The notes under the pieces were generated by a model. That model was not told the DNA's origin. It did no database searches and saw only the letters and a program-made list of their open reading frames with translations. A DNA stretch of 64,000 bases. Origin: Natronorubrum sediminis (lineage in GTDB: Archaea > Halobacteriota > Halobacteria > Halobacteriales > Natrialbaceae). Positions 1 through 64,000 of the stretch are shown here, one piece after another. Where the stretch lies: the NCBI RefSeq assembly GCF_900108095.1, contig NZ_FNWL01000006.1, forward strand, positions 62,001-126,000, given 5' to 3'. The translations under genes and the position numbers were made by a program. How positions within the stretch are numbered: position 1 is the first letter of the stretch; every line of letters starts with the position of its first letter.

Positions 1-2
1 TA

Positions 3-680
3 TTCGACAGAGTTTGCTCGTGGGCCGACCTCGTGCTCCTGAGTCCGGAGCAGACACATCCTGATCTTTCCGAGATGGGCCTGGATCTGTATCACATGGC
101 TCGCTGGTCGTGGTCGGCGTATGCAGATTTCGAACGGGCAGCCGACGCCGGAATTCCGACGATCAATTCGTATCATGGAGCCAGAATTACCGCGGACCGC
201 GTGAAATCTGCGCAAGCGATGCTCGACCACGGACTGCCGTTCGCGGAGTTCGAATACGGAACCGACGACGAGGTGACGCTCACACCACCCGTTATCGTCA
301 AACCGCGACACGAACTCCACGACAGCGGACACGAATTTCGAGTGGTCTATTCCGGTGACCTCGACTTCGATGGAGCGCGAATCGTCCAGCGATACATCGT
401 TCCGAACCGATCCTTCAAGCTTTTTTCCGTCGGCGAACACGTGCGAGCGACCGAAATCGTTCCGGGCGAAGAGGAACCGCAGGAAGTCCCCGTTTCACGC
501 TACTTCGACGAACTGGTGGCGGAAATCGCTACACTATTCGATCTGGAGTTGTTCGAACTCGACATTCTCGTTCACAAGGCTTACTATATCATCGACGTCA
601 ATCCAGTGGTGAGTCTCGCGGGCGTCAGCGACGCGCTCGACGTGTACGAGGGCCTGTTTCGATCGATCTGCGACGCGTAA
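3..680 (+). CDS. ATP-grasp domain protein, 5' end outside window
   Basis: The frame is open to the left edge of the window: codons from base 3 read FDRVCSWADL before the first possible start (GTG at 33). The gene therefore probably begins upstream. The visible C-terminal part has the layout of a RimK-like ATP-grasp ligase: a strand with the ATP-contacting lysine (PPVIVKPR), then a stretch ending in RYIVPNRSFKLFSVG, and finally ELDILVHKAYYIIDVNP, where the D-N pair is the usual metal-binding signature. Such enzymes join a carboxylate to an amine or thiol using ATP; the substrate cannot be read from this fragment. It ends with TAA at 680 and no gene follows closely on the same strand. Confidence 0.7.
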   Translation, partial: FDRVCSWADLVLLSPEQTHPDLSEMGLDLYHMARWSWSAYADFERAADAGIPTINSYHGARITADRVKSAQAMLDHGLPFAEFEYGTDDEVTLTPPVIVKPRHELHDSGHEFRVVYSGDLDFDGARIVQRYIVPNRSFKLFSVGEHVRATEIVPGEEEPQEVPVSRYFDELVAEIATLFDLELFELDILVHKAYYIIDVNPVVSLAGVSDALDVYEGLFRSICDA

Positions 681-923
681 AGAGACGGGAATGGCGAGTT
701 GCCGCGTCGATAGTGTATCCGTACTCGAGGTGCCCGCGGTTCGACGATGGGTGCGACAGAATGCACACGATAGAGGTGTCCCAACTGAAATGATTTACAC
801 GCTGCTCGCGAGCGACGTCCACGAGCAATGATTTTCAGATCGTAACCGTAATTGATGACACTATTCCAACAGATATCCTGCGCAGAGGGAGTGTATTAGT
901 AGTGTCATGTCGTGACCATTTAC

Positions 924-1764
924 ATGGCATACGTAGAAGCGCCGGACGGAGTGCCACTATACTACGAAGAACGGGGAGACACTGCTCCTCATTCACGGTT
1001 GGATAATGAACGCGGAATATTGGTGGCAGAAGAACACGGAGACCCTTGCAGACGACCACCACGTGGTCACCGTCGATCTCCGCGGTCATGGACTCTCCGG
1101 AAAAACCAGCGAGAACCATACGTTAGCGCAATACGCACACGATATCCGCCATGTCGTGCGATCGTTGAACCTAGAGGACGTTACGGCGATCGGCTGGTCG
1201 ATGGGTGGTGCCGTGGTGCTGACGTACCTCGACCAGTTGGGTAGCGACCGGCTCCGTGCCGCTGGACTCGTTGAGACGGGTCCCATGCTCTTCCCAGATG
1301 CAGGCTGGGACCATCCGACAATGGGCGGACTCACCCCCGAAGCATTTGAAGAACTCGTCGAGACCATCCACTCCGACCGTCCCGCCTTCGCCAAACAGTT
1401 CATCAGCGATATGTTTGCTGACCCGCCGTCAACGGAACGGATCGACGAAATGTACGCGGAGACGATGAAGACGCCAACGTCGGTAGCAACGGCAATTACG
1501 CGAGACGTAGCCGAGAGTGACCTCCGCGGTGTGATTCCCGAGATACCCATCCCAACGCTCCTGCTCTACAGCGAACAGAGCAAGGTCTATCCTAGCGACC
1601 TGGGCGAGTGGATGCACGGTCAGATTCCCGACTCGGAACTCATGTTGTTCCCGGAAAGTGGTCACTGTCCATTCTGGGAAGAACCCGACGAGTTCAACGA
1701 CGCGGTCACCTCGTTCGTCGAGCAGCGTGCCGATCGCGACGTGGAAACCGAAGGGACAGAATAA
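924..1764 (+). pseudogene. Alpha/beta hydrolase, frameshifted near its N-terminus
   Basis: ATG at 924 starts MAYVEAPDGVPLYYEERGD, the normal first strands of an alpha/beta hydrolase. That frame then leaves the homology near 980. The fold continues in the next frame as LLLIHGWIMNAEYW (oxyanion-hole HG motif) and runs to 1764, with the nucleophile elbow GWSMGG and a C-terminal SGHCPFWEEP carrying the catalytic His. Restoring the protein needs the loss of one base or the gain of two near 978-984. An internal ATG at 1006 could give 252 residues, but that product would lack the HG loop. Either the gene is inactive or the assembly has an indel here. The substrate is unknown; the family includes peroxidase-like and esterase members. 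Confidence 0.75.
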
Positions 1765-2002
1765 TCCACCTTCCAACAGGAACTCCGTTCTCGTCGGAGA
1801 GAAGTCACGAAACGTATCGTTCACTCATCTGCACCGTCATAGCGAAAATGATTCATCTGGTATCACAGGCACAGCGTTATAAACAGAGATGTCGTGTGTC
1901 CGTTTGAGTCGATTGCAACTAGTCCCGCTGTCACGGCTCGAGAGAAGTATTCATATGAACAACTGGACCAAAACCAACGTAAAAGAATCAGGTGACGAGA
2001 CG

Positions 2003-2284
2003 ATGCAAAAACCCCGTCAGACCGCGATTTCGGAATCATCTCGACTGGACCCAAACGCGTTTGGGTTGGCGTGTGGAATATTCTGGGCGGGCGCGGTGGC
2101 GGCTATCGGCCTCACTGCTCGAGTGGGGTGGGGAAAACGATGGGAAGAGCTACTCGCAGACATGTATCGTGGCTTCAACGAGACCAGGTCCGGACTCGTC
2201 ATCGGTGCTGGCTGGGCGTTTCTGGACGGATTTACCAGCGGATACATCGTCGCTTCATTGTACAATCGCATCCTGCAGGGATGA
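2003..2284 (+). CDS. Small haloarchaeal membrane protein ('holin-like')
   Basis: This 93-residue protein contains RLDPNAFGLACGIFWAGAVAAIGL, then RVGWGKRWEELLADMYRGF, then a second hydrophobic segment WAFLDGFTSGYIVASLYNRI. That gives two membrane spans joined by a short charged loop. Haloarchaeal relatives with this LDP...FG.A.G.FW opening are usually labelled 'bacteriophage holin' in databases, but there is no phage context here and the function is unknown. The start at 2003 follows GGTGA at 1991-1995; ATG at 1955 is an in-frame alternative that adds 16 residues. It stands alone, between the broken hydrolase and a convergent membrane operon. Confidence 0.65.
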   Translation: MQKPRQTAISESSRLDPNAFGLACGIFWAGAVAAIGLTARVGWGKRWEELLADMYRGFNETRSGLVIGAGWAFLDGFTSGYIVASLYNRILQG

Positions 2285-2345
2285 CGATCGGAATCCGCAC
2301 ACCATTTCGTTTTCCCACGCACACAGAAAAATACGATTTGGGTCG

Positions 2346-3008
2346 TCAGGGTGCTCGAGTGCCCAACAGGTCGGCTAGTTGGTTCGAAACGTCCGTGAGG
2401 TAGGCGGTTCCGAGACCGGAGACGAGGAGTGCACCGACCAAATCGTACGCAAGATCGAGGACGGTGTCTTCGAGACCGTACTGCATGAGAATTCCAGGAA
2501 CACCGAGGAGTTGCGCTGCGACGGTGACGTAGAACTCGTAGAGTTCCCAGACGACACCGAACGCCATCATGAAGATGAGGAGGTACACGAACAGAAACGT
2601 CGGCGGAAAATTGACAGCGTCGGTGTGTACGTCCAGCGCCCGTGCGGTCGCGTACCCGACTCCTGCCACGAGCGAGGAAGAGAGCGCGTGGGTCAGGTGG
2701 TCCCACCACCACACCGCCTGATATGGCGTCAGAAAGTCGAGCCCGGGTAGCGGTACGGTCCCGAGCGCGTGGAGGATCATCGGGACGGTGATCCAGAGGA
2801 CGAGTCCGACGTTCATCGTGAACCCGTAGCGACGACTAAAAAAGGCGGGGAGTTGCGAGACGAGCAGACCAATCGTCGCGTTGACCACCATGCTCAAACT
2901 CCCGACCCAAAATCCGGTCACGAGGATTGCGACCATGAGGAGTTGAAGCACGCGAACGAGTAGGGTAGCTCGTTTGCCGGTGAGTCGCAATCGCTCGCGG
3001 ATCGTCAC
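2346..3008 (-). CDS. Integral membrane protein, DUF2238/YjdF-like
   Basis: GTG at 3008 overlaps the TGA of the upstream gene (GTGA), which indicates translational coupling. The 220-residue product starts MTIRERLRLTGKRATLL and has about six membrane spans. Family landmarks are YQAVWWWDHLTHALSSS and FGVVWELYEFY, where acidic and His residues sit in membrane helices, and the end motif QYGLEDTVLDLAYDLVGALL. I recognise this as a DUF2238 (YjdF)-type membrane protein; no biochemical function is established. A truncated paralog with the same WW..LT, FWE..EF and HGLDDTMTD motifs lies at 19927-20298. The longer reading frame reaching 3542 is a shadow of the upstream gene and should not be used as the start. 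Confidence 0.7.
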   Translation of the reverse strand: MTIRERLRLTGKRATLLVRVLQLLMVAILVTGFWVGSLSMVVNATIGLLVSQLPAFFSRRYGFTMNVGLVLWITVPMILHALGTVPLPGLDFLTPYQAVWWWDHLTHALSSSLVAGVGYATARALDVHTDAVNFPPTFLFVYLLIFMMAFGVVWELYEFYVTVAAQLLGVPGILMQYGLEDTVLDLAYDLVGALLVSGLGTAYLTDVSNQLADLLGTRAP

Positions 3009-3625
3009 GTTGATTCCACCTCTCGTAGTGGTGACTGTTCGTGTCGGAGTCGCCACCGAAAATACAGCCAGAAGGTCAGGCCCGAAACGAGCCCCGCGAC
3101 GAGTGCGACGCTGAAGATCAGCATGAGTTCGTCGTTCGTCTCGACGAACGTGCCACCGAGATAGCCCGCACTGAACGCCGAGCCGACCGCCCAGAAGCCG
3201 GCGACGGCGAGCGTGGTGATACAGACGAAGAACGCGGCGAAGGTGGGCGTCATCCGAAGCGTCGTCGTGAGCTGGAGCGTGCTGACGACGAGCATGCCAA
3301 GCGCCGCGACGCCGACACCGATGAAAAACTGGCCGAGGAACGCCGGGTGCAGTGGCCCGAGTACGAGCGGCAGCGACGCGATGGCGAGGAGTGGCCACGG
3401 GAGCGTGTGCGACCACGAACGGACAACCAGCGGTGGAACTACTGCGGTTACCGTCGCGACAGTCGCGAACGCTGCCCCTACGAAGTAGCCTACGGAGAGG
3501 TGCGCAATTACTGCAGCGGCGAGGATTCCGGTAAGCACCCACGTGATCACGGCATTCGCTTGAGTGTCAGTAACGAACCACTCTTTCGGTAGTTCCTGAC
3601 TCATACTGTTCGTATCGAGGTCCAT
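3005..3625 (-). CDS. Polytopic membrane protein of unknown function
   Basis: This 206-residue protein begins MDLDTNSMSQELPKEWFV. It then alternates hydrophobic stretches (VITWVLTGILAAAVIAHL, FATVATVTAVVPPLVV, LLAIASLPLVLG, FIGVGVAALGMLVV, FAAFFVCITTLAVAGFWAV, LMLIFSVALVAGLVSG), giving about six or seven spans. The C-terminus is short and charged. It is the first gene of a two-gene minus-strand operon and overlaps the DUF2238-like gene by four bases. An internal ATG at 3604 (MSQELPKEW) is an equally good start. I do not recognise the family. The tight coupling suggests that the two proteins act in one membrane complex or process. Confidence 0.6.
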   Translation of the reverse strand: MDLDTNSMSQELPKEWFVTDTQANAVITWVLTGILAAAVIAHLSVGYFVGAAFATVATVTAVVPPLVVRSWSHTLPWPLLAIASLPLVLGPLHPAFLGQFFIGVGVAALGMLVVSTLQLTTTLRMTPTFAAFFVCITTLAVAGFWAVGSAFSAGYLGGTFVETNDELMLIFSVALVAGLVSGLTFWLYFRWRLRHEQSPLREVEST

Positions 3626-3949
3626 TGCACAGTACCAACCACTGAGTCTAGTAGCCTCGAAGGATCGCCGGTCATATTGTTCTAACCGCTGTCGAGAAAC
3701 AAAGTACCCCGATATCGGCGGTCCGAACGGTTACCATTGACGGGATATTAAGCCAGGAGTCATCGCAAACCGATCCGATTCGAAGAACGTGCATAGCCCA
3801 GCCGGCTACAGAACGTGCTGAGCGCCCCTGTATATATTCAGCGCCTCTTTTCTGAATTGGGTCGATAATTCCTGAGTCGGTACAAGAGATAAAGTATAGC
3901 AAGCCACGGCCAACCAACCATCGTTCCAACTGAGTCTCGTTCCCCGGGC
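3626..3949. other. Intergenic stretch, no gene seen
   Basis: This stretch separates the divergent ends of the membrane operon and the cupin gene. Frames inside it are short, lack family resemblance and have non-haloarchaeal composition. It presumably holds the promoter of the 3625 operon near its left end, but I could not fix a convincing TATA box. Confidence 0.5.
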
Positions 3950-4324
3950 TTACGGCGACTCCAAAACTGTCAGCTCACCATCTCCTGATTCAGCGAGGAA
4001 GTAGACGTGACTGAACGAAGACGTCGCGTCCTCTGTGTTCCCGTGCCAGTGTTCTTCACCTGAAGGGAAGACTATCAGATCGCCTTGTGATACCTCCCGT
4101 TCTTTGTCGCGTGTCGCGACGATTCCTTCTCCCTCGGTAACGTACAGAACCTGCACGCCGGCGTGAGTGTGGAACTTAGTCCGCTCACCCGGTCGAAACG
4201 TCACTTCCGCCGATTGAACGGTATTCCCGTCGAACTCGCTCTCGACACTCTCCGAGAGAAGTGCCGCCGTCACCTGGACTTGATGGTCCCACTCGTGCTT
4301 TTCCGCGGAGTTCGTCACGTCCAT
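3950..4324 (-). CDS. Cupin-domain protein
   Basis: The 124-residue protein starting MDVTNSAEKHEWD is a single small beta-barrel cupin. Motif 1 is GERTKFHTHAGVQVLYVTEGEG, giving the two His and the Glu-type metal ligands. Motif 2 is GDLIVFPSGEEHWHGN, giving the third His. Such proteins bind a metal and act as small dioxygenases, isomerases or ligand sensors; the reaction here is unknown. The start at 4324 was chosen because the long upstream frame (to 4744) has no cupin resemblance and reads as the shadow of plus-strand sequence. It has no close operon partner. Confidence 0.75.
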   Translation of the reverse strand: MDVTNSAEKHEWDHQVQVTAALLSESVESEFDGNTVQSAEVTFRPGERTKFHTHAGVQVLYVTEGEGIVATRDKEREVSQGDLIVFPSGEEHWHGNTEDATSSFSHVYFLAESGDGELTVLESP

Positions 4325-4625
4325 GATTCGTACCCAGTCTGGACGTCGATTCCCGGTGCCTTGAAACGCTATTCGAATTACGATTGAACGTCTCTCTCCG
4401 AGAAAAGAATTCAGTCGTTTATCTCGGGGCGGAGGCAATACACGCCGGCGGAATCGATCTCCGAACCAGTGCGAGAACGCCGGCGAGCCTCGCCCCGCGA
4501 GCGGGTTCAACGCGTTGTTCGTACTGAACGCCAGTACCGCCAGCGCACAACTGACAGAAGAAGACACCCGACTACACCCAGCAGATGGGGGGTTTATGCC
4601 GCCTGGCGGTGGAAGAGCCGATACA

Positions 4626-4910
4626 ATGCCAACGTACATCACACTGTTAAACTGGACGCAGAGGGGGATTGAGAGCGTCGAGGAGAGTCTCGATCGAGAC
4701 GAAGCTGCGACTAAAATAGTCGAATCACAGGGGGGAGAAGTCAAAGACGTATATTACACGATGGGACCGTACGACAACGTCGTAATCTCTGAATTTCCCG
4801 ATGATGAAAGTTACGCAAAGGCAATCCTAAAGGTCGAAAGTGAAGGGTACATCACCGGTCAAACACTCAAAGCCCTCTCCGAAGAGATCATTAGAGATTT
4901 CCCCGAATAG
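4626..4910 (+). CDS. GYD-domain protein
   Basis: MPTYITLLNWTQRGIESVEESLDR followed by GGEVKDVYYTMGPYDNVVISEFPDDESYAKAIL is a complete GYD domain (about 94 residues, the usual family length), with the GPYD motif matching the family name. These are small ferredoxin-fold proteins related to dimeric alpha/beta barrels; their role is not established. ATG at 4626 gives exactly the domain. An upstream in-frame start at 4515 would add a tail unlike the family. Its 3' end overlaps by about 20 bases the decayed end of the RtcB remnant on the other strand. Confidence 0.8.
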   Translation: MPTYITLLNWTQRGIESVEESLDRDEAATKIVESQGGEVKDVYYTMGPYDNVVISEFPDDESYAKAILKVESEGYITGQTLKALSEEIIRDFPE

Positions 4911-5290
4911 TCTCCTCCCCGGTCGTATGATCGACGTCGAGGTACCCACCCATACCGAAGGCAACCGAAATCAGTCGGTAGAGGAAATCGCCGAGTTCCT
5001 CCTCGCGTCCCTCGACGTCTTCGTATGAGAGGTCCGTTCGCAACACTCGCACGCCACAGTCGAGGTCGAAGCCAATTTCACCGAGGCTGATCACGCCGTT
5101 GTCGAGGTCCACTGCGGCGACGCCGCCGATCGAAAATCCCTATCTTAGCCCCCTCCGGGAAGAGTACCGAGAACGTCTGGATGCCGGACACCGTGGCAAC
5201 GTTGCTCGCTTGCTCGAGTGTCAGGTCACCTTCTTCGAACACCTCTTTCAACAACGGTTCGGACGCGTGAATACGAACTGGAACCCGCAT
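4891..5290 (-). pseudogene. RtcB-type RNA ligase remnant (N-terminal third, frameshifted)
   Basis: On the minus strand, MRVPVRIHASEPLLKEVFEEG (from 5290) and the following LTLEQASNVATVSGIQTF match the start of archaeal RtcB, whose canonical form reads MNVPARVLASEALLEEI then NATYLPGVEGYA. Near 5150-5140 the reading switches frame, and the canonical GFSIGGVAAVDLDNGVISLGEIGFDLDCGVRVLRT continues in a second frame (aligned with canonical VGGVAATD...GYDINCGVRMLRTNL). The homology stops around GREEELGDF, so about three quarters of the enzyme, including most metal-binding residues, is missing. The remnant ends at TAA near 4891 inside the GYD gene. This is a dead copy; a functional tRNA-splicing ligase would have to be elsewhere. 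Confidence 0.8.
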
Positions 5291-5809
5291 TTACCCCGGC
5301 CACTCGGTCTCGTAAGGTGATATTACGTCCAAAACGTCGCTACCGAATCTTGCCGATCTAATCTGAGTGAATCGAAGGGCCGACTAGCAGCGAATACACC
5401 AGTTTACCCGTCTTCTCAATCCAATCGTTTCAGTGTACCAATCCTCTTCTTTGGTATGCTGTTTCGACATTCTCCCTCTATTTTCTTTACGCCCGTATGC
5501 ATGTAATTACAGGTGTAACATGCTGTGGCATCCACGCTACGGGATAGTGGTATCCCGACGTTGACCATGTAACAGTCGACTCATCCCGGGGAATACCGCT
5601 ATACCTGTCGTTATGACGAACAGATCGCCCAATCACGTTTTCACACAGTGCGCCGTCCGAGATAATCATCACATAGACGATACCAGAACACACTGGTTAC
5701 AACCGTAACTCGCTGACCCAGTCGTCGGAACGGCTGAGTGTATGGTGAACCTTTAACCAATTCCGGATGGCACTATCTTCGGGTGGACTGAACACCCGTG
5801 TAGAGCAGT
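5291..5809. other. Intergenic stretch upstream of Hsp20, no gene seen
   Basis: About 520 bases without a plausible coding frame. It must carry the promoter of the Hsp20 gene near its right end (the sequence around 5735-5760 is suitably AT-containing), but I could not define a clear TATA/BRE pair. Confidence 0.4.
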
Positions 5810-6259
5810 ATGACCGACGGAAACACACCATTCGAAGGACTCGAGAAGCAATTCGAACGTCTCCAGCGGCAGTTCGAGGACGTTACGAGAACGTGGAATT
5901 TCGACCGGTTCGGTTTCCCGGAGATGGAAGCGGCGTCGATGGGAATCGATCTGGTCGACCGTGGCGACGAGTTCGTCCTCACCGCGGATGTCCCGGGATT
6001 CGAGCGCGACGAAATCGACGTGCGTCTCTCGGACTCCACGCTTAGTATCACGGCGGAGCACGAGGAGGAGATGGAAGAACGGGAGGAGCTGTATCTCAAG
6101 AGCGAACGAGCACACAGGGCGATCAGTCGATCCGTTCGGTTACCGGAATCTATCGACGAAGACGGTATCTCGGCAACGTACAATAACGGCGTACTCACGC
6201 TCACGCTGCCGAAAGTGGAGCCGACGGAAGTCGGCGGAAACAAAATCGAAGTCGAGTAA
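5810..6259 (+). CDS. Small heat-shock protein Hsp20/alpha-crystallin
   Basis: The 149-residue protein has an N-terminal arm (MTDGNTPFEGLEKQFERLQRQ) and an alpha-crystallin domain from about residue 43. The domain includes DRGDEFVLTADVPGFERDEIDVRL, a charged insert (EEEMEEREELYLKSERA) and the diagnostic ISATYNNGVLTLTLPK. A short C-terminal NKIEVE resembles the I-x-I/V oligomerisation tail. It is a cytoplasmic ATP-independent holdase that binds unfolding proteins. It stands alone on this strand among other stress genes (UspA, CBS) and is probably monocistronic. Confidence 0.93.
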   Translation: MTDGNTPFEGLEKQFERLQRQFEDVTRTWNFDRFGFPEMEAASMGIDLVDRGDEFVLTADVPGFERDEIDVRLSDSTLSITAEHEEEMEEREELYLKSERAHRAISRSVRLPESIDEDGISATYNNGVLTLTLPKVEPTEVGGNKIEVE

Positions 6260-6513
6260 TCACCACCCGGAATCACGCTCTGTCTAGACTCTTGGGCATC
6301 GCGCTAATCTGAGCGTCGAACACGACGGTTTGACCTCGTACGCAACCTCCAACTGGCGTGACATGGTCGTCGATCCGTTGAACACCGTACTCAGGGTGTA
6401 GCCTCCTCCGGGTTCATTATTCCAGATGACCGTACCGACAACGCTTTTCGTTGGCGTAGGAAGCGTGGAACTGAGGTGAGAAGATTTGTTCCTTCGGAAC
6501 GAGCGGGACTATC

Positions 6514-7509
6514 ATGGCTCTCCAGATTGGATTGACCGGCGACGTAATGCTCGGCCGTCTCGTCAACGAACGACAGCAGGGTCGACCCCCCGCGGCGGTG
6601 TGGGGAACGCTGCTGGACCGTCTTCGCTCCTGCGACGGGTTGTTCATTAATCTCGAGTGCTGTCTGTCGAGACGAGGGAACCCGTGGCAGCGGACGTACA
6701 GACCGTTTCACTTCCGGGCGGATCCAGACTGGGCGATACTCGCACTCGAGCGCGCCGGAGTCGACGGTTGTGCGCTTGCGAACAACCACGTACTCGACTT
6801 CGAAGTCGAGGCGCTGCTCGATACGCTCGACGAACTCGACGCGGCGGACATCGCCCACGCTGGTTGCGGACGGACGCTCGACGAGGCACTGGATCCAGCA
6901 GTTGTCACCATCGGAGATCTTACGATCGCCTTCGTCTCGTTCACCGATAACGTCATCGAGTACGCCGCCGACGAAACTTCGCCAGGGACGGCATATATAG
7001 AAATGGACGCGACCAACGATACGACGCGGAACACCGTACAGGAGGTTCTCGAACTGACTCGAGCCGAAAGTCCCGATCTCGTTATCACGTCGCTCCACTG
7101 GGGTCCCAACATGGCCGAAAGCCCACCCGATTCGTTCGAGCAATTCGGGCGGTGGCTTCTCGACGAGGGCGTCGACGTCATTCACGGTCACAGCGCGCAC
7201 GTCTTCCACGGCATCGAGGTACACGACGGGAAGCCGATCCTGTACGACACGGGTGACTTCGTCGACGATTACGCTATTGATAATCACCTCCGTAACGATC
7301 GAAGCTTCCTCTTCGAGCTATCCGTCACCGGTGACGGACGAGTCTCCGAAATTCGTCTACAGCCAACCGAGATTTGCGACGACGCAGTGCACGAGGCGAG
7401 CCCTGACGCAGCAGCGTGGAGTCGAGATCGGATGCGGTCCCTTTCCGACGCGTTTGGAACGACGTTCGAACGAGATGGCGAGGGACTCGTCCTCTCGCTC
7501 GGGAGCTGA
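6514..7509 (+). CDS. CapA-family metallophosphatase-fold protein
   Basis: This 331-residue protein carries the CapA/PgsA metallophosphoesterase-like motifs in order: IGLTGDVMLGR at the N-terminus, LFINLECCLS, CALANNHVLDF, VITSLHWGPNM, DVIHGHSAHVFHGIE and ILYDTGDFVDDY. The family is named for poly-gamma-glutamate capsule synthesis, but most archaeal members are standalone and uncharacterised. No signal peptide is visible, so it is probably cytoplasmic. No capsule or PgsBC genes lie nearby, so a role in polyglutamate export is not supported here. The start at 6514 is the first ATG and gives the beta-strand directly. Confidence 0.85.
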   Translation: MALQIGLTGDVMLGRLVNERQQGRPPAAVWGTLLDRLRSCDGLFINLECCLSRRGNPWQRTYRPFHFRADPDWAILALERAGVDGCALANNHVLDFEVEALLDTLDELDAADIAHAGCGRTLDEALDPAVVTIGDLTIAFVSFTDNVIEYAADETSPGTAYIEMDATNDTTRNTVQEVLELTRAESPDLVITSLHWGPNMAESPPDSFEQFGRWLLDEGVDVIHGHSAHVFHGIEVHDGKPILYDTGDFVDDYAIDNHLRNDRSFLFELSVTGDGRVSEIRLQPTEICDDAVHEASPDAAAWSRDRMRSLSDAFGTTFERDGEGLVLSLGS

Positions 7510-7564
7510 GTAGACCGGTACGGATATGTTTCACGTCCTCCTGATGGTGCGACGGAGTCTCGCA

Positions 7565-8014
7565 TCAACGTACGACGGTAACCGGAACGGTCGCGCGTTC
7601 GACGATCGCTTTCGCGACGCTGCCGAGCATCAGTTCCGCGCGTCCGGTCCGCCCGCGGTGGCCGACGTAGATCCCGTCGAATCCCTCGACCTCCGCGTAG
7701 TCAACGATTTCCCCGACTGGATCGCCGTACAGGAGTTCAGCCTCGACATCGACACCGGCGTCCTCCGCGCGATCGAGCGCGTCATCGAGAACGTCTGAGC
7801 CCCGCTCTTCGGCGCCCTCGATGTTCTCGAGTATCAGTCGTTGTTCCGCGTCCGAGAACGTCGTAATCGGTTCGCTTCCCCCTTCGTCGTAGACGGCGGG
7901 ATGTACGGCGTGGACCACCGTTATCTCTCCTTCTGCCGCAACCGCGATATCGGTGGCGTACTGGAGGGCGTTTCCAGCTTCAGTGGAGCCATCAACGGCT
8001 ACGAGGAACTTCAT
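7565..8014 (-). CDS. Universal stress protein UspA
   Basis: This single-domain UspA protein has 149 residues, starting MKFLVAVDGSTEAGNALQYA. The C-terminal ATP-binding signature G-x2-G-x9-G-S is present (VGHRGRTGRAELMLGSVAKAI), followed by VPVTVVR. It is therefore expected to be an ATP-binding Usp of the cytoplasm that modulates stress survival. The ATG at 8014 was chosen over the frame extension to 8056 because the family begins exactly with this first beta-strand. It is divergently placed from the broken Usp at 8179, which suggests an ancient tandem of stress genes. Confidence 0.9.
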   Translation of the reverse strand: MKFLVAVDGSTEAGNALQYATDIAVAAEGEITVVHAVHPAVYDEGGSEPITTFSDAEQRLILENIEGAEERGSDVLDDALDRAEDAGVDVEAELLYGDPVGEIVDYAEVEGFDGIYVGHRGRTGRAELMLGSVAKAIVERATVPVTVVR

Positions 8015-8178
8015 GACTGCTGGTTCTCCCCGGAGTGAATTAAATCGATCCCCCATCTCCTCTCATCCACAGCGTCGAACGCTGTAAATCTCGAATACCC
8101 GCGAAGTGATCTGCCCGATCGAGCACAATCGGCTATACCGTTCGAACCCGTTGAACTCGATGCGCGAGCAACGATACG

Positions 8179-8472
8179 ATGTACGAAACTATCCTCATTC
8201 CGACCGACGGCAGTACGGGAACCGAGCGAGCGATCGTCAATGGACTGGATATCGCACGGCAGTACGATGCGACCGTACACGCCCTGTACGTAATCGACAC
8301 CGCCGAACTGTTGGAAGTCGGTTACGCCGGGAACAGGTCCGACTTCGAAGCGACGATCGAACCGCTCGAGGACGAAGCAAAACAGGCCGTCGACGATATC
8401 GGCGAGCGTGCACGCCAACACGGCGTGGACGTGATTACGGTCGTTCGTGAAGGAGTTCCGTCCGAGACGATC
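8179..8472 (+). pseudogene. UspA 5' fragment, truncated at a deletion junction
   Basis: MYETILIPTDGSTGTERAIVNG through DVITVVREGVPSETI is the first two thirds of a standard UspA protein (about 97 residues). The expected continuation, ...ILDYADE...GSHGR..., is absent. Near base 8472 the sequence changes to the C-terminal part of a phosphoserine phosphatase in a different reading frame. The Usp frame then runs on through unrelated Arg/Ser-rich residues to 8640. The ATP-binding signature is missing, so the product cannot be a normal Usp. Confidence 0.85.
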
Positions 8473-8711
8473 ACAAGGGTGTGGCACTCGCCGAACTCGC
8501 CGCCGCGGAGGGGATCGACGTGGGACAGACCATCGCGGTCGGCAACGACGCGACGGATCTTCCGATGCTCCGACTCGCCGGAACCGCCGTTGGATTCGCG
8601 CCCGAACCGATCGTCGAGAATCACTGCGACGTCGTCATGACGTCGATGCGAATACTCGAACTCTACTTCGAACAGCACGCCATCGTCGAATTGGGCGACT
8701 CAGGTGGGTGA
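8473..8711 (+). pseudogene. Phosphoserine phosphatase (SerB/HAD) 3' fragment
   Basis: From about 8473 the frame reads KGVALAELAAAEGID, then VGQTIAVGNDATDLPMLRLAG, TAVGFAPEPIVENHCDVV and a tail LELYFEQHAIV. This is the C-terminal third of haloarchaeal SerB-type HAD phosphatases, with the motif-IV aspartates in GNDATDLPM. The HAD motifs I-III (DxDGT and so on) are missing because the 5' part is gone, replaced by the UspA fragment. It is out of frame with that fragment, so no fusion protein is made. A GTG/ATG near 8481 could in principle start a 76-residue peptide. Confidence 0.82.
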
Positions 8712-8852
8712 AGACATCGATGGGACGGAACATTACCGACGACCGGAGAACGACCGTCGGTTACTTGCCCGTGAGTGACGAAGGACACGTAGTTACGGCG
8801 ACAACCGGTCGTACCGCACTCCGATCAATCGACCGCCAATACAATCACAATC

Positions 8853-10070
8853 ATGGACATTGCAGATATCGTTTCCACCGAGTACGCCGAATTCACCCCG
8901 GAAACGCCCGTTTCGAAACTCGTCGGCACCTTCGCGGATTCCGACGTTCGGGGCGTCGTAGTACACGGTGATGAGTTCGAAGGAGTCATCACCAGGAGAC
9001 AACTCGCGACGTCGCATCACAAACCGAATCAAAAGCTAGGGTCGCTGCGCTGGCACGTTCCCCGTCTCTCCCCCGACGAGGACATCCGTAAAGTCGCACA
9101 ACTCATGATCGACAGCGACTCGCAGTTCCTCCCGGTTTTCGAGGGACGTGAGTTGATCGGGGTCGTCACCGCCGACGCGGTCCTCCGAAAGGTCAAGCCG
9201 TTCCTCGAGGCGGCGACCGTTTCCGAAGCGTACTCCTCGGATCTGGTCTCGATCGAGCCATCCGCGAGCCTCGGGGATGCGCTCCACGTCTTCCGGGACG
9301 AGCACATCACACACATTCCGGTCGTCGAAGACAACGTAGCGGTCGGGATCTTGAGTCTCTACGATCTGACGGACTTCACGACTCGTGCCGAGGTACGGAG
9401 CCAGGGCGGCGACGCGGGCGGGATGGACCCGTATGGGGGCGAGATTTCGGACAGCACCGGCCGGACGCGTGCCGGTGGCTTCGGCGCCCGCGAGGGAGAG
9501 CGGACGCGGATGCTGGATCTGCCGGTCCGAGACGTGATGGTCTCGCCGGTGCGCAAGATTCACCCGAACGAGACGCTCGAGGCGGCAGTCGAGGAGATGT
9601 TCGAAGTCGACGGCTCATCGCTGGTCGTCACGACGGATGGCTCTCCCCACGGTATCGTCACGAAAACCGACGTCTTGGACTCGCTTACGTGGGAAGCCGG
9701 GGGCAACCGCGGCGTCCAGGTCTACGGTGTCGATCTGATCGAAGACGTGAGTTACGACGAGATCGTCGCGATGATCGATAAGTTCGACGACAGGGATCAC
9801 GGGATGTCCGTCCTGGATGCGAAGGTTCACCTCCACGAACACGACGAGAAATTGCGCGGGACGTCGCTCCTGCTCGCCCGCATCCGGCTCCACACCGACC
9901 GGGGTCTATACATCGCGTCGGGAGAGGGCTACGGTGCGAGCCACGCGCTCAACGAGGCGAGAGACGTCCTCGAGAGACAAATCCGAGACAAGAAGACCTA
10001 CGGACGGAGCAAGAAGCCGCCAAGTCCGGAGTTCTGGGAGAAACGCTTCGGCTGGATGCTGGAGGAGTGA
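8853..10070 (+). CDS. CBS-domain protein with C-terminal HPF/RaiA-like domain
   Basis: The 405-residue protein contains four CBS repeats. The first pair begins MDIADIVSTEYAEFTPETPVS; the second is seen at LVSIEPSASLGDALHVFRDE and VRDVMVSPVRKIHPNETLEAA. A Gly-rich linker (residues about 188-215, with GGDAGGMDPYGGE) separates the repeats. The last about 110 residues (YGVDLIEDVSYDEIVAMIDKF, LRGTSLLLARIRLHTDRGLYIA, ALNEARDVLERQIRDKK) resemble the beta-alpha ribosome hibernation/light-repressed (HPF/RaiA) fold. CBS domains bind adenine nucleotides, so a plausible role is energy-state-dependent ribosome hibernation. That is inference; the two-domain architecture is known in haloarchaea but not well studied. 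Confidence 0.8.
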   Translation: MDIADIVSTEYAEFTPETPVSKLVGTFADSDVRGVVVHGDEFEGVITRRQLATSHHKPNQKLGSLRWHVPRLSPDEDIRKVAQLMIDSDSQFLPVFEGRELIGVVTADAVLRKVKPFLEAATVSEAYSSDLVSIEPSASLGDALHVFRDEHITHIPVVEDNVAVGILSLYDLTDFTTRAEVRSQGGDAGGMDPYGGEISDSTGRTRAGGFGAREGERTRMLDLPVRDVMVSPVRKIHPNETLEAAVEEMFEVDGSSLVVTTDGSPHGIVTKTDVLDSLTWEAGGNRGVQVYGVDLIEDVSYDEIVAMIDKFDDRDHGMSVLDAKVHLHEHDEKLRGTSLLLARIRLHTDRGLYIASGEGYGASHALNEARDVLERQIRDKKTYGRSKKPPSPEFWEKRFGWMLEE

Positions 10071-10237
10071 CCGCCGTGCGACAATAGCACGGCGACGTAT
10101 CGAGAGGAACCGCACTCGACGCCACCGTCTTCGGTCGTGTCCCCGGCTTTCAGGCATACTGTCTCCCTTACACGAGCGCTGGTGGGTCCACGGTTTGGGG
10201 TCGTGATTTATTCGGCTGGCGAACGTCGATTCCGGTG

Positions 10238-10381
10238 ATGACCCGAACGATCGAGCTCGAGGACGACCTCGCAGAACGAATGGAAGGCCACCTCGAGGAC
10301 GACGAGACGCTCGAGGAGTTCATCGAGGAACTGGTTGCGATATACGAACAAGAAGGCAGGCTCCTCCAAGAAGGAGCGTAG
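10238..10381 (+). CDS. Small RHH-like protein (47 aa)
   Basis: ATG at 10238 starts MTRTIELEDDLAERMEGHLE, followed by DDETLEEFIEELVAIYEQEG and a TAG at 10379-10381. The pattern of a short beta-strand (TIELED) then two amphipathic helices resembles antitoxin/CopG-type ribbon-helix-helix proteins that are common as short haloarchaeal ORFs. No toxin gene is adjacent, and the lack of basic residues in the strand argues against strong DNA binding. The frame is too short for automatic callers but has consistent haloarchaeal composition and a conserved look. Confidence 0.6.
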   Translation: MTRTIELEDDLAERMEGHLEDDETLEEFIEELVAIYEQEGRLLQEGA

Positions 10382-10455
10382 AGGGGTAGTGAGTCGAGGC
10401 GCGAATAGCGGACGAACGACTGGAAACGGCTTCGATCGGATCACGCGGTGAGAAT

Positions 10456-11055
10456 ATGGAAAAGGGGAGTTCGACGGTTACACGACGGAAGCTCTCGGCC
10501 GCGCTCGTGATCGCAATCGCTGGGTGCATCGACGAGTTCGACGACGGCGGCGGTGACGAAACTGAAGAGGACAACCCCGCACTGTCGGAAGCGATCCAAG
10601 AAGGAGACGTGCGACTTACGAGCCCGGCGTTCGACGACGGCGAAGAAATTCCTGACGAGTACGGGTACGACGCGGAGAACGTCAATCCCTCGCTCGAGAT
10701 CGACAACGTCTCGGACGACGCCGAATCCCTCGTGTTCGTGATGGACGATCCCGACGCAGTCGAGCCGGCGGGTCAGATCTGGGTTCACTGGCTGGTGTGG
10801 AACGTTCCACCGGAGACGTCGACGATACCGGAAGATTGGGACTCAGACGAAGCCGTCGAAGGAAAGAACGATTTCGACGAGATCGGGTACGGCGGACCGA
10901 GTCCGCCGGATGAACCACACACCTACCGGTTCAAATTGTACGCCCTCGACGCCGTACTCGATCTCGAGGAGGGGGCGACCGTCGACGATCTCGGTGAGGC
11001 GATGGACGAACGCGTCGTCGCTCGAACGCAGTTGACAGGCACCTACGCACCGTGA
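10456..11055 (+). CDS. YbhB/YbcL-type (PEBP) lipoprotein
   Basis: The 199-residue protein starts with a short signal segment: RRKLSAALVIAIAGC has a twin arginine and the lipobox AIAGC with the lipid-anchored Cys. An acidic linker follows, then a phosphatidylethanolamine-binding-protein (Raf kinase inhibitor-like) domain. Its landmarks are VNPSLEIDNV, LVFVMDDPDAVEPAGQIWVHWLVWNVP, GYGGPSPPDEPHTYRFKLYALD and the end VARTQLTGTYAP. The DPDA, W.HW and GP.PP motifs are those of bacterial and archaeal YbhB. It is expected to be anchored outside the cell membrane. The ligand is unknown. Confidence 0.9.
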   Translation: MEKGSSTVTRRKLSAALVIAIAGCIDEFDDGGGDETEEDNPALSEAIQEGDVRLTSPAFDDGEEIPDEYGYDAENVNPSLEIDNVSDDAESLVFVMDDPDAVEPAGQIWVHWLVWNVPPETSTIPEDWDSDEAVEGKNDFDEIGYGGPSPPDEPHTYRFKLYALDAVLDLEEGATVDDLGEAMDERVVARTQLTGTYAP

Positions 11056-11206
11056 GATCCGTTCGCATTCGGCCCTCCGCTAAACTCTGTGCGTACTGTG
11101 CATATTTGTCGTCTCGAGGACGCGGACGGAGCGAGCGACGACATTAGCCTAGTCAGCTATACTGCCGTCATTCACCCTTGTTGAAACCGTTGCTGACAAA
11201 CTATAG

Positions 11207-11277
11207 TGACAACTGCAACTATTTATACACCGATTGCACAGCAGTCGTGCGATCAGGTATGCATTGGTTGCAGTTGT
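11207..11277. repeat. Promoter-like dyad repeat, copy 1
   Basis: A TATA-like TTTATAC (about 11222-11228) is followed by an imperfect dyad: GATTGCAC (11232-11239), a 7-base loop, then GTGCGATC (11247-11254), then TATGCATTG. A closely related copy lies at 13142-13209. On the plus strand it drives no visible gene, because the next feature is the 3' end of the AI-2E permease on the other strand. Confidence 0.6.
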
Positions 11278-11290
11278 TACCGTACCACGC

Positions 11291-12322
11291 TTACTGCTGC
11301 TGGGTCGGTGCTGGCTCGGGATACTCCCGAACCCAGATATCGATGATCAGTTTCATCATCCCGAGGACAATCGGACCGATAAAGAGGCCGACGAAACCGA
11401 AGAGTGCGATTCCGCCAAAAATACCGATGATCGTGATAGCTGGATTGAGCTGGGTTCCCCGGCGCATGACAATCGGACGGAGAATGTTATCTACAGTACT
11501 GATAATGAGTGCGCCGAAGGCCAGCAGTATGATCGCGGGAATGGGGCGGCCGACGACGAACAGGTAGATCGATGCAGGAGCCCAGACGATCGAGGCACCG
11601 ACGAGGGGAATCATCGCTGCGACGAACGTCGTCACGATCCAGAAGATGACGTTGCCGAGGCCGAGAGCGAGGAACACACCGCCAAGCAGGACTGCTTGCA
11701 CCGCGGCAACAGCGGCAGTACCTACCAACGAATTGTGGATCAACAAATTGGTTTCATCGAACAGCTCCTCACGCACCTCTGGCTCGAGTGGGAGGACGGT
11801 TCGAGCCCACGCAAGAGCCTGATCGCCGTCTTTGAGCAAGTAGAACAGGACGAAAAACAGTACGGTAAATCCAATAAAGAGCTCGGGCAATCCGCCGATG
11901 ATACTGAAGAGGTTTCCAGCAAGGCCTCGCGCACCCGTTCTGACGACGCCACTGAACGCATCCTCGAGGGTCGCGAGATCGACCTGAACACCGAACCGTT
12001 CCACGATCACGTCGTCGAGTTGGGAGACATCTTCGGGCTCGAACGCTGCGAAGAGTTGCCGGGCCTGATTCGCCGCAACACCGAGGATGAGGACGATCGG
12101 AAAGACGATCAAAAAGAGTCCGATGAGAATCGAGAGGCCGGCGGACAGTGCCGCACCGAACCGCTTTGAAAGTCGATTGTTGATGGGGGAGAGCGCGTAT
12201 GCGAGGATCACGCCGACCAAAATCCAGGTGAGAAACGGCAAGACGATCAGTAGGGATAGCAGTCCGACGAGAATGCCGATCAGCAGGAAGAACCGCTTCG
12301 AACGCGCCGATTCTGCACTCAT
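11291..12322 (-). CDS. AI-2E-family (PerM-type) membrane permease
   Basis: The 343-residue protein, MSAESARSKRFFLLIGILVG..., has the AI-2E transporter layout. Two N-terminal spans come first, then a large extracytoplasmic/soluble segment (FEPEDVSQLDDVIVERFGV...). Four to five C-terminal spans follow with the family signatures LLKDGDQALAWARTVLP, LGNVIFWIVTTFVAAMIPLVGA and LIISTVDNILRPIVMRRG. Members export diverse small molecules or Na+/H+; transport of autoinducer-2 itself is not implied in archaea. Its start ATG is at 12322. It is transcribed alone. Confidence 0.9.
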   Translation of the reverse strand: MSAESARSKRFFLLIGILVGLLSLLIVLPFLTWILVGVILAYALSPINNRLSKRFGAALSAGLSILIGLFLIVFPIVLILGVAANQARQLFAAFEPEDVSQLDDVIVERFGVQVDLATLEDAFSGVVRTGARGLAGNLFSIIGGLPELFIGFTVLFFVLFYLLKDGDQALAWARTVLPLEPEVREELFDETNLLIHNSLVGTAAVAAVQAVLLGGVFLALGLGNVIFWIVTTFVAAMIPLVGASIVWAPASIYLFVVGRPIPAIILLAFGALIISTVDNILRPIVMRRGTQLNPAITIIGIFGGIALFGFVGLFIGPIVLGMMKLIIDIWVREYPEPAPTQQQ

Positions 12323-12854
12323 CTATTCATGAAACGCTTTGGGTATTGGGTACGCCAACGATACCTCTCTTTTCGACTGCTACTGACTCGTGTGGAGTGG
12401 CGCGTCAAACCCAGCTACTCCTCGAATGCTATTAATAGGCAATTCGTGACAGCAGTGAAACTCGTCTTCCAGTGATCGTTGACCGAGCCATCTAACGATC
12501 AGTACAGCGCAAGCAGTTACCGAGACAGCTATTAACTGGATCTGACGATCCACATTCTCAGAAGATATTGCCACCCCTTCTACAGTTGGTGATCAGGATT
12601 GCGCTTCCGTGGTTTGTTGTCGTATTGATATACTGCTTTTCGTCAGGACCGATAGTAGCCTGGCCGTTCAGCAGGATATCGTTTTCGACGAACTCGGACG
12701 CCTCTTCGACCACGCGACTGACGGTCACATCGAACTCGAGTACGCGATCGACGACGGACGCCACGTGACTGCCGTTCCAGTCGGCGAACAGTAGCGCGAA
12801 CACGATTCCTCCGTCACTCAAAATATTATCTTGCTCGAACGCATACCTCGTCTC
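12323..12854. other. Gene-poor stretch with one doubtful minus-strand frame
   Basis: The 5' flank of the AI-2E gene lies at the left. A minus-strand frame from 12938 to 12558 (126 codons, ending NCRRGGNIF) is the longest here. It has a mixed hydrophobic composition, overlaps the start of the plus-strand gene at 12855 and matches no family I know, so I do not call it. Nothing else supportable was seen. Confidence 0.4.
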
Positions 12855-13049
12855 ATGCAGTACGATGAGATCGATTTGCGGGTTCGTGAGCGCGACGGCG
12901 AGCGAAGAATAGAAGTCGACGGATACTTTCGACCACATCCAGAATCGAAGTCATCCGAATACAGACGAAGTGCGATCGTCGACCTCACGGAAGCACAGGC
13001 GCGGCAACTGTACGACGAACTCGGTGAGCAGCTGGCGGCGTGGGAATGA
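12855..13049 (+). CDS. Small conserved-looking protein of unknown function (64 aa)
   Basis: ATG at 12855 gives MQYDEIDLRVRERDGERRIEVDGYFRPHPESKSS followed by AIVDLTEAQARQLYDELGEQLAAWE. The acidic composition, a beta-rich first half and a helix with the haloarchaeal pattern 'LT.EQA..L...L' indicate a real small protein. An in-frame start at 12831 would add MLERIPRL, which looks unrelated. I do not know its function. It lies just before the dyad repeat and the broken Usp. Confidence 0.55.
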   Translation: MQYDEIDLRVRERDGERRIEVDGYFRPHPESKSSEYRRSAIVDLTEAQARQLYDELGEQLAAWE

Positions 13050-13141
13050 GGGAATTGGTGCACGAGTAGTGTACCCGAGAAGACACACGGTACCTCGATA
13101 TTTACCAACGAGCGCAACCACTACGGTGCGTTCAACAATAG

Positions 13142-13209
13142 CAACAACTGAAACGATTTTACACTGATCGCACAGCTGTCGTGCGATCTAGTACGCATTG
13201 ACTTTCAGT
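13142..13209. repeat. Promoter-like dyad repeat, copy 2
   Basis: The ATTTTACACT box is followed by a perfect dyad GATCGCAC (13166-13173), AGCTGTC, GTGCGATC (13181-13188), then TACGCATTG. It matches copy 1 at 11207-11277 over about 60 bases. It precedes the broken UspA at 13279, so it may be that gene's old promoter with a regulator-binding palindrome just downstream of the TATA element. Confidence 0.6.
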
Positions 13210-13278
13210 GGCTACTATATCTGTGCGACTGTGAGATCGGCAGGATAGTTGAAATAAGTGCCAATCGAATGGAAGCGT

Positions 13279-13710
13279 ATGTTCGATCGGGCCCTCGTTC
13301 CAACTGACGGAAGTGGTCCTGCTACTGCCGCCCTCGAACTTTCCATTAAGATCGCGTCGACAACGACAACCGTTCATCTCTTGTACGTCTCCGAGGTGGA
13401 CGAAACCACCGATGTCGTCGGCGGCGACGAACTCGACGCGTCCGAACGGGCGGGTGACGAGATACTCGCAGACGCTTCTGAGTTGGCAAGGCCGCTGGAA
13501 CGTCCATCGAACGTGAGGTGCGACGAGGAAGTCCACGAGACAGAATTCTCGAGTACACGGCGAGCCACGACATCGATATCATCGTCATGGGCTCTCACGG
13601 ACGCAGCGAAATCGACCGCGAAAGAGAATTGATTGCAGCATCACGGAGCGCGTTCTCCGTACCGCACCGGCACCGGTGCTAACTGTACGGGCGCCCGGAG
13701 CAACCGAACG
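13279..13710 (+). pseudogene. UspA gene with at least two frameshifts
   Basis: MFDRALVPTDGSGPATAALELSIKIAS up to ADASELARPLE is a good UspA N-terminal half. Near 13498 the homology moves to another frame (SIEREVRRGSPRDRILEYTASHDIDIIVMGSHGRSEIDR). Near 13630-13645 it moves again (ITERVLRTAPAPVLTVRAPG). Together the pieces make a full Usp including the GSHGR nucleotide motif, so this was recently functional. As written, the longest product ends at 13632 with a scrambled C-terminus. Sequencing or assembly indels are a possible alternative explanation. Confidence 0.8.
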
Positions 13711-14059
13711 GCCGCTCGGTCGATGACTCGCTCTTTAGAATGGGCGACCTGGTCGACGAAACCGCATTCCCAAGTCCGTAGTTGCCAGATTGATCCGCCT
13801 CCTCCACTAAGTCGCTGCTGCTCACCCAGCGAAGACACTCGTCGTACTCGCCGTCGCTCAGCGTTCCGATCAATCGGGCTTTCTCGACCATTTGACGGGT
13901 GCAAATCGGCTCGAGCTGTCTGGAGGTGACGAACAACTCGACGATGTCGTCGAGGAGTACATCGCCGTTTTATACGTCCGAGTGGCCCATGCGGATCGCA
14001 CGAAGGACGCTCGTGCGATTGATTTCGACCTCCGCGGTCGCAGTCTCGCCTGCTCTCAT
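13679..14059 (-). pseudogene. Unknown protein frame interrupted by one stop codon
   Basis: From ATG at 14059 one minus-strand frame reads MRAGETATAEVEINRTSVLRA then IRMGHSDV and meets TAA at 13972-13970. It continues in the same frame as GDVLLDDIVELFVTSRQLEP, then ICTRQMVEKARLIGTLSDGE, YDECLRWVSSSDLVEE and more, to 13679. Both halves have haloarchaeal composition. The TAA lies in TATAAAA, so an alternative is that the second half is a separate gene with this as its TATA box, but the only start would be TTG at 13936. The family is not recognised. Its 3' end runs over the tail of the broken Usp on the other strand. Confidence 0.45.
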
Positions 14060-14164
14060 ACGAGCGTTCGCTACGGGGGTATCCTAAACTAGCTTCTCGT
14101 AACCGGTCCAATGTGTGTGATGATCACCGATAATACGTAAGGTCTCGATCCCGTTGTAATTCGC

Positions 14165-14383
14165 ATGAGTGCTACCGATCGTTTCGGCTTCGCCGTCGCG
14201 GTACTGTTCCTGTGGATCCTGGCTGTTGGCCTCGCTGGAATCGCACTCCAGAGTTTCGAGGGGGTTCCGTCTAGGTATTCGTTTACCCATACTATTTCGC
14301 TCATGGTCTTGGGAGGGGTGTTGTATCTTCTCAGCTTGACCTTCGTCAACTACTATGGTGGGATCGAATTTCGCTTATTCTAA
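14165..14383 (+). CDS. Small two-span membrane protein (72 aa)
   Basis: MSATDRFGFAVAVLFLWILAVGLAGIAL forms one membrane span, and HTISLMVLGGVLYLLSLTFV forms a second, joined by a loop SFEGVPSRYSFT. The tail is NYYGGIEFRLF. The frame is clean, starts with ATG at 14165 and ends with TAA. I do not recognise a family. It sits among decayed genes, so its functionality is uncertain. Confidence 0.5.
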   Translation: MSATDRFGFAVAVLFLWILAVGLAGIALQSFEGVPSRYSFTHTISLMVLGGVLYLLSLTFVNYYGGIEFRLF

Positions 14384-14603
14384 CTGGATTGCGATAACGG
14401 GCTCACTGAGCCACCGAATACGGGGGGAATTCTGACAGTCGCGGTTCCAGTGTATGAACGCCGTCGACGCGTTCGACCGGAACGTGACAAAATACGAGAA
14501 CGATCTCGGCGTCGTCGGCTTTGAGAGGAGACCCGCCGTTCCCGTAAACGTAATCGATTGTTAGAACAGCGGGACGGCGATACGCCTAATGAGCGGACCG
14601 GCC

Positions 14604-14825
14604 GGGATCGCTGATGGGACCACGGTTCTTACCAGCGACAGATCCCTCCGTACACGACCGCACGGTCCACTACTAGACGCGCTCGATCAGCTTGACTGTC
14701 GCGCCGAAAGTACGCAAGGAGACGGACGGGCACCGCTCGTAATAACAGGCCCCACCGACGGCGGCCAGGTATCGTTAGCGAACGACATCTCTTCGCACTT
14801 CGTCGCTCCTCTCCTGATGGTCGGC
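14604..14825 (+). pseudogene. AroA (EPSP synthase) internal fragment
   Basis: The frame contains GIADGTTVLTSDRSLRTRPH, then GPLLDALDQLDCRAEST, GDGRAPLVITGPTDGGQV and LANDISSHFVAPLLM. These correspond to consecutive segments of 3-phosphoshikimate 1-carboxyvinyltransferase (canonical DGTTVLTGDESLRSRPQGPLL, GRAPLVV and the GDxSSQF substrate-binding motif). Only about 75 of the roughly 430 residues are present. Both the N-terminal sixth and the C-terminal two thirds are missing, and the canonical Gln of SSQF reads His. It is a dead fragment; the ORF that spans it (14589-14903) continues into unrelated sequence. Confidence 0.85.
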
Positions 14826-15072
14826 GAACGTTTCCTCGATGACTCGTTTTCGCTCGGAAAATGGCGGAATCGGACGAGGCTCGTGGCGGGTTTCTATCGC
14901 TAGTCCGTCGCTCGTATCGCGCGCACCGTTTCAGCGGTTCCCGAGAGTTCGAGTCGATGCTGAATTCGGCCCGCGGACTCGTCAAAATTCATTCTTGCCC
15001 TTACTTTTTCGACGACGATCGCGGAGATAAATCTCACACCGGTAGAATGGGTTCCCGTTCCCACGATTCGAA

Positions 15073-15210
15073 ATGCTAGCTAGCGTTCTACCGCAGCGAT
15101 TTTCAGAGGTCGTTCCCAAAACGTACGCTCGAGGGCACGAACGGATGGCGACGCTCGGAACGATGGCCGGAGTGATCGTCATGCTGTTTCTCGACGTCAC
15201 GCTGGGTTGA
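15073..15210 (+). pseudogene. ZIP-family metal transporter C-terminal fragment
   Basis: The 45-residue frame MLASVLPQRFSEVVPKTYAR followed by GHERMATLGTMAGVIVMLFL and DVTLG ends at TGA 15208-15210. The EVVPxTxxxGHE...T.G...G..VML.LD..LG pattern is the last two membrane segments of ZIP (ZupT-like) transporters. The preceding helices are absent, and between MLASVLP and SEVVP the usual AAGAMLYV stretch is missing. This is therefore a remnant of a lost Zn/Fe uptake gene. Confidence 0.75.
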
Positions 15211-15269
15211 CACCGTTCTGATCCGGCCACTGGTCACGTCTAGCTGCAATCGCCAGATCTGATCCGCTG

Positions 15270-16160
15270 TTACGATTCATCCGGATGGCCGCTTACTAGC
15301 GTCACAGGAATTGACGATCGACGTGAGACGGTTTCCGCGACACTTCCAGTGATAATTCGCGTCGGCAAAGATCGGCCGTGACTACCCATAATGATCTGGT
15401 CGTAATCGTTCTCCACTGCGTATTCGCCGATGGATCGGGACGGCTCTCCGTACTCCAGTTCCGCTGTCTCGACGACGACGTCGTCACCTTCGATCGCTTT
15501 CTCTGCCGACGCGAGGATCGCTTCTCCTCGTTCGGTTAGATTATCGACGAAATTCTCTACGTACGTTCCTTCGATAGCGTCCACCTCGTACTCGAAGGGG
15601 AGCGCTACGGTGTGGAAAATCGTGATGCGCCCCTCGGGAAATCGGCTGGCAGCGTATTCGAGCGCAGCGACTGACTGTTCCGAGCCGTCAACGGGAACCA
15701 GAATGCGGCCGGATAGCTCTCGCTGCTCGAGTTCCGACTGAGATTCTGGAATGATCGTCGTCGAAACGGGCACTCGCCGGACGACCGCTTCGCTAACGTG
15801 TCCAAGGAAAGGCCGAACGATCGGTGACTCACCGTGGCTCCCCATCACGACGTGATCGATGTCGTGTTCGACTGTGTACTCGACGATCTTGCGATGTGGG
15901 ATGCCCGTCTCGAGCACCGACTCGACCGTGCGATCGTACTCCGACGCAATTTCGGTTGCGCGTTCGAGGATTTGTTCACCAGTTCGTTGGCGTTGTTCGT
16001 CGGATGGTTCACTGGAGCCAACCTCTCCGTAGGCGTCGTGCTCTACATCGAGGACGTGTAACGCAGTGACGGTTGCATCTGGAAACGATACGAGCGGATA
16101 CACGAGCCCTTCAATCGATTGTGACGATCGATCGATGGGAACGAGGATGGTGACTGACAT
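15270..16160 (-). CDS. Tandem-domain universal stress protein
   Basis: The 296-residue protein starting MSVTILVPIDRSSQSIEGL has two UspA domains. Domain 1 ends with VVMGSHGESPIVRPFLGHVSE, where the final Ser/Thr of the nucleotide motif is His. Domain 2 begins RILVPVDGSEQSVAALEYA and ends IIMGSHGRSLPTRIITGSVAETV, a complete G-x2-G-x9-G-S ATP motif. One domain is therefore probably the nucleotide-binding one. ATG at 16160 is preferred to the frame extension to 16265. It is transcribed toward the ZIP/AroA remnants, behind the M50-CBS gene on the same strand with a gap of about 130 bases. Confidence 0.88.
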   Translation of the reverse strand: MSVTILVPIDRSSQSIEGLVYPLVSFPDATVTALHVLDVEHDAYGEVGSSEPSDEQRQRTGEQILERATEIASEYDRTVESVLETGIPHRKIVEYTVEHDIDHVVMGSHGESPIVRPFLGHVSEAVVRRVPVSTTIIPESQSELEQRELSGRILVPVDGSEQSVAALEYAASRFPEGRITIFHTVALPFEYEVDAIEGTYVENFVDNLTERGEAILASAEKAIEGDDVVVETAELEYGEPSRSIGEYAVENDYDQIIMGSHGRSLPTRIITGSVAETVSRRSSIPVTLVSGHPDES

Positions 16161-16290
16161 GGTTTTCTTTAACGGCCACATCGTCCGGGACGACGTGAGA
16201 CGAGAAGATCGACCACGTCCAACCGGATAAATCAGTAGTGATCGATACACCTGAGCAACCCACAATCGTTTGGATGCTTCTCATTGTAGA

Positions 16291-17241
16291 TTACCATCGA
16301 GTTCGATTAACCGGTTGTGCTGACTCGCCGGACTGCCCGTTGGGCTCTGGAACCCCAGTGTACTCTTGCGCCGAGCGGGCGAATCCGATGTTGAGAGCGG
16401 TAACGACGTCCGTACGCGTTACGAGTCCCGCGAACTGGTCGTGCTCGTCGAGGACGACCAACCGACCAATGTCGTTTCGCTGAAGCGACGTGAGCGCTTC
16501 GATCACGTCATCGTCCAGAGAGAGGGTCTCGAGGTGGCTCGTCATCACTTCGCCGACCGTTATCGAATCTCGCTTCGACGGAGCGACAGTACGAACGTCC
16601 TCGAGCGTGACGACGCCGACGACGGAACCGTCCTCAACGACGGGGTATCCCGTGTGACGCTGGTTCACCATCCTGTCGAGGAGTTCGTCCACCGTGATAT
16701 CGGGCGCGACGGTATCGAGGGTATCGACAGGAGTCATTACGTCCTCGATCGCGATTCCCTCGACGGCCGCTTGAAGTGCCGTCTGGCGAGCTTCGGCGGT
16801 CGCCGTGATGTAGATGAAAAAGGCGATGGCGATCAGGATGAAATTGAAGGCGAAGAGTCCGAATAGCCCGAGTAAAATGGCGAACCCTTTTCCCACCTGT
16901 GCCGCTTGCGCAGTCGCCACGGCGAATGGGCGGTTGCGTGCCAGAATTGCGCGAAGGACCCGGCCACCGTCCATCGGAAAGCCCGGTAGCATGTTAAAGG
17001 CCGCGAGCACCACGTTGATGACCGCGAGATACGCGAGTACGAACTGAGCCGACTCGAGAGAGGCAGGCATCACAACGACGAGCGAATAGAACACGACCCC
17101 GAGTCCGACGCTAACGATGGGCCCAGCAATTGCTATCAGAAGCTCTTGTCGCCAGTTCGTCGGCTGGTCGGTAAGCTGTGCGACGCCTCCGAGCAGCCAC
17201 AGCGTAATCGAATCGATGTCCGGTGTCTGGTTGAGCGTCAT
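16291..17241 (-). pseudogene. Site-2 protease (M50) with CBS pair, N-terminus lost
   Basis: The frame (316 codons) begins [23 protein letters not shown]. From [12 protein letters not shown] on it follows the haloarchaeal M50-CBS membrane protease: [15 protein letters not shown], the second metal motif [16 protein letters not shown], more spans, then two CBS repeats ([20 protein letters not shown] and [18 protein letters not shown]). The N-terminal part with the HExxH zinc site is missing, so it cannot be an active protease. The break at about 17216 coincides with the start of an unrelated ATPase tail on the other strand. CBS-mediated or membrane functions of the truncated protein cannot be excluded. 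Confidence 0.85.
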
Positions 17242-17757
17242 ATTCCCGTCACTGAGTCGCCGACGTCATCGAAGCGCGGTCGGTACCGAATCGCCGCCCC
17301 GTTGTTCCGATTCTGGTTCGTCTACGGCAACCAAGACCGGCTTCGAATCCTCGGAGAGAGTGCGTTTGACGAACTCGTCGCACCCGAACTCGCAGATCAC
17401 GTTAGTCCCCTGTTCGAGCGACTCTGTCAGCAGGCGCTATCACAGTTGACCGACCAGCGATTCACCGATGTCGGTCAGTGGTGGTTCAAGCAACACGAAC
17501 TAGACGTGCTCGGACTAAGCGAAGACGGACTCGTTGCAGGCGAATGTAAGTTCACGTCACGACCAGTAAGTGAAGGTGTTCTCTCGGATCTCGAACGAAC
17601 CGCAGACGAAGTCCGATGGTCAAACGAACCCGCGAATGCAGACCCACTGTACACTCTATTCAGTCGATCCGGGTACACTGACGATCTCAAACAAACTGCA
17701 CAAACTCGGAATGATGTTCGGCTCTTTGATTTAGAAGGCATCCTCTCCGCGATATGA
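17227..17757 (+). pseudogene. Archaeal AAA ATPase C-terminal (DUF234) fragment
   Basis: From about 17227 the frame reads [20 protein letters not shown], then RIAAPLFRFWFVYGNQDRL, LVAPELADHVSPLFERLCQ, QWWFKQHELDVLGLSEDG and LVAGECKFTSRPVS. This is the C-terminal region of archaeal ATPases of the DUF234 type, ending in a PD-(D/E)xK-like nuclease fold (ELDVLG then GECKF). The whole P-loop ATPase part is missing. It ends at TGA 17757. It lies head to head with the truncated M50 gene, and both homologies stop at the same point. Confidence 0.8.
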
Positions 17758-18209
17758 GTTCTAGCCAAAATCACAAAACACATTAAAATCTTTAATATTT
17801 GGTACCTCGTGATGCTTACGACCCGCTGATCGTCTATCATACTGTCCTAAGCAAAGACGTGGATAGACCGAGATCCTGCTTCACTGGTGATAGTCAGATC
17901 AATCCTGTCTCAAAGCGGCGTTCCACTAATAGTCAGTGAATACTCAAGTCAGGGGTTCAGCGACTCGGTAATCGGCCGGTGGTTGAATCGTTGGCTCGGT
18001 GAACCAACAAATCACTGATTTATTGACTCAGTGGTTTGTGGAACTGCTAAATTGCCGATTCTGTGAATCAGTGATTTCATGATTCATTGATTTATGCCGA
18101 AATACGGAAAATAACCACTTATGGGGCTTAATGCGACATTTGAGGGTGGGGGAAAGTACAAAAGAATGTCTGACAAGGATTTATGAGTCACTGATTCAAA
18201 GATCTAATC
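17758..18209. other. Non-coding region upstream of parA
   Basis: No gene is seen. The stretch is AT-richer than its surroundings and holds the iterons described separately (17930-18200), plus the parA promoter, which is expected within the last 60 bases. Confidence 0.7.
17930..18200. repeat. Iteron array (candidate partition site / operator) upstream of parA
   Basis: Several related 11-15 base units occur: AATCACTGATTTA (18010-18022), TTGACTCAGTGGTTT (18023-18037), TGAATCAGTGATTT (18064-18077), ATGATTCATTGATTT (18079-18093) and ATGAGTCACTGATTC (18183-18197). Weaker copies lie at 17931-17943 (AGTCAGTGAAT) and about 17956. The consensus is the quasi-palindrome TGA(A/C)TCA(C/G)TGA. Copies in both orientations upstream of parA are typical of a plasmid centromere that doubles as the autoregulatory operator. 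Confidence 0.75.
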
Positions 18210-19121
18210 ATGACAGAGACACCACGTGGATGGGGCGTCGTCCCATCGACCGAAATACCCACGGTCGCATTCGGTAACCAGAAGGGCGGGACAGGAAAGA
18301 CAACGGCAACGATAAACAGCGCAGCGGCGCTGGCGACTCGAGATCACGATGTACTCGCAATCGATATGGACCCACAAGCGGATATGACGAAGGGAGTCGG
18401 ATTGGGACCAGGCGACGATGATGATCCGTCGAGTCCAAAAAATAATCTGCCGAATACACTCGTTACCGACGACGGGAACCTTCTAGACGTACTCGTTGAC
18501 AATCCACGCACGCACGATACACGAATTTCAGAGATTTTGATTCAGGCTGACGAATACGATCATTTGAACTTCGACCTGGTCCCGAGTCACAAAGATATGG
18601 GCCTCGCTCGAGATTGGATGGACGATGCAAATGCTCGACTCTCACTGAAGACAGCCCTCGAAGAGCTCGTTGATGACGGATACGACTATGATTTTATTTT
18701 GATCGACTGTCCACCCGACCTCTCGGTCCTAACTGATGCAGCGTTCATCGCTGCACAGAATGTGTTCTTGGCTGCACAGACCCAGGCAACGTCACGAGAT
18801 GCCCTAGACGATCTCTGGGACCAACTGGAATCGATAGAGGACAACCAACAGGCCGACATCGCAATCATCGGGTTACTAGCGAATATGTACCGAGATGACG
18901 GCCAATCACAAAAATTCCTGAACGCGTTTGACGAGTCGTTCGCGGCGATGGCGCCGATTTTCAAACTCCCAATGCGAGTGGCAATACAGCGCGCTTGGGA
19001 CAATGGGAACGATATTTTCGAGTGGGAAGACGCGAACGACCAAGAAGTTGAACGCGAGGTGTTCCTCGAGATTGCAGAGACGATGGAACGTGCGTTCGAC
19101 AAAACGCAGGTGGAGGTGTAA
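18210..19121 (+). CDS. parA: ParA/Soj-type partition ATPase
   Basis: The 303-residue protein has a deviant Walker A motif (FGNQKGGTGKTTATINSA, residues about 21-38), the Walker A' signature VLAIDMDPQAD and a Walker B strand FILIDCPPDLSVLTDAA. It is the DNA-segregation MinD/ParA family, an ATP-dependent dimer that moves a partner-DNA complex over the nucleoid. The next gene starts two bases after its stop and encodes a small acidic partner, and iterons flank the pair. That is the classical arrangement of a plasmid partition locus. No replication initiator (Orc1/Cdc6 or RepH) is found in the window, so the replicon status cannot be settled here. Confidence 0.92.
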   Translation: MTETPRGWGVVPSTEIPTVAFGNQKGGTGKTTATINSAAALATRDHDVLAIDMDPQADMTKGVGLGPGDDDDPSSPKNNLPNTLVTDDGNLLDVLVDNPRTHDTRISEILIQADEYDHLNFDLVPSHKDMGLARDWMDDANARLSLKTALEELVDDGYDYDFILIDCPPDLSVLTDAAFIAAQNVFLAAQTQATSRDALDDLWDQLESIEDNQQADIAIIGLLANMYRDDGQSQKFLNAFDESFAAMAPIFKLPMRVAIQRAWDNGNDIFEWEDANDQEVEREVFLEIAETMERAFDKTQVEV

Positions 19122-19123
19122 CT

Positions 19124-19585
19124 ATGCCTCGAGGAATGGATGAACGATTTGAGAATCCTTCGGACGAAGCGGGTGATGGCGATAATAGTGATGCTAGCAC
19201 TGAGGAGGAAACTTCGGAGACGTCGTCGGAATCAGACGGAGAAGTGAGCCAAACTGCAGTGACTACCGAAGAACAACCCGGACGGCGAGGTACTGCTGGC
19301 ACAACTGCTTCTGAATCGTCGGCCAGTGACGCAGATGAGACAGATGACGAACCGCTGAATATTCGACAAGATTGGGACTCTTCTACGATATACGTCGAAC
19401 CGGAACAAAGTGAGGATATCGAGGTTACCTTCACTCGCTTGAAAAAGCAACTGAAACGCGAAGATATTGTACTAGAGAAAAACAAGCACTTTTACCGCGG
19501 GATTTTCGAAATAGCGTTCGGTGAGCACCGGGAAGAAACGAAAGAACAAATTCGCGAACTCGCGAAACAAGACGTCGATCAATGA
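19124..19585 (+). CDS. ParA-linked small protein, candidate ParB-like centromere binder
   Basis: The 153-residue product has a long acidic, Ser/Thr-rich, presumably disordered N-terminal half (about residues 1-85). A compact C-terminal half follows: LNIRQDWDSSTIYVEPEQSE, TFTRLKKQLKREDIVLEKNK and FYRGIFEIAFGEHREET. A short strand followed by basic helices would fit a ribbon-helix-helix or winged-helix DNA-binding domain. Its position immediately after parA and beside iterons suggests it binds those repeats. No ParB N-terminal or HTH domain of the classical kind is visible, so the assignment rests on context. Confidence 0.6.
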   Translation: MPRGMDERFENPSDEAGDGDNSDASTEEETSETSSESDGEVSQTAVTTEEQPGRRGTAGTTASESSASDADETDDEPLNIRQDWDSSTIYVEPEQSEDIEVTFTRLKKQLKREDIVLEKNKHFYRGIFEIAFGEHREETKEQIRELAKQDVDQ

Positions 19586-19603
19586 ATCAGTGACTCACTG
19601 AAT
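19582..19603. repeat. Iteron copy downstream of the par operon
   Basis: ATGAATCAGTGACTCACTGA plus AT contains two overlapping copies of the TGAATCAGTGA / TGACTCACTGA unit seen upstream of parA. It begins at the very end of the partner gene. Confidence 0.7.
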
Positions 19604-19926
19604 TTAGGAATTTGTGTGGATGAGTCTACAGGGCACTACCACGAAGTTTAGAGTCGCTCGAGTGCATTCTGAGCGTTCTCTCTTTCAAATACGCTCTGAT
19701 TGACGAGCACAACGACACAAGGATGTCTCAGCTTTGTTCGCCCCGTACTCACGATTCGAAAAGAGGAACGTTCCCCTTCGGAGTATGTACACGGGACGCG
19801 ACGACCGCCGAAAGCGAAACGAGTAACGTGAGCGGAACCGGGTCCGAACCGACTACATTCCCCGTTATCTGGCTGCCCTCTCTAAGGGTTCTCGGTCAAA
19901 GTTGATCTGCCGTTGTCGTCCGATCA
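19604..19926. other. Intergenic stretch, no gene seen
   Basis: About 320 bases with only short, unconvincing frames (the longest, 19723-19905, has a Ser/Thr/Pro-rich composition unlike the neighbours). No further iterons were found here. Confidence 0.45.
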
Positions 19927-20298
19927 CTAATCGAAAACGGGCCATCCATCGAGACGATCCGTCACAACGTCTGTAACGTCAGTGAGGTACGGCAAACCCC
20001 ACCGTGCGACCACAATTGCACCGATCGTATTAAACACGATATCCGTCATCGTGTCGTCGAGACCATGCTGGGCCAAGGGCATTTCGAGCCCGGTAAGGCC
20101 AGCAACGACATCGAACCCGAATTCACCAATTTCCCAGAAGACGCCGAACGAAAGCACGAAAATCACGATGAAACCCGGTGTCAACTCCGGTGGCAGATAG
20201 ACCTCGTCGCGATGTTCGTCGAGAATCCGGATCGCAACGTATCCGACCGAACCGGTGAGCGTTGCTGAGAGAGGACGAGTGAGGTTGTGCCACCAGAA
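19927..20298 (-). pseudogene. DUF2238/YjdF-like membrane protein, 5' end lost
   Basis: In one open minus-strand frame the sequence reads FWWHNLTRPLSATLTGSVGY, VAIRILDEHRDEVYLPPEL, FIVIFVLSFGVFWEIGEFGF, then MPLAQHGLDDTMTDIVFNTI and GLPYLTDVTDVV. It lines up with the second half of the intact protein at 2346-3008 (WWWDHLTHALSSSL, FGVVWELYEF, QYGLEDTVLDLAYDL, YLTDVSNQLAD). The first half is missing; the homology ends at 20298, where a DHH phosphoesterase begins on the other strand. The only in-frame start is a TTG at 20184, which would give 85 residues. Confidence 0.8.
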
Positions 20299-21325
20299 CG
20301 AGCGATCTCGAGCAGATCGGCTGGTCGACCTGCTGGAGGACGTCGGATCGCTCGCGGTCGTCTGTCACGATAACCCGGACCCGGACTGTCTGGCGAGTGC
20401 GCTGGCGCTGAAGCGCGTCGCCGAGTACGCTAGCGTCTGGGACATCGAATTCGTCTACAGCGGCGAGGTCACCCACCCGCAAAACCGAGTGTTTGTGAAC
20501 CTACTCGACATCAACCTCCAAAAGGTTACTTCCGATGCCATCGACGGCTACGATTGCGTCGCTCTCGTTGACTGTTCGATCCCCGGACGAAACAACAGTC
20601 TCGAGCCCGAGACTGAAGTCGACATTGTGATCGATCACCACCCCGGTCACGAACCGTCGGCGGAATTCGTCGACTTGCGCGGTGATTACAGCAGTACGAC
20701 AACGATCATCGTGGAGTACCACCGTGCGCTTGATCTCCCACTCGACGCGGAACTGGCGACGGCATTGCTGTTCGCCATACGGCGCGAGACCCTCGACTTC
20801 CTTCGGAACGTCACGGAAAAGGAGTACGAGGCGGCACTGTATTTGCACCCGTTTGTCGATCTCAACCTCCTCAAGAAGATGAACGATCCACCCCTCTCCG
20901 AGATCACCGTCGACGCGATCTCGAACGCCATTCAGACGCGGACCGTCCAGTCCGCGTACCTCGTCGCCACCGTCGGCCGGAGTACCGAACGAGACGTGCT
21001 CCCTCAGGCGGCCGATTACCTCCTCGATCTGGAAGGCGTCCAGACGATAGTCGTCTTCGGCATCAGCGGAAACGAGATCCACGTTAGCGGCCGGTCGACG
21101 GACTCCCGAGTTGATCCCGGCGGTCTCCTCGAGGAAGTGTTCGGTGACGTCGGATCCGCTGGCGGTCACGAAGACATGGCAGCGGCGCAAATTCCGCTCG
21201 GGTTGTTCACTGATGTCTCTGAAGAGGACGAAGACCTCATCGACATCGCCGTCAGAATCATCGAACGGCGCTTCTTCCGAGCGGCGGGATATGAAGACAA
21301 GGACATTCCCGGCCGGCCTCGGTGA
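20255..21325 (+). CDS. DHH-family phosphoesterase (NrnA-like), N-terminal domain apparently lost
   Basis: From about 20306 the frame carries a full DHH/DHHA1 phosphoesterase: VVCHDNPDPDCLASALALKR, VALVDCSIPGRNN, VDIVIDHHPGHEPSAEF, and near the C-terminus GNEIHVSGRSTDSRVDPGGLL with GSAGGHEDMAAAQIP. These are the Mn-binding aspartates and histidines and the substrate-binding GGH motif of nanoRNase/pAp phosphatases. Haloarchaeal relatives usually have a TrkA-N (Rossmann) domain first. Here the first 17 codons (GTG at 20255) are read from the antisense of the truncated membrane gene. The catalytic part may still work, but expression and the sensor domain are probably altered. Confidence 0.8.
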   Translation: MSVAERGRVRLCHQNERSRADRLVDLLEDVGSLAVVCHDNPDPDCLASALALKRVAEYASVWDIEFVYSGEVTHPQNRVFVNLLDINLQKVTSDAIDGYDCVALVDCSIPGRNNSLEPETEVDIVIDHHPGHEPSAEFVDLRGDYSSTTTIIVEYHRALDLPLDAELATALLFAIRRETLDFLRNVTEKEYEAALYLHPFVDLNLLKKMNDPPLSEITVDAISNAIQTRTVQSAYLVATVGRSTERDVLPQAADYLLDLEGVQTIVVFGISGNEIHVSGRSTDSRVDPGGLLEEVFGDVGSAGGHEDMAAAQIPLGLFTDVSEEDEDLIDIAVRIIERRFFRAAGYEDKDIPGRPR

Positions 21326-21408
21326 CCGGACGGGACGATTCACTTGCACTTGCTGCTCGACGAGCGGTGCCTACCCTCGATAGCAACTGAGATTCGGTCT
21401 GGAAGGTG

Positions 21409-22473
21409 TTAGTCGTTAGTTCGAAGCGTCAGCGTGTATTCTACGTTAGTGTCGGACTCGATTTCCCGCTCCAACGTCGGGTACCCCTCAGCCTCCGCGA
21501 TAAGTGTATATTCTCCGGCTTCGATCCCGAACTCGGTTTGGCCTTGATTATCAACGTTTTGCGTCTCACTCCAGCCATCGGAGTTGCCTTCGGTGATTCC
21601 GACGATGGCGTGATCAATTGGATCTCCGTCACCGTCTTGAACGGTTACCCGCAGCGTGTGCGTTCCGGCTACCACGTCGTTCTCGTCTTCCTCGTCTGCA
21701 CTATCATCCTCACCGTCAACTTGCTCGTCGTCATCGTCGTCAGCCTCATCCTGCTCGGTAGATTCGTCTTCATCCTCGCTTTCCACATCTTCGTCCTCGT
21801 CCTCGGCTTCCTCGTTTTCATCATCGGGCTCTTCGTCACCTCCGTCTCGTTCATCTTCTTGAGCTCGCTCGTCGGAATCGTCGGTCTCCTCTACGCTATC
21901 TTCCTCCTCAGTAGAGTCGTCAGTAACCTCGAGGTTGCTGATATCGAGTCTGTATTCGGCTGTTTCCTCACAATTGTCTAGCTCGAACGAGTAGACCGCG
22001 TCATCCTCGCCCGGTTCAGGCCCCGTGACACCTATTTCTCTAGTCGAGGAAAGGTCAGTGCCATCCTCATCAAAAATTCGAGCCTCCATATCGACTATCA
22101 ATTCTGCGTCGCTCGTGTTCTCGAGCATTATGTGTACATGACACTGATCACTCGATGGTTCGCCCAGCCATGAGAAGGCGTGTTGCACGACATCGATGTG
22201 GTCAATGGCGTCATCCGACAGTAAAATCTGTCCCGGGATAGATTCGTCTTCGTGCATCTCCTCTTCGCCGTCTTCGTCGGTCTCAGTGTCGGAACCCTCG
22301 GCGTTTGAATCGTTATCGAACTCTTCGCCGATATCTTCATTCTCATCGCCGTTTCCGTCGTCGTCGTCCGAATTGTCATCGGATGCGCTACACCCCGCAA
22401 GGATCGACGACAGCGAAACCCCCGCAACTGTGCCAAATTCGCGGCGATTCAAATTCACGAGTCTTTCTGTCAT
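21409..22473 (-). CDS. Acidic secreted lipoprotein with PEGA/carboxypeptidase-like domain
   Basis: The 354-residue protein begins NLNRREFGTVAGVSLSSILAGCSAS: an RR pair, a hydrophobic run and the lipobox LAGC. An acidic linker follows, then a beta-rich domain (residues about 80-185, with HVHIMLENTSDAELIVDMEA). Next comes a very long Glu/Asp stretch (about residues 187-262). A C-terminal domain THTLRVTVQDGDGDPIDHAIVGI...GQTEFGIEAGEYTLIAEAEGY resembles carboxypeptidase-regulatory/PEGA folds. It is probably anchored to the outer face of the membrane. The function is unknown. The plus-strand frames over this gene are its shadow. Confidence 0.8.
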   Translation of the reverse strand: MTERLVNLNRREFGTVAGVSLSSILAGCSASDDNSDDDDGNGDENEDIGEEFDNDSNAEGSDTETDEDGEEEMHEDESIPGQILLSDDAIDHIDVVQHAFSWLGEPSSDQCHVHIMLENTSDAELIVDMEARIFDEDGTDLSSTREIGVTGPEPGEDDAVYSFELDNCEETAEYRLDISNLEVTDDSTEEEDSVEETDDSDERAQEDERDGGDEEPDDENEEAEDEDEDVESEDEDESTEQDEADDDDDEQVDGEDDSADEEDENDVVAGTHTLRVTVQDGDGDPIDHAIVGITEGNSDGWSETQNVDNQGQTEFGIEAGEYTLIAEAEGYPTLEREIESDTNVEYTLTLRTND

Positions 22474-22774
22474 GGCTGCCCTCCAGTAATTCTATGTGGA
22501 GACATTAATCCTCGAACTGCTATTTTCGTCTCAAGCATGTTTAGAATACCGGATTGATGCAGAATATATTAGAATAGTCTCACATTATTTTCAGAAATTC
22601 ACGAAAAATTAGGATATCCATATTATATCGGTTTTCTTTAATAATGTATTGTCAATAATTGACGAGAAAATTCAATCCCTGAGTGAGGGAGTACAGCTGC
22701 AAGTAACGAGTATAGCAATCGCCCCTAAATGCCTGTAACACTACCGATAATTGTCACGGCTCGTAATTGGAATT

Positions 22775-23005
22775 CTACCAATCGAAAAGTGCTGAATCCG
22801 GGTTCTCGCAGTTAGTGGTCCCACAGATGCCGGCGTCGGCTCCTGCCCGTTCGACGCCATCGGCGACGTGATTGATCTGCCAGTCGACATCGTGTCCCGT
22901 TCCCACCTCGTGATCGTTAAGCGCGACACGCGCTCGTCCCAAATTCGCGTACGATTCGAGGAACTCGCACTTACGACACTCGACTACGACGTTTTCTTCA
23001 CCCAT
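22775..23005 (-). CDS. Small haloarchaeal Cys-pair protein (76 aa)
   Basis: MGEENVVVECRKCEFLESYA continues NLGRARVALNDHEVGTGHDV, DWQINHVADGVERAGADAGI and CGTTNCENPDSALFDW. Two CxxC/CxxxxC-like pairs (ECRKC and CGTTNC) suggest a zinc-ribbon-type fold, and the HExxTGH..DWQI core is typical of a conserved haloarchaeal family of unknown function. ATG at 23005 matches the family start; the frame open to 23092 is an unlikely extension. It lies in an otherwise gene-poor region. Confidence 0.65.
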   Translation of the reverse strand: MGEENVVVECRKCEFLESYANLGRARVALNDHEVGTGHDVDWQINHVADGVERAGADAGICGTTNCENPDSALFDW

Positions 23006-24387
23006 ACGAGTTGGTTGGCTCGAAGCCGTGAAAACGCTCCGGTCGGAGACCTGCCAAATTACGCTCAATCCCATATGTGCTATAATATACACAAGAGGAC
23101 TCGTAAGCTACGACGTTGGTAAATGAAGGAAATACCACTACGGATGCCTCGATATGTCAATTCAGTGTTTACAGCATCTATAGATATTTGATCCGTACAT
23201 ATAGCTGTGTTCGAATAAATGTGAGCCAAGAGTAGTTTAGAATATTTATAATTTTTCTAACAACATCCGCAGATCTGAAAATCGTATATCGCTATATTAT
23301 TTGCTTGCTCCATCGGTAATGGAACGAGTAGAATACCACGTCTGGCGCCTTTTAGCTCCCGGATACGAACAAAAGAGTCTGGTCGTCACTCGAGCGGGTG
23401 AAGCAAGAGTGGTTACGGTGACCCGTGACCGGGTGAAATGATCGATAGTGCGAGCGCATACTCGTGTCTTCAGGCGCGGGAGGAAGTCAATGTACTTCTC
23501 AGAGAGAGCAACCAGTCGGTGGAATTTAGACAGCGAATACCCAGGAGGTGTCGTTGTTCGCTCTCGCTGAGTAAGTCTGTGAGCGACATCCTGAACTAAC
23601 TCCACGAACTGCTCGCTCCCCAAACTAGCCTAACTAATCACTGACGATCACAGTGTAGCGTCGAATTCGGTAACGGTGCCCCCCAGGTAATCCACATATA
23701 CATTGGCGACGGTGAGTTCTTCGTAGTATTTTTCAAGTGTTCGCATCGTCATCGACAAGTATAAGTGAACTATATGATTGGTATCGTAACCGAGATATAG
23801 ATGGCGACACTCGGTTCGCTCGCCTACACCGTGCTTTGTGGGTGAGTAGGCAACGAGATATTACCATAGAGATATTGGTGGGTCGCCGTTACTGGCCCAG
23901 TACTGACGGGCGAACAACATAGCAGTTCGTACTTCGAGACGTTTGCTGGCATACCAAGTAACGAGTGTCCCATGCAATCAACACTTCAAAGTTGTATTTA
24001 CTGTAGTACTCATGTAAACACAACCGATGCCCGTTTCCTATAGTGTGTGGGACTAACACGCAAGAATTCAGATGTTCGACTGTCACGAACGAGCGAGAAC
24101 AGTATGTAGTGTATAGATTATCCCCACTGCCGCCAAATTTCACAAGTTATGGGTGGGGATCTTATTTTCTCTGACGAGGAACGTAGTTCAGAAGCGATGA
24201 GCGGTCCATAATAAAAACTGGCATAGAGTGCATTTAGCGCTGTCCTGCGTTGGTGGCGATATGACCGACAAATGTGATTTCTGCTCATTCAGAGAGGCGA
24301 ACACCTTCCACATAACGAAATCATGCGTACTGGAAACGACCAACCGTCAAGGGAATACTTTTATGACCGACTGACAACTGCAGCGGT
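23006..24387. other. Gene-poor, AT-richer region; one doubtful minus-strand frame
   Basis: About 1.4 kb without a convincing gene. A minus-strand frame from 23623 to 23297 (108 codons: MGSEQFVELVQDVAHRLTQR...) has a plausible first half (YSLSKFHRLVALSEKYIDFL) but a Thr/Arg-rich second half, and I cannot place it; a mobile-element remnant is possible. A TATA-like ATACTTTTAT at 24354-24363 lies about 28 bases before the ATG at 24388 and fits a leaderless promoter for the next gene. Confidence 0.45.
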
Positions 24388-25584
24388 ATGGTCGTAGACA
24401 GTAACGAGATCGAGACTGTTACAGTTATCGGAGGTGGACAGATGGGACGTGGCATCGGTGCCGTCTCCGCTCTATCAGGATACGAGACGTACATCAACGA
24501 TATCGATGAATCACAGTTGAACGAGGCTAAAGAACGGATCGAGTGGTCCTACGAGAAATCTGTTGAAAAGAAACAGGCTACCGAGACGGAGATAGAAGAC
24601 GCGCTGGACCGGCTCTCCTTTACCACCGAGCTCGAGGAGGCGATCGAAGGTACCGATTTCGTCATGGAGGCGGCCGTCGAACAACAATCAGTCAAAGAAG
24701 ACATCTTCGAGGATCTCGACGAGATTGCGCCTGCCGACGCGATTCTTGCAACCAACACCTCCGGACTCAACATTACCCGGCTCGCCGAAGTCACCGATCG
24801 ACCGTCGCAAGTCGTCGGTACGCACTGGTTCAATCCACCAATGCTAATGGAGTTGGTCGAAGTCATCATGACCGAATACACTCCCGACGAGGTCGCAGAC
24901 ACCGCCGAGGACCTCATCGAATCCTTCGACAAGACAGCGATTCGGTGCAGAATCGATATCCCATCGTTCATCGTTAATCGACTCATGCGGCCGTACGGAG
25001 AGGGGCCCGCCTGGATGGTCTATCGCGGTGAACACACCTTCGAGGAGATCGACTCGGCGATGAAGTTCAAGGAGGGGTTCCCGATGGGTCCATTTGAACT
25101 CGCGGATTTCACCGGCGGGATCCAGATTCGGGTCGAAGGGGAACAGGACCACCTCGAGGACGATCGTCCCATGTCCTACGACACCGAAGTCTGCCCCCTT
25201 CTCCATCAACTGTACGACAAAGGTCGCTATGGGCGAAAGGCGGACGCCGGTTACTACGAGTACGACGAACAAGACGAACCGCAGGTTGCGGTCGATGCGG
25301 GTCAGGGTTTCGACACGCTCCTCGTGTGGGCACCGATCGTCAACGAGGCGGCGAAAATGGTCCAGAACGATGTCGCAACGGTCGAAGATATCGACACGGG
25401 TGCCCGACTCGGCGGAAACTGGCCGGTCGGACCGCTCGAGAAAGCGGACGAAGTCGGCGTCGATACGATGCTTCAAAAACTGACCGAGGTCTCGAGTCGA
25501 CACGAGGACACGAACAAACTCGCGGAAACGCTCCCGTGTGATCTCCTGGTCGAGAAGGCGAAAACGGGAGATACGTTTTACTGA
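24388..25584 (+). CDS. 3-hydroxyacyl-CoA dehydrogenase
   Basis: The 398-residue protein has the N-terminal NAD-binding motif VTVIGGGQMGRGIGAVSALSG, the acyl-CoA-contacting segment ILATNTSGLNITRLAEVT, and the catalytic His in VVGTHWFNPPMLMELVEVI. After FIVNRLMRP comes the all-helical dimerisation domain, present twice (FPMGPFELADFTGG and WPVGPLEKADEVG). It oxidises 3-hydroxyacyl-CoA to 3-ketoacyl-CoA, the third step of beta-oxidation, in the cytoplasm. It opens the catabolic island, with an apparently leaderless start, and converges on a phosphotransferase gene 44 bases downstream. There is no enoyl-CoA hydratase fusion. Confidence 0.93.
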   Translation: MVVDSNEIETVTVIGGGQMGRGIGAVSALSGYETYINDIDESQLNEAKERIEWSYEKSVEKKQATETEIEDALDRLSFTTELEEAIEGTDFVMEAAVEQQSVKEDIFEDLDEIAPADAILATNTSGLNITRLAEVTDRPSQVVGTHWFNPPMLMELVEVIMTEYTPDEVADTAEDLIESFDKTAIRCRIDIPSFIVNRLMRPYGEGPAWMVYRGEHTFEEIDSAMKFKEGFPMGPFELADFTGGIQIRVEGEQDHLEDDRPMSYDTEVCPLLHQLYDKGRYGRKADAGYYEYDEQDEPQVAVDAGQGFDTLLVWAPIVNEAAKMVQNDVATVEDIDTGARLGGNWPVGPLEKADEVGVDTMLQKLTEVSSRHEDTNKLAETLPCDLLVEKAKTGDTFY

Positions 25585-25628
25585 GCCCACCCCCGTCCGC
25601 ACCGACGGGACGGCACCAACGTCCCGGG

Positions 25629-26699
25629 TTACTCGAAATCGTCGCCGTCGATGATTCGTTGAGCCCAGTCCGCGAGCGTCAGTGTCCGTTGCTCCATCAT
25701 CGGATACGTCTCGTTGTCGGCGTTCCCCTCGAGGTACCGTCGGTAGAACATCTCGCTAAGGGCGCCGATTTTGTACACCGCCAGCGCGCGATAAAACCGT
25801 TCGTTCTCGAACGTGTAACCCGTCATCGCCTCGTAGCGCTCGATCAGGTCATCTCGCGAATCGTATCCGTTCTGCAACTGAAATTCTCTTCCACCCGGTG
25901 AACCGAAGATTTCAGTTTCCGCACCCGTCTCGGGCCAAAACGCTAGCAGCCACCCGAGATCCGTGAACGGGTCGCCGAGGGTCGATAGCTCCCAATCGAA
26001 AATGGAGACGATCTCCGGTAGCTGCTGCGTTCCGAGCATAACGTTGTCGAGCTTGTAGTCCCCGTGAACGAGCGTGTGCGGATACTCGGAGGGCACGTTT
26101 TCGTGTAGCCACGCCGTCATTTCGTGGATGGCGGGTACCGGCCGCTCGTTGGACGTGACTTCGAACGCCCACTCGTATTGCGATTCCCACCGATCGACCT
26201 GTCGCTGAGTGAACCCTTCCGGATAACCGAAGTCGGCTAGTCCGATGGCTTCGTATTCGACATCGTGTATCTCAACGAGCGTCTCTATTAATTCACTACC
26301 GACGTTCGAACGGTGTGACGGTTCGGCCAGCAGGTTCGGTTCCTCATCCCTGACGACGACGCCGTGCTCACGTTCCATCAAGTAAAAATCGGATCCGATA
26401 ATATCGTGATCCTCAGCGGAGATCACCGTTTCCGGAACGCGAACGGGAGTGTCCTGAAGCGCATCCATCACTGTATACTCTCGGAGAACGTCGTGAGCGG
26501 TGTCCGCTGTCTCGCCGGGCGGGGGGCGGCGAAGCACGAGATCTCGGTCTCCCCACGTTACGAACAGCGTTTCATTCGACTGTCCGCCGACATGCCGTTC
26601 AACCTCAAAGGCATTCGCCTGTCCGAGGGACTCCTCAAGAAACGTTTGGAGCCGCTCCTGGTTCACGAGCCGGTCGAAGTAATCGTCGCATTCGTTCAT
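25629..26699 (-). CDS. APH-fold phosphotransferase, LvaA/ACAD10-N-terminal type (paralog 1)
   Basis: The 356-residue protein has the kinase-like motifs FEVERHVGGQSNETLFVTWG (nucleotide loop), DLVLRRPPPGE (Lys-equivalent region), catalytic loop TLVHGDYKLDNVM and metal motif SIFDWELSTLGDPFTDLGW. This is the COG3173 branch. Known members include LvaA, which phosphorylates 4-hydroxyvaleryl-CoA, and the N-terminal kinase domain of ACAD10/11. The acyl-CoA-rich context therefore suggests phosphorylation of hydroxyacyl-CoAs rather than antibiotic resistance. Close paralogs lie at 57191 and 60143, and a 3' remnant at 46584. Confidence 0.85.
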   Translation of the reverse strand: MNECDDYFDRLVNQERLQTFLEESLGQANAFEVERHVGGQSNETLFVTWGDRDLVLRRPPPGETADTAHDVLREYTVMDALQDTPVRVPETVISAEDHDIIGSDFYLMEREHGVVVRDEEPNLLAEPSHRSNVGSELIETLVEIHDVEYEAIGLADFGYPEGFTQRQVDRWESQYEWAFEVTSNERPVPAIHEMTAWLHENVPSEYPHTLVHGDYKLDNVMLGTQQLPEIVSIFDWELSTLGDPFTDLGWLLAFWPETGAETEIFGSPGGREFQLQNGYDSRDDLIERYEAMTGYTFENERFYRALAVYKIGALSEMFYRRYLEGNADNETYPMMEQRTLTLADWAQRIIDGDDFE

Positions 26700-26902
26700 C
26701 CCGATTCACCTTCACTTACAGCCGATTGTCTGTTGGTACCGCGAGTCACCATACCTCTATGTGCATTCCGTAGTACGAAATAACTCTCGAAGGATCTACA
26801 ATACATTCTAATGACAGGTGCCGCGACAATCTGTTTTCGCTCACGACGTCTACTTGTTCAATTTCAGTAATTTATTTGAGTTGACCGAACGATTGACATC
26901 GT

Positions 26903-28186
26903 GTGTTCAGTTGGTCTTCACCATATCATCGCCGATGGATTCTCTGGGGATTGTTGGCGACGACGTTCATACTAGTGAATATCTATCGCCTTTCGACGGC
27001 GGTGATTTCGAGCGATCTCGTCGTAGCGCTACAAACGACGGGCACGCAACTGGGCACCCTCCACGCGGCGTTCTTTTTTGTTTATGCTGCGATGCAGCTT
27101 CCGGCCGGGATTCTCGTAGATCGGATCGGACCCCGACGTACGGCGACGACCGGTGCCATAACGATGAACGTGGGTGTCCTCTGGTTCGCGCTCACGACCG
27201 ACTACGGCTCTGCACTTGGTGCTAGGTTATTGATCGGGCTCGGCGGGAGCGTGATTTTTGTTTCGATGCTTCGATTCTGTGCGAACTGGTACCGAGCCGA
27301 TGAGTTTGGAACGATGAACGGACTCTGTTTCGCCGCCGGCGGAACGGGTGGCATCCTCGCGACAACGCCATTCGCCGTTCTAGTCGAATCGACGACGTGG
27401 CGGACGGCGCTCCTCTCGTTGGCGACTTTCGGTTTGATCGTTTCAGTCCCGCTATTTTTCCTCGTCCGCGACTCGCCTGAAGGGGCCGGGTTGCAACCGG
27501 TCGACGGCGTTCCTGAACAGACGCATCTCTCGTTTCGGGAAGTCTGGACATCGCTGTTAGGAGTGCTGGGTGACCGGTGGACGTGGGTCGCAGGTACGAT
27601 GTTGTTCTGTACCGGTGGCGTTAATCTAACACTCTTCGGGCTGTGGGGTATCCCGTATGTGGTTCAAGTGTACGACGTTTCCGTGACCTTCGCATCAGTA
27701 TTCACATTGATGGGGGGACTCGGTATCGTCGTCGGTCCGCCGATGTTCGGACGCGTCACTGACAACATTGGTCACCGGACCGTGTTTATGATTGCCGGGG
27801 GGGTAACGTACGTTGCGATCCACGCAACGATTGCCTTGCTGGGTACGCCGCCACTCGGGTTCATCGCCGTCGCGTTCTTCCTGAGCGGTGCGCTGACCGG
27901 AACGTTCGTTCTCACGTTTCCGATGATTAAGGAGCGACACGGCGATCAAACGAGTGGAATTTCTATCGGAACGATCAACGGATCGATGTTCCTCGGCGCA
28001 GCGTTATTCCCGACGCTGATGGGCTGGGCGCTCGACGCGTACTGGACCGGAGAACTGGTCGACGGCGTTCGAGTTTACACTACGATGGGCTATCGTATTG
28101 CGTTTGCTATCGCCGCTGGAGCAGGGTGTCTCGTCGTCTGCTGTACGGTTTGGCTTCATCTGCGCGAGAAAAAATCAGATCTTTGA
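26903..28186 (+). CDS. MFS transporter
   Basis: The protein has about 427 residues and twelve membrane spans with MFS signatures. AAMQLPAGILVDRIGPRRTA between spans 2 and 3 (the D-R-x-G-x-R-R loop), a cytosolic central loop around RDSPEGAGLQPVDGV, and GPPMFGRVTDNIGHRTV in the second half mark the two six-span bundles. The start GTG at 26903 (MFSWSSPYHRRWILWG) is supported by the positive residues before span 1. The transported compound is unknown; location beside acyl-CoA genes suggests a carboxylate. It converges with the SDR at 28201 with a gap of only 14 bases. Confidence 0.88.
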   Translation: MFSWSSPYHRRWILWGLLATTFILVNIYRLSTAVISSDLVVALQTTGTQLGTLHAAFFFVYAAMQLPAGILVDRIGPRRTATTGAITMNVGVLWFALTTDYGSALGARLLIGLGGSVIFVSMLRFCANWYRADEFGTMNGLCFAAGGTGGILATTPFAVLVESTTWRTALLSLATFGLIVSVPLFFLVRDSPEGAGLQPVDGVPEQTHLSFREVWTSLLGVLGDRWTWVAGTMLFCTGGVNLTLFGLWGIPYVVQVYDVSVTFASVFTLMGGLGIVVGPPMFGRVTDNIGHRTVFMIAGGVTYVAIHATIALLGTPPLGFIAVAFFLSGALTGTFVLTFPMIKERHGDQTSGISIGTINGSMFLGAALFPTLMGWALDAYWTGELVDGVRVYTTMGYRIAFAIAAGAGCLVVCCTVWLHLREKKSDL

Positions 28187-28200
28187 TCGCCGTTATGGAT

Positions 28201-28977
28201 TCAACCCCGAATGTAGCCGCCGTTGACACTCACTACTTCGGCAGTAATCCAATCCGCTGCGTCACTCGCGAGGAAGGCAACCGTGTCGGCGATATCCTGC
28301 GGTGTGCCCAGGCGCTCGAGCGCGTACGACTCGAGAATCTTATCGCGGTACTTGTCGATCCACTCCGCGGTCGCGGGGGTTTCGGTCGTTCCCGGCGAGA
28401 CGACGTTCAACCGAATGTTGTGCTCGCCGACCTCCTTAGCGACGTTCATCGTGAACGCGACGTTCGCGGCTTTTGCGCCGCCGTAAACGGCCAGCGAGGG
28501 GTCGTTTCCTTTGTACGAGTCACTGGCATAATTAATGACGCAGCCACCCTCCTGATCGATCATGTGTGGCAGTGCGGCGTGCGTACAGTTCATCGTCCCG
28601 AAGTACGTGACGCCGACTGATCGATCCCAGTCCTCGGGAGTCGACTCGAGAAACGACGATGTACGCGTGCTGAGACCGGCGTTGTTAACGAGCACGTCGA
28701 TCGAGCCAAATTCGTCGACGGTGGTTTCGATCATCTCCTCGGCAGCGTCGTACGATGAAACGTCCGTCTCGATCGCGATGGCCCGTGTGTCGTACTCGTC
28801 TTCGATGGCGTCAGCAACTGTTTCCGCCGCGTCGGCGTCAATGTCGGCGACGGCCACGTTCGCTCCCTGACCTGCGAAGGTTTCACAGACTGCTTTGCCG
28901 ATACCGCTTGCACCGCCGGTCACCGCGACTGCTTCGTTCGTAAAGTCGAACTTCGCTGCTAATGGGGTCTCAGACAT
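28201..28977 (-). CDS. Short-chain dehydrogenase/reductase (SDR), classical
   Basis: The 258-residue SDR has the cofactor motif AVAVTGGASGIGKAVCETFAG near residue 16, VNNAG at IDVLVNNAGLSTRTS, and an active site with Ser in INYASDSYKG and Y-x-x-x-K in VYGGAKAANVAF. It ends AEVVSVNGGYIRG. The Asp after the second strand (VAVADIDADAA) favours NAD. It is likely to oxidise a hydroxyacyl or alcohol intermediate; the substrate cannot be read. It is divergent from the first TRAP operon, sharing about 240 bases of promoter region. Confidence 0.88.
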   Translation of the reverse strand: MSETPLAAKFDFTNEAVAVTGGASGIGKAVCETFAGQGANVAVADIDADAAETVADAIEDEYDTRAIAIETDVSSYDAAEEMIETTVDEFGSIDVLVNNAGLSTRTSSFLESTPEDWDRSVGVTYFGTMNCTHAALPHMIDQEGGCVINYASDSYKGNDPSLAVYGGAKAANVAFTMNVAKEVGEHNIRLNVVSPGTTETPATAEWIDKYRDKILESYALERLGTPQDIADTVAFLASDAADWITAEVVSVNGGYIRG

Positions 28978-29216
28978 GCGCTGTAGTTTCAGGTTGAACT
29001 ATATAACAATACTGCCTTTTGCAGTCGACTTGACCGTTTCGCTCAAGAGACTATCCTTCCCATACCGCTCCAGAGCACTGACAAAAGTGAGCCCATCCAC
29101 AACAAGTATTACCTACGATCTGTTGACTTGTAAACCACACCCTTCAGTATAATTTCTTGTGTTTACAAAACGTATAAACGAATACAAATATATTATACCA
29201 CCACATCACCCATGGT

Positions 29217-30254
29217 ATGGGTCAACATAGTTTACCAGGAGCAACCGGGCGGAGGGCATTCATGGCTGCGGCGGGCGCGGGTGCTATCACGACGATTGCA
29301 GGCTGTACCGGTGGTGATAACGGCGATGATGGGACAGTTCGCATGATGACTGCGACAGATACGTCGACTGCGTACGCTGCGAACGAAGGACTCGCAGCAG
29401 TAGTCAACGAGTACGGTGATGATGACGAGATCTTCGTCGAACCGTTGCCGGGTCCCGGTACCGAAGGAAACATCGGTGCCCTCAACAGCGAAGATACGGA
29501 GATGGCCTACATACAGAACTGGTCGATAGAGCTGATCAACGAGGGCGAAGAACCGTTCGACCAGATCGAGTTCGAACCAGCACAGGTGTTTCACTTCTAC
29601 CAGTTACCATGGTTCTTCGTGACGCCCCACGACGACATCGAGATGCTTTCCGACCTCGAGGAAGACCACCAGATGAGTCCGACTCCAGAGGGGTCCGGTA
29701 CGAGACCGGCACTCGAGCTTGCCCTTTCGTTTGCCGTAGACGACTTCGACGATACGAGTTACGACTACGGCGAGCAGGGTCCAGCAATGGACGAGGGCCG
29801 ACTTGACGTTGGCGTTGGAACGCTCATGAACTTCGATATCGATCCTGGTTGGCAACAAGAGATGATGAGCACCGTCGACACCTACGTGATCGACATCGAC
29901 GACGACATCGTCGAAGAGTGGGAAGATGCTCCCGGTCTCGAAGTCGAATCGTTCCCCGGCGAAGACCTCGAGTACGCGACGGGTGCACCTGATGAGGCGT
30001 ACACGCCGGTCTTCGAGTACAACTTTATCGCCAGACAGGACTTCGACTACGACACGGTCTACTCGTTCCTCGAGGGACTGCATCAAAACCGTGAAGAGCT
30101 AGAGTCCTACCACGAACTGTTGGGCGCCATGGAGGACGAACAGTTCTTCATCGATTTGCTCTGGGAGCACACACCGCTTCACGCTGCAGCCTACGACTAC
30201 TGGGAAGACCAAGGACTCGATATCGACGCCTACGAGCGAGCAGACGAACCGTAA
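29217..30254 (+). CDS. TAXI-type TRAP substrate-binding lipoprotein 1
   Basis: The 345-residue protein starts with a Tat-type, lipoprotein signal (GRRAFMAAAGAGAITTIAGC). The mature part has the TAXI pattern TDTSTAYAANEGLAAVVNEYG, TEMAYIQNWSIELIN, YQLPWFFVTPHDDIEMLSDLE, SPTPEGSGTRPALELAL and DEGRLDVGVGTLMN. TAXI proteins bind dicarboxylates, glutamate or aromatic/aliphatic acids outside the membrane and hand them to a fused TRAP permease, here 12 bases downstream. A TATA-like TATTATA at 29191-29197 suggests a short-leadered or leaderless transcript. Confidence 0.92.
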   Translation: MGQHSLPGATGRRAFMAAAGAGAITTIAGCTGGDNGDDGTVRMMTATDTSTAYAANEGLAAVVNEYGDDDEIFVEPLPGPGTEGNIGALNSEDTEMAYIQNWSIELINEGEEPFDQIEFEPAQVFHFYQLPWFFVTPHDDIEMLSDLEEDHQMSPTPEGSGTRPALELALSFAVDDFDDTSYDYGEQGPAMDEGRLDVGVGTLMNFDIDPGWQQEMMSTVDTYVIDIDDDIVEEWEDAPGLEVESFPGEDLEYATGAPDEAYTPVFEYNFIARQDFDYDTVYSFLEGLHQNREELESYHELLGAMEDEQFFIDLLWEHTPLHAAAYDYWEDQGLDIDAYERADEP

Positions 30255-30266
30255 CTCAACGTACAA

Positions 30267-32363
30267 ATGAATCGTTTTTCACAACTCCGTCAGCAGGCGA
30301 CAGCATACAACGTACTCAGTGGAATCACGACGGTTCTCGCGATCGTATTCACGCTGTATACTATCCACTATGCGACAACGCTCTGGACGATGCGAACCCG
30401 CTATTCGGTACTTTTTCTCGGTCTGGGGCTCGCCGTTTTCTACTTCGACGAGGCGCGTCAGTGCTTCAAGACAGAAGGGGACGAATCGGGCTACGAGAAA
30501 AAAGCCGCAGTCGCAGACGGCGGAACGACGAGTGCCGATAGCTCCGGAAGAACGCTGTCGGGCAAGAATCGAACGGCCATTGCCCGCACGAAGACGGTGT
30601 GGGCTAAGGTAGACCCATACCTGCTTATCGCATCGGGCATCGCGGCCCTTTTGACGGCCGCATACGTCGAATTTCACTTCTATCGACTGCTCCAGGACGT
30701 TCACTTGCTCGGATTCACGGACCTCGATTTATTCGTCGGTGGTGTAATCATCTACCTCGCGATAGACGCAACGCGCCGGGCGTTCGGATGGATCATCGCT
30801 CTCGTAACAATCGGTTCTATCCTCTACGCGACCAACTACGTTGGACCGAATTTACCCAGCTTCTTGCGACACTCCGGATTCGACCTCGAACGAATCTCGA
30901 GCGAAGGTGCGATTTCCCTCTCTGGCGTGTACCACGAAACGTTGATGGGAATCGGATCCACGTGGGTTGCGATCTTCATCATGTTCGCTGGAATCGCCAA
31001 AGCCTACGGGTTGATGGATTTCATCCTCGACGTCGGTCGGGAACTCGGCAAGAGCCTGACGACCGGTGTCGTACAAATCGCCGTTATCGCAAGCATGATC
31101 ATGGGATCGATCACCGGTAGTGCGGCGGCTAACACGGCGACGACGGGAAGCTTTACCATTCCGATGATGCAGGATCAGAAGGTCAGAGACGATTACGCCG
31201 CAGCGATCGAAGCCGTCGCTTCGGCGGGCGGGCAGATGCTCCCGCCGGTGATGGGCGTCGCAGCGTTTCTGATGGCGGATATCATCGGCGTGAGTTATCT
31301 CCGAGTCATTCAAGCGGGCGTGATCCCGGCGGCGCTGTTCTATCTCAGCGTGGGGATCGCTGTGCACTTCACCGTGCTCAAATTCGGATGGACATCGAAA
31401 AACACGGGTTCGTTCAATTACGGCATGTTGACCAGAGGAGCGCACTTCGCTATTCCGCTCTTCGTCCTGCTGTATCTGCTCGTCGTGATGCGGTGGACGC
31501 CGCTGACTGCCGGCCTGTACACCATTATTACGATGATTGTCGTCGGACTCCTAACCTCAGTAGTTAGTAAAGTAAGAGCGTCCGAGATCGATTCCGGCGT
31601 CGTGAAAGAAGAGTCGAAAACGATATTGCTGGGACTCCGACGCGGCGGTCTCGAGATGGCACCGCTCGTCGGCGTGCTCGCAGCGATGGGTATTATTATC
31701 GAAATGCTCACCCAAACCGGATTGGCACAGCGTGTGAGTACCGCAATCGTCGGAATGGGCGGTGGGCTCCTGCTCGTCGTACTACTACTCGCGATGGTCG
31801 CGAGCATCCTGTTCGGGCTCGGTATGCCGACGCCCGCAGCGTACATTCTGGTCGTTATCCTCGTTGCGCCTGGCGTTATGGAGATGGGGGTCCCCGAAAT
31901 CACGACCCACATGTTCGTCTTCTACTTCGCAATGTTGTCCGCGATCACGCCGCCAGTGGCGATCTCCGTCGCAGTCGGATCCCGAATCGCGAATACAGAC
32001 TTCATAACGTCCTGTATTAACGCGTTGCGCATTGGAGCTCCTGGGTTTCTCATTCCGTTCGCCCTCGTCGCCAACGAGAGTCTCATTTACTGGTCGAGTA
32101 CGACGCTTATCGAATTCCCCGTCGTCCTCGCGGGAACGATCGCTCTTATCGTGGCGACGGTTCGCTTCGACGGTGCTCGTCTCCTTTCGATTCCGTGGCG
32201 CGGTTTCTACGGCTTGCTTGCGTTTATAGCGATGTTCGGTGGACTCGCTCACATCGGCGTTCAGGTCGGCGCTGCGATCGTCATCGTCGCCGGTCTAGCC
32301 CACGCGAAGTATGTCGTCGGCTACGACACCGAGGCCCAGGTCGAAGCGACCGCAACGGACTAA
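30267..32363 (+). CDS. TRAP transporter fused permease (DctQM-type), copy 1
   Basis: The 698-residue, about 17-span protein combines the small DctQ-like N-terminal part (four spans, ending near FHFYRLLQDVHLLGFTDLDL) with a DctM-like permease. Permease signatures are GSITGSAAANTATTGSFTIPMMQDQ, GGQMLPPVMGVAAFLMADI, LGMPTPAAYILVVILVAP and YFAMLSAITPPVAISVAVGS. The fused form accompanies TAXI binding proteins in archaea. It imports the acid captured by the 29217 product using the Na+ or H+ gradient. The next gene is convergent, so the operon has two genes. Confidence 0.93.
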   Translation: MNRFSQLRQQATAYNVLSGITTVLAIVFTLYTIHYATTLWTMRTRYSVLFLGLGLAVFYFDEARQCFKTEGDESGYEKKAAVADGGTTSADSSGRTLSGKNRTAIARTKTVWAKVDPYLLIASGIAALLTAAYVEFHFYRLLQDVHLLGFTDLDLFVGGVIIYLAIDATRRAFGWIIALVTIGSILYATNYVGPNLPSFLRHSGFDLERISSEGAISLSGVYHETLMGIGSTWVAIFIMFAGIAKAYGLMDFILDVGRELGKSLTTGVVQIAVIASMIMGSITGSAAANTATTGSFTIPMMQDQKVRDDYAAAIEAVASAGGQMLPPVMGVAAFLMADIIGVSYLRVIQAGVIPAALFYLSVGIAVHFTVLKFGWTSKNTGSFNYGMLTRGAHFAIPLFVLLYLLVVMRWTPLTAGLYTIITMIVVGLLTSVVSKVRASEIDSGVVKEESKTILLGLRRGGLEMAPLVGVLAAMGIIIEMLTQTGLAQRVSTAIVGMGGGLLLVVLLLAMVASILFGLGMPTPAAYILVVILVAPGVMEMGVPEITTHMFVFYFAMLSAITPPVAISVAVGSRIANTDFITSCINALRIGAPGFLIPFALVANESLIYWSSTTLIEFPVVLAGTIALIVATVRFDGARLLSIPWRGFYGLLAFIAMFGGLAHIGVQVGAAIVIVAGLAHAKYVVGYDTEAQVEATATD

Positions 32364-32534
32364 TCTTCACTCACTCTTCCACAAGTCAGATTTTTGGTTA
32401 CTCGAGCGACTGTCTCGGTGTGCACTGCTCTCCGTCGTGAGAATCGGGCACCACAGTGAACGAACGGAACATTCTCCCTCTCCGATACCGTCCGTGGCGA
32501 ACAGATCACGAGGGCGAAATCGAGTGCCGTCGAT

Positions 32535-33275
32535 TTAGACCATGTCCTGGCCGCCGTTCACGTTGAGTGTCTCGCCGGTGACGAACCGCGCGTCCCGAAG
32601 GTACGCCGCGGCTTGTCCAACGTCTTCGGGCTCGCCGAGCCGCTGCAGCGGCAACTTCTCCCGTCGTTCACGTTTATCCTCCGCGGTGTTGGTTCGGTCC
32701 GTCATATCCGTCACGATGTATCCCGGTGCGATCGCGTTAACTCTGATATCCGGTCCGAACTCCTTCGCGTGACTCTTCGTGATGGCGATGATCCCGGCTT
32801 TCGAAGCCGCGTAGTGTGGTTCGTGGGGTGCGCCGGCGTGGGCGAGACGCGACGAGAGGTTGATCACCGACGGCCCTTCCCCAACCGCCGACTCGAGGAG
32901 GTGCTCGTGAGCCGCCTTGGTCACAGAAAAGACGCTCGTCGCGTTTATCTGCATCAGGGTGTCGAACTCTTCGACGGTAAGTTCGGGCGTGTGCTTGTGT
33001 TGACTGATGGCCGCGTTGTTTACGACGTGATCGAGACCGCCAAACGTCTCGACGGTCGTTTCGACCAGCGACTCGACCGCACCTGAATCGCTGACGTCGG
33101 CTTGAATCGCGACGGCATCGCCGTCGGTTTCGGCTCTGATCGTTTCAACGACGTCTTCCGCAGCCGTTTCGCTGCTGTGGTAGTTCACGGCGACGTCGTA
33201 CCCGTCTCGAGCGTACTGCTCGGCGATGCCGCGACCAATACCCCGCGAGCCGCCAGTAATGAGTGCTGCTGGCAT
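32535..33275 (-). CDS. FabG-like SDR, 3-oxoacyl reductase type
   Basis: The 246-residue SDR, MPAALITGGSRGIGRGIAEQYA, has VNNAA (LDHVVNNAAISQHKHTPEL), Ser in SVINLSSRLAHAG, and Y-x-x-x-K in PHYAASKAGIIAITKSHAKE. The NYHSSE region after strand 2 suggests NADP(H). It ends ETLNVNGGQDMV. It is the last gene of a minus-strand trio (SDR 35384, thiolase 34518, SDR 33275) fitting interconversion of 3-oxoacyl- and 3-hydroxyacyl-CoA. A decayed copy of its C-terminal half lies at 48093-48275. Confidence 0.88.
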   Translation of the reverse strand: MPAALITGGSRGIGRGIAEQYARDGYDVAVNYHSSETAAEDVVETIRAETDGDAVAIQADVSDSGAVESLVETTVETFGGLDHVVNNAAISQHKHTPELTVEEFDTLMQINATSVFSVTKAAHEHLLESAVGEGPSVINLSSRLAHAGAPHEPHYAASKAGIIAITKSHAKEFGPDIRVNAIAPGYIVTDMTDRTNTAEDKRERREKLPLQRLGEPEDVGQAAAYLRDARFVTGETLNVNGGQDMV

Positions 33276-33342
33276 AGGCGGTCTTTCGCGTGAATTAGTC
33301 TAATGCTTTTTGTGTGTTCTATCAGTTCGATAGCGAGACCAG

Positions 33343-34518
33343 CTACACGCGCTCGATGATCGTGGCGACACCCTGGCCGAACGCGATACACATCGTCGAC
33401 AGCGCTCTGTCCTGTCCCGTTCGCTCGAGTTCGTGGGCGAGTTTGGTGATGAGTGCGCTGCCGGTTGCCCCCAGCGGGTGGCCGTGTGCGATCGCCCCGC
33501 CGTTGACGTTCGTATCCTCCCAGGAGAGACCGGTTTCCTCGAGCCAGGCTGCGATAACCGAGGCGAAGGCCTCGTTCACCTCGAAGAGATCGATGTCCGA
33601 CGGCACCATATCGGCCTTCTCGAGGATCTGTTCGGTCGCAGGGATCGGTCCGGTGAGCATCAGTACGGGATCGACGCCGACGACCTCGGTCTGGACGATG
33701 CGAGCCATCGGCTCCCAACCGTACTCTCGAGCTGTCTCGCGACTCGTCACGAGGACGGCGCTCGAACCGTCGACGATGCCCGACGAATTTCCGGCGTGGA
33801 TAACGCCCTCTCCGTCGTCCCGAAACGCGGGCGGGAGGTCCGAGAGGGAGTCGACATCGGTTCCCGGTCGCGGGTGCTCGTCTTCTTCCACAACGATGGT
33901 TTCGCCGTCAAGTTCAGTTTCGACCGGAACGAGCTGGTCGTCGAACCGTCCCTCGTCGTGTGCTCGTTTCCACCGACGCTGGGATTCGACGGCAATTTCG
34001 TCGAGTTCGCGCCGGCTGAAGTCCCACTTCTCGGCGACCCGTTCTGCGCTTTCGCCCTGATGCGTTATTTCGTCGAAATGCTCGAAGTAGGTCTCGGACA
34101 TGTCGGGCTCGGCAGTCGACGCTCCGTCACTCCGGTTGCTCGACATCGGCACGCGCGTCATATGTTCGACGCCGCCCGCGACCACGACGTCGCTGAACCC
34201 GGCTCGAACGTTCGCAGCGGCGAGGTTGATCGTTTGCTGGCCCGAACCGCATAGTCGGTCGAGTTGAAACCCGGGAACCTCGTCGCCCCAGCCGGCGACC
34301 ATCGATGCAATGCGTCCGATATCCGAACCCTGCTCGAAGACTGGCTTTACACAGCCGTACATGACGTCATCGACGATCCCCGGGTCGAATCCGTTTCGTT
34401 CCTGTAGCGCCTGCAGAGGTGCCGCTGCGAGATCCTGTGGATGCGTGTCGCGAAAGGATCCGTTGTACTTTCCGAACGGCGTCCGCACTGCATCGACGAT
34501 TACAGCTTCCTTCATCAT
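33343..34518 (-). CDS. Thiolase (acetyl-CoA C-acyltransferase)
   Basis: The 391-residue protein, MMKEAVIVDAVRTPFGKYNG, has the acyl-enzyme Cys in FQLDRLCGSGQQTINLAA (about residue 90). The other catalytic residues are the His in NGGAIAHGHPLGATGS and the proton-transferring Cys in ALSTMCIAFGQG near the C-terminus. It cleaves 3-ketoacyl-CoA with CoA, the last beta-oxidation step. Thiolases with the full-length C-terminal motifs may also act in synthesis, but the context is catabolic. An in-frame TTG at 34530 is less likely than ATG 34518. Confidence 0.92.
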   Translation of the reverse strand: MMKEAVIVDAVRTPFGKYNGSFRDTHPQDLAAAPLQALQERNGFDPGIVDDVMYGCVKPVFEQGSDIGRIASMVAGWGDEVPGFQLDRLCGSGQQTINLAAANVRAGFSDVVVAGGVEHMTRVPMSSNRSDGASTAEPDMSETYFEHFDEITHQGESAERVAEKWDFSRRELDEIAVESQRRWKRAHDEGRFDDQLVPVETELDGETIVVEEDEHPRPGTDVDSLSDLPPAFRDDGEGVIHAGNSSGIVDGSSAVLVTSRETAREYGWEPMARIVQTEVVGVDPVLMLTGPIPATEQILEKADMVPSDIDLFEVNEAFASVIAAWLEETGLSWEDTNVNGGAIAHGHPLGATGSALITKLAHELERTGQDRALSTMCIAFGQGVATIIERV

Positions 34519-34598
34519 CAACTGTGTCAATGCATATCACCTTAGACATTCCGGATCGGCACATCACTCGAGTCGATTGCGTTCACGCAAACTGTCGG

Positions 34599-35384
34599 TT
34601 ACACGTCGTGGTGTTCGGTCAGCGCGATTCGTGGAACGCCTTCGACGACGATCGTCTCCCCTTGGATATACTGCGCACCGGGACTCGCGAGGAACTGGGC
34701 GACTCGAGCGATCTCGTCGGGCAGCCCAAGCTGGCGATCGACGCTGTCCGGATCGACATCGTCCGACGTCATGCTCCGTTGTTGTTCGACGCCTTCCGTG
34801 AGAACGAGTCCAGGCAAAATGGCGTTGATTCGTATTTCGTACGGTGCCCACTCGACGCCGAGCGTTCGCGTGAGCGTGTTTAATCCCGATTTTGCGGCCG
34901 CGTAGTGGGCCATCATCGGCGCTCCGTCACGGCCGGCGACGCTCGAGACGTTGACGATGGTGCCGCCGTCACCCTCGATCATGCCCTCGCTGACGATTTG
35001 AGCGCAGTTGAACGCACCGGTGAGATTGATGTCGACGATGGTGTTCCAGGCGTTCGCGCTCAACTCTTCGGTGGGAGCCTCGAAACTCGCACCGGCGTTG
35101 TTTACGAGAACGTCGATCGGCCCGAGTTCGTCCGTCGCGGCTTCGACGACAGAACAGATCGACGCGCGGTCCCGGACATCGCATTCGACAGCGAGAGCCT
35201 CCCCGGAGGCGTCGCTGTCGTTGATCGAATCCGCGACGCTATCGACTGCGTCCTGGTCTCGAGACGTGACGACGACGTCGACGCCGTCCGCGGCGAATCG
35301 TTCCGCGATCGCTCGACCGATCCCCCGGGATGAACCGGTGATGAGTGCTGTCTCACCGTCTACCGAGAAGGTCGTTGTTGACAT
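34599..35384 (-). CDS. SDR, AtuB/AtuG-like candidate
   Basis: The 261-residue protein starts MSTTTFSVDGETALITGSSRG and continues IGRAIAERFAADGVDVVVTSR. VNNAG, Ser in VNVSSVAGRDG and Y-x-x-x-K in AHYAAAKSGLNTLTRTLGVEW make a complete classical SDR active site. It is the first gene of the thiolase operon. In the Pseudomonas atu cluster two SDRs (AtuB, AtuG) occur with AtuA and the carboxylase; this gene and the one at 37838 could play those parts. That is positional inference, not sequence identity. ATG 35384 is chosen over an in-frame start at 35414. Confidence 0.85.
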   Translation of the reverse strand: MSTTTFSVDGETALITGSSRGIGRAIAERFAADGVDVVVTSRDQDAVDSVADSINDSDASGEALAVECDVRDRASICSVVEAATDELGPIDVLVNNAGASFEAPTEELSANAWNTIVDINLTGAFNCAQIVSEGMIEGDGGTIVNVSSVAGRDGAPMMAHYAAAKSGLNTLTRTLGVEWAPYEIRINAILPGLVLTEGVEQQRSMTSDDVDPDSVDRQLGLPDEIARVAQFLASPGAQYIQGETIVVEGVPRIALTEHHDV

Positions 35385-35882
35385 TCCAGTTTCGGATCCC
35401 AGCGGGTCGATCAAAAATGTATTGTCTCAATATTGACTGGTTGTAGAACCACGATGATTGCGCAGAGCTACGCCAACTCGTGCAACCCCACCGCCAGACA
35501 TTCGCGCTGATCTAATTGAACGTTCGCACAACCTAGATGGTGAAATGCGACCGGGTCGATCTACCACTGAGCGTGGAAACGTCGTCTGCAAACGCTCGCC
35601 AGTGACTCGCACTTCGGGAGCGTACAGTATCAGGAGTGTACTCGAGTTCCGTTAGTCGAGTCCTTCACGTCGGTTTGAATATACGGTTACCCTTCATTAG
35701 ATGAGTATCGAAGTGGGTATCGACCTCCCTCTGACAGTTTACCGTCGTCGCAATTATATTCAACATTCATAGAATCGTGTACTCCACTCTCCTTTTATAA
35801 CCTGAGTTCGGGAAATTGTTATTCTAAACTCATGTGGGAAATTAAGGAAGAGATTATTCGAAGCACCGCGTCATTTGGTGCT
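35385..35882. other. Divergent promoter region between SDR operon and second TAXI gene
   Basis: Without a gene. It contains a TTTTATAA box at 35793-35800 that would serve the plus-strand TAXI gene, and it must also hold the promoter of the minus-strand operon. An in-frame ATG at 35832 lies between the TATA box and the ATG used at 35883. Confidence 0.5.
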
Positions 35883-36926
35883 ATGGTGGTAAAAAAGCAC
35901 TCTCAGTCAGTGGGTAAGAGAGCGTATCGGCGGACGTTCCTCGCTTCGGTGGGACTGGGAGCATCAGCAGTACTTGCAGGGTGTACAGGCGACGATTGGA
36001 CAGACGAGGATACGATCCGAATGCTATCGTCGACAGAAGGGACAACAGCGTACGCAGCAAATGAAGGACTCACCGCCGTTGTCAACGAACACACTGACGA
36101 CGTGTTTGCTGAAGCCCAACCTAGTCCAGGCACCGAGGCAAATATCGGTTCGCTCATGGACGAAGACGCGGAGATGGTTTTCAGTCAGAATTGGGGGATG
36201 AACTTAATAATGGAAGAAGAAGAGCCGTACGACGAACTTGGCTTCGACGTCGTGCAATTCTTCCACTTCTATACCCTCCCTTGGTTTTTCGTGACCGCAA
36301 ACGAGGAGATCGAATCGATCGCTGATATCGACGAAGAGACGCAAGTTAGCCCGACCCCTGAAGGGTCCGGGACAGCTGCCCCGCTCGAGCACGCACTTTC
36401 GTTTGCGACCGACGATTTCGATCGCGTCAGCTACGACTTCGCCGAACAGGCTTCTGCAATGGAAGAGGGACGGCTCGAAGTCGGCGTTGGTTCGTACATG
36501 AATCTCGAAATCGAACCCGGGTGGCTCCAAGAAATGGGCGGAACGGTCGACTATCACATTCCAACTATCCCGGACGAGGTTCACGATGAATGGGAGAGTG
36601 ATTCTGGTATTGCCGTTGGCACGTTCCCCGGTGACGAAATCGAAACCGCTTCCGGTGCTCCAGATGAAGTTGTAACACCAATATTCGAATACAATTTCGT
36701 TGGTCGTCAGGATTTGACCTACGACATGGTTTACGCATTTCTCGAGGCGCTTCACGAAAACCGAGAGGAACTCGGGGGGTATCACGAGGTTCTCTCGAAG
36801 CTGGAAGACGAGGAGAACTTTACAAACGAATTGTACGAAGACGTGCCACTTCACGCGGCGGCGTACGACTATTGGGACGAGGAGGGTCTCCTGAACGACG
36901 ATCACGAACGCGCCGACGACCCCTAA
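35883..36926 (+). CDS. TAXI-type TRAP substrate-binding lipoprotein 2 (no adjacent permease)
   Basis: From ATG 35883 the product (347 residues) has a twin-Arg lipoprotein signal (RAYRRTFLASVGLGASAVLAGC). The TAXI motifs follow: TEGTTAYAANEGLTAVVNEH, AEMVFSQNWGMNLI, YTLPWFFVTANEEIESIAD, SPTPEGSGTAAPLEHAL and EEGRLEVGVGSYMN. It is clearly a paralog of the 29217 protein and must borrow a permease, because the next gene is an enoyl-CoA hydratase. An in-frame ATG at 35832 would give an abnormally long pre-sequence. Its presence at the head of the hydratase/SDR pair suggests a cargo that feeds those enzymes. Confidence 0.9.
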   Translation: MVVKKHSQSVGKRAYRRTFLASVGLGASAVLAGCTGDDWTDEDTIRMLSSTEGTTAYAANEGLTAVVNEHTDDVFAEAQPSPGTEANIGSLMDEDAEMVFSQNWGMNLIMEEEEPYDELGFDVVQFFHFYTLPWFFVTANEEIESIADIDEETQVSPTPEGSGTAAPLEHALSFATDDFDRVSYDFAEQASAMEEGRLEVGVGSYMNLEIEPGWLQEMGGTVDYHIPTIPDEVHDEWESDSGIAVGTFPGDEIETASGAPDEVVTPIFEYNFVGRQDLTYDMVYAFLEALHENREELGGYHEVLSKLEDEENFTNELYEDVPLHAAAYDYWDEEGLLNDDHERADDP

Positions 36927-37028
36927 TCCGCTACAGTACGCCGCGGGTTCTCGTCGGATTCCTCTCCCCCGTGATGAAATATATCTAACATAAATCTTTA
37001 GATCACATATAACAACGTCTACTGTACA

Positions 37029-37841
37029 ATGCCAACACGTAGCACCGACCTCGGAAACGAGGACCTCGAGGTAACGATGAGCGACGACGGCACCGTCGTC
37101 TGGGCGACGATCGACCGGCCCGACGTCCACAATGCGCTGAGCGAGTCCGTACTGACGGGGCTTTCCGAAATCGCTGCCGCGACACGCGAACGCGATATCC
37201 GGGTCGTCGTCATCCGTGGCGCGGACGGCACGTTCTGTTCGGGCGGCGACTTGCAAGGGATGGACGAGGCTGAACCGAAGTCGATGTTCGAACGACGGGC
37301 CGGCTCGTCGGGGTTGGCCGATCTACTCGAGGAGTTGATCGACGCCGACGCCCTCACGGTCGCCGCGGTCGAGGGGTACTGCCTGGCTGGCGGCTGTGGG
37401 CTAGCGGCCGGTTGTGACTTCGTCCTCGCGGCTGAGGACGCCGATTTCGGGACGCCTGAGGTGAACGTCGGCATGTTTCCGATGCAGGCGATGTCGGCAA
37501 TCATGCCGGCCGTCGGCGAGAAGAAAGGACTCAAGCTCATGTTCACCGGCGAACACATCGACGCCGAGACCGCCGAGCGAATCGGCCTCGTGACAGACGT
37601 GCTGGACGCCGACGCGTTCGAGGACGAACTCGAGGCGTACGTCGACAGTCTGGCCAAGAACAGTCCGGTGATGATTTCGATGGGGAAAGAAGCCTACTAT
37701 ACGCAACGCGATATGACGGTCGAACAATCATACTCGTATCTCAAGGAGATGCTCGTGCTGTTAATGGAGAGTGAAGATCACGAGGAAGGTGTCGCGGCGT
37801 TCGTCGAGGATCGCGAACCTGAGTGGGGGACACGGCCATGA
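37029..37841 (+). CDS. Enoyl-CoA hydratase/isomerase family (AtuE-like candidate)
   Basis: This 270-residue crotonase-fold protein has oxyanion-hole segments RGADGTFCSGGDLQGM and GYCLAGGCGLAAGCDFVLA, then ADFGTPEVNVGMFPMQAMS. By-eye alignment puts Gly (residue 124) at the first catalytic Glu of rat hydratase and keeps the second as Glu144. The usual two-Glu hydration mechanism is therefore modified, and an isomerase, lyase or glutaconyl-type activity is possible. The downstream SDR overlaps its stop by four bases (ATGA). The AtuE comparison comes from neighbouring genes. Confidence 0.85.
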   Translation: MPTRSTDLGNEDLEVTMSDDGTVVWATIDRPDVHNALSESVLTGLSEIAAATRERDIRVVVIRGADGTFCSGGDLQGMDEAEPKSMFERRAGSSGLADLLEELIDADALTVAAVEGYCLAGGCGLAAGCDFVLAAEDADFGTPEVNVGMFPMQAMSAIMPAVGEKKGLKLMFTGEHIDAETAERIGLVTDVLDADAFEDELEAYVDSLAKNSPVMISMGKEAYYTQRDMTVEQSYSYLKEMLVLLMESEDHEEGVAAFVEDREPEWGTRP

Positions 37842-38659
37842 GCGACGGTCGGGGAACGCCGCCGAGTACGGACATTTTCGCGTCCGATCTCCTCGAGGGA
37901 GAAACCGCGCTCGTCACCGGCGGCGGCACCGGCATCGGGAAACACATCGCGCTGGCGCTCGCCGATCACGGCGCCGACGTCGCTATCACCTCGCGCGACA
38001 TGGACCACCTCGAGCCCGTGGCTGAGCGGATTGAGGCGAAAGGGCGGCGCATCTGTGCGACGACCGCCGATATTCGAAGCCGAGACGAAGTAGACGCGAT
38101 GGTCGAAACCGTCCTGGACGAACTCGGCGAGATCACAATTCTCGTGAACAACGCCGGAGCGAACTTCCTGAGCCCCGCCGAGGAACTGAGCGAGAACGGC
38201 TGGCGGGCTGTCGTCGGAACGATCCTCGACGGCACCGCCTACTGTACCTTCGCTGTCGGCGAGCACATGATCGACAACGGCGGCGGCTCGATCGTCGCGA
38301 TGGGAGCGACGAACAGCGAGCGCGGCGCACCGTATCACGCCCACTCCGGTGCCGGAAAAGCGGGCATCACGAACCTCATGCAGACCGTCGCTGCCGAGTG
38401 GGCTCAGTACGGCATCCGCGCCAACACGATCGCACCCGGCATCATCGAGACGGAAGCACTATCGAGCGTCTGGGACGAGGCGGGCCGCGACCGCGACCAA
38501 ATCGGACGCGACATCGCCATGGAACGTCTCGGATCGCCGGCAGACTGCGTGCCGATCACGTTGTTTCTCGTCAGCGATGCCGCGGCCTACGTAACCGGCT
38601 CGTACTTCGCCGTCGACGGCGGCCAACTCGTCGCGGACGCCGGACACCATCTCGAGTAA
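37838..38659 (+). CDS. SDR of 2,4-dienoyl-CoA reductase type
   Basis: The 273-residue protein has TALVTGGGTGIGKHIALALA (residues about 23-42) and VNNAGANFLSPAEELSENGW. The active-site region is HAHSGAGKAGITNLMQTVAA, where the canonical Tyr of Y-x-x-x-K is Ser170 (S-x-x-x-K174). That substitution is characteristic of mitochondrial 2,4-dienoyl-CoA reductases. The expected reaction is NADPH-dependent reduction of a conjugated dienoyl-CoA. It is translationally coupled to the hydratase (ATGA overlap). Such an enzyme is needed for unsaturated or terpenoid acyl chains. Confidence 0.83.
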   Translation: MSDGRGTPPSTDIFASDLLEGETALVTGGGTGIGKHIALALADHGADVAITSRDMDHLEPVAERIEAKGRRICATTADIRSRDEVDAMVETVLDELGEITILVNNAGANFLSPAEELSENGWRAVVGTILDGTAYCTFAVGEHMIDNGGGSIVAMGATNSERGAPYHAHSGAGKAGITNLMQTVAAEWAQYGIRANTIAPGIIETEALSSVWDEAGRDRDQIGRDIAMERLGSPADCVPITLFLVSDAAAYVTGSYFAVDGGQLVADAGHHLE

Positions 38660-38884
38660 CTGCCCGGGCGACCGTGGATCTCTTCCGACAGCAGTTGGAT
38701 CACATACCAACTATCAATTGTTGAAATCGTTGGAATCGAGCAAATTCACTATCCTACTATTTGTCTTGAGGTGATCATAGCGGGCTCGAACGGGAGAAGT
38801 GACACGGCGACGAATACCGCTTGCGACCGCACCGTTCCATTTTGGAGACTGATTTCTTCCTGTTCGAAGCTACTGGATATCCGT

Positions 38885-40708
38885 CTAGAACAGCACCGTT
38901 CCATGATGTCGGTCGCGTTCAATACGACGCTTGTTGCGATAGGCATCGATGCGACGCTCGAGTTGGCGGCGTAAATCGCTCGCAGCGGCCAGTTCGTCGA
39001 CCTGCATGCTCGAGGCTTGTTTGCGGATGTCCTTGCGATACAGGTCTTTCGTCTCCTCGACGAAGGCCTCGCGTTCGGCCGGATCGTCGATCTCGTCTAT
39101 CTGGTCCGAAAACATCGCCCGAACCGCCGCGTCTGGCCCCATCACCGCCAGTTCCGCCGACGGCAGCGCGAGCGTCGAATCGGGTTCGAACGACGGTCCG
39201 CACATCGCGTAAATGCCCGCACCGTAGGCCTTCCGCGTGATGACGCAGAACTTCGGCACCTGTGCGTTCGAGGTCGCGTAAATGAACTTCCGGCCCTTCT
39301 GGAGGACGCCCTGTCGTTCGACCTGCGAGCCGACCATGAACCCGGGCGTATCACAGAGGTAAATCAGGGGGATCCCAAAGGCATCACACTTCCAGATGAA
39401 GTCCGAGGCCTTTTCGGCGGAATCGGGGAAAATTGCCCCGGAGACGTGATTGGGCTGATTCGCGACGATTCCGACTGGGCGACCGTCGATCCGACCGAAA
39501 GACGTGACGAGTTCGGGGGCAAATCGCGGTTTGAGTTCGAACAACGAACCCTCGTCGACGATGCGCTCGAGGACGTCGTGCACGTCGTAAGCTTCGTTCG
39601 GATTCTCAGGGATGACGGCGTCCAACCCTTCGGGATTGCGACGCGGCGCCGTTCCCGGTCGTTCGGGAAGGGGAGACTGGTAATCCTGAGGTAGATACGA
39701 AAGCAGGTCTCGAACTTTCGTCGCTGCGGTTTCCTCGTCGGGAACGACGAGGTCTGCGCTGCCGGAGTGAGTCGCGTGAACGTCGGGACCGCCCAGTTGC
39801 TGCATATCGATGTCCTCACCGGTCACCTCCTCGACGATCCGAGGCGAGGCAATCGCCATGCCGGAGATTTCCTCGACCATGATTAGGAAGTCACAGAAGA
39901 TGGGCGTGTACGCCGATCCTGCGATATTCGGACCGTAGAGGACGCCGATCTGTGGAACCTGTCCGGAGTGGATGCACTGGTTGAAAAACGACTTCCCACC
40001 AGTGTATCGGCCAGCGTGACTCGAGGACTCCTTACGGTCGCCGGGGGAAAGCCGCGCTCCCGTCGAGTCGATGAGTCGGACGATCGGCGCGCGAGCGGTC
40101 ACCGCTCGTTCGGAGAGCCGGATTGCCTTTTCGATCCCCTGCTGGCCCAGCGAACCCGCCTTAACCGTGTAATCGTTTGCCGTGAAGAACACGTCGCGGC
40201 CGTCGATCGTTCCGACGCCCGTTATCATCCCGTCTGCGGGCGTTCGGTCGTCGTTGGCGTAGCCGGCGAACGATCCGTCCTCGTACTGGACGTCGTCGAA
40301 GACCATGTCGATCCGATCCCGGACGAACTCTTTGTCCAACTGTTCGATTTTCTCGTGACCTCGCTCGGGACCGCCCGTCGCGATGTCCTCGAGGTCCGCT
40401 CGGATACGCTCTTCTCGATCGGTAAGGATGACGCCCTCGTCGGTAAACGACGCCCCGATGTCGTCGCTCCCGTCGGTCTCGAGAGTAACGGATTCGCCGA
40501 GGTGATGTGAAAGCGCCGTAACGATCGCACGAACCGTTTCTTCGTCGTACTCGCCGTCGATTTGTACTTTCATGGTCTCTCTGGTGTCGATTGGGGTGCC
40601 CGCATCATCGTCGTACAACTCGGGCCGATTCCAAAAGTGTACCGTCGGTGATCGGTTGGTGGACTCCCCAGATCGGCGTTTCGCTGCCGACGTACTCGTG
40701 TGTGCCAT
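38885..40708 (-). CDS. Acyl-CoA carboxylase carboxyltransferase (beta) subunit, AtuC/MccB/PccB family
   Basis: The 607-residue protein has the two crotonase-like halves of biotin-dependent carboxyltransferases. The N-half contains SLGQQGIEKAIRLSERAV, RLIDSTGARLSPGD, CIHSGQVPQIGVLYGPNIAG. The C-half contains FELKPRFAPELVTSFGRIDG, GFMVGSQVERQGVLQKGRKF, RKAYGAGIYAMCGPSF and LPSAELAVMGPDAAVRAMF. It transfers CO2 from carboxybiotin to an acyl-CoA; geranyl-, methylcrotonyl- and propionyl-CoA are all possible. No biotin carboxylase or BCCP subunit is in the window. ATG 40708 abuts the TGA of the upstream ligase; ATG 40573 (MKVQIDGEYDEE) is an alternative giving a more family-like N-terminus. Confidence 0.88.
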   Translation of the reverse strand: MAHTSTSAAKRRSGESTNRSPTVHFWNRPELYDDDAGTPIDTRETMKVQIDGEYDEETVRAIVTALSHHLGESVTLETDGSDDIGASFTDEGVILTDREERIRADLEDIATGGPERGHEKIEQLDKEFVRDRIDMVFDDVQYEDGSFAGYANDDRTPADGMITGVGTIDGRDVFFTANDYTVKAGSLGQQGIEKAIRLSERAVTARAPIVRLIDSTGARLSPGDRKESSSHAGRYTGGKSFFNQCIHSGQVPQIGVLYGPNIAGSAYTPIFCDFLIMVEEISGMAIASPRIVEEVTGEDIDMQQLGGPDVHATHSGSADLVVPDEETAATKVRDLLSYLPQDYQSPLPERPGTAPRRNPEGLDAVIPENPNEAYDVHDVLERIVDEGSLFELKPRFAPELVTSFGRIDGRPVGIVANQPNHVSGAIFPDSAEKASDFIWKCDAFGIPLIYLCDTPGFMVGSQVERQGVLQKGRKFIYATSNAQVPKFCVITRKAYGAGIYAMCGPSFEPDSTLALPSAELAVMGPDAAVRAMFSDQIDEIDDPAEREAFVEETKDLYRKDIRKQASSMQVDELAAASDLRRQLERRIDAYRNKRRIERDRHHGTVLF

Positions 40709-42304
40709 TCAACGGTAGTAGTCTTCGTGATTCTCGGAGACGACGTGTTTTTGTACTTTGCTGGTCGCCGTCTGGGGCAACTCTGCGAGAAACTCGACGG
40801 CTTTCGGGGTCTCGAAACCGGCGAGAGTTCCGCGGGCGTACTCGAGGACGTCGTCCGGATCGGGGTCGTCCCCGTATGAGACGGCGAAGGCGGTCACCGC
40901 TTCGCCCCATCGCTCGTGAGGGATGCCGACGACGGCGACTTCGTCCACGTCGGAATGATCGAGCAGCACCGATTCCACTTTCTGCGTCGAGACGTTCTCG
41001 CCGCCGGTCTTGACCATGTCCGTCTTGCGGTCGACGAACTTCAGCAGGCCGTCCTCATCGAAGTAACCCACGTCGCCGGAGTGAAACCAGCCGTGGGCGA
41101 ACGCCTCCCTAGTTCGTTCTTCGTTCTCGAGGTAGCCGTCCATGACGTTTGGCCCGCGGTAGACGATTTCACCGACCTCGCCATCGGAGAGCAACTGACC
41201 GTCGTCATCCATGATCGCGATATCCGTATTCGGCAGTGCTGTTCCCCAGTAGTTTCCCTCCTTCTCGAGTTGCCACTCGGGGTGGTAGGTACAGGTCGGC
41301 GGGTAGGCTTCGGTTTGACCGGAACCGAGGCTGAACTCGGCGCCGAAGACCTCGATGCACTCCGCAAGCGTCTCGTTTCCGATCGGCGTCATCGCGTACG
41401 TACACCGCCTGAGCGAGGAGAGGTCGCGATCCCTGATATCGTCTCTGGCCAGCAGTTCCGTGTACATCGACGGCAAGAGCGTTACGTCGGTCACGGCGTA
41501 GGTTTCGACGCACTCGAGGAACTGGTTCGGTTCGAAGCCCCGGAGAATCACCATCCGCGCGGAGACGTGCAATACGGCCTTGACCTGCGAGAGCATCGCG
41601 CAGTGAAACATCGGCAAGAGTCCGCACTTGACGTCGTTTCGGGATACCTCGCCCCCGACGACGTTGTTGATCGACCCGGCGTGCAACGCTCGGTGAGGGA
41701 GGCAGACTCCCTTTGGTCGTGACGTCGTCCCCGAAGTAAACATGATCTGGGCGAGATCCGAGCCCTCGAGTTCCACCTCGGGTTCCGCGGCGTCGTGCTC
41801 GCTCGCAAACGCACGGAACTCCGGCACCGGAACCGTCCCCTCGTCGCTCCACTCGATCACAGCGAGCGTTTCGAGGTCCCGCTCCTCGAACACGCCCTCG
41901 AATTTCGGATAGTACGTGTCCTCGACGACCAGCGCGTCGACTGACGCGTGGTCGAGTTCGTAGCCGACGTCGTCGGTCGTGATCTCGGGATTGATCGGAA
42001 CGACGACGAGCCCCGCTTTGAGCGCGCCGAAGTACGCTTCCAGAAATTCGAGGGAGTTCGCGGCGACGATCGCGAGCCTGTCTCGCGACGCCAGTCCCGA
42101 CTCGAGGAACGCGTTCGCCGCGCGATTAACGCGGTCGTCGAACTCCCCAAACGACACTCGTTCGTCGGTCGCCGGAACCACGAACGCGTCCTTGTCGGGT
42201 CGTCGATTACCGGCACGCCGAACGATATCACCAGCCGTCACGCGCGTTATTCGAGGGTCGCGCAACTCACCACCTGTGGTGTGTGTTATCGATTGATCTG
42301 TCAT
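40709..42304 (-). CDS. AMP-forming acyl-CoA ligase (AtuH/LiuE-like role)
   Basis: This 531-residue adenylate-forming ligase has the P-loop IMFTSGTTSRPKGVCLPHRAL, the A5 region FSLGSGQTEAYPPTCTYHPE, the A7 motif WFHSGDVGYFDEDGLLKFVDR, the hinge KTDMVKTGGENVSTQKVE and the C-terminal lysine region LPQTATSKVQKHVVSEN. It activates a carboxylic acid to acyl-CoA with ATP. It is directly followed by the carboxylase subunit without a gap, so the two probably act in one route: activation, dehydrogenation by the divergent ACAD at 42479, then carboxylation. Confidence 0.92.
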   Translation of the reverse strand: MTDQSITHTTGGELRDPRITRVTAGDIVRRAGNRRPDKDAFVVPATDERVSFGEFDDRVNRAANAFLESGLASRDRLAIVAANSLEFLEAYFGALKAGLVVVPINPEITTDDVGYELDHASVDALVVEDTYYPKFEGVFEERDLETLAVIEWSDEGTVPVPEFRAFASEHDAAEPEVELEGSDLAQIMFTSGTTSRPKGVCLPHRALHAGSINNVVGGEVSRNDVKCGLLPMFHCAMLSQVKAVLHVSARMVILRGFEPNQFLECVETYAVTDVTLLPSMYTELLARDDIRDRDLSSLRRCTYAMTPIGNETLAECIEVFGAEFSLGSGQTEAYPPTCTYHPEWQLEKEGNYWGTALPNTDIAIMDDDGQLLSDGEVGEIVYRGPNVMDGYLENEERTREAFAHGWFHSGDVGYFDEDGLLKFVDRKTDMVKTGGENVSTQKVESVLLDHSDVDEVAVVGIPHERWGEAVTAFAVSYGDDPDPDDVLEYARGTLAGFETPKAVEFLAELPQTATSKVQKHVVSENHEDYYR

Positions 42305-42478
42305 AGATTGACGACCGTATACAGAATCAAAATTCTGTCGGTCAGTGTGACACTATGAGGAGGAGTTCGTCGACGCGTCGATGACCTACTCAGGGTGCCT
42401 GTCGGACGAGCACTGCTCCTGTGCGGACGGAAAACAGCGGTAGCTATATTAGCGCAAGTCTATATGTCACTGCTGTCC

Positions 42479-43609
42479 ATGGTAGACTTTACGCTTAGCG
42501 AACAACAGCGCGCCGTTCGGGAGACGGCGCGGGCGTTCGCCGAGACCGAAATCGCTCCTGTGGCCCGCGAGGCCGAGGAGACCGGGACCTGGCCTCGAGA
42601 TGTCTGGGAGCATGCGGTCGAGGCGGGACTCGTCGGCGTCGAGATCCCGGAGGCTTACGGCGGACCGGGGATGGGCGTCCTCGAGAGCGCGCTCGTCGCC
42701 GAGGAGTTCGCCCGCGTCGACGCCGGTATCAAGGCGGCCCTGGGTACGGCCTTCGGCACCCGGATGATCGCCGAGTACGGTTCGGAGGAACAAAAGGAAT
42801 GGATCTTGACTGGCGTCGCGACCGGCGAACTCATCACGGCGATGGCGAACACGGAACCCGATCATGGCAGCGACGCCAGTAGCATCGAAACCAGCGCACA
42901 CAAGGACGGCGACGAGTACGTCATTGACGGCACCAAAACTTTCGTCACGCACGGCACGATCGCCGACGTTATCCTGACGCTGTGCCGAACAGGCGAAGAG
43001 GGTGCCGGCGGCATCTCGGCTCTCCTCATCGAAACCGATCGCGACGGCGTGGTCGTCGACTCCGAGATCGAGAAGATGGGGTGGAACGCCTGCGAGACGG
43101 CCCAGTTGCGGTTCGACGGTGTTCGAGTCCCCGAAGAGAACCTCGTCGGAGCGGAAAACCGCGGCTTTTACCAGCTTATGGAGTTCTTCGAAGCCGAGCG
43201 GGTCGGTATCGCCGCCTCCTCGCTGGGAATCGCGCAAGGTTGTTTGGAGCACGCCCTCGAGTACGCCTCCGATCGCTCGCAGTTCGGCCAGCCGATAGCG
43301 GAGTTTCAGGCGATCCGCCACAAACTCGCCGAGATGGCGGTCAAGGTCGAGAACGCACGCCGGCTCACCCTCGATGCCGGTGCCCGACTCGATGACGGGG
43401 AGAAACCGACGAAACTCGCGAGCATGGCGAAACTCTACGCCAGCGAAGTTGCCGAAGAAGTCGCCAGCGATGCCATCCAGATCCACGGCGGCAACGGGTA
43501 CACCCGTGATTACCCCGTCGAACGCCAGTACCGTCACGCAAAAATCTACCAGATCGGCGAGGGAACGAGCGAAATCCAGAAGAACATCATCGCGGGGGAG
43601 TTACTGTGA
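42479..43609 (+). CDS. Acyl-CoA dehydrogenase (AtuD/IVD-like), ACAD 1
   Basis: From ATG 42479 the 376-residue flavoprotein starts [27 protein letters not shown]/substrate motifs are [20 protein letters not shown] and [12 protein letters not shown]. The end is [36 protein letters not shown], where the Glu of EGTSE is the usual catalytic base. A second Glu lies at the isovaleryl-CoA dehydrogenase position ([10 protein letters not shown]). It forms a 2,3-double bond in an acyl-CoA; electrons go to ETF. The stop overlaps the AtuA-like gene (GTGA). The upstream frame from 42395 is not family-like. Confidence 0.93.
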
Positions 43610-44943
43610 GCGTTCGAATCGCCAACGCGGCCGGCTTCTGGGGAGACGACAACGAGGCACCGCGTCGCGTCCTCGAGCACGCTGAGGACCTCGACTACCT
43701 GACGATGGACTACTTGGCGGAGGTGACGATGACGGTTCTCGTCCGCCAGCAGGAGAACGATCCCGAGAAGGGGTACGCGACCGACTTTCCGTCGGTCGTA
43801 GACGACATCTTGACCGAGGCGATGGACCGCGGTGTGACGATCTTGGCCAACGCCGGCGGGGTAAATCCGCAGGCGTGTCGCGAAGCCGTCGCGTCGGTCG
43901 CCGACGAACGGGGCCTCGAGCCGACGATCGCGACGGTCTCCGGCGACGACTTTCGCGACCGGATCGAGGAGTTCGACGACGAACGCCTTCGCCACGCCGA
44001 CACCGGCGAGGCGCTTCCCACGGATCCGGACGTCGTCTCGGCGAACGCCTACTTTGGCGGTTTTCCCGTCGCCGAGGCATTGGCGGCGGACCCCGACGTA
44101 GTGATCACCGGCCGAGTGATCGACGCTGCGTTGATTCTGGGGCCGCTTATCCACGAACACGGCTGGGACCGCGACGAGTACGACCGACTCGCTCGAGGCC
44201 TGATCGCCGGTCACATCATCGAGTGCGGCGCCCAGGCGACGGGGGGCAACTTCCTAGGCGACTGGCGGGGCATCGACTTCGAGCATATCGGCTTTCCAAT
44301 CGCGGAGGTCGAGGCGGAGGGCTCTACCGTCATCACGAAGCCGTCGGGCACCGGCGGGCTGGTGACGCCCGACACCGTCGGCGAGCAGCTGCTGTACGAG
44401 GTCGCGGATCCGGGTGCCTACTACGGTCCGGACGTCGTAGCGGATTTTCAGCACGTCCGCTTAGAGCAGGTGGGCGAGGAACGGGTCGCGGTGGAAAACG
44501 TCACGGGCACCGCACCGACGGATACCTACAAAGCGAGCCTCCACTACCGCGACGGCTTTACCGTCCGAAGCGACGTCGTCTACGCGAACCCGAACGCGGC
44601 GGCAAAGGCGAACCGGGCTTTCGAGTACATCCGAAACCGGGCGGACGAACGCGGTATCGAGTACGACCGGTTCCGAACCGAGTCCTTCGGGGTCGACGCA
44701 CTCCACGACGGCACGGCATCCGGCGAGCCCGAAGAGGTGGTCGCCAGAATCGCCATCGAAACGCCGAACAAGGGAGACGGCTACGAGTTTGCCAGCCTGT
44801 TCGCGAATCTAGGCCTCGGCGGGCCGCCCAGCGTGACGATGTTCAATCCAGGTCGATCCTCACCGACCCCGAAGTTCGCCTACCACCCCGTGCTCGTTCC
44901 GAAGTCTGCATTCGAGCCGATCGTCGAGGTGACCGGCGCATGA
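43606..44943 (+). CDS. AtuA-type (DUF1446) protein, large part
   Basis: The 445-residue protein, GTG start overlapping the ACAD stop, begins [20 protein letters not shown]. The AtuA family motifs follow: [63 protein letters not shown] and [23 protein letters not shown]. AtuA is required for growth of Pseudomonas on citronellol and related acyclic terpenes and is thought to act on carboxylated CoA intermediates; its exact reaction is unproven. In many bacteria a C-terminal domain of about 110 residues is fused. Here it is a separate gene overlapping by ATGA. Confidence 0.9.
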
Positions 44944-45278
44944 GACTCTACGACGTCGCACACGGCCGTTCGGGCGACAAAGGAAACAAGGCCAACGTTG
45001 GCATCATCGCCACCGACGGCGACGACTATCCATTCCTCCGTGATCTACTGACGGAGACCTATGTCGCCCGAGTTTTCGATGAATTTCTCGAGGAACCGGG
45101 CGCCGAGAGCGTCGACCGATACGTCCTCCCCGAGATGAAGGGGTTGAACTTCGTCCTCCACGGCGCGTTAGACGGTGGCGCGAGCGAATCACTCCGGACC
45201 GACCGCCAGGGCAAGACACTCGCGGCGATGCTTCTCCGTCAGGAGGTCGGTGACGAGTACGAGCAGTACCAGAAGTAA
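44940..45278 (+). CDS. AtuA-like C-terminal domain as separate small protein
   Basis: The 112-residue protein begins [20 protein letters not shown], with the GDKGN signature, and continues ATDGDDYPFLRDLLTETYV, RYVLPEMKGLNFVLHGALD and GGASESLRTDRQGKTLAAML. This corresponds to the ferredoxin-fold domain that follows DUF1446 in single-chain AtuA proteins. Its start overlaps the large gene's stop by four bases (ATGA), as expected for subunits made in equal amounts. A much longer frame from 43875 covers the same end but reads antisense-like Arg/Gly-rich sequence before this ATG and is not real. Confidence 0.85.
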   Translation: MRLYDVAHGRSGDKGNKANVGIIATDGDDYPFLRDLLTETYVARVFDEFLEEPGAESVDRYVLPEMKGLNFVLHGALDGGASESLRTDRQGKTLAAMLLRQEVGDEYEQYQK

Positions 45279-45311
45279 TCAATCTCCGGTGCTGTCCCCT
45301 GTTCGGAGCAG

Positions 45312-46499
45312 TCAGTACGATCGCGGCAGTCCGAGCACCCGTTCGCCGATGTAGTTGCGCATCATCTGACTCGAGCCAGGGGCGATCCGCCCCAGTCGCG
45401 AGGCCTTCCAGAGGTCGACGACGAAGTAATCGGGGCTGAGACCGTTACCGCCGTGGGTCTGGACGGCGACGTCACAGGCCTCGTAGCAGGCTTCTGTCGC
45501 GCGGAGCTTCGCCATGTTCGCCGCCGCGCCGGCTTCGCCGCCGTTGTCGACCGTCCAGGCGCCTTTCCTAACGAGTAGTTCCGCCGCCTCGAGTTTCGAC
45601 CACGCGTCGGCGATGGGGTGTTGGACCGCCTGATGAGAGCCGATCGGCGCGTCGAACACTTCCCGTGAGTTGGCGTACTCAATCGCCCGGTTGAGGGCGC
45701 ACTTGCCCGCGCCGACGGCGTTCGCTGCGCCGACGAGCCGCTCCGGGTTGACGGTCTCAAACAGCTGGTAGAGGCCGTTATCTTGCTCTCCGATGACGGC
45801 GTCCTCGTCGAGGTGGTAGTTGTCAAAGTGGATTTCGTACTGTGTTTCGGGCGCCGGAATGCCGGTCTCGAGGGGGTGATACTCGACGGCGTCGTCGCTC
45901 GGATCGGCGAGAAAGAGCGTGATGCCGTCGGTGCGGCGCTCGACCTCGGACTCAGGTTTCGTCCGGGCGACGAGAAGCATCTTATCTGCCCGATCAACCC
46001 CGGAAATCCACTGCTTCGTGCCGTTAACGACAAATCCATCGTCGGTCGGTTCGGCAAACGTATCCAGGTTCAACGTGTTGTGACCCGCCCTGGGTTCAGT
46101 GAGAGCCATACAGAACTTCATCTCGCCGTTCGCCAGTTTCGGGAGATAGCGCTCTTTCTGTTCCTCGGTTCCGTTTTGCGAGAGCGTGATCGAACCGAAC
46201 ACCGGGGTAACGACCCAAAGCATGCCGGTCCCCATACAGCCGTTTTCGGCAAACGTCTGGACGATCGTCGTCACTTCCTGGATACCCATTCCTTCTCCGC
46301 CGTACTCCTCGGGAACGGCGGCGCCGAGGAAGCCGGCATCAGCACAGTCCTGCCAGAACTCCGTCGGTTCAACCTGCTCGTGGTTGACAGCCTGCCAGTA
46401 CTCGTCGTCGTACAAGTCGGCGATGTCACGCGCTGTTTCTCGGATGAGTTCGGACGCTGGACCGTCTTCGAACGCGCTCGATTGATCGCTGCTGGACAT
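45312..46499 (-). CDS. Acyl-CoA dehydrogenase family protein, ACAD 2
   Basis: From ATG 46499 the 395-residue protein starts MSSSDQSSAFEDGPASELIR. It has MALTEPRAGHNTLNLDTFAE, VVNGTKQWISGVDRADKM and an end HGGNGLSPDYFVVDLWKAS then RIAPGSSQMMRNYIGERVLG. By eye, the catalytic Glu of the EGTSE loop is replaced (APGSS). A Glu in VNPERLVGAANAV sits where isovaleryl-CoA and long-chain dehydrogenases keep theirs. The conserved ending IGERVLGLPRSY resembles the 51953 protein. It converges on the AtuA operon and is divergent from the CoA-transferase at 46764. Confidence 0.9.
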   Translation of the reverse strand: MSSSDQSSAFEDGPASELIRETARDIADLYDDEYWQAVNHEQVEPTEFWQDCADAGFLGAAVPEEYGGEGMGIQEVTTIVQTFAENGCMGTGMLWVVTPVFGSITLSQNGTEEQKERYLPKLANGEMKFCMALTEPRAGHNTLNLDTFAEPTDDGFVVNGTKQWISGVDRADKMLLVARTKPESEVERRTDGITLFLADPSDDAVEYHPLETGIPAPETQYEIHFDNYHLDEDAVIGEQDNGLYQLFETVNPERLVGAANAVGAGKCALNRAIEYANSREVFDAPIGSHQAVQHPIADAWSKLEAAELLVRKGAWTVDNGGEAGAAANMAKLRATEACYEACDVAVQTHGGNGLSPDYFVVDLWKASRLGRIAPGSSQMMRNYIGERVLGLPRSY

Positions 46500-46583
46500 G
46501 AGCGCGGATTCTACGTGGGGAAAGTAAACATTGTGCATACGAGAGAAGGTAACACGGACGACGACCGAGAGAGGCTAACTGCG

Positions 46584-46709
46584 TTATGGTAGTCTACAGC
46601 GGCCCTCGCCCTCAAAAATTCCCCTCGTTCGTTCGGCAATTTGCGGAACTCGCTCTTCTATCATCGAGTGCGTTTCGTTGTCGGCGTTGCCATCGAGGTA
46701 GCGAGACTC
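46584..46709 (-). pseudogene. 3' remnant of a fourth APH-type phosphotransferase
   Basis: On the minus strand a 41-codon open stretch reads ESRYLDGNADNETHSMIEER then VPQIAERTRGIFEGEGRCRL and P before TAA at 46586-46584. It is the C-terminal end of the phosphotransferases found at 25629, 57191 and 60143 (RRYLEGNADNETYPMMEQR and RYLEGNADNESYPRMRERVPKLAERAYGI). The remaining roughly 315 residues are absent; a TAG precedes the fragment. It is a scar of a deleted paralog between two divergent genes. Confidence 0.85.
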
Positions 46710-46763
46710 CTAAATCTGAAACCAACGTGAATCATTATTATTGATAGTGTTGAATAGGCGACC

Positions 46764-47945
46764 ATGCAGGCGTTCACTGATGTCGACGTACTTGATCTGA
46801 CCCAGTCCGTCGCGGGACCGCTGTCGACACAGTTTATTGGAATGCAAGGGGCGAACGTCGTCAAAGTGGAGCCGCCCGACGGCGATAAGTTTCGAGACCT
46901 CATAGACGGGGCGATGTTCGCTTCCGCGAACCTTGGTGGCAAACAAAGCATCTGTCTCGATCTCAAGACTGAGGACGGGCAAGCGATCGCCCACGAGTTA
47001 GCGGCGAACGCGGACGTCGTTGTCGAGAGCTTCCGCCCGGGCGTTTTAGAGCGATTCGACCTCGACTACGAATCGGTACGTGCGGAAAACGACGATGTAA
47101 TCTATTGTTCGATTACGGGTTACGGCCAGGACGGACCACGATCGGATTGGGCAGCATACGACCCACTCGTACAGGCGATTTCGGGACTGATGGCGACGGT
47201 GAGTCCGTCGGACGATCGATCGATCAGGATCGGTGCCAGCCTCATAGATTACGGAACTGGACTCAACGCTGCATTCCTCGTGTCGTCTGCCCTGCGCGAA
47301 CGCGATCGGACGGGCGAGAGTAGGCACATCGACGTCTCACTGTTCGACACTGCAGTCTGGTACATGGGCTACTGGATCGCTCATTACAACGCTACGGGCG
47401 AATATCCGGACGAGGCCGGCTACGAGTTCGGCGGCAGCGCGCCCAACGGCGGCTTCGACACGGCGGGTGGCGAGGAGATCTACCTAACCGTCGTCGACGA
47501 CGATTTCTTCCAGCGGCTGTGTGGGGCAATCGATCGGGAAGATTTGGCAACCGACGATCGATTCAGACAAAAGGCCAATCGGTGGGAGAACCGATCAGAA
47601 CTGCGGGAAATTCTCGACGAGGAGTTCGAAGACTGGTGCCGAGACGAACTGATCGATGTACTAGTCGATGCCGGTGTTACCGCCGCACCGATCAAGACCA
47701 TCGACGAAATCGTCGACGACGATCCGCAGGCCGAAGCACGAGAGTTACTGACCGACACGTACAACCTCCATCGCAACGTCGAGGTCACGACGGCAGCACC
47801 GCCGTTTCGGTTGGACGGCGAGCGACCTGATATCGGCGACCGGCCGCCGACCCGTGGTGAGCACACCCGGACGGTACTCGCTGAGCTAGGGTACGGCGAC
47901 GAGCAGATCGACCGACTGCTCGAGTGCGGCGCCGTCAAGGAGTAG
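46764..47945 (+). CDS. CaiB/BaiF (class III) CoA-transferase
   Basis: The 393-residue protein, MQAFTDVDVLDLTQSVAGPLSTQFIG, has the class III CoA-transferase layout. GANVVKVEPPDGDKFRDL is the CoA-contacting start, VVVESFRPGVLERFDLDYES follows, and RIGASLIDYGTGLNAAF carries the Asp that forms the acyl-anhydride. A GGSAPNGGFDTAGGE loop and a two-domain interlocked C-terminus follow. It moves CoA from one acyl-CoA to a free acid (for example formyl-, succinyl- or carnitinyl-type donors) and so activates substrates without ATP. The native donor and acceptor are unknown. It is monocistronic with the third TAXI-TRAP set downstream. Confidence 0.92.
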   Translation: MQAFTDVDVLDLTQSVAGPLSTQFIGMQGANVVKVEPPDGDKFRDLIDGAMFASANLGGKQSICLDLKTEDGQAIAHELAANADVVVESFRPGVLERFDLDYESVRAENDDVIYCSITGYGQDGPRSDWAAYDPLVQAISGLMATVSPSDDRSIRIGASLIDYGTGLNAAFLVSSALRERDRTGESRHIDVSLFDTAVWYMGYWIAHYNATGEYPDEAGYEFGGSAPNGGFDTAGGEEIYLTVVDDDFFQRLCGAIDREDLATDDRFRQKANRWENRSELREILDEEFEDWCRDELIDVLVDAGVTAAPIKTIDEIVDDDPQAEARELLTDTYNLHRNVEVTTAAPPFRLDGERPDIGDRPPTRGEHTRTVLAELGYGDEQIDRLLECGAVKE

Positions 47946-48446
47946 CGATCCGCTGGGCCGCTTTCGTTGCCCCGCTCGGTGAGTTGACCACAGTCGACCG
48001 AATATCTAGCCGTGCCGACAAACGGTGGTTGATGGTGGATATTGCCGGATTCATCTCCGCGCTGAAACGTGAGCTGTTCTTCTCGGTTCTCCGTGAGCCG
48101 CGGCTTGTCCGGTGTCTTGTGACTCCCCGAGACGCTGCAACGGCAACTTCTCCCGTCGTTTATGTTCACCCTCCGCGCTGTTAGATCGGCTCGCCAAATC
48201 CGTCACGATGTATTCCGGCGCGGTTGCGTTGACTCTGCTATCCGGCTGAACTCCTCGGCGTAACTCGTGAACTGACAATTTTCGGGCCATCTGGATAGAA
48301 GCGCCGAAATTATCAGTTGTACACTCATATTTTCGACTTGCACACCAGTATGTCAGTCGATATCGGAGAACGAGGCGTATATTTCCAAGAACAATACTCA
48401 TAGAATATTAGCATATATTGAAGCTAAGTGGGGTTCTCGATAGCGT
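47946..48446. other. Intergenic stretch holding a decayed SDR fragment
   Basis: About 500 bases between the CoA-transferase and the third TAXI gene. The only recognisable content is the SDR remnant at 48093-48275; the right part (48290-48446) must carry the promoter of the TRAP operon. Confidence 0.6.
48093..48275 (-). pseudogene. C-terminal remnant of a FabG-like SDR
   Basis: The minus-strand frame reads SVHELRRGVQPDSRVNATAP, EYIVTDLASRSNSAEGEHKR and REKLPLQRLGESQDTGQAAA. It matches the intact SDR at 32535-33275 (SHAKEFGPDIRVNAIAPGYI, VTDMTDRTNTAEDKRERREK, LPLQRLGEPEDVGQAAAYL) with many substitutions, and the DNA is also visibly similar. The N-terminal Rossmann part and active-site Tyr/Lys are missing. 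This is a decaying duplicate. Confidence 0.85.
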
Positions 48447-49508
48447 ATGACACACAGGGTGCTAGGACGAAGATCGTATTTAGCGGCGGCTGGAGTGGGT
48501 GTAGTCGGTCTGGCTGGTTGCATCGGTGAAGATGACCCCGACGAACTGGACGAACTGGAGAACGGACCAGAGGGCGACGAAGAGGAACTCATCTGGACGA
48601 CGACGTCCGAGGGCAGCGCTACGACGGTCTCGCTTCAGGGCCTCGCACCCACTGTCAACGACGCCACCGATGACCTATACATGGAGGTCCGACCGTCAGA
48701 AGGAACGGGAGCGAACATGGGTCGACTGGACCGTGACGAGGCGCAGGTAGCGTACACGCAGAATTTCGATGCGGCTCGGGTTACACAAGGAGATGAGCCG
48801 TTCGACGACCTCGGATTCGAACTCAACGAGGTGTGCCACTGGCTAACCACGCCATGGCTTTTCATTACACCAGACGAGGATCTACAATCGATCGAAGATA
48901 TCGACTCCGACACGCGCGTGGCTCCGACACAGACAGGTGCCGGGACCAGAGACAATCTCGAGTTGGCACTCGACTACGTTGTTGACGACTACGATGACGT
49001 CAGCGTCGACTTTACCGAGCAAACAGGACCCTTCCAGGAGGGAGCACTTGACGTCGGCGTTGTTCCAATCGTGAATTTCGAACTAGAGGGTGCGTACGCT
49101 GAGGAGCAAAAGAGCGTGGTCGATCTTCACATCATGGAATGGCCGGAGGACGCTCTCGACGAGATGGAGGACGACCCAATGATCGAAATCATGGAGATCG
49201 ATGCGGGTGACTTAGACGGCTACGCGTCATACCCGGACGACCAACCAATGCGGAGTCCGGGGAACTCGTACAATTTCGTCACTCGCAACGACGTCGACTA
49301 CGACACCCTATACGACGCACTGTCGGCAATGTGGGACGCTCGCGACGACTTCGGCGGAATCCACGACCAACTGGTCTATCACGAGGATCCCGAACACTGG
49401 GTCGATTGGACGTTCCCGGATGTCCCGTTCCACCCGGCTGCTGCGGACTTCCTCGAGGATGAACTCGGCGTCTGGGACCAAGCCGAAGGCGGCCGCGCGG
49501 ACGAGTAG
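48447..49508 (+). CDS. TAXI-type TRAP substrate-binding lipoprotein 3
   Basis: The 353-residue protein starts MTHRVLGRRSYLAAAGVGVVGLAGC, a twin-Arg and lipobox signal. The mature part has TSEGSATTVSLQGLAPTVND, AQVAYTQNFDAARVTQGD, LTTPWLFITPDEDLQSIEDI, APTQTGAGTRDNLELAL and FQEGALDVGVVPIVN. It is more diverged from copies 1 and 2 than they are from each other (for example no AAYDYW ending). It is the first gene of a two-gene transport operon with the permease at 49539 and is expected outside the membrane. Confidence 0.9.
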   Translation: MTHRVLGRRSYLAAAGVGVVGLAGCIGEDDPDELDELENGPEGDEEELIWTTTSEGSATTVSLQGLAPTVNDATDDLYMEVRPSEGTGANMGRLDRDEAQVAYTQNFDAARVTQGDEPFDDLGFELNEVCHWLTTPWLFITPDEDLQSIEDIDSDTRVAPTQTGAGTRDNLELALDYVVDDYDDVSVDFTEQTGPFQEGALDVGVVPIVNFELEGAYAEEQKSVVDLHIMEWPEDALDEMEDDPMIEIMEIDAGDLDGYASYPDDQPMRSPGNSYNFVTRNDVDYDTLYDALSAMWDARDDFGGIHDQLVYHEDPEHWVDWTFPDVPFHPAAADFLEDELGVWDQAEGGRADE

Positions 49509-49538
49509 TAGACCCACTCCGCGACACTACCAGCACAC

Positions 49539-51635
49539 ATGATATCTTATCAGTTACCGTCGAGATCATCGATGACGCCCCAGCGCGTGCTGGCCGGCGT
49601 CATTTTCATCCTCGGGGCAACGCTAACGTTGACCACGCTCACCTATGCTTGGCGATTGCCGGTTGACGAGCTTCGGTACTCGAATATCTTCCTCGGTCTC
49701 GGTCTGGCACTGTTTTATCTCGTCGAAGCCCAGAAACACATCACCGACGAAGGGACGGATCCAACAAGCGTTACGGAGACAACGGACGTCACGGAAACAA
49801 CTGATTCGGCGGCCACAGAGCAAGCATCGACTGACGAGCCACCGTCGCTGCTCGACGATCGACTGACGGCCGTCGGCGGACCGTACCGGCGGCGGATCGG
49901 TACCGTCTACCGGCGAGCTACTCCTGCGATCTGTCTGTTGCTCGCCATCATCGCCATCGCGGCCACCGGCTACGTCGAATTCCATTACGATCGATTGCTC
50001 CACGAGGCCCGGATGGTCGGCTGGACGCAGACCGATTTGTACGTTGGACTCGTCATCATTGGACTCGTTACTGAGGCCACCGGGCGCGCTTACGGGAAGG
50101 TCGTCGCTGGGGTCGTAGCCCTCTCCGTCCTGTACGCATCCAACTTCGTCGGGCCGCACCTCCCCGGACTGTTCCGACACACAGGAATGGACTGGGAGCA
50201 GATCAGCCGCGAGGGGGCGATCTCGCTCACGGGGACTTACGGCTTTATCCTCACTGTCGGCGCGACGTGGGTAGCGGTGTTCATCATGTTCGCAGGAATG
50301 GCGAAAGCGTTCGGATTGATGGAGTTCATCATCAGGGTTTCCCAGGAAATTCGAAAGGTGCTCAAAAGCGGGGTCGTTCACATCGCCATCGTCAGCAGCA
50401 TGGCAATGGGATCGATCACGGGCAGCGCCGCGGCCAACACCGCGACCACTGGCAGCTTCACTATTCCGATGATGCAAGATCAGGGGATCCGGGGCGACTT
50501 CGCCGCTGCAATCGAGGGATTTGCCTCGGCAGGTGGCCAGATCCTCCCCCCAGTAATGGGCGTCGCCGCGTTTCTTATGGCAGACATCCTCGGTGTCTCC
50601 TACTTCGTTATCATCCAGGCGGCAGTCATTCCCGCCGTCCTGTTTTACTTCGGTGCGATGCTCGCAGCACACATGCTGGTTCTCAAACACGGATGGACCG
50701 CGTCCGAAACCGGTTCGTTCGATCGTTCACTGCTTTTGGAGGGGATTCACTTCCTGGTGCCGATCACTGTGCTGATCTACACGCTAGTGGTGATGCGTCT
50801 AACACCGCTGGGAGCCGGGTTCTATACGATCCTCACGCTCGTAGCGACCATGTACGTCCGAAACCTGTTCGTCGATGGGATCACGATGAACACGCTCGTT
50901 GCAACAACAAAGCAAACGGCAATCGGGCTCAAACAGGGAGCCGTCGAAATGGCGCCGCTGGTTGGCATCCTCGGTTCGCTCGGTGTTGTGATTAACATGC
51001 TGACCCAGACCGGCCTCACCCAGAAGATCAGCGCCCAGATGATCGCGCTCTCGGGCGGCGTCTTCGTCGTTCTCCTGTTGCTCGCGATGGTCGCGAGCAT
51101 TCTGTTCGGACTGGGGATGCCGACCCCGGCGGCCTACATTCTCGTGGTGGTGCTCGTCGCTCCCGCGATGATTGCCTTCGGCGTTCAGGAGATTACCGCA
51201 CACATGTACGTCTTCTACTTCGCGATGCTCTCGGCGATCACGCCGCCGGTGGCCATCTCCGTCGCAATCGGCTCGAAGATCGCGGGCGTCGGCTTTCTCG
51301 TCTCCTGTAAGCAGGCGCTGCGGGTCGGTGCACCCGGTTTCGTCATCCCCTTCGCGTTTGTCGCCAACGACAGCCTGATTTACTGGTCGTTCCCTGAGAC
51401 TCTCGTCGTGTCAGTGCTCGTCTTCACCGGCGTCGGTGCGCTCGTCATCTCGATGACCGGCTTCGACGGTCGACACGTCCTCGGACCGCCCCGTCGCGTG
51501 GGCTACTTCGTTTTGGCGCTGGCCGCCATGGTTGGTCCGTTCGTCGTCCAGGTCGGCAGCGTCGTTCTTATCGCGTCACTGCTGGCGAGCACGTACCTTC
51601 GTTCAGCGCCGCAGCCCCAACCTTCCACCGACTAA
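49539..51635 (+). CDS. TRAP transporter fused permease (DctQM-type), copy 2
   Basis: The 698-residue protein has the same architecture as copy 1 at 30267. The N-terminal DctQ-like spans (VLAGVIFILGATLTLTTLTY) come first, then a loop rich in Thr/Glu, then the DctM core: GSITGSAAANTATTGSFTIP, GGQILPPVMGVAAFLMADIL, LGMPTPAAYILVVVLVAP and YFAMLSAITPPVAISVAIGS. ATG 49539 gives a leader length equal to copy 1; ATG 49572 is an alternative. It works with the 48447 binding protein and may also serve the orphan binding protein at 35883. Confidence 0.92.
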   Translation: MISYQLPSRSSMTPQRVLAGVIFILGATLTLTTLTYAWRLPVDELRYSNIFLGLGLALFYLVEAQKHITDEGTDPTSVTETTDVTETTDSAATEQASTDEPPSLLDDRLTAVGGPYRRRIGTVYRRATPAICLLLAIIAIAATGYVEFHYDRLLHEARMVGWTQTDLYVGLVIIGLVTEATGRAYGKVVAGVVALSVLYASNFVGPHLPGLFRHTGMDWEQISREGAISLTGTYGFILTVGATWVAVFIMFAGMAKAFGLMEFIIRVSQEIRKVLKSGVVHIAIVSSMAMGSITGSAAANTATTGSFTIPMMQDQGIRGDFAAAIEGFASAGGQILPPVMGVAAFLMADILGVSYFVIIQAAVIPAVLFYFGAMLAAHMLVLKHGWTASETGSFDRSLLLEGIHFLVPITVLIYTLVVMRLTPLGAGFYTILTLVATMYVRNLFVDGITMNTLVATTKQTAIGLKQGAVEMAPLVGILGSLGVVINMLTQTGLTQKISAQMIALSGGVFVVLLLLAMVASILFGLGMPTPAAYILVVVLVAPAMIAFGVQEITAHMYVFYFAMLSAITPPVAISVAIGSKIAGVGFLVSCKQALRVGAPGFVIPFAFVANDSLIYWSFPETLVVSVLVFTGVGALVISMTGFDGRHVLGPPRRVGYFVLALAAMVGPFVVQVGSVVLIASLLASTYLRSAPQPQPSTD

Positions 51636-51952
51636 GCCATTGCTCGTCGACAGATTGTGGCCGGATTTTCGCTCCATAATTAGACAGGGAACGCGACTAC
51701 AGTGACAATTGCAATATTGTTTCTACCACATCCAATAGAAACCAATGCGGAGTAAACACGAGCCGACCTATGGATATAGAGAGTACAGAAACCTCGAGAA
51801 TGGAGATTTCCAACCGGTTCCGTTTATATTGGGAGATTGAAACTGTTCGAATGCTAGTCGCACGATTACGCGGAAATAATAACAAAATTTTTATGATATG
51901 ATTTATGTGACAGACCATCCTCAAATGGGTATGAGGACGAGAGAAAGCGACA
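51636..51952. other. AT-rich promoter region upstream of the ACAD pair
   Basis: No gene. The last 70 bases are very AT-rich (around 51880-51905), consistent with the promoter of the plus-strand operon beginning at 51953. Confidence 0.5.
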
Positions 51953-53158
51953 ATGGACTTTAGTTACACGGTTGAGCAGGAGCAGTTTCGAGACGAGCTA
52001 CGGACGTGGCTCGAGGCGAACGCACCGGACGGATGGATCGAGGGCGACCGGGAGCTTCCGGACGACGACGAGGAGCGCGTCGCCTTTCTGACAGACTGGC
52101 AGCGGACCCTCGCGGAAGACGGTTGGGCGGGAGTTCACTGGCCCGAGGAGTACGGCGGTCGCGGGGCGTCGCTGATCGAACAGACCATTTACCGAGAAGA
52201 GATGGCACGGATCGACGCGCCGCCACAGATCAACCTCATCGGCATCAACCTCATCGGACCGACGCTGATAGCGGTCGGCACGGAATCGCAGAAAGAACGG
52301 TTCGTGCCGAACATCCTCAGTGCCGAGGAGATCTGGTGCCAGGGGTACTCCGAGCCAAACGCCGGCTCGGACGTCGCGGCGCTGATGACTCGTGCCGAAC
52401 GCAACGGTGACGAGTGGATCATCGATGGTCAGAAGATCTGGACCAGCTACGCACACATCGCCGACTGGTGTTTCGTGGTCGCCCGAACCGATACCGAAGG
52501 GACGAAACACGAGGGACTGACTGCCTTCCTCGTCGATATGAACCAAGACGCGATCAGCACCGAACCGATCCATCAGGCGAACGATGACCGGAGCTTCAAC
52601 CAGGTCTACTTCGACGGCGCGGTGACAACGAACGACCTCGTCGTTGGAGAGGTCGACGAAGGCTGGGACGTTGTCATGACGCTGTCGGCGATCGAACACG
52701 GGATGACATCGATCTACACCATCGAACAGCGCTACTTCGACCTCCTCGAGTACTGTCGCGAGGAGACGCGGGGCGGCGCGCCGCTGATCGAAGATCCACG
52801 GATCCGACAGGAGTTAGCCGACCTCGACGCGCGGATCCAAGCCGCGAAGACGAGTCACTTCCGAAACGTGAGTAAGCAAGTCGAGACCGGAACGCCCGGT
52901 CCGGAGGGGTCGATGGATCTGGTCGTCAGCGACGAGCTCCGCCACGACCTCCTCGAGTTCGCCGTCGACGTTCGAGGGCCGGGTGCGGCGCTCTGGGAGA
53001 ACGGCCACGAGGCGTTCGACGTCACCACCGGCTACATTCGATCGTATGGATCGTGGATCGCCGCCGGAACCGGCGACATCCAGCGCAACATCATCGGCGA
53101 GCGCGTGCTCGGCCTGCCGAAGGATATCAAGAGCAAAACGAGCCACCGAGGTGAGTGA
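51953..53158 (+). CDS. Acyl-CoA dehydrogenase, alpha-type of a heteromeric pair, ACAD 3
   Basis: The 401-residue protein, MDFSYTVEQEQFRDELRTWLEANAP, has CQGYSEPNAGSDVAALMTRAE, IIDGQKIWTSYAHIADWCFVV and an end SYGSWIAAGTGDIQRNIIGERVLGLP. A Glu at about residue 248 (LSAIEHGMTSIYT) lies at the isovaleryl-CoA dehydrogenase catalytic position, while the EGTSE-type Glu is Ala. It is followed two bases after its stop by a second, shorter dehydrogenase. Such adjacent pairs are typical of the alpha2beta2 ACADs known for steroid and other bulky acyl-CoAs. Confidence 0.9.
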   Translation: MDFSYTVEQEQFRDELRTWLEANAPDGWIEGDRELPDDDEERVAFLTDWQRTLAEDGWAGVHWPEEYGGRGASLIEQTIYREEMARIDAPPQINLIGINLIGPTLIAVGTESQKERFVPNILSAEEIWCQGYSEPNAGSDVAALMTRAERNGDEWIIDGQKIWTSYAHIADWCFVVARTDTEGTKHEGLTAFLVDMNQDAISTEPIHQANDDRSFNQVYFDGAVTTNDLVVGEVDEGWDVVMTLSAIEHGMTSIYTIEQRYFDLLEYCREETRGGAPLIEDPRIRQELADLDARIQAAKTSHFRNVSKQVETGTPGPEGSMDLVVSDELRHDLLEFAVDVRGPGAALWENGHEAFDVTTGYIRSYGSWIAAGTGDIQRNIIGERVLGLPKDIKSKTSHRGE

Positions 53159-53160
53159 TC

Positions 53161-54318
53161 ATGGACGCACGACTAACCGAAGAACAACGACGCGTACAGG
53201 AGACGGCACGCGACTTCATCGAATCGGAGGGGGGCATCGAACTCGCGAGGAGACAACTCGAGGGCGACGACATCGTCGTCGACGAACTCTGGAACGAGCT
53301 CGCCGACCTCGACTACACGGCGATCACCGTCCCATTAGCGCACGACGGGTTTGGCGAAGGAATGGTGTATCTGTCGGCGCTGCTCGAGGTCGCCGGTCGC
53401 TACGCGTTGCCCGGACCGCTTCCCGAAACGGCGGCGATCGCTGCGCCGTTGCTCGCCGAACTCGGCAGCGAGACGCAACGTTCGACGTACCTCCCGGCAA
53501 TCGCCGACGGCGACTGTCGAATGAGTGTTGCAGTGTACGACGACGAAACCGAATCGCTGCCGGGTGCGATCCGGATGCAAGCCGATCGGGTCGACGACGA
53601 CGATACGCGGTACCGACTGCACGGAACGAAGACGCTCGTACCGTACGGCGACACCGTCGATGCGGTCGTCGTCGCCGCGCGGACGAGGCATAATAACGAC
53701 TACGACGGGATCTCGCTGTTCGTCGTCGAGACCGACCACGAGGCCCTCGAGACGCGACGGCTCGACGGCCTCGACTGGACGCGTCCGATGTGCGAGCTCA
53801 GCTTCGACGAACTCACGGTCGGTGAGGAGGCGTTGCTCGGTCCCGCTCACGGCGGTGGCACCGCGCTCGTGGACGCGCTCGATCGGTTCCACGTCGCGGC
53901 CTGTGCGATGCTGGTCGGTGCCGCCGACCGTGCGGTCGAACGCTCCGTCGAACACGGAAACGAACGCGAGCAGTACGGACATCCGATCGGCCGGTTCCAG
54001 GCGGTCAAACACCGCACCGCCGATATGTGGATCGATATGCAAAGCGCCCGGTCGCTGGTCTACTACGCCGCCTGGGCCATCGACAACGACGAACCGGAGG
54101 CGTCGCGGGCCGCTGCGTCGACGAAGGCGTACGCGGCCGATCGACTCCATCGCGTATTCGGCGACGATATTTGGAACCACGGCGGAACGGGGTTCACGTG
54201 GGAACACGACGGCCACATTTATCTGAAACAGGCTAAGAGCTGGCGGAACTTCCTCGGCTCGCCGGACGCGTGTCGTGAGCGGCTCCTCGAGGCGCGACTC
54301 GCCGAACGAACCGAGTAG
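53161..54318 (+). CDS. Acyl-CoA dehydrogenase-like beta subunit without catalytic Glu, ACAD 4
   Basis: From ATG 53161 (after GAGGTGAGTG at about 53148) the 385-residue protein starts MDARLTEEQRRVQETARDFI. The fold is recognisable by VYLSALLEVAGRYALPGPLP, YRLHGTKTLVPYGDTVDAVV, GTALVDALDRFHVAACAMLVG and NHGGTGFTWEHDGHIYLKQA. Neither usual catalytic Glu position carries Glu: RFHVAAC replaces the ER segment and the EGTSE loop is absent (SWRNFLGSP). It is therefore probably the structural, FAD-sharing partner of the 51953 protein, not an independent enzyme. Confidence 0.88.
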   Translation: MDARLTEEQRRVQETARDFIESEGGIELARRQLEGDDIVVDELWNELADLDYTAITVPLAHDGFGEGMVYLSALLEVAGRYALPGPLPETAAIAAPLLAELGSETQRSTYLPAIADGDCRMSVAVYDDETESLPGAIRMQADRVDDDDTRYRLHGTKTLVPYGDTVDAVVVAARTRHNNDYDGISLFVVETDHEALETRRLDGLDWTRPMCELSFDELTVGEEALLGPAHGGGTALVDALDRFHVAACAMLVGAADRAVERSVEHGNEREQYGHPIGRFQAVKHRTADMWIDMQSARSLVYYAAWAIDNDEPEASRAAASTKAYAADRLHRVFGDDIWNHGGTGFTWEHDGHIYLKQAKSWRNFLGSPDACRERLLEARLAERTE

Positions 54319-54427
54319 CGAAGACGGGGCGATACACGTACGAGGAGATTCGTACGGGCCCTCATCCGGCGGCGCCGGCGAACCATTCGTAGCCGCCGAT
54401 CCGGGCGATTACCAGCAGACGAGACGC

Positions 54428-55336
54428 ATGTTCGAATCGACCCACGTCCTCGCGGTCGTGCTCGCCCTCGGTGCGGCGATCGCGAGCGCCTCGCAGACTA
54501 TCTTCGTTCGGATCGGAACGGAGGACGGGACCGCCTACGACGCCGTCATCATCGTGATCGCCGTCAATATGATCGCGCTGGTTCCCCTCGTCGCCGTTCT
54601 CTATTACCCCGACTACGGGTTGACGCGAGTGTCGTGGCTCTCGTTTATCGCCGCCGGACTGTCGGGAACGATGTTCGGGCGCATCTTCCTCTACACGAGC
54701 ATCGAGCGCATCGGTGCGAGTCGAACAGCGCCGATCATCGCCTCGTGGGCGCTCATCGCGTCCGTGCTTGGCGTCCTGTTCCTCGATGAATCGCTCTCAC
54801 CGATCCACGCGGTCGGCATCGTGTTGATCGTCCTCGGTGTCTCCGTCATCGCCTGGGAGACCGGGCGCGAGAACCCCGACGGGCTGTCGCGTCGGGAGCT
54901 GGCGTTCGGGATCGCGATCCCGTTCGTCGGCGCGTTCGCGTTCGGTCTCGAGCCGATTTTCGCGAACTGGGGGTTCAATGAAGGGACGCCCGCGCCGGTT
55001 GGTCTCGCAGTTAAAACGGTAGTCGCGACGGGCTGTTTCTGGCTCTACCTTCGGTGGCACGACGCGACCCCCGACCGCTCGAGCCTCCGCTCGAACGATA
55101 CGCGCTGGTTCGTCTTCGCTGGGATCGCCAGTACGCTCTTTCTCCTCGGTTACTACGTCGGCCTTGAATTGGCACCGGTGAGCGTCGTCGTCCCAATCGT
55201 CGTTACGAATACCCTGTTCGTCGTGGTACTTTCGTCTGTATTCCTGTCCCAGCGCCTCGAGCGCGTGACGTGGACGGTCGGCGCCGCAGCGCTCGTCGTC
55301 GTGGTCGGCGTGATTCTGATCACGATCTACGGGTGA
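54428..55336 (+). CDS. EamA/DMT-family transporter
   Basis: The 302-residue protein from ATG 54428 (MFESTHVLAVVLALGAAIASA) has ten membrane spans in two EamA repeats of five. The first repeat ends with ASRTAPIIASWALIASVLGV and LDESLSPIHAVGIVLIVLGV; the second ends with LAPVSVVVPIVVTNTLFVVV and LSQRLERVTWTVGAAALVVV. Drug/metabolite transporters move small solutes across the membrane, often as exporters. The frame open to 54275 is not used because its first 51 residues are hydrophilic shadow sequence. It lies in the ACAD-ligase run, about 110 bases after the ACAD pair. Confidence 0.88.
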   Translation: MFESTHVLAVVLALGAAIASASQTIFVRIGTEDGTAYDAVIIVIAVNMIALVPLVAVLYYPDYGLTRVSWLSFIAAGLSGTMFGRIFLYTSIERIGASRTAPIIASWALIASVLGVLFLDESLSPIHAVGIVLIVLGVSVIAWETGRENPDGLSRRELAFGIAIPFVGAFAFGLEPIFANWGFNEGTPAPVGLAVKTVVATGCFWLYLRWHDATPDRSSLRSNDTRWFVFAGIASTLFLLGYYVGLELAPVSVVVPIVVTNTLFVVVLSSVFLSQRLERVTWTVGAAALVVVVGVILITIYG

Positions 55337-55408
55337 GGACGTTCGATAATCGATCGCGCCGATTCGTCCCGGCGGTCCCCAACCCTTAGTGTTATATGCG
55401 AGTGTCAA

Positions 55409-55429
55409 TATCTACCAGTATGGTAGATA
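55409..55429. promoter_or_regulatory. Perfect palindrome at a putative leaderless start
   Basis: TATCTACCA (55409-55417), GTA, TGGTAGATA (55421-55429): two 9-base arms separated by three bases. A TTATAT box at 55392-55397 is about 26 bases before the A of the ATG at 55420. The palindrome thus covers the expected transcription start and is a candidate operator for the ligase operon. Confidence 0.6.
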
Positions 55430-55509
55430 CGTATCGATTGATGGAGCTCGCGGAGACGATCATCTCGGAAACGCGCGAAATCGTATCCGGCCGTATTTCT
55501 CGAGCATAA
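55420..55509 (+). CDS. Possible 29-residue leader ORF before the ligase
   Basis: ATG 55420 reads MVDTYRLMELAETIISETRE then IVSGRISRA and TAA (55507-55509), one base before the ligase ATG at 55511. The helical amphipathic character and the exact spacing to a TATA box suggest a leaderless small ORF, possibly translationally coupled to the ligase. No family was recognised, and chance cannot be excluded at this length. Confidence 0.4.
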   Translation: MVDTYRLMELAETIISETREIVSGRISRA

Positions 55510-55510
55510 C

Positions 55511-57157
55511 ATGACGTACGAAAGCGTCTACGAGTCGGTTAGGGAACTGTACGATAGTGACCGCTGTTGGGACGAACTGGTCACAGTAGGTGATAAAAGC
55601 TCGTTGAACGTTGCCGAGGAAGCCCTCGGTCGTCACGGGGATTCTGAGGAGACGGGTCTTCGATTGCGAGACTTCGAGACGGGAACGAGCGAGACGTACA
55701 CGTTTTCGGAACTCAATTCCGCTGCGAACAGAGTGGCAAACTATCTCGATTCGACCGCGAAACCACGCGATCGGGTCGCTGCGATGCTCCCCGCACAACT
55801 GGAACTCTACGCTACCGCCTACGGCGTCATCAAATCTGGACGCGTGTACGTGCCGCTGGCGCCGTTGTTCGGTCCCGAGGCGCTGCAGTATCGATTGGCC
55901 GATTCCGGCGCATCAGTGCTGATGACGACGAGCGAACACGTCTCCAAGCTCGACGGCGAGGCAGTACCCGCTCTCGAGACGGTAATCGTCGTCGACGGGA
56001 CGGACGGTATCGATCCGACCGACCGACCGGACGGGGTCGAGCTCGAATCGTACGACCCGATCGATCGGTCAGAGAGCGAATTCCAGTCCGTCGAAAGTCA
56101 CCCGAGCGACGTTTACGCCATCAAATATACGAGCGGCACGACGGGGCAACCGAAAGGGTGCCCCTCGACGCACGGCTCGACGATTCGAATCCACACCTTC
56201 TTCGAGCACGTAGTTGATCTGCAACCGACGGACAGGTACTTCGTCGCCGCGTCACCTGCGTGGTCGTACGGCTTCACGGTCGGAATGCTCGCGGCCGGGT
56301 TACGCGGAACCGCTGCCGGGTGTTATCGCGGCCCGTTCGACCCCGAAGAACTTCTCGAGACGTTCGAAGCGTTCGGGATCACGAACGCGATGGTGCCGCC
56401 GACGGGACTACGAAAGCTTCGAGCGTCGTCCGTTTCGCCCGCAGAGTACGACGTCGACCTCCGCGTGTTGGTCTCCGCCGGCGAGTCCCTTGACGAAACG
56501 ACCGTCGGGTGGTGTCGGGACGAGCTCGGAACGCGACCGCTCGACGCGTACGGCCAAACCGAGTCGGGAATGGTCGTGGCGAACTATCCGTTCCCCGACT
56601 GGGAGATAAAGGCCGGCAGCATGGGTAAACCGATACCCGGCTACCGAGTAGCACTTCTCGACGAAGACGGTGCCGAGGTCGATACCGGTGAAATCGGCGA
56701 AATCGTGGTCGAGCGCGACGAACACGCTCGGACCGGCGGTTACTGGGGCCATCCGGAGGAATCGATTTCCGCCTACAACGGCCAATGGTGGCGGACCGGC
56801 GACCTCGCCAGACGCGACGAAGACGGCTACTACTGGTACGTCTCACGTGCGGACCAGGTGATCATCTCCGCCGGATACCGAATTGGACCCGAGGAAGTTG
56901 AAGAAACGCTGTTGAAACACGCCGCCGTTGAGGAGGTTGCGGTCGTCGGGGCGCCACACGAAACTCGAGGAAGTATCGTCAAAGCGATCGTCGCACTATC
57001 GCCTTCGGCGACGACTTCTGACGAATTGGCGTCGGAGTTGCAGTCGTTCGCCCGATCGCGACTCTCGAAACACGAGTACCCCCGCGATATCGAGTTCGTC
57101 GACGAACTCCCCAAGACCTCGAGCGGGAAGATCAAACGTTCGGAGCTGGAGGCGTAG
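55511..57157 (+). CDS. AMP-forming acyl-CoA synthetase (MACS/benzoate-CoA ligase type)
   Basis: The 548-residue ligase has the P-loop YAIKYTSGTTGQPKGCPSTH, PAWSYGFTVGMLAAGLRGTA, LDAYGQTESGMVVANYPFPD (A5), GKPIPGYRVALLDEDGAEVD, WWRTGDLARRDEDGYYWYVS (A7), RADQVIISAGYRIGPEEVE and the terminal lysine in LPKTSSGKIKRSELE. The GKPIPG and DQVI.SAGYRIGP motifs place it with medium-chain/benzoate-type acyl-CoA synthetases, unlike the ligase at 40709. It is followed 33 bases later by a phosphotransferase, suggesting activation and then phosphorylation of a hydroxy acid. Confidence 0.92.
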   Translation: MTYESVYESVRELYDSDRCWDELVTVGDKSSLNVAEEALGRHGDSEETGLRLRDFETGTSETYTFSELNSAANRVANYLDSTAKPRDRVAAMLPAQLELYATAYGVIKSGRVYVPLAPLFGPEALQYRLADSGASVLMTTSEHVSKLDGEAVPALETVIVVDGTDGIDPTDRPDGVELESYDPIDRSESEFQSVESHPSDVYAIKYTSGTTGQPKGCPSTHGSTIRIHTFFEHVVDLQPTDRYFVAASPAWSYGFTVGMLAAGLRGTAAGCYRGPFDPEELLETFEAFGITNAMVPPTGLRKLRASSVSPAEYDVDLRVLVSAGESLDETTVGWCRDELGTRPLDAYGQTESGMVVANYPFPDWEIKAGSMGKPIPGYRVALLDEDGAEVDTGEIGEIVVERDEHARTGGYWGHPEESISAYNGQWWRTGDLARRDEDGYYWYVSRADQVIISAGYRIGPEEVEETLLKHAAVEEVAVVGAPHETRGSIVKAIVALSPSATTSDELASELQSFARSRLSKHEYPRDIEFVDELPKTSSGKIKRSELEA

Positions 57158-57190
57158 TCGGCCGAATACGAACGCCATCACCACTTACGC

Positions 57191-58252
57191 ATGGGAAACT
57201 CTGACTACCTCGACCGACTGATCGACAAAGACGCGTTACGTCGCTATCTCGAACGAACGCTCGGTCCCGCGGAGCACCTCGAGATCGAGTACCACCGGGA
57301 AGGCCACTCCAACGAAACGCTCTTTCTCGAGTGGGGCGATCGAGACCTGGTCCTTCGGCGTCCGCCTGCCGGATCCACGGCGGACTCCGCACACGACGTG
57401 CTCAGAGAGTATCGGGTTATAGACGCCCTTCAGGAAACGAACGTACCGGTCCCGCGGACGGTATCCGGCTGTGAGGACCGGTCGGTCATCGGCTCGGACT
57501 TCTACCTGATGGAGCGGTGTCGCGGTGACGTTCTCAGGGACGAGGAACCCGATCGATTCGCGACCCCGCAGTTCCGAGGGACGCTCTCTGAACGGCTCAT
57601 CGACGTGATTGCGGACATACACACCCTGGACCCCGCGTCGGTCGGTCTCGAGGAACTGGGGTATCCCGACGGGTACACCGAACGGCAGGTCGATCGGTGG
57701 ATCGACCAACTGGAGTGGGCAACCGAGCGCACGGACGCGGAGCGTTCCGTGCCCCTCGCTTGGGACGTCGCAGACTGGCTCAGGGAACACGTCCCGGACG
57801 AGTACGACCACGCGCTGGTCCACGGCGACTACAAACTGGATAACGTGATGTTCGCGCCTGGGACACCGCCGGAACTCGTCGCCGTCTTCGACTGGGAGAT
57901 GTCGACACGAGGGGATCCGTCGATGGACCTCGGCTGGTTCCTAGTTTACTGGCCCGACGACGGAGATCCGTCCTACGGCGACCCATTCGCTAGCGAGCTT
58001 CAGATGCAGCCGGGGTATCCGTCCCGACGAGAACTCATCGATCGCTACGAAACGCGCACTGGTCGAACGTTTCGGAATCAGCGCTTCTACCGAACGTTCG
58101 GCGCGTTCAAGATGGTCAGCGCTTGCGAGATGATGTACCGGCGCTACCTCGAAGGGAACGCCGACAACGAGTCGTACCCCAGAATGAGAGAGCGCGTTCC
58201 GAAACTCGCCGAGCGGGCTTACGGAATTCTCGACGGGAAGGAACCACTCTGA
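57191..58252 (+). CDS. APH-fold phosphotransferase, LvaA/ACAD10-N-terminal type (paralog 2)
   Basis: The 353-residue protein has IEYHREGHSNETLFLEWGDR, DLVLRRPPAGSTADSAHDVL, ALVHGDYKLDNVMFAPG and AVFDWEMSTRGDPSMDLGWF. These are the nucleotide-loop, catalytic and metal-binding elements of the family. The C-terminal YRRYLEGNADNESYPRMRER is shared with all paralogs. It lies directly after an acyl-CoA ligase and a few genes after an ACAD pair, the same triad (ligase/CoA, kinase, ACAD) that converts 4-hydroxyacids in the bacterial levulinate pathway. The substrate here is inferred, not shown. Confidence 0.87.
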   Translation: MGNSDYLDRLIDKDALRRYLERTLGPAEHLEIEYHREGHSNETLFLEWGDRDLVLRRPPAGSTADSAHDVLREYRVIDALQETNVPVPRTVSGCEDRSVIGSDFYLMERCRGDVLRDEEPDRFATPQFRGTLSERLIDVIADIHTLDPASVGLEELGYPDGYTERQVDRWIDQLEWATERTDAERSVPLAWDVADWLREHVPDEYDHALVHGDYKLDNVMFAPGTPPELVAVFDWEMSTRGDPSMDLGWFLVYWPDDGDPSYGDPFASELQMQPGYPSRRELIDRYETRTGRTFRNQRFYRTFGAFKMVSACEMMYRRYLEGNADNESYPRMRERVPKLAERAYGILDGKEPL

Positions 58253-58454
58253 AATTCGTACGGCAGAACGGTCGCGCACTCACCTGAGCACCGATTCTCG
58301 CTACTTCGGGAGTCGGACGACGGCACCGGAGTTCGCGGATGGAAGTACGTCCAGCCTCGTACTCGTGAAGCACGTAGACGGACGCTGCGGACGGTATTGA
58401 GCTCTCGTTTTCGTCGGAAGCAATGTTTACAACGGAAGAGGATGAATATGAGGT

Positions 58455-59534
58455 ATGTCATCACACGACTCTCGCGAGACGGGTGACGCGAGAGCGGATC
58501 TCCGGTTGATCGACTGTGACGTCCACCAAATGTGGGCGAATCCCGACGACGTCGTCCAGTACCTGCCGGATCACTGGAAGGGGCGAGGAATCGACGTTCC
58601 CGGTACTCCCTGGCCGAGTCCCGTGGGGCTAATGCGCGACGACGCCGCCCCCGAGTCGGGCGCCCCGGCTGGCTCCAACCCGGATCTGATGCGTGAGCAA
58701 CACATCGATCCGTACGACGTTGAGTACGCGATCCTCAACGCCACCGGGATGTTGACCCTCGGCGTCACGCCGAACGAGAACTACGCTGCAGCGCTCGCGA
58801 GTGCCCAGAACGACTGGCTGGTCGACTACTGGCTCGAGGCAGACGACTGTTTCAAGGGGGGACTCGTCGTCGCCCCGCAAGCGCCGAACCGGGCCGCCGA
58901 GGAGATCGATCGGCTGGGCGGGCATCCCGATATCGTTCAGGTTCAGATGGCGAGCGTCGGTCGGACCCCCTTCGGTCGACGGGAGCTCTGGCCCATCTAC
59001 GAGGCGGCGGCGAAACACGACCTGCCGATCGCGCTGCATATCGGTCCGGAGGGAATGGGGACGAGCCCGCCACACACTCCGGCAGGCTACCCCTCGAGTT
59101 ATTTCGAGCGCCACGCCCTCACTAACACCAGCCTGATGGGACAGCTCACCAGCATGCTCCTTGGAGGCGTCTTCGAGAAGTTCGGCCTCGATCTGGTGTT
59201 GATCGAGGGCGGGTTCTCGTGGCTCCCGTATCTTCGATGGCGACTCGACAAAGACTGGCGCGGACTCCGGGAACAGACGCCGTGGATCGATCGGCCGCCG
59301 AGCGAGTACATCACGGAGCATGTCCGCGTCACGACGCAGCCGCTGCCGGAACCGGACGATCCGGATCACCTTCGACAGATGTTCGATATGATCGACGCCC
59401 GGGAGACCGTCCTGTTCGCGTCCGACTATCCCCACTGGGACGCCGACGATCCGCGTCTGGCGTTCCCGCCCATGGACGAGGAATTGGAGCGACGCATCTT
59501 CCGCGAGAACGCGGCTGAGCTGTACGGCCTATGA
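58455..59534 (+). CDS. Amidohydrolase (ACMSD-type, amidohydrolase_2 family)
   Basis: The 359-residue protein begins with LRLIDCDVHQMWANPDDVVQ (N-terminal D-x-H metal motif). It then has MLTLGVTPNENYAAALASAQ, DWLVDYWLEADDCFKGGLVV, HDLPIALHIGPEGMGTSP (His ligand), LVLIEGGFSWLPYLRWRLDK, ETVLFASDYPHWDADDPRLA (catalytic Asp) and REN-AAELYGL at the end. Family members are non-oxidative decarboxylases or hydrolases acting on acids. A Rieske gene overlaps its stop by ATGA, a combination seen with aromatic or sterol catabolic operons. The substrate is unknown. Confidence 0.88.
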   Translation: MSSHDSRETGDARADLRLIDCDVHQMWANPDDVVQYLPDHWKGRGIDVPGTPWPSPVGLMRDDAAPESGAPAGSNPDLMREQHIDPYDVEYAILNATGMLTLGVTPNENYAAALASAQNDWLVDYWLEADDCFKGGLVVAPQAPNRAAEEIDRLGGHPDIVQVQMASVGRTPFGRRELWPIYEAAAKHDLPIALHIGPEGMGTSPPHTPAGYPSSYFERHALTNTSLMGQLTSMLLGGVFEKFGLDLVLIEGGFSWLPYLRWRLDKDWRGLREQTPWIDRPPSEYITEHVRVTTQPLPEPDDPDHLRQMFDMIDARETVLFASDYPHWDADDPRLAFPPMDEELERRIFRENAAELYGL

Positions 59535-59998
59535 CCGGTGACGATACGTCTCGCGATCGGATCGAGGTCTGTCCGGCCGCGGAGCTCCCCCCGGGTTCGC
59601 GCACCATCGTCGAGGTGTCGGATCAAGAGGTCGGTATTTTCAACGTCGACGGCGAACTGTACGCGATCGCGAACGCCTGTCCCCACCAGCTGGCGCCGCT
59701 CTGTGAAGGACGGTTGACCGGTGAGATGACCGCCCCTGCGGTGGGGGAGTACGAACTCTCCCGGCAGGGGATGGTCCTACGTTGTCCGTGGCACGGCTGG
59801 AAGTTCGACATCGAGACGGGCGAGTCCGTGTTCAATCCTCACCTCCGGACACGAACGTACGACGTAACTATCGAAACGCTCGAGGAGGGGGACTGTTCGA
59901 AGGACTGCACCTACGGGGCGGACCTCGCCGGCGACGAACCGCCGGTCGACACCTACGACGTCGCCGTCGAACGGTCGACCGTGGTTCTCTACGTCTGA
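59531..59998 (+). CDS. Rieske [2Fe-2S] ferredoxin-type protein
   Basis: The 155-residue protein carries both cluster-binding motifs, NACPHQLAPLCEG (C-x-H) and LRCPWHGWKFDIETG (C-x2-H), in a single Rieske fold; residues 30-110 are the core. No ring-hydroxylase catalytic domain (D-x2-H-x3-H) follows, so it is an electron carrier or a small subunit, not an oxygenase. Translation is coupled to the amidohydrolase (ATGA), suggesting that the two proteins work together or share regulation. The C-terminal extra 40 residues contain two Cys (DCSKDCTYG), unusual for simple Rieske ferredoxins. Confidence 0.9.
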   Translation: MTGDDTSRDRIEVCPAAELPPGSRTIVEVSDQEVGIFNVDGELYAIANACPHQLAPLCEGRLTGEMTAPAVGEYELSRQGMVLRCPWHGWKFDIETGESVFNPHLRTRTYDVTIETLEEGDCSKDCTYGADLAGDEPPVDTYDVAVERSTVVLYV

Positions 59999-60142
59999 GA
60001 CGTCGTCGAGGCCGGTGAGAACGTTCTCGAGGGTACCGTGATCGCTCTCGGATCCAGTCGTCCGATCGCGGATTCGAATTCAGTGAATCGAAACGGTCGT
60101 CACACCGAATCGGCCGAATCGTGAATCGGTGTCGTCTCGCAC

Positions 60143-61219
60143 TTATTCGGATCCCTCGACGATACGAAGCGCCCGACGAGCGAGTTCCGGAACGCGCTCC
60201 TCCATCAACGGATACCGATCGTCGGCGGCGTTCCCCTCGAGGTGACGGCGGAAGAACATCTCGCCGATTCCGCCGAGTTTGTAGTACGCCAGCGCGCGAT
60301 AAAATCGGTCGTTCTCGAACGTATATCCCGTCGCCGATTCGTACCGTTCGACGAGTTCGTCACGCGCGGGGTACCCGTTTCGGAGCAAATACGCCGCATC
60401 TTTCGCGGTTCCGACTTTGGTCGTTTCGTCACTCTCGTCCGGCCAGTATGACAGTAGCCAGCCGAGATCAGTAAATGGATCCCCGATAGTCGACATCTCC
60501 CAGTCGAGAACGGCGACGGTTTTGGGTTCCGAACCCAGTTCGAACATCACGTTGTCGAGTTTGTAGTCGCCGTGGACCAGCGCGTGGGGATGATCCGTCG
60601 GAACGTTGTTCTGGAGCCAGTCGGTCAACTCGTGAACTTCGGGTATCTCCCGTTCTTCGGCCGTGGTCTCGAACGCCCAGTCGTACTGCTGTTCCCACCG
60701 ATCGACCTGTCGCTGCGTGAACCCGTCCGGGCGACCAAATCCGTCGAGGCCGACTTTCTCGTGATCTACCCCGTGAATGGCCGCAAGTGTGTCGATCATT
60801 TCAGTGCCGATCCATCGGCGTTGCGACGGGTCGGTCACTTCCTCTGGCTCATCCTCTCGAATCACGACTCCGTCCTTTTTCTCCATGACGTAGAAGTCCG
60901 ACCCGATGATATCGTGATCCTCCGACGCAACCTCCGTCGTTGGGATCGGCACATCGGAATCTTGGAGCGCCTCGAGTACCGTGTACTCTCGTATCACGTC
61001 GTGGGCCGTGTCTGCGGTTTCCCCCGGCGGTGGACGCCGAACAACGAACTCTTCTGCCCCCCACGTGATGAACAGCGTTTCGTTGGAGTGCCCGCCTGGG
61101 TGTCGGTGGACCTCGAACGTGGCCGCCGGTCCGAGGTGCGTCTCGAGAAACGCCTCAAGTGCGTCGAGATCGACGAGTCGGTCGAAGTAATCGGTGTCTC
61201 TATCAGACACGAACCTCAC
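60143..61219 (-). CDS. APH-fold phosphotransferase, LvaA/ACAD10-N-terminal type (paralog 3)
   Basis: The 358-residue protein (GTG start at 61219; GTG 61210 possible) has FEVHRHPGGHSNETLFITWG, EFVVRRPPPGETADTAHDVI, ALVHGDYKLDNVMFELG, AVLDWEMSTIGDPFTDLGWL and FFRRHLEGNAADDRYPLMEE. It is closer to paralog 1 (25629) than to paralog 2 in the GETADTAHDV and TDLGWLL stretches. It is monocistronic, converging on the amidohydrolase-Rieske pair and divergent from the cyclase gene. The role is probably hydroxyacyl-CoA phosphorylation, as for the others. Confidence 0.87.
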   Translation of the reverse strand: MRFVSDRDTDYFDRLVDLDALEAFLETHLGPAATFEVHRHPGGHSNETLFITWGAEEFVVRRPPPGETADTAHDVIREYTVLEALQDSDVPIPTTEVASEDHDIIGSDFYVMEKKDGVVIREDEPEEVTDPSQRRWIGTEMIDTLAAIHGVDHEKVGLDGFGRPDGFTQRQVDRWEQQYDWAFETTAEEREIPEVHELTDWLQNNVPTDHPHALVHGDYKLDNVMFELGSEPKTVAVLDWEMSTIGDPFTDLGWLLSYWPDESDETTKVGTAKDAAYLLRNGYPARDELVERYESATGYTFENDRFYRALAYYKLGGIGEMFFRRHLEGNAADDRYPLMEERVPELARRALRIVEGSE

Positions 61220-61454
61220 CTGTTGAACCGTCCATAGACGTGTTATTCACACGCAAGAACTTAAATAGTATACTCATTCGTTCGCCAACACGTAAGCTCG
61301 GGTCACTGTACGTGAATGACAACGTCAACGCTCCGCTGTGCCTCGTTTCGTAGAATAAAATGATAGCGTAAGTTCATGCTATTCGAATGTATTCGTGCGC
61401 TATTTGATATATGTGACCACATAACAAACATACGCATAGATAAGTAGTGAACGT

Positions 61455-62708
61455 ATGTGCGATAACAACGAAGAAAATCGGCGAAATTTTATGAAAGGAT
61501 GCGGTGCAGCGGCCGCGATGGCCGTAACCGGACTCGGTGCCGGGACGGCGGCGGGGCAAACGGAATCGATGGGAAACATCGAAGAGTTGCTAGATGGGCT
61601 TCCGAATAATTGGGGCCGGTGGGGTAACGACGACGAGGTGGGGGCGTTGAACTTCCTCGACAGCGAACAAGCGTTCGCCGGAATGCAAGCGGTAATGCGT
61701 GGCGGTCCAGCAAACATTCAGCAGTATACGCTTCAGGTCCCGATGACCGGCGATGCGCTGGAGTCGGTCGTCGACGAAGATGTCGAGGTTTCAGCAGACG
61801 CCGGCGATGCACTGTATCCGCCGCGGACGCCAGCAAGACGGGACAACACCGCCGACGCAACGACGATCGAAGATTCCGATGCACGCGCCGGGGTCAAATC
61901 GTCGGACGACGCGTTCATCACGCAGTTGTTCCTCCACGGAACGACCCATATCGACGCGCTCGGACACGTTTGGTACGATGACCAACTCTACAACGGGTAC
62001 GACGAACTGGCGACGGCGGAGGTCAAGGAATTCGATCAACCGATCCCGGGCATCGACGCGGAGGGTAACGCGACCGAAGTGACGGAAACCAAAGGACACT
62101 CGGAAGCAAGCGTTGCACCCCTCGCCGCCTCCGGAGTCACGGGTCGCGCAGTCCTACTCGACGTCGGTCGTCACATGGGCGACGAAAACGGCTGGCTCGA
62201 ACTCGGCGCATCGATCACGCTATCAGATCTTCTGGAGACGGCGGACGCCCAGGGAGTCGACATCAACGAGCGAGATATCGTCCTCGTTCGGACCGGTGGC
62301 GTCGAGCGGGCAATCGATCCCGAGGCGGAGTGGGGACCTGAGGCGGAACCCGGTCTCACGTTCAGCGAGGAACTCGTCGAGTGGGTGTACGATATGGAGA
62401 TTCCGATGATCGGTGCTGACAATATTGCGGTCGAAAAGCTCGCCCAGACTATTGACGGCAAAACGTACGCGATCCCACTTCACGCGGCACTGCTACGCGA
62501 CCTCGGCGTCTCGCTCAACGAGATACTGTGGCTCGGCGACGTGGCTGACCAGTGTGCAGAAGACGGTATTTACGAACTCATGTACGTTGCGGCTCCGTTG
62601 CACGTCGAACGAGCGACGGGAGCCCCGGCGAATCCGGTCGTCCTGAAAGCTACCCAGAACGGGAAAAACGGACGGGACGTTGATCCGAAGGAGAAAGCCG
62701 ACCGATAA
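61455..62708 (+). CDS. Tat-exported cyclase-family (kynurenine formamidase-like) hydrolase
   Basis: The 417-residue protein begins with an RR-containing Tat-like signal (ENRRNFMKGCGAAAAMAVTGLGAGTAAG). It has the cyclase family metal motif LFLHGTTHIDALGHVWYDD (H-G-T-x-H-x-D-x-x-x-H) and later ETKGHSEASVAPLAASGV, VLVRTGGVERAIDPEAEWGP and PMIGADNIAVEKLAQT. Cyclases hydrolyse N-formyl or lactone-like substrates with a divalent metal. The export signal implies that the substrate is met outside the membrane before TRAP uptake. Which substrate is unknown. The signal has a Cys (KGCGAA), but no clear lipobox. Confidence 0.85.
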   Translation: MCDNNEENRRNFMKGCGAAAAMAVTGLGAGTAAGQTESMGNIEELLDGLPNNWGRWGNDDEVGALNFLDSEQAFAGMQAVMRGGPANIQQYTLQVPMTGDALESVVDEDVEVSADAGDALYPPRTPARRDNTADATTIEDSDARAGVKSSDDAFITQLFLHGTTHIDALGHVWYDDQLYNGYDELATAEVKEFDQPIPGIDAEGNATEVTETKGHSEASVAPLAASGVTGRAVLLDVGRHMGDENGWLELGASITLSDLLETADAQGVDINERDIVLVRTGGVERAIDPEAEWGPEAEPGLTFSEELVEWVYDMEIPMIGADNIAVEKLAQTIDGKTYAIPLHAALLRDLGVSLNEILWLGDVADQCAEDGIYELMYVAAPLHVERATGAPANPVVLKATQNGKNGRDVDPKEKADR

Positions 62709-63149
62709 CACGCTGACGGTCAAGTGCAACACGATTCCATTGGGAAGGCGGACGAGGAATTTGCCCGTAGGGCCTTAGTAGACGACTTCCTGCCGGCGAC
62801 GTAACCGATAGTTCAATAGTGGCTGAACGTTCGTTGGAACTCGCCGCCGACCCTCCCCACGGCGTTACAGAGGCAGAACGAATCTAACCGGGGAGGTGGG
62901 TCGAGGCGTCGTATACTGTCGCGCCAAGCCAGTTATCGTACAGGGATGGATGTTGAACTGATCGCGCCGACGGTGGCTCCACGGGGTAAACCCATGGTTC
63001 AGACGCAGTAATTCGATGGAAACGAACGTCAACCCGCACGAGCGCCGATTATCGTGCTGGTGCTGTCTGCCGAGACGCGTTCAACTATCAACCGGTTCGA
63101 GTATCGCGAGAACGGGTCGGAATATTAATCGTCGTCTCTCGTAAAGGAG
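62709..63149. other. Intergenic stretch, no gene seen
   Basis: About 440 bases between the cyclase and the last MFS gene. All frames are short and broken; the sequence may be a decayed gene but no family could be named. The final 30 bases contain AAAGGAG at 63143-63149 before the MFS start. Confidence 0.45.
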
Positions 63150-63155
63150 ATGATT

Positions 63156-64000
63156 GTGAACGTAGTAGGTAGGTGCCGTTCAGCGCTCGAAGAGGGCGTC
63201 CGAGCGCTCTGGATGGACGGTCGCGGAAAGGTCCTGATCGTCGTCGCAGTCGGATGGGGACTCTCGATGGGAACGCGAATGATCTATCCAGTCTTGCTTC
63301 CCCACCTTCGCACGGCATACGGCATCGATCTCACTACGGCCGGATTGTTGGTGACCGTCCTGTTCGTCGCGTACGCGATCGGTCAGCTGCCCGGAGGCAT
63401 CCTCGCAGACCGGATCGGTGAGCGGCCGATTTTGATCGTCAGTACGCTGTTGGCAGCCGCAACGTTGTTTCTGGTAACCACTGCGGGATCTGTCCTGGTA
63501 CTGTTCGCCATGACGGCGTTATTCGGCCTCGCAATCGCGCTCTACGCGGTGGCCAGATACACCGTTCTTACGCGTCTGTATCCCAATCATCTTGGTGCAG
63601 CGAACGGGGCGACGGCCGCGTCGGCCGACGCGGCACAGTCGGTGTTACCACCGCTCGCGGGAGTGCTCGCGGCGGGAGTCTCTTGGCAGATGGGATTCGG
63701 ATTTGCGATTCCCCTGTTTTTGATTACCGGCCTCGCGCTCTGGGCGATCGTTCCAACGAGAACAGACGGCACAAGGTCCTCTGAGAACGACCGAACTGAT
63801 GGTGGGGCCCCCGTGGAGCGTCCTACGACGAATCGTAGGTGGGACACGTTTCTCGTTCTTCGGCGACCCGTGATCGTGAAAGGGGCGATCGTCTACACGC
63901 TCGGACTCTGTATTTGGCAGGCGTTCACCGCATTTTATCCGATCTACATGATCGAGATCAAAGGACTGTCGTCGTCGCTCGCGGGCGGGCTGTTCGGGCT
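63156..64000 (+). CDS. MFS transporter, 3' end outside window
   Basis: The frame is open to the right edge. After a short N-terminus it shows MFS spans: VLIVVAVGWGLSMGTRMIYP, TAGLLVTVLFVAYAIGQLPG and GILADRIGERPILIVSTLLA with the D-R-x-G-x-R loop. A central loop (TRTDGTRSSENDRTDGGAP) and the start of the second bundle (KGAIVYTLGLCIWQAFTAFY) follow. GTG at 63156 is preferred: AGGAG at 63145-63149 is then six bases upstream, whereas ATG at 63150 would directly abut it. The substrate is unknown. It belongs to a different MFS branch than the 26903 gene. Confidence 0.85.
   Translation, partial: MNVVGRCRSALEEGVRALWMDGRGKVLIVVAVGWGLSMGTRMIYPVLLPHLRTAYGIDLTTAGLLVTVLFVAYAIGQLPGGILADRIGERPILIVSTLLAAATLFLVTTAGSVLVLFAMTALFGLAIALYAVARYTVLTRLYPNHLGAANGATAASADAAQSVLPPLAGVLAAGVSWQMGFGFAIPLFLITGLALWAIVPTRTDGTRSSENDRTDGGAPVERPTTNRRWDTFLVLRRPVIVKGAIVYTLGLCIWQAFTAFYPIYMIEIKGLSSSLAGGLFG

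Follow-up and report, generated by a model that had tools for sequence, protein, structure and literature searches.

The window analysed here (64 kb; G000:C6:62001-126000) lies on a 159,712-bp contig, C6, of the 3.78-Mb, six-contig Natronorubrum sediminis assembly, and contains a short operon in which the open reading frames of a ParA ATPase and a small acidic partner protein are separated by two bases, as the initial annotation had described. The two genes, the repeat arrays around them and the promoter elements are collected in Table 1. Upstream, a DUF234 open reading frame (17146-17757, E 7e-15) stops about 175 bp ahead of the first array site and overlaps an M50 peptidase/CBS gene on the opposite strand (16291-17241). 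The gene downstream of the partner varies among relatives, and the cassette comprises two genes.

Table 1. Features of the par locus (positions in the window)
Feature	Position	Strand	Basis
Degenerate upstream array segment	17929..17997		77% identity over 69 bp to part of distal array
Upstream octamer array, block 1	18008..18034		Pattern matches, phasing
Upstream octamer array, block 2	18060..18094		Pattern matches, phasing
Conserved core promoter GTCTGAC...ATTTAT, TATA-like box	18168..18184	+	Conservation over 35 loci
Predicted operator: phased octamers overlapping TATA-like box, ending 11 bp before parA ATG	18184..18198		Pattern matches, conservation over 35 loci
parA, ParA/MinD-type ATPase, 303 aa	18210..19121	+	ORF, Pfam, PHROG, PDB relatives
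Gene for the 153-aa partner, a predicted centromere-binding protein	19124..19585	+	ORF; adjacent to parA across the 35 intact loci
Near-invariant N-terminal peptide MPRGMDERFENPS	19124..19162	+	Alignments A1 (14 sequences) and A6 (36 sequences)
Conserved C-terminal domain, predicted DNA-binding, coil/strand-helix-helix	19355..19582	+	A5/A6 conservation, AlphaFold2, weak RHH_1 profile similarity
Downstream array; first TGA is the partner stop codon (GAT CAA TGA...)	19579..19601		Pattern matches, 35-locus conservation

ParA carries the deviant Walker A motif of the ParA/MinD family (KGGTGKTT) near its N-terminus, matches Pfam AAA_31 (2.4e-35) and the PHROG for ParA-like partition proteins (6.9e-39), and has Soj, ParA and ParF as PDB relatives. 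Its P-loop begins at about residue 23 of 303, leaving an N-terminal extension too short for a DNA-binding domain, as is typical of type Ib partition systems; a small partner directly downstream is another type Ib trait, and the gap between the two genes is 0-4 bp across the scored loci. Related ParA proteins are encoded on plasmid records (22 at 87-92% identity, plus one at 76%), in agreement with the earlier proposal that the region is plasmid-derived, and most of the listed records annotate the partner as 'hypothetical protein'.

The partner consists of an invariant N-terminal peptide, a variable acidic linker of 60-70 aa and a conserved C-terminal domain. Every sequence in A1 begins with the same nine residues, MPRGMDERF, which in A6 vary at position 6 alone, and the peptide that they open is a candidate ParA-contact or arginine peptide. 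Searches of the partner against Pfam, NCBIfam and PHROGs returned no match beyond chance, and in particular no ParB N-terminal or CTPase domain, which upholds the initial annotation in its statement that classical ParB domains are lacking. Distant partners have a W.GRTIY...NRHFYP-like pattern in common. We found no partner relatives in three scans of viral contigs, and 14 DNA stretches matching a KNRHFYP pattern were dropped, their encoded frames being unlike the partner.

By likeness to ParG, omega and SegB, we suspect a ribbon-helix-helix (RHH) fold in the partner. Two AlphaFold2 models have low confidence (mean pLDDT 61.6 and 52.6) and place helices, also at low confidence, at residues 93-112, 121-132 and 136-151 following a coil. 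Foldseek of the first model against the PDB gave seven matches, none at E <= 0.001 (best E 5.4), and the partner matched no RHH family. A diverse partner profile (A3) retrieved two irrelevant chains from the PDB sequences and no SegB, which we take to belong to the set searched. Comparison by hhalign with 18 aligned RHH_1 peptides from haloarchaea, chosen from a larger set, gave a weak similarity over beta1-alphaA (6% probability, local p 0.006). Because of the low pLDDT, the Foldseek result, the irrelevant PDB chains and the 6% hhalign probability, we keep the RHH label as a suspicion.

The arrays around these genes are built on an 8-bp unit, TGANTCAN, read from relatives, which carries TGA and TCA in turn at 4-bp steps and is palindromic about both N positions. 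The initial annotation had counted at least six copies of a quasi-palindrome TGA(A/C)TCA(C/G)TGA (TGAMTCASTGA). In its exact form this motif occurs four times in the window, all at the par locus (0.09 expected; 0 of 100 shuffles reach four), and the higher count holds only when one mismatch is allowed (eight overlapping matches inside 17930-19603). With two mismatches the window total is near chance (52 vs. 44.9 expected), and the loose form alone therefore proves nothing. The placement of repeats on both flanks of the genes stands: the 700 bp ahead of parA contain 10 exact TGANTCA/TCANTGA 7-mers and the partner stop codon has another 5, compared with 2 in the 1,364 bp of par coding sequence and 5 in the 10,724 bp of neighbouring DNA. 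One phase modulo 8 is shared by 9 of the 10 TGANTCA sites (at most one mismatch) in 17901-18215, and likewise by the upstream sites from 18012 to 18192. Together with the genome comparison below, the shuffles rule out chance repeats as an explanation of the arrays.

Scanning contigs of 84,980 species, we identified 37 loci with the partner, 36 of which have ParA beside it; with the window added, 37 loci were scored. The intact set comprises 35 loci (34 from the database plus the window) and leaves out L087 (no parA, short contig), L065 and L091; as these loci are kin by descent, the counts are not independent trials. At least three array sites lie upstream of parA in 35/35 intact loci (range 9 to 30), the window's 10 sites ranking among the weakest, and at least two lie at the partner stop codon in 32/35, with one in L072 and none in L073 and L078. 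Site density, in figures that include the broken loci L065 and L091, is 27.5/kb upstream vs. 0.38/kb in par coding sequence and 0.59/kb in the flanks. Spacing is regular: among 1575 pairs of sites no more than 60 bp apart, 1454 are separated by a multiple of 4 bp, and of the 291 distances from one TGANTCA to another that do not exceed 64 bp (window, L087, L065 and L091 excluded), 261 are multiples of 8. The two loci without an upstream array are both broken. In L065 only residues 278-302 of ParA remain, preceded by what we read in the DNA as transposase-like sequence, and L091, a chromosomal locus of Natrinema gelatinilyticum, retains ParA 107-302 and partner 1-35. Joint conservation of cassette and arrays, along with the ParA family matches, supports the original designation of a partition locus. 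Two contigs whose titles name a Thermoplasmata MAG and a Spirochaetaceae MAG (L085, L087) also carry the cassette and are probably misbinned.

We also searched 100 related genomes for the partner, which was found in 26 at E <= 0.001: 13 with a close relative (own genome included, E below 1e-50) and 13 with only a distant one. The double octamer TGANTCANTGANTCA is present in all 13 genomes with a close partner, with 56 of 57 forward matches on the par contig (52 by the par operon in a hand count, 2 in a distal cluster and 2 at separate copies of the partner domain). By comparison, it occurs in 10 of the 87 genomes without a close partner (14 matches, 4 of them in G070), and the pattern written backwards occurs once each in 8 of the 100 genomes. 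Within the own genome every match is on C6, on either side of par or in a single additional cluster. A genome-wide scatter of the repeats away from par genes, which would have spoken against the initial annotation, is thus not what the own genome contains, and across the 100 relatives the repeat tracks the partner. None of the 13 genomes has two intact copies of the close cassette on different contigs, and a distant partner sits on another contig in four of them (G000, G006, G040, G089), a distribution that fits, without proving, incompatibility through a shared centromere. Separately, G070, a genome without the partner, has paired inverted TGAATCAWTGATTCA sites 538 bp apart at C36:27369-27921 and C29:36096-36648, possibly the ends of a mobile element.

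Phased short repeats look like iterons, as the initial annotation had called them, and the arrays could be read as iterons or origin-recognition boxes of plasmid replication that just happen to have par genes close by, the more so as C6 carries an orc1 gene (C6:29857-30969) and as orc1 lies about 9 kb from par in Natronosalvus amylolyticus. Yet some 50 kb separate the orc1 of C6 from par, and array sites nowhere cluster in threes or larger groups in the 6 kb surrounding orc1, while the arrays occur at the parA promoter and the partner stop codon in nearly every locus and follow the partner gene across genomes. We therefore consider an origin function very improbable. What stands of the iteron description is the phased repeat array; its units probably act as centromere/operator octads, and the Orc1 gene that the initial annotation had proposed to look for is present on the replicon with no array beside it, a difference from iteron/ORB origins, where array and rep/orc1 are adjacent.

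The search for the repeat elsewhere on the replicon, another check the annotation had proposed, revealed a larger third array outside the window, at C6:148258-148775 (L047:2259-2776), with 24 overlapping 7-mers about 67 kb from par and no par genes; none of the 12 open reading frames of at least 90 aa listed for that locus lies over it. A 69-bp part of it matches the degenerate segment upstream of parA (E 6e-11), and on this sequence similarity we read the distal array as a probable duplicated or displaced piece of the par-upstream array, which the weakness of the window's upstream array (10 sites) fits.

Ahead of the parA ATG, the consensus over 35 loci is GTCTGAC.T.gATTTATGAgTCAtTGAtTCAATGAT. 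The TATA-like box and the first octamer share bases in it, and array sequence occupies most of the distance to the start codon, so that bound partner would be expected to block transcription. The exact promoter form GTCTGACNTNNATTTAT occurs in 44 of 138 loci, with the window copy one base off, in the spacer, and also precedes the ParA genes of L031 and L052, which are only about 31% identical to the window ParA. The core GTCTGAC..ATTTAT is common to the par operons of the window, L031 (L031:659-675) and L052 (L052:4251-4267). An operator overlapping the core promoter at a fixed place is what one would see if the arrays served solely for autoregulation by the partner, the plasmids being distributed without a centromere, but up to 30 sites extend over 700 bp upstream, mostly beyond the promoter, and a repressor needs neither these sites, nor the array at the partner stop codon, nor a 24-site intergenic array about 67 kb away, leaving this explanation with very little probability.

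Copies of the partner's C-terminal domain also occur on their own, with an octamer array at the stop codon, at L029:1501-1764 (-), L137:7212-7463 (+) and L052:5959-6201. Two of these are near-identical intact frames of 86 aa that start from an ATG behind AGGAGG, and the one from Halobacterium salinarum (L052) is frameshifted; a truncated C-terminal domain of this kind could act as a competitor.

Sister families, with partners about 27% identical, have diverged arrays of other period and sequence at the equivalent place. Loci of the L016 type have a 9-bp array, AACGAANNN, upstream, and a third family (L028, L032 and L049, the last on contig C5 of the own genome) has a 9-bp TNNACACNN-like array; a clear upstream array was sought at L026, L031, L054 and L052 and none was seen. 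Like the window locus, the L016-type and L028/L049-type families combine the same gene order with a variable acidic linker and a short-period upstream array, and their partners share a conserved C-terminal motif around an NRHFYP-like stretch; they differ in their 9-bp units, as against 8 bp in the window. Co-resident par systems bear different arrays. These pairings bear on the possibility that the octamer-binding protein is encoded by the host or elsewhere on the plasmid, with the partner in an accessory role, which would account for our searches recognising no DNA-binding fold in the partner. The pairing of diverged sister partners with diverged arrays, and the retention of an array at the stop codon by separate C-terminal domain copies, argue against such a division of labour, and we regard it as unlikely.

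The L016-type array also runs through the codons of the partner linker, whereas the window array stays outside the gene. Eight L016-type linkers (L022 not pooled) contain 46 copies of the centromere-like AACGAR, compared with a synonymous-resampling expectation of 12.7 (at most 19 in any of 1000 draws) under a null that draws codon usage from the same operons, the loci being related. Tested locus by locus with L022 included, seven of the nine score above every one of 2000 resamplings, 13 resamplings reach the L018 count and 442 that of L024, such that AACGAR is enriched beyond synonymous expectation in eight (L016, L017, L018, L019, L020, L022, L025 and L027). A unit of 8 bp cannot keep the reading frame from one copy to the next, which would account for an array outside the gene that dictates just the last Gln and stop codons. 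In Halobacterium salinarum pKBTZ02_38, 9-bp repeats occur in the partner coding linker (L052:5128-5637) and apparently also at the parA start (L052:4293-4330), with no clear upstream array.

The delta/omega system of pSM19035 and the ParF/ParG system of TP228 have a short ParA and a small downstream partner, and the cassette resembles these type Ib RHH systems in both respects. It differs from them in its archaeal host, in a repeat of 8 bp and other sequence, in a partner whose acidic linker spans 60-70 aa and for which the PDB sequence search detected no relevant relative, and in the extra arrays at the partner stop codon and about 67 kb away. The predicted centromere of contiguous short repeats is a further likeness to pSM19035, whose centromere is described in excerpts of PMC9499535 as contiguous 7-bp heptads, at least four of which are needed to activate ParA. 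Among archaea, SegAB of Sulfolobales likewise pairs a ParA-type ATPase with a small, archaea-specific downstream partner and has sites upstream of segA (PMC5120986, in part). SegB is an RHH protein whose 13-bp TCTAGASTCTAGA recognition motif is spread over the chromosome (PMC12284271, in part; an excerpt of PMC9178275 treats the Walker mechanism and the SegB fold), whereas here an 8-bp tandem TGANTCAN array is confined to the par replicon, and SegB is absent from the A3 profile matches. The pNOB8 system is also an archaeal plasmid partition system in which a small DNA-binding protein coats the centromere, as is predicted here, but it has three genes, AspA-ParB-ParA, with a winged-HTH AspA and a ParB adaptor (PMC5120986, in part), compared with two genes and no ParB domain here; canonical ParB proteins (Spo0J/KorB, CTPase) differ in having the ParB N-terminal/CTPase domain for which the partner gave no match. 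Among the titles and abstracts of open-access papers listed in our searches, none concerns a haloarchaeal partition centromere, and excerpts of PMC10818511, PMC6471424 and PMC6210493 deal with haloarchaeal plasmids and viruses, some of which have ParA, and contain no par array.

Collectively, we infer from sequence comparison that the locus is a widespread haloarchaeal partition cassette with centromere-like octamer arrays, a variant of a known system type. On the strength of the ParA matches, the conserved phased arrays, the replicon specificity, the plasmid location and the fixed operator position, we assign a probability of roughly 85% to a type-Ib-like plasmid partition cassette whose partner coats the arrays as a centromere and represses its own promoter. 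In such a system, dimers of the partner's C-terminal domain would bind side by side on TGANTCAN octamers to form the partition complex, and the invariant N-terminal peptide (Arg3, Arg8) would stimulate the ATPase of DNA-bound ParA, with plasmid copies following a gradient of ParA. The operon would be repressed by partner occupying the octamers from the TATA-like box to the ATG, and the distal array may be an extra centromere or a reservoir of binding sites.

More tentatively, and as a whole at somewhat less than even odds, we propose a haloarchaeal ParA/partner family with short-period 'barcode' centromeres, in which 8-bp TGANTCAN, 9-bp AACGAANNN or TNNACACNN-like units would each be read by their own diverged partner, separate barcodes might let several plasmids share a cell without interference, and the centromere array of one or more sister families may continue in frame through the partner gene, partly writing the acidic linker. 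Plasmid maintenance in polyploid haloarchaea with many large plasmids is little described, and a widespread, compact cassette with a predicted binding sequence makes centromere, operator and compatibility directly testable, while the 8-bp and 9-bp sister arrays provide a natural series for the study of partner/centromere co-evolution.

Follow-up and report, generated by a model that had tools for sequence, protein, structure and literature searches.

The locus on a plasmid-like contig of Natronorubrum sediminis (NZ_FNWL01000006.1) raises the question of whether an archaeon degrades branched acids by carboxylation, hydration and then chain cleavage, the chemistry that bacteria apply to plant terpenes. 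A preliminary description of the window analysed here (64,000 nucleotides, contig positions 62,001 to 126,000; coordinates below are window positions) had read the genes as an atu-like cluster carboxylating a terpenoid or other branched acyl-CoA. We found that interpretation, as a whole, to be partly supported. The reading that we favour, and consider just short of probable, is an Atu/Liu-like module that breaks down a carboxylic acid branched at the beta position (3-methyl or larger), a substrate that can be named as a class only.

A conserved block of eight genes

Profile searches with Pfam and NCBIfam recovered every gene previously named: an AMP-forming ligase, the biotin-dependent carboxyltransferase (CT), an acyl-CoA dehydrogenase (ACAD), AtuA with its small domain, a hydratase of the ECH family, two SDRs and a thiolase (Table 1). 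The extent first given to the cluster, 34599-45278, held for the core genes only. A syntenic block common to N. sediminis and Salinadaptatus halalkaliphilus spans 37029–46538 and comprises ECH, SDR, CT, ligase, ACAD, AtuA, the AtuA-ferredoxin-domain protein and a second ACAD; on this comparison the latter ACAD was added to the unit, and the SDR at 34599 and the neighbouring thiolase, both missing from the Salinadaptatus block, were ruled out as members. All eight block genes gave dN/dS values of 0.07-0.17 against Salinadaptatus, a sign of purifying selection, indicating that they are functional genes and not chance reading frames.

Table 1 Features of the locus, with window coordinates
Feature	Coordinates	Strand	Remarks
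Neighbouring thiolase	33343..34530	-	Outside the block common to Salinadaptatus
SDR	34599..35414	-	Inside the first proposed extent, outside the shared block
ECH family, PRK08139-like hydratase	37029..37841	+	Pfam/NCBIfam; syntenic, 90% to Salinadaptatus
SDR, 2,4-dienoyl-CoA-reductase-like	37823..38659	+	Pfam/NCBIfam
CT (beta subunit) with N-terminal PccX-like segment	38885..40708	-	Carboxyl_trans, Pfam, 424 bits
AMP-forming acyl-CoA ligase	40709..42304	-	Upstream of CT, same orientation
ACAD a	42464..43609 (ORF from 42395)	+	Pfam; usual C-terminal Glu kept (IGEGTSE)
AtuA (DUF1446), putative 3-hydroxy-3-substituted-acyl-CoA lyase, large part	43606..44943	+	PF07287, 468 bits
AtuA-ferredoxin-like domain protein, small part of split putative lyase	44940..45278	+	112 aa; AtuA_ferredoxin, 113 bits
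ACAD b	45312..46538	-	Member of the conserved module

Some genes probably start downstream of their frames: ACAD a at ATG 42464, the 2,4-dienoyl-CoA-reductase-like SDR at ATG 37838, overlapping the hydratase stop, and CT at about 40573 (ATG), giving 562 aa, because the alignment with orthologues begins near residue 44 and the Salinadaptatus gene lacks a Met where the longer frame would start. A 467-aa frame from 43875 was considered as AtuA and rejected, the AtuA-ferredoxin coding sequence being 44940-45278.

The hydratase had been described as altered at a catalytic Glu, and this was borne out: the first crotonase Glu is a Gly and the second is retained (FGTPE), as in all 14 of the 14 related haloarchaeal ECHs. 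Its profile score was 198.6 bits for PRK08139 versus 118.9 for the gamma-carboxygeranoyl-CoA hydratase model (cut-off 426). Orthologues of the 2,4-dienoyl-CoA-reductase-like SDR (67-74%) lie next to the same CT in other haloarchaea.

The carboxyltransferase belongs to a separate haloarchaeal lineage

In phylogeny, CT fell within a haloarchaeal clade of its own, outside the MCC-type and the PCC/ACC clades alike. Its absence from the latter agrees with the preliminary description; its absence from the former does not. Since the tree places the lineage apart, CT was rejected both as a plain PCC and as a plain GCC, the tree having no GCC row and GCC (GccB, 5ikl) entering the comparison only by its bit scores and by the gate residue given in the literature. 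Judged by its sequence, CT is neither GCC/MCC nor PCC, and represents a distinct haloarchaeal lineage with a fused PccX-like N-terminus.

The acyl pocket was compared with those of GCC, MCC and PCC, as had been proposed. The pocket gate is Phe191 in MCC and Gly in geranyl-CoA carboxylase (PMC4673880), and residue G237 of CT falls in the column of human MCC-beta F191; the gate is thus that of GCC and not that of MCC. This Gly is present in every window-type CT of the haloarchaeal lineage, the exception within the lineage being the paralogue CT2, and also in the Roseibium and Rhodococcus CTs that are linked to AtuA, whereas the column holds Phe in leucine MccBs and Tyr/Phe in PCCs. At the 15 columns discriminating MCC from PCC, CT agrees with MCC at 7, active-site motifs among them, and with PCC at 4. 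In the aligned column of the PCC Asp (D422/D427) with a role in selectivity (PMC7835884), CT has Gln, the Asp itself not being universal among PCC-clade references.

These features bear on the possibility that the ligase, ACADs, ECH and SDR carry out beta-oxidation of odd or methyl-branched chains, CT alpha-carboxylating the resulting propionyl-CoA or another short acyl-CoA and AtuA being a later addition in a few strains. PCC beta subunits are indeed the top-scoring solved homologues of CT (340 bits, against 226-237 for GCC/MCC, GCC 226), the fused segment resembles the assembly protein PccX, and most genomes keep a CT-ECH-SDR-ACAD-ligase set while having neither AtuA nor HMG-CoA lyase. We nevertheless consider alpha-carboxylation unlikely: N. 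sediminis already possesses the full PccA-PccB-PccX set, CT lies outside the PCC clade with Gln for the selectivity Asp, and its gate and active-site motifs resemble those of MCC/GCC.

The preliminary description was right that the cluster genes include no biotin carboxylase, and had expected a free alpha subunit elsewhere. A genome-wide biotin carboxylase search found none dedicated to CT, the only one in the genome being chromosomal PccA, near PccB/PccX. Because a PccX-like segment is fused to CT, its sequence suggests that CT docks on this shared PccA. X-fused CT2 adjoins a biotin carboxylase gene in four genomes. That CT acts without a biotin carboxylase or backwards, as a decarboxylase or transcarboxylase, with an unrelated AtuA substrate, is very improbable: among NCBIfam models CT does score best with methylmalonyl-CoA decarboxylase alpha (383 bits, far under the cut-off of 999) and no alpha subunit is nearby, but the fused segment, the X-fused paralogues beside biotin carboxylases and the lack of a membrane decarboxylase partner among the block genes argue against it.

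AtuA and the proposed fate of the carboxylated product

The AtuA and AtuA-ferredoxin domains are split over two genes. Members of the AtuA family have been described as lyases for 3-hydroxy-3-substituted acyl-CoAs (PMC4847356, PMC12016498), the substrates described being tertiary 3-hydroxyacyl-CoAs bearing a free carboxylate, as assigned for Pseudomonas AtuA (PMC4847356). Such a substrate fits the cluster, because a carboxylase and a hydratase would yield it. The split pair ThnQ/ThnS is reported to be expressed and active, a result cited as unpublished (PMC12016498). Searches of AtuA against PDB sequences returned AlphaRep matches only, which are spurious, and an AlphaFold model from a two-sequence input (pLDDT 33.5) was left unused. 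Among the papers searched, none dealt with archaeal AtuA or haloarchaeal PccX.

Nine related haloarchaeal AtuA genes, forming a sister clade to the window AtuA, lie in operons with a degradative HMG-CoA reductase, in which a sodium symporter gene also occurs. This association suggests that AtuA cleaves 3-hydroxy-3-alkylglutaryl-CoA and, in those operons, HMG-CoA. HMG-CoA lyase is missing in 6 of the 7 tested genomes having such operons, and none was found above the cut-off in N. sediminis (best match 66 bits vs 246). On an independent Natrinema plasmid, a related CT (57%) and AtuA (61%) are accompanied by genes for a biotin carboxylase, an ECH, an ACAD and a branched-chain ketoacid dehydrogenase.

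Much of this would also suit a C5 route of the leucine/isovalerate type, CT being a haloarchaeal 3-methylcrotonyl-CoA carboxylase, its product giving HMG-CoA, and AtuA replacing HMG-CoA lyase to release acetoacetyl-CoA and acetate: the reductase-linked sister clade, the missing lyase and the Natrinema ketoacid dehydrogenase all favour it. ACAD b, which has no usual C-terminal catalytic Glu, carries an 'ERLV' Glu like isovaleryl-CoA dehydrogenase, but that enzyme is not its nearest solved structure. The block moreover has an acid-CoA ligase and not a ketoacid dehydrogenase, and the Gly gate implies a roomy pocket where true MCCs have Phe, so that the C5 route appears quite unlikely. As to the terpenoid or archaeal-lipid substrate first suggested, nothing was found pointing to either in particular, and the gene context gives no less support to substrates of the HMG-CoA or leucine type.

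AtuA is missing in about 36 of the 38 sampled haloarchaea carrying this CT, and HMG-CoA lyase in 11 of the 12 tested genomes with it; in most CT-bearing haloarchaea, therefore, the pathway would be finished otherwise or the genes serve a different function. The other conserved neighbours of AtuA-less CTs resemble, on reading their sequences, the lysine-biosynthesis genes DapF, LysA, DapE and DapB, and would represent chromosomal context outside the module.

Proposed pathway and relation to known systems

For the module acting on a beta-branched acid, we infer the following reactions, their order and the partnership with PccA. The AMP-forming ligase would convert the acid into its CoA ester and an ACAD would oxidize this to the 2-enoyl-CoA. 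CT, charged by the sole housekeeping BC-BCCP protein PccA recruited through the PccX-like segment, would place CO2 on the gamma carbon; the hydratase would add water to give a 3-hydroxy-3-substituted-glutaryl-CoA, and the two-part AtuA lyase would release acetate, leaving a 3-oxoacyl-CoA. A thiolase would perform the last step, and the neighbouring one could take this product. We counted in favour of this pathway the shared block, the lyase role described for the AtuA family, the gate Gly, the MCC-type CT columns, the Natrinema plasmid, the CT2–biotin carboxylase adjacency, the nine AtuA–HMG-CoA-reductase operons and the genome's lack of HMG-CoA lyase. The main evidence against it is that most haloarchaea with the CT module have neither AtuA nor HMG-CoA lyase; CT lying outside the gamma-carboxylating MCC-type clade, the lack of a dedicated alpha subunit in the genome, and a hydratase short of one catalytic Glu and not of the AtuE type also weigh against it.

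The atu-like label holds for the function set, which resembles Atu and Liu, for the lyase family and for the gate, and fails for the CT lineage, the alpha subunit and the hydratase type. The Pseudomonas Atu pathway (geranyl-CoA carboxylase AtuC/AtuF) likewise clusters AtuA, CT, hydratase, ACAD, ligase and SDR, and its CT has the gate Gly; the archaeal cluster differs in the lineage of its CT, to which a PccX-like segment is fused, the absence of an alpha subunit, a hydratase unlike AtuE, the splitting of AtuA in two genes and the gene order. ThnQ/ThnS of anaerobic naphthalene degraders are also a two-part AtuA lyase encoded beside ACAD, hydratase and thiolase genes, with a tertiary 3-hydroxyacyl-CoA expected, but their substrate is a cyclohexyl derivative and the thn genes compared here include no carboxyltransferase. 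With the Liu leucine/isovalerate pathway (3-methylcrotonyl-CoA carboxylase, HMG-CoA lyase) the locus would share the order of dehydrogenase, carboxylase, hydratase and lyase chemistry, whereas the archaeal genome has no HMG-CoA lyase and its CT lies outside the MCC clade without the gate Phe. The haloarchaeal PccA/PccB/PccX system has the PccX counterpart and probably shares its PccA; in the window, by contrast, the segment is fused to a CT outside the PCC clade, with Gln for the selectivity Asp.

A joint reading, tentative and on balance somewhat unlikely, is that a third CT lineage in haloarchaea, with its assembly subunit fused and sharing one PccA, gamma-carboxylates bulky beta-branched enoyl-CoAs, and that the haloarchaeal AtuAs are non-canonical HMG-CoA-type lyases (yielding 3-oxoacyl-CoA and acetate), which act after carboxylation in this module and serve mevalonate use in the operons that also encode a degradative HMG-CoA reductase and a sodium symporter. 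If true, the strategy of carboxylating, hydrating and cleaving beta-branched acids would reach Archaea, and the carboxylase involved would come from beyond the two described acyl-CoA carboxylase lineages. The nine HMG-CoA-reductase–AtuA operons point to a purchasable substrate, HMG-CoA, as a handle on the function of AtuA (DUF1446).

Extent and setting of the conserved block

Profile searches bore out the gene content given in the preliminary description, namely an SDR, an ECH, a dienoyl-CoA-reductase-like SDR, a carboxyltransferase (Carboxyl_trans), an AMP ligase, an ACAD, AtuA and AtuA_ferredoxin, together with an adjoining thiolase; the ECH, described there as a Glu-modified hydratase, carries a glycine in place of the first crotonase glutamate and retains the second. 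The order ECH-SDR-CT-ligase-ACADa-AtuA-AtuAfd-ACADb was kept in Salinadaptatus halalkaliphilus, with protein identities of 82-94% (91% for the CT) and dN/dS values of 0.07-0.17 across the block genes. The left neighbour of the Salinadaptatus block was a TRAP-TAXI protein, and neither the window thiolase nor the SDR at 34599 was found beside it. Because of these limits of the Salinadaptatus block, the unit, previously drawn at 34599-45278, was redrawn to 37029-46538, leaving the SDR at 34599 outside. The upstream 45 codons of the CT were less conserved and lacked a methionine in Salinadaptatus, so the predicted CT start is probably at about 40573. ACADb lacks the C-terminal catalytic glutamate usual in ACADs (APGSS); like isovaleryl-CoA dehydrogenase, it has a glutamate within the motif 'ERLV'.

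A ParA gene at 18210 suggests that the contig (159,712 bases, in a haloarchaeal genome of 3.78 Mb that is 99% complete) is a plasmid. Around the block, TRAP-TAXI and DctM genes probably provide organic-acid uptake serving acyl-CoA routes. The neighbourhood of APH-type kinases, ACADs, ligase and CaiB genes recalls ACAD10/11-type 4-hydroxy-acid catabolism.

Features of the window and of compared loci (bare coordinates refer to the window, L numbers to loci from compared genomes)
Feature	Position	Strand	Remarks
ECH	37029-37841
SDR	37823-38659
CT, carboxyltransferase	38885-40708	-	PccX-like segment fused N-terminally
Ligase	40709-42304
ACADa	42464-43609
AtuA	43606-44943
AtuAfd, AtuA-ferredoxin-domain protein	44940-45278
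ACADb	45312-46538
APH-type kinase	25629-26699	-	amid acyl-CoA dehydrogenase, ligase and CaiB genes
APH-type kinase	57191-58252	+	same setting
APH-type kinase	60143-61219	-	same setting
ACADs near APH-type kinases	51953-54318
TRAP-TAXI substrate-binding proteins and fused DctM permeases	29217-32363; 35832-36926; 48447-51635		interspersed with acyl-CoA genes
Amidohydrolase-2 protein, then Rieske ferredoxin-like protein	58455-59998
Similar pair near divergent AtuA of genome G304	L032:15649-17147
CT2, paralogue of the window CT	L006:9361-11175		fused PccX-like segment
HMG-CoA reductase-AtuA operons	L031, L034-L039, L087, L088 (e.g. L087:10733-15634)		156-aa protein without Pfam family
AtuA and MCC-lineage CT of a marine alphaproteobacterial plasmid	L092:14989-20383

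Lineage and pocket of the carboxyltransferase

A tree of 29 rows, in which no GCC sequence was included, resolved three supported clades: MCC-type, PCC/transcarboxylase/ACC-type and a haloarchaeal group. The window CT was placed within the last, with CT2, a near-universal haloarchaeal paralogue about 50% identical to it, outside both the MCC-type clade and the propionyl/acetyl-CoA carboxylases; clustering among the latter would, by the preliminary description, have refuted its reading. Natrinema CTb formed a long branch of unsure placement. At the 15 columns discriminating MCC from PCC, the window CT agreed with PCC at 4 and with MCC at 7; among the MCC matches are the motifs 'AG' and 'GFMVG...YGAG' of the active site.

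Whether the bulky geranyl-CoA can be accommodated is reported to depend on one position, Phe191 in MCC and Gly162 in GCC (PMC4673880). At the column that we assigned to F191 (the F of 'DRDHFGR' in human numbering), a glycine was present in the window CT, in all other CTs of the window type and in those of Roseibium and Rhodococcus that are linked to AtuA; leucine MccBs had Phe, CT2 Ile, and PCCs Tyr or Phe. A marine alphaproteobacterial plasmid (L092) combines AtuA, a biotin carboxylase, a separate BCCP and an MCC-lineage CT with a GCC-like Gly gate.

A fused PccX-like segment and the alpha subunit

The free biotin carboxylase that the preliminary description had proposed to look for, and whose absence it would have taken to refute its reading, was not found genome-wide: there are three CTs and a single biotin carboxylase, PccA, encoded near PccB and PccX. 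A profile built from the CT N-terminal segments retrieved PccX among 1,624 ORFs with E = 5e-4 (runner-up, 0.8). Since the small E subunit of an actinobacterial acyl-CoA carboxylase contacts the CT subunit and aids holoenzyme assembly (PMC7835884), the fused segment may by analogy dock PccA. Consistent with such docking, CT-bearing genomes G182, G370, G064, G156 and G157 each have one biotin carboxylase, and an X-fused CT2 directly adjoins a biotin carboxylase gene in G166, G150, G058 and G168. CT2 with its fused segment (L006 and orthologues) is near-universal in Halobacteria, and in several genomes lies beside a biotin carboxylase.

The CT module without AtuA

We compared 14 CT loci picked from the best matches and found the ECH at 11, ACADb at 9, and the SDR and ligase at many. 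For these 14 loci, AtuA was present only in G304, on a separate short contig; an amidohydrolase-2/Rieske ferredoxin-like pair near this divergent AtuA resembles one in the window. HMG-CoA lyase was not found in 11 of the 12 CT-positive, AtuA-free genomes tested. Either cleavage in the AtuA-free module is performed by another enzyme, or the ancestral module has another role; speculatively, the one-Glu ECH could conceivably act as a hydratase-lyase. Mainly because most of the tested CT-positive genomes without AtuA also lack HMG-CoA lyase, we hold our confidence near the midpoint.

AtuA in HMG-CoA reductase operons

AtuA occurred in 15 of 391 sampled Halobacteria. At nine haloarchaeal loci (in 7 of those 15 genomes and on Salinigranum and Halalkalicoccus plasmids) it came after the gene of a degradative HMG-CoA reductase, and AtuAfd, a sodium:solute symporter and a protein of 156 aa were also encoded there. 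One of these reductases was scored against TIGR00532 (431 bits), and the remainder were 71-86% identical to it. These operons are candidates for mevalonate catabolism. In the AtuA tree, which took in eight of the nine loci, the HMG-CoA reductase-linked AtuAs were sister (94/92) to the carboxylase-linked clade of the window, Salinadaptatus and Natrinema. No HMG-CoA lyase above cut-off was found in 6 of the 7 HMG-CoA reductase-AtuA genomes tested. A lyase role has been described for AtuA (PMC4847356), and ThnQ/ThnS have been described as lyases from unpublished data (cited in PMC12016498). Given these operons, the mostly missing HMG-CoA lyase and the described lyase roles, the natural reading is that AtuA cleaves 3-hydroxy-3-R-glutaryl-CoA to a 3-oxoacyl-CoA and acetate.

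Substrate of the cluster

The gene observation stands, within corrected boundaries. Chemistry of the Atu kind is plausible for the cluster; no support was found for a substrate from terpenoids or archaeal lipids, as suggested earlier. In an independent cluster, on a Natrinema halophilum plasmid, a related CT and AtuA are accompanied by a biotin carboxylase of the cluster's own, another CT, ACADs, ligases and an ECH of the PRK08139 type; branched-chain ketoacid dehydrogenase genes lie farther along. On the strength of this gene set, the dehydrogenase included, a branched-chain substrate is favoured for the CT/AtuA cluster.
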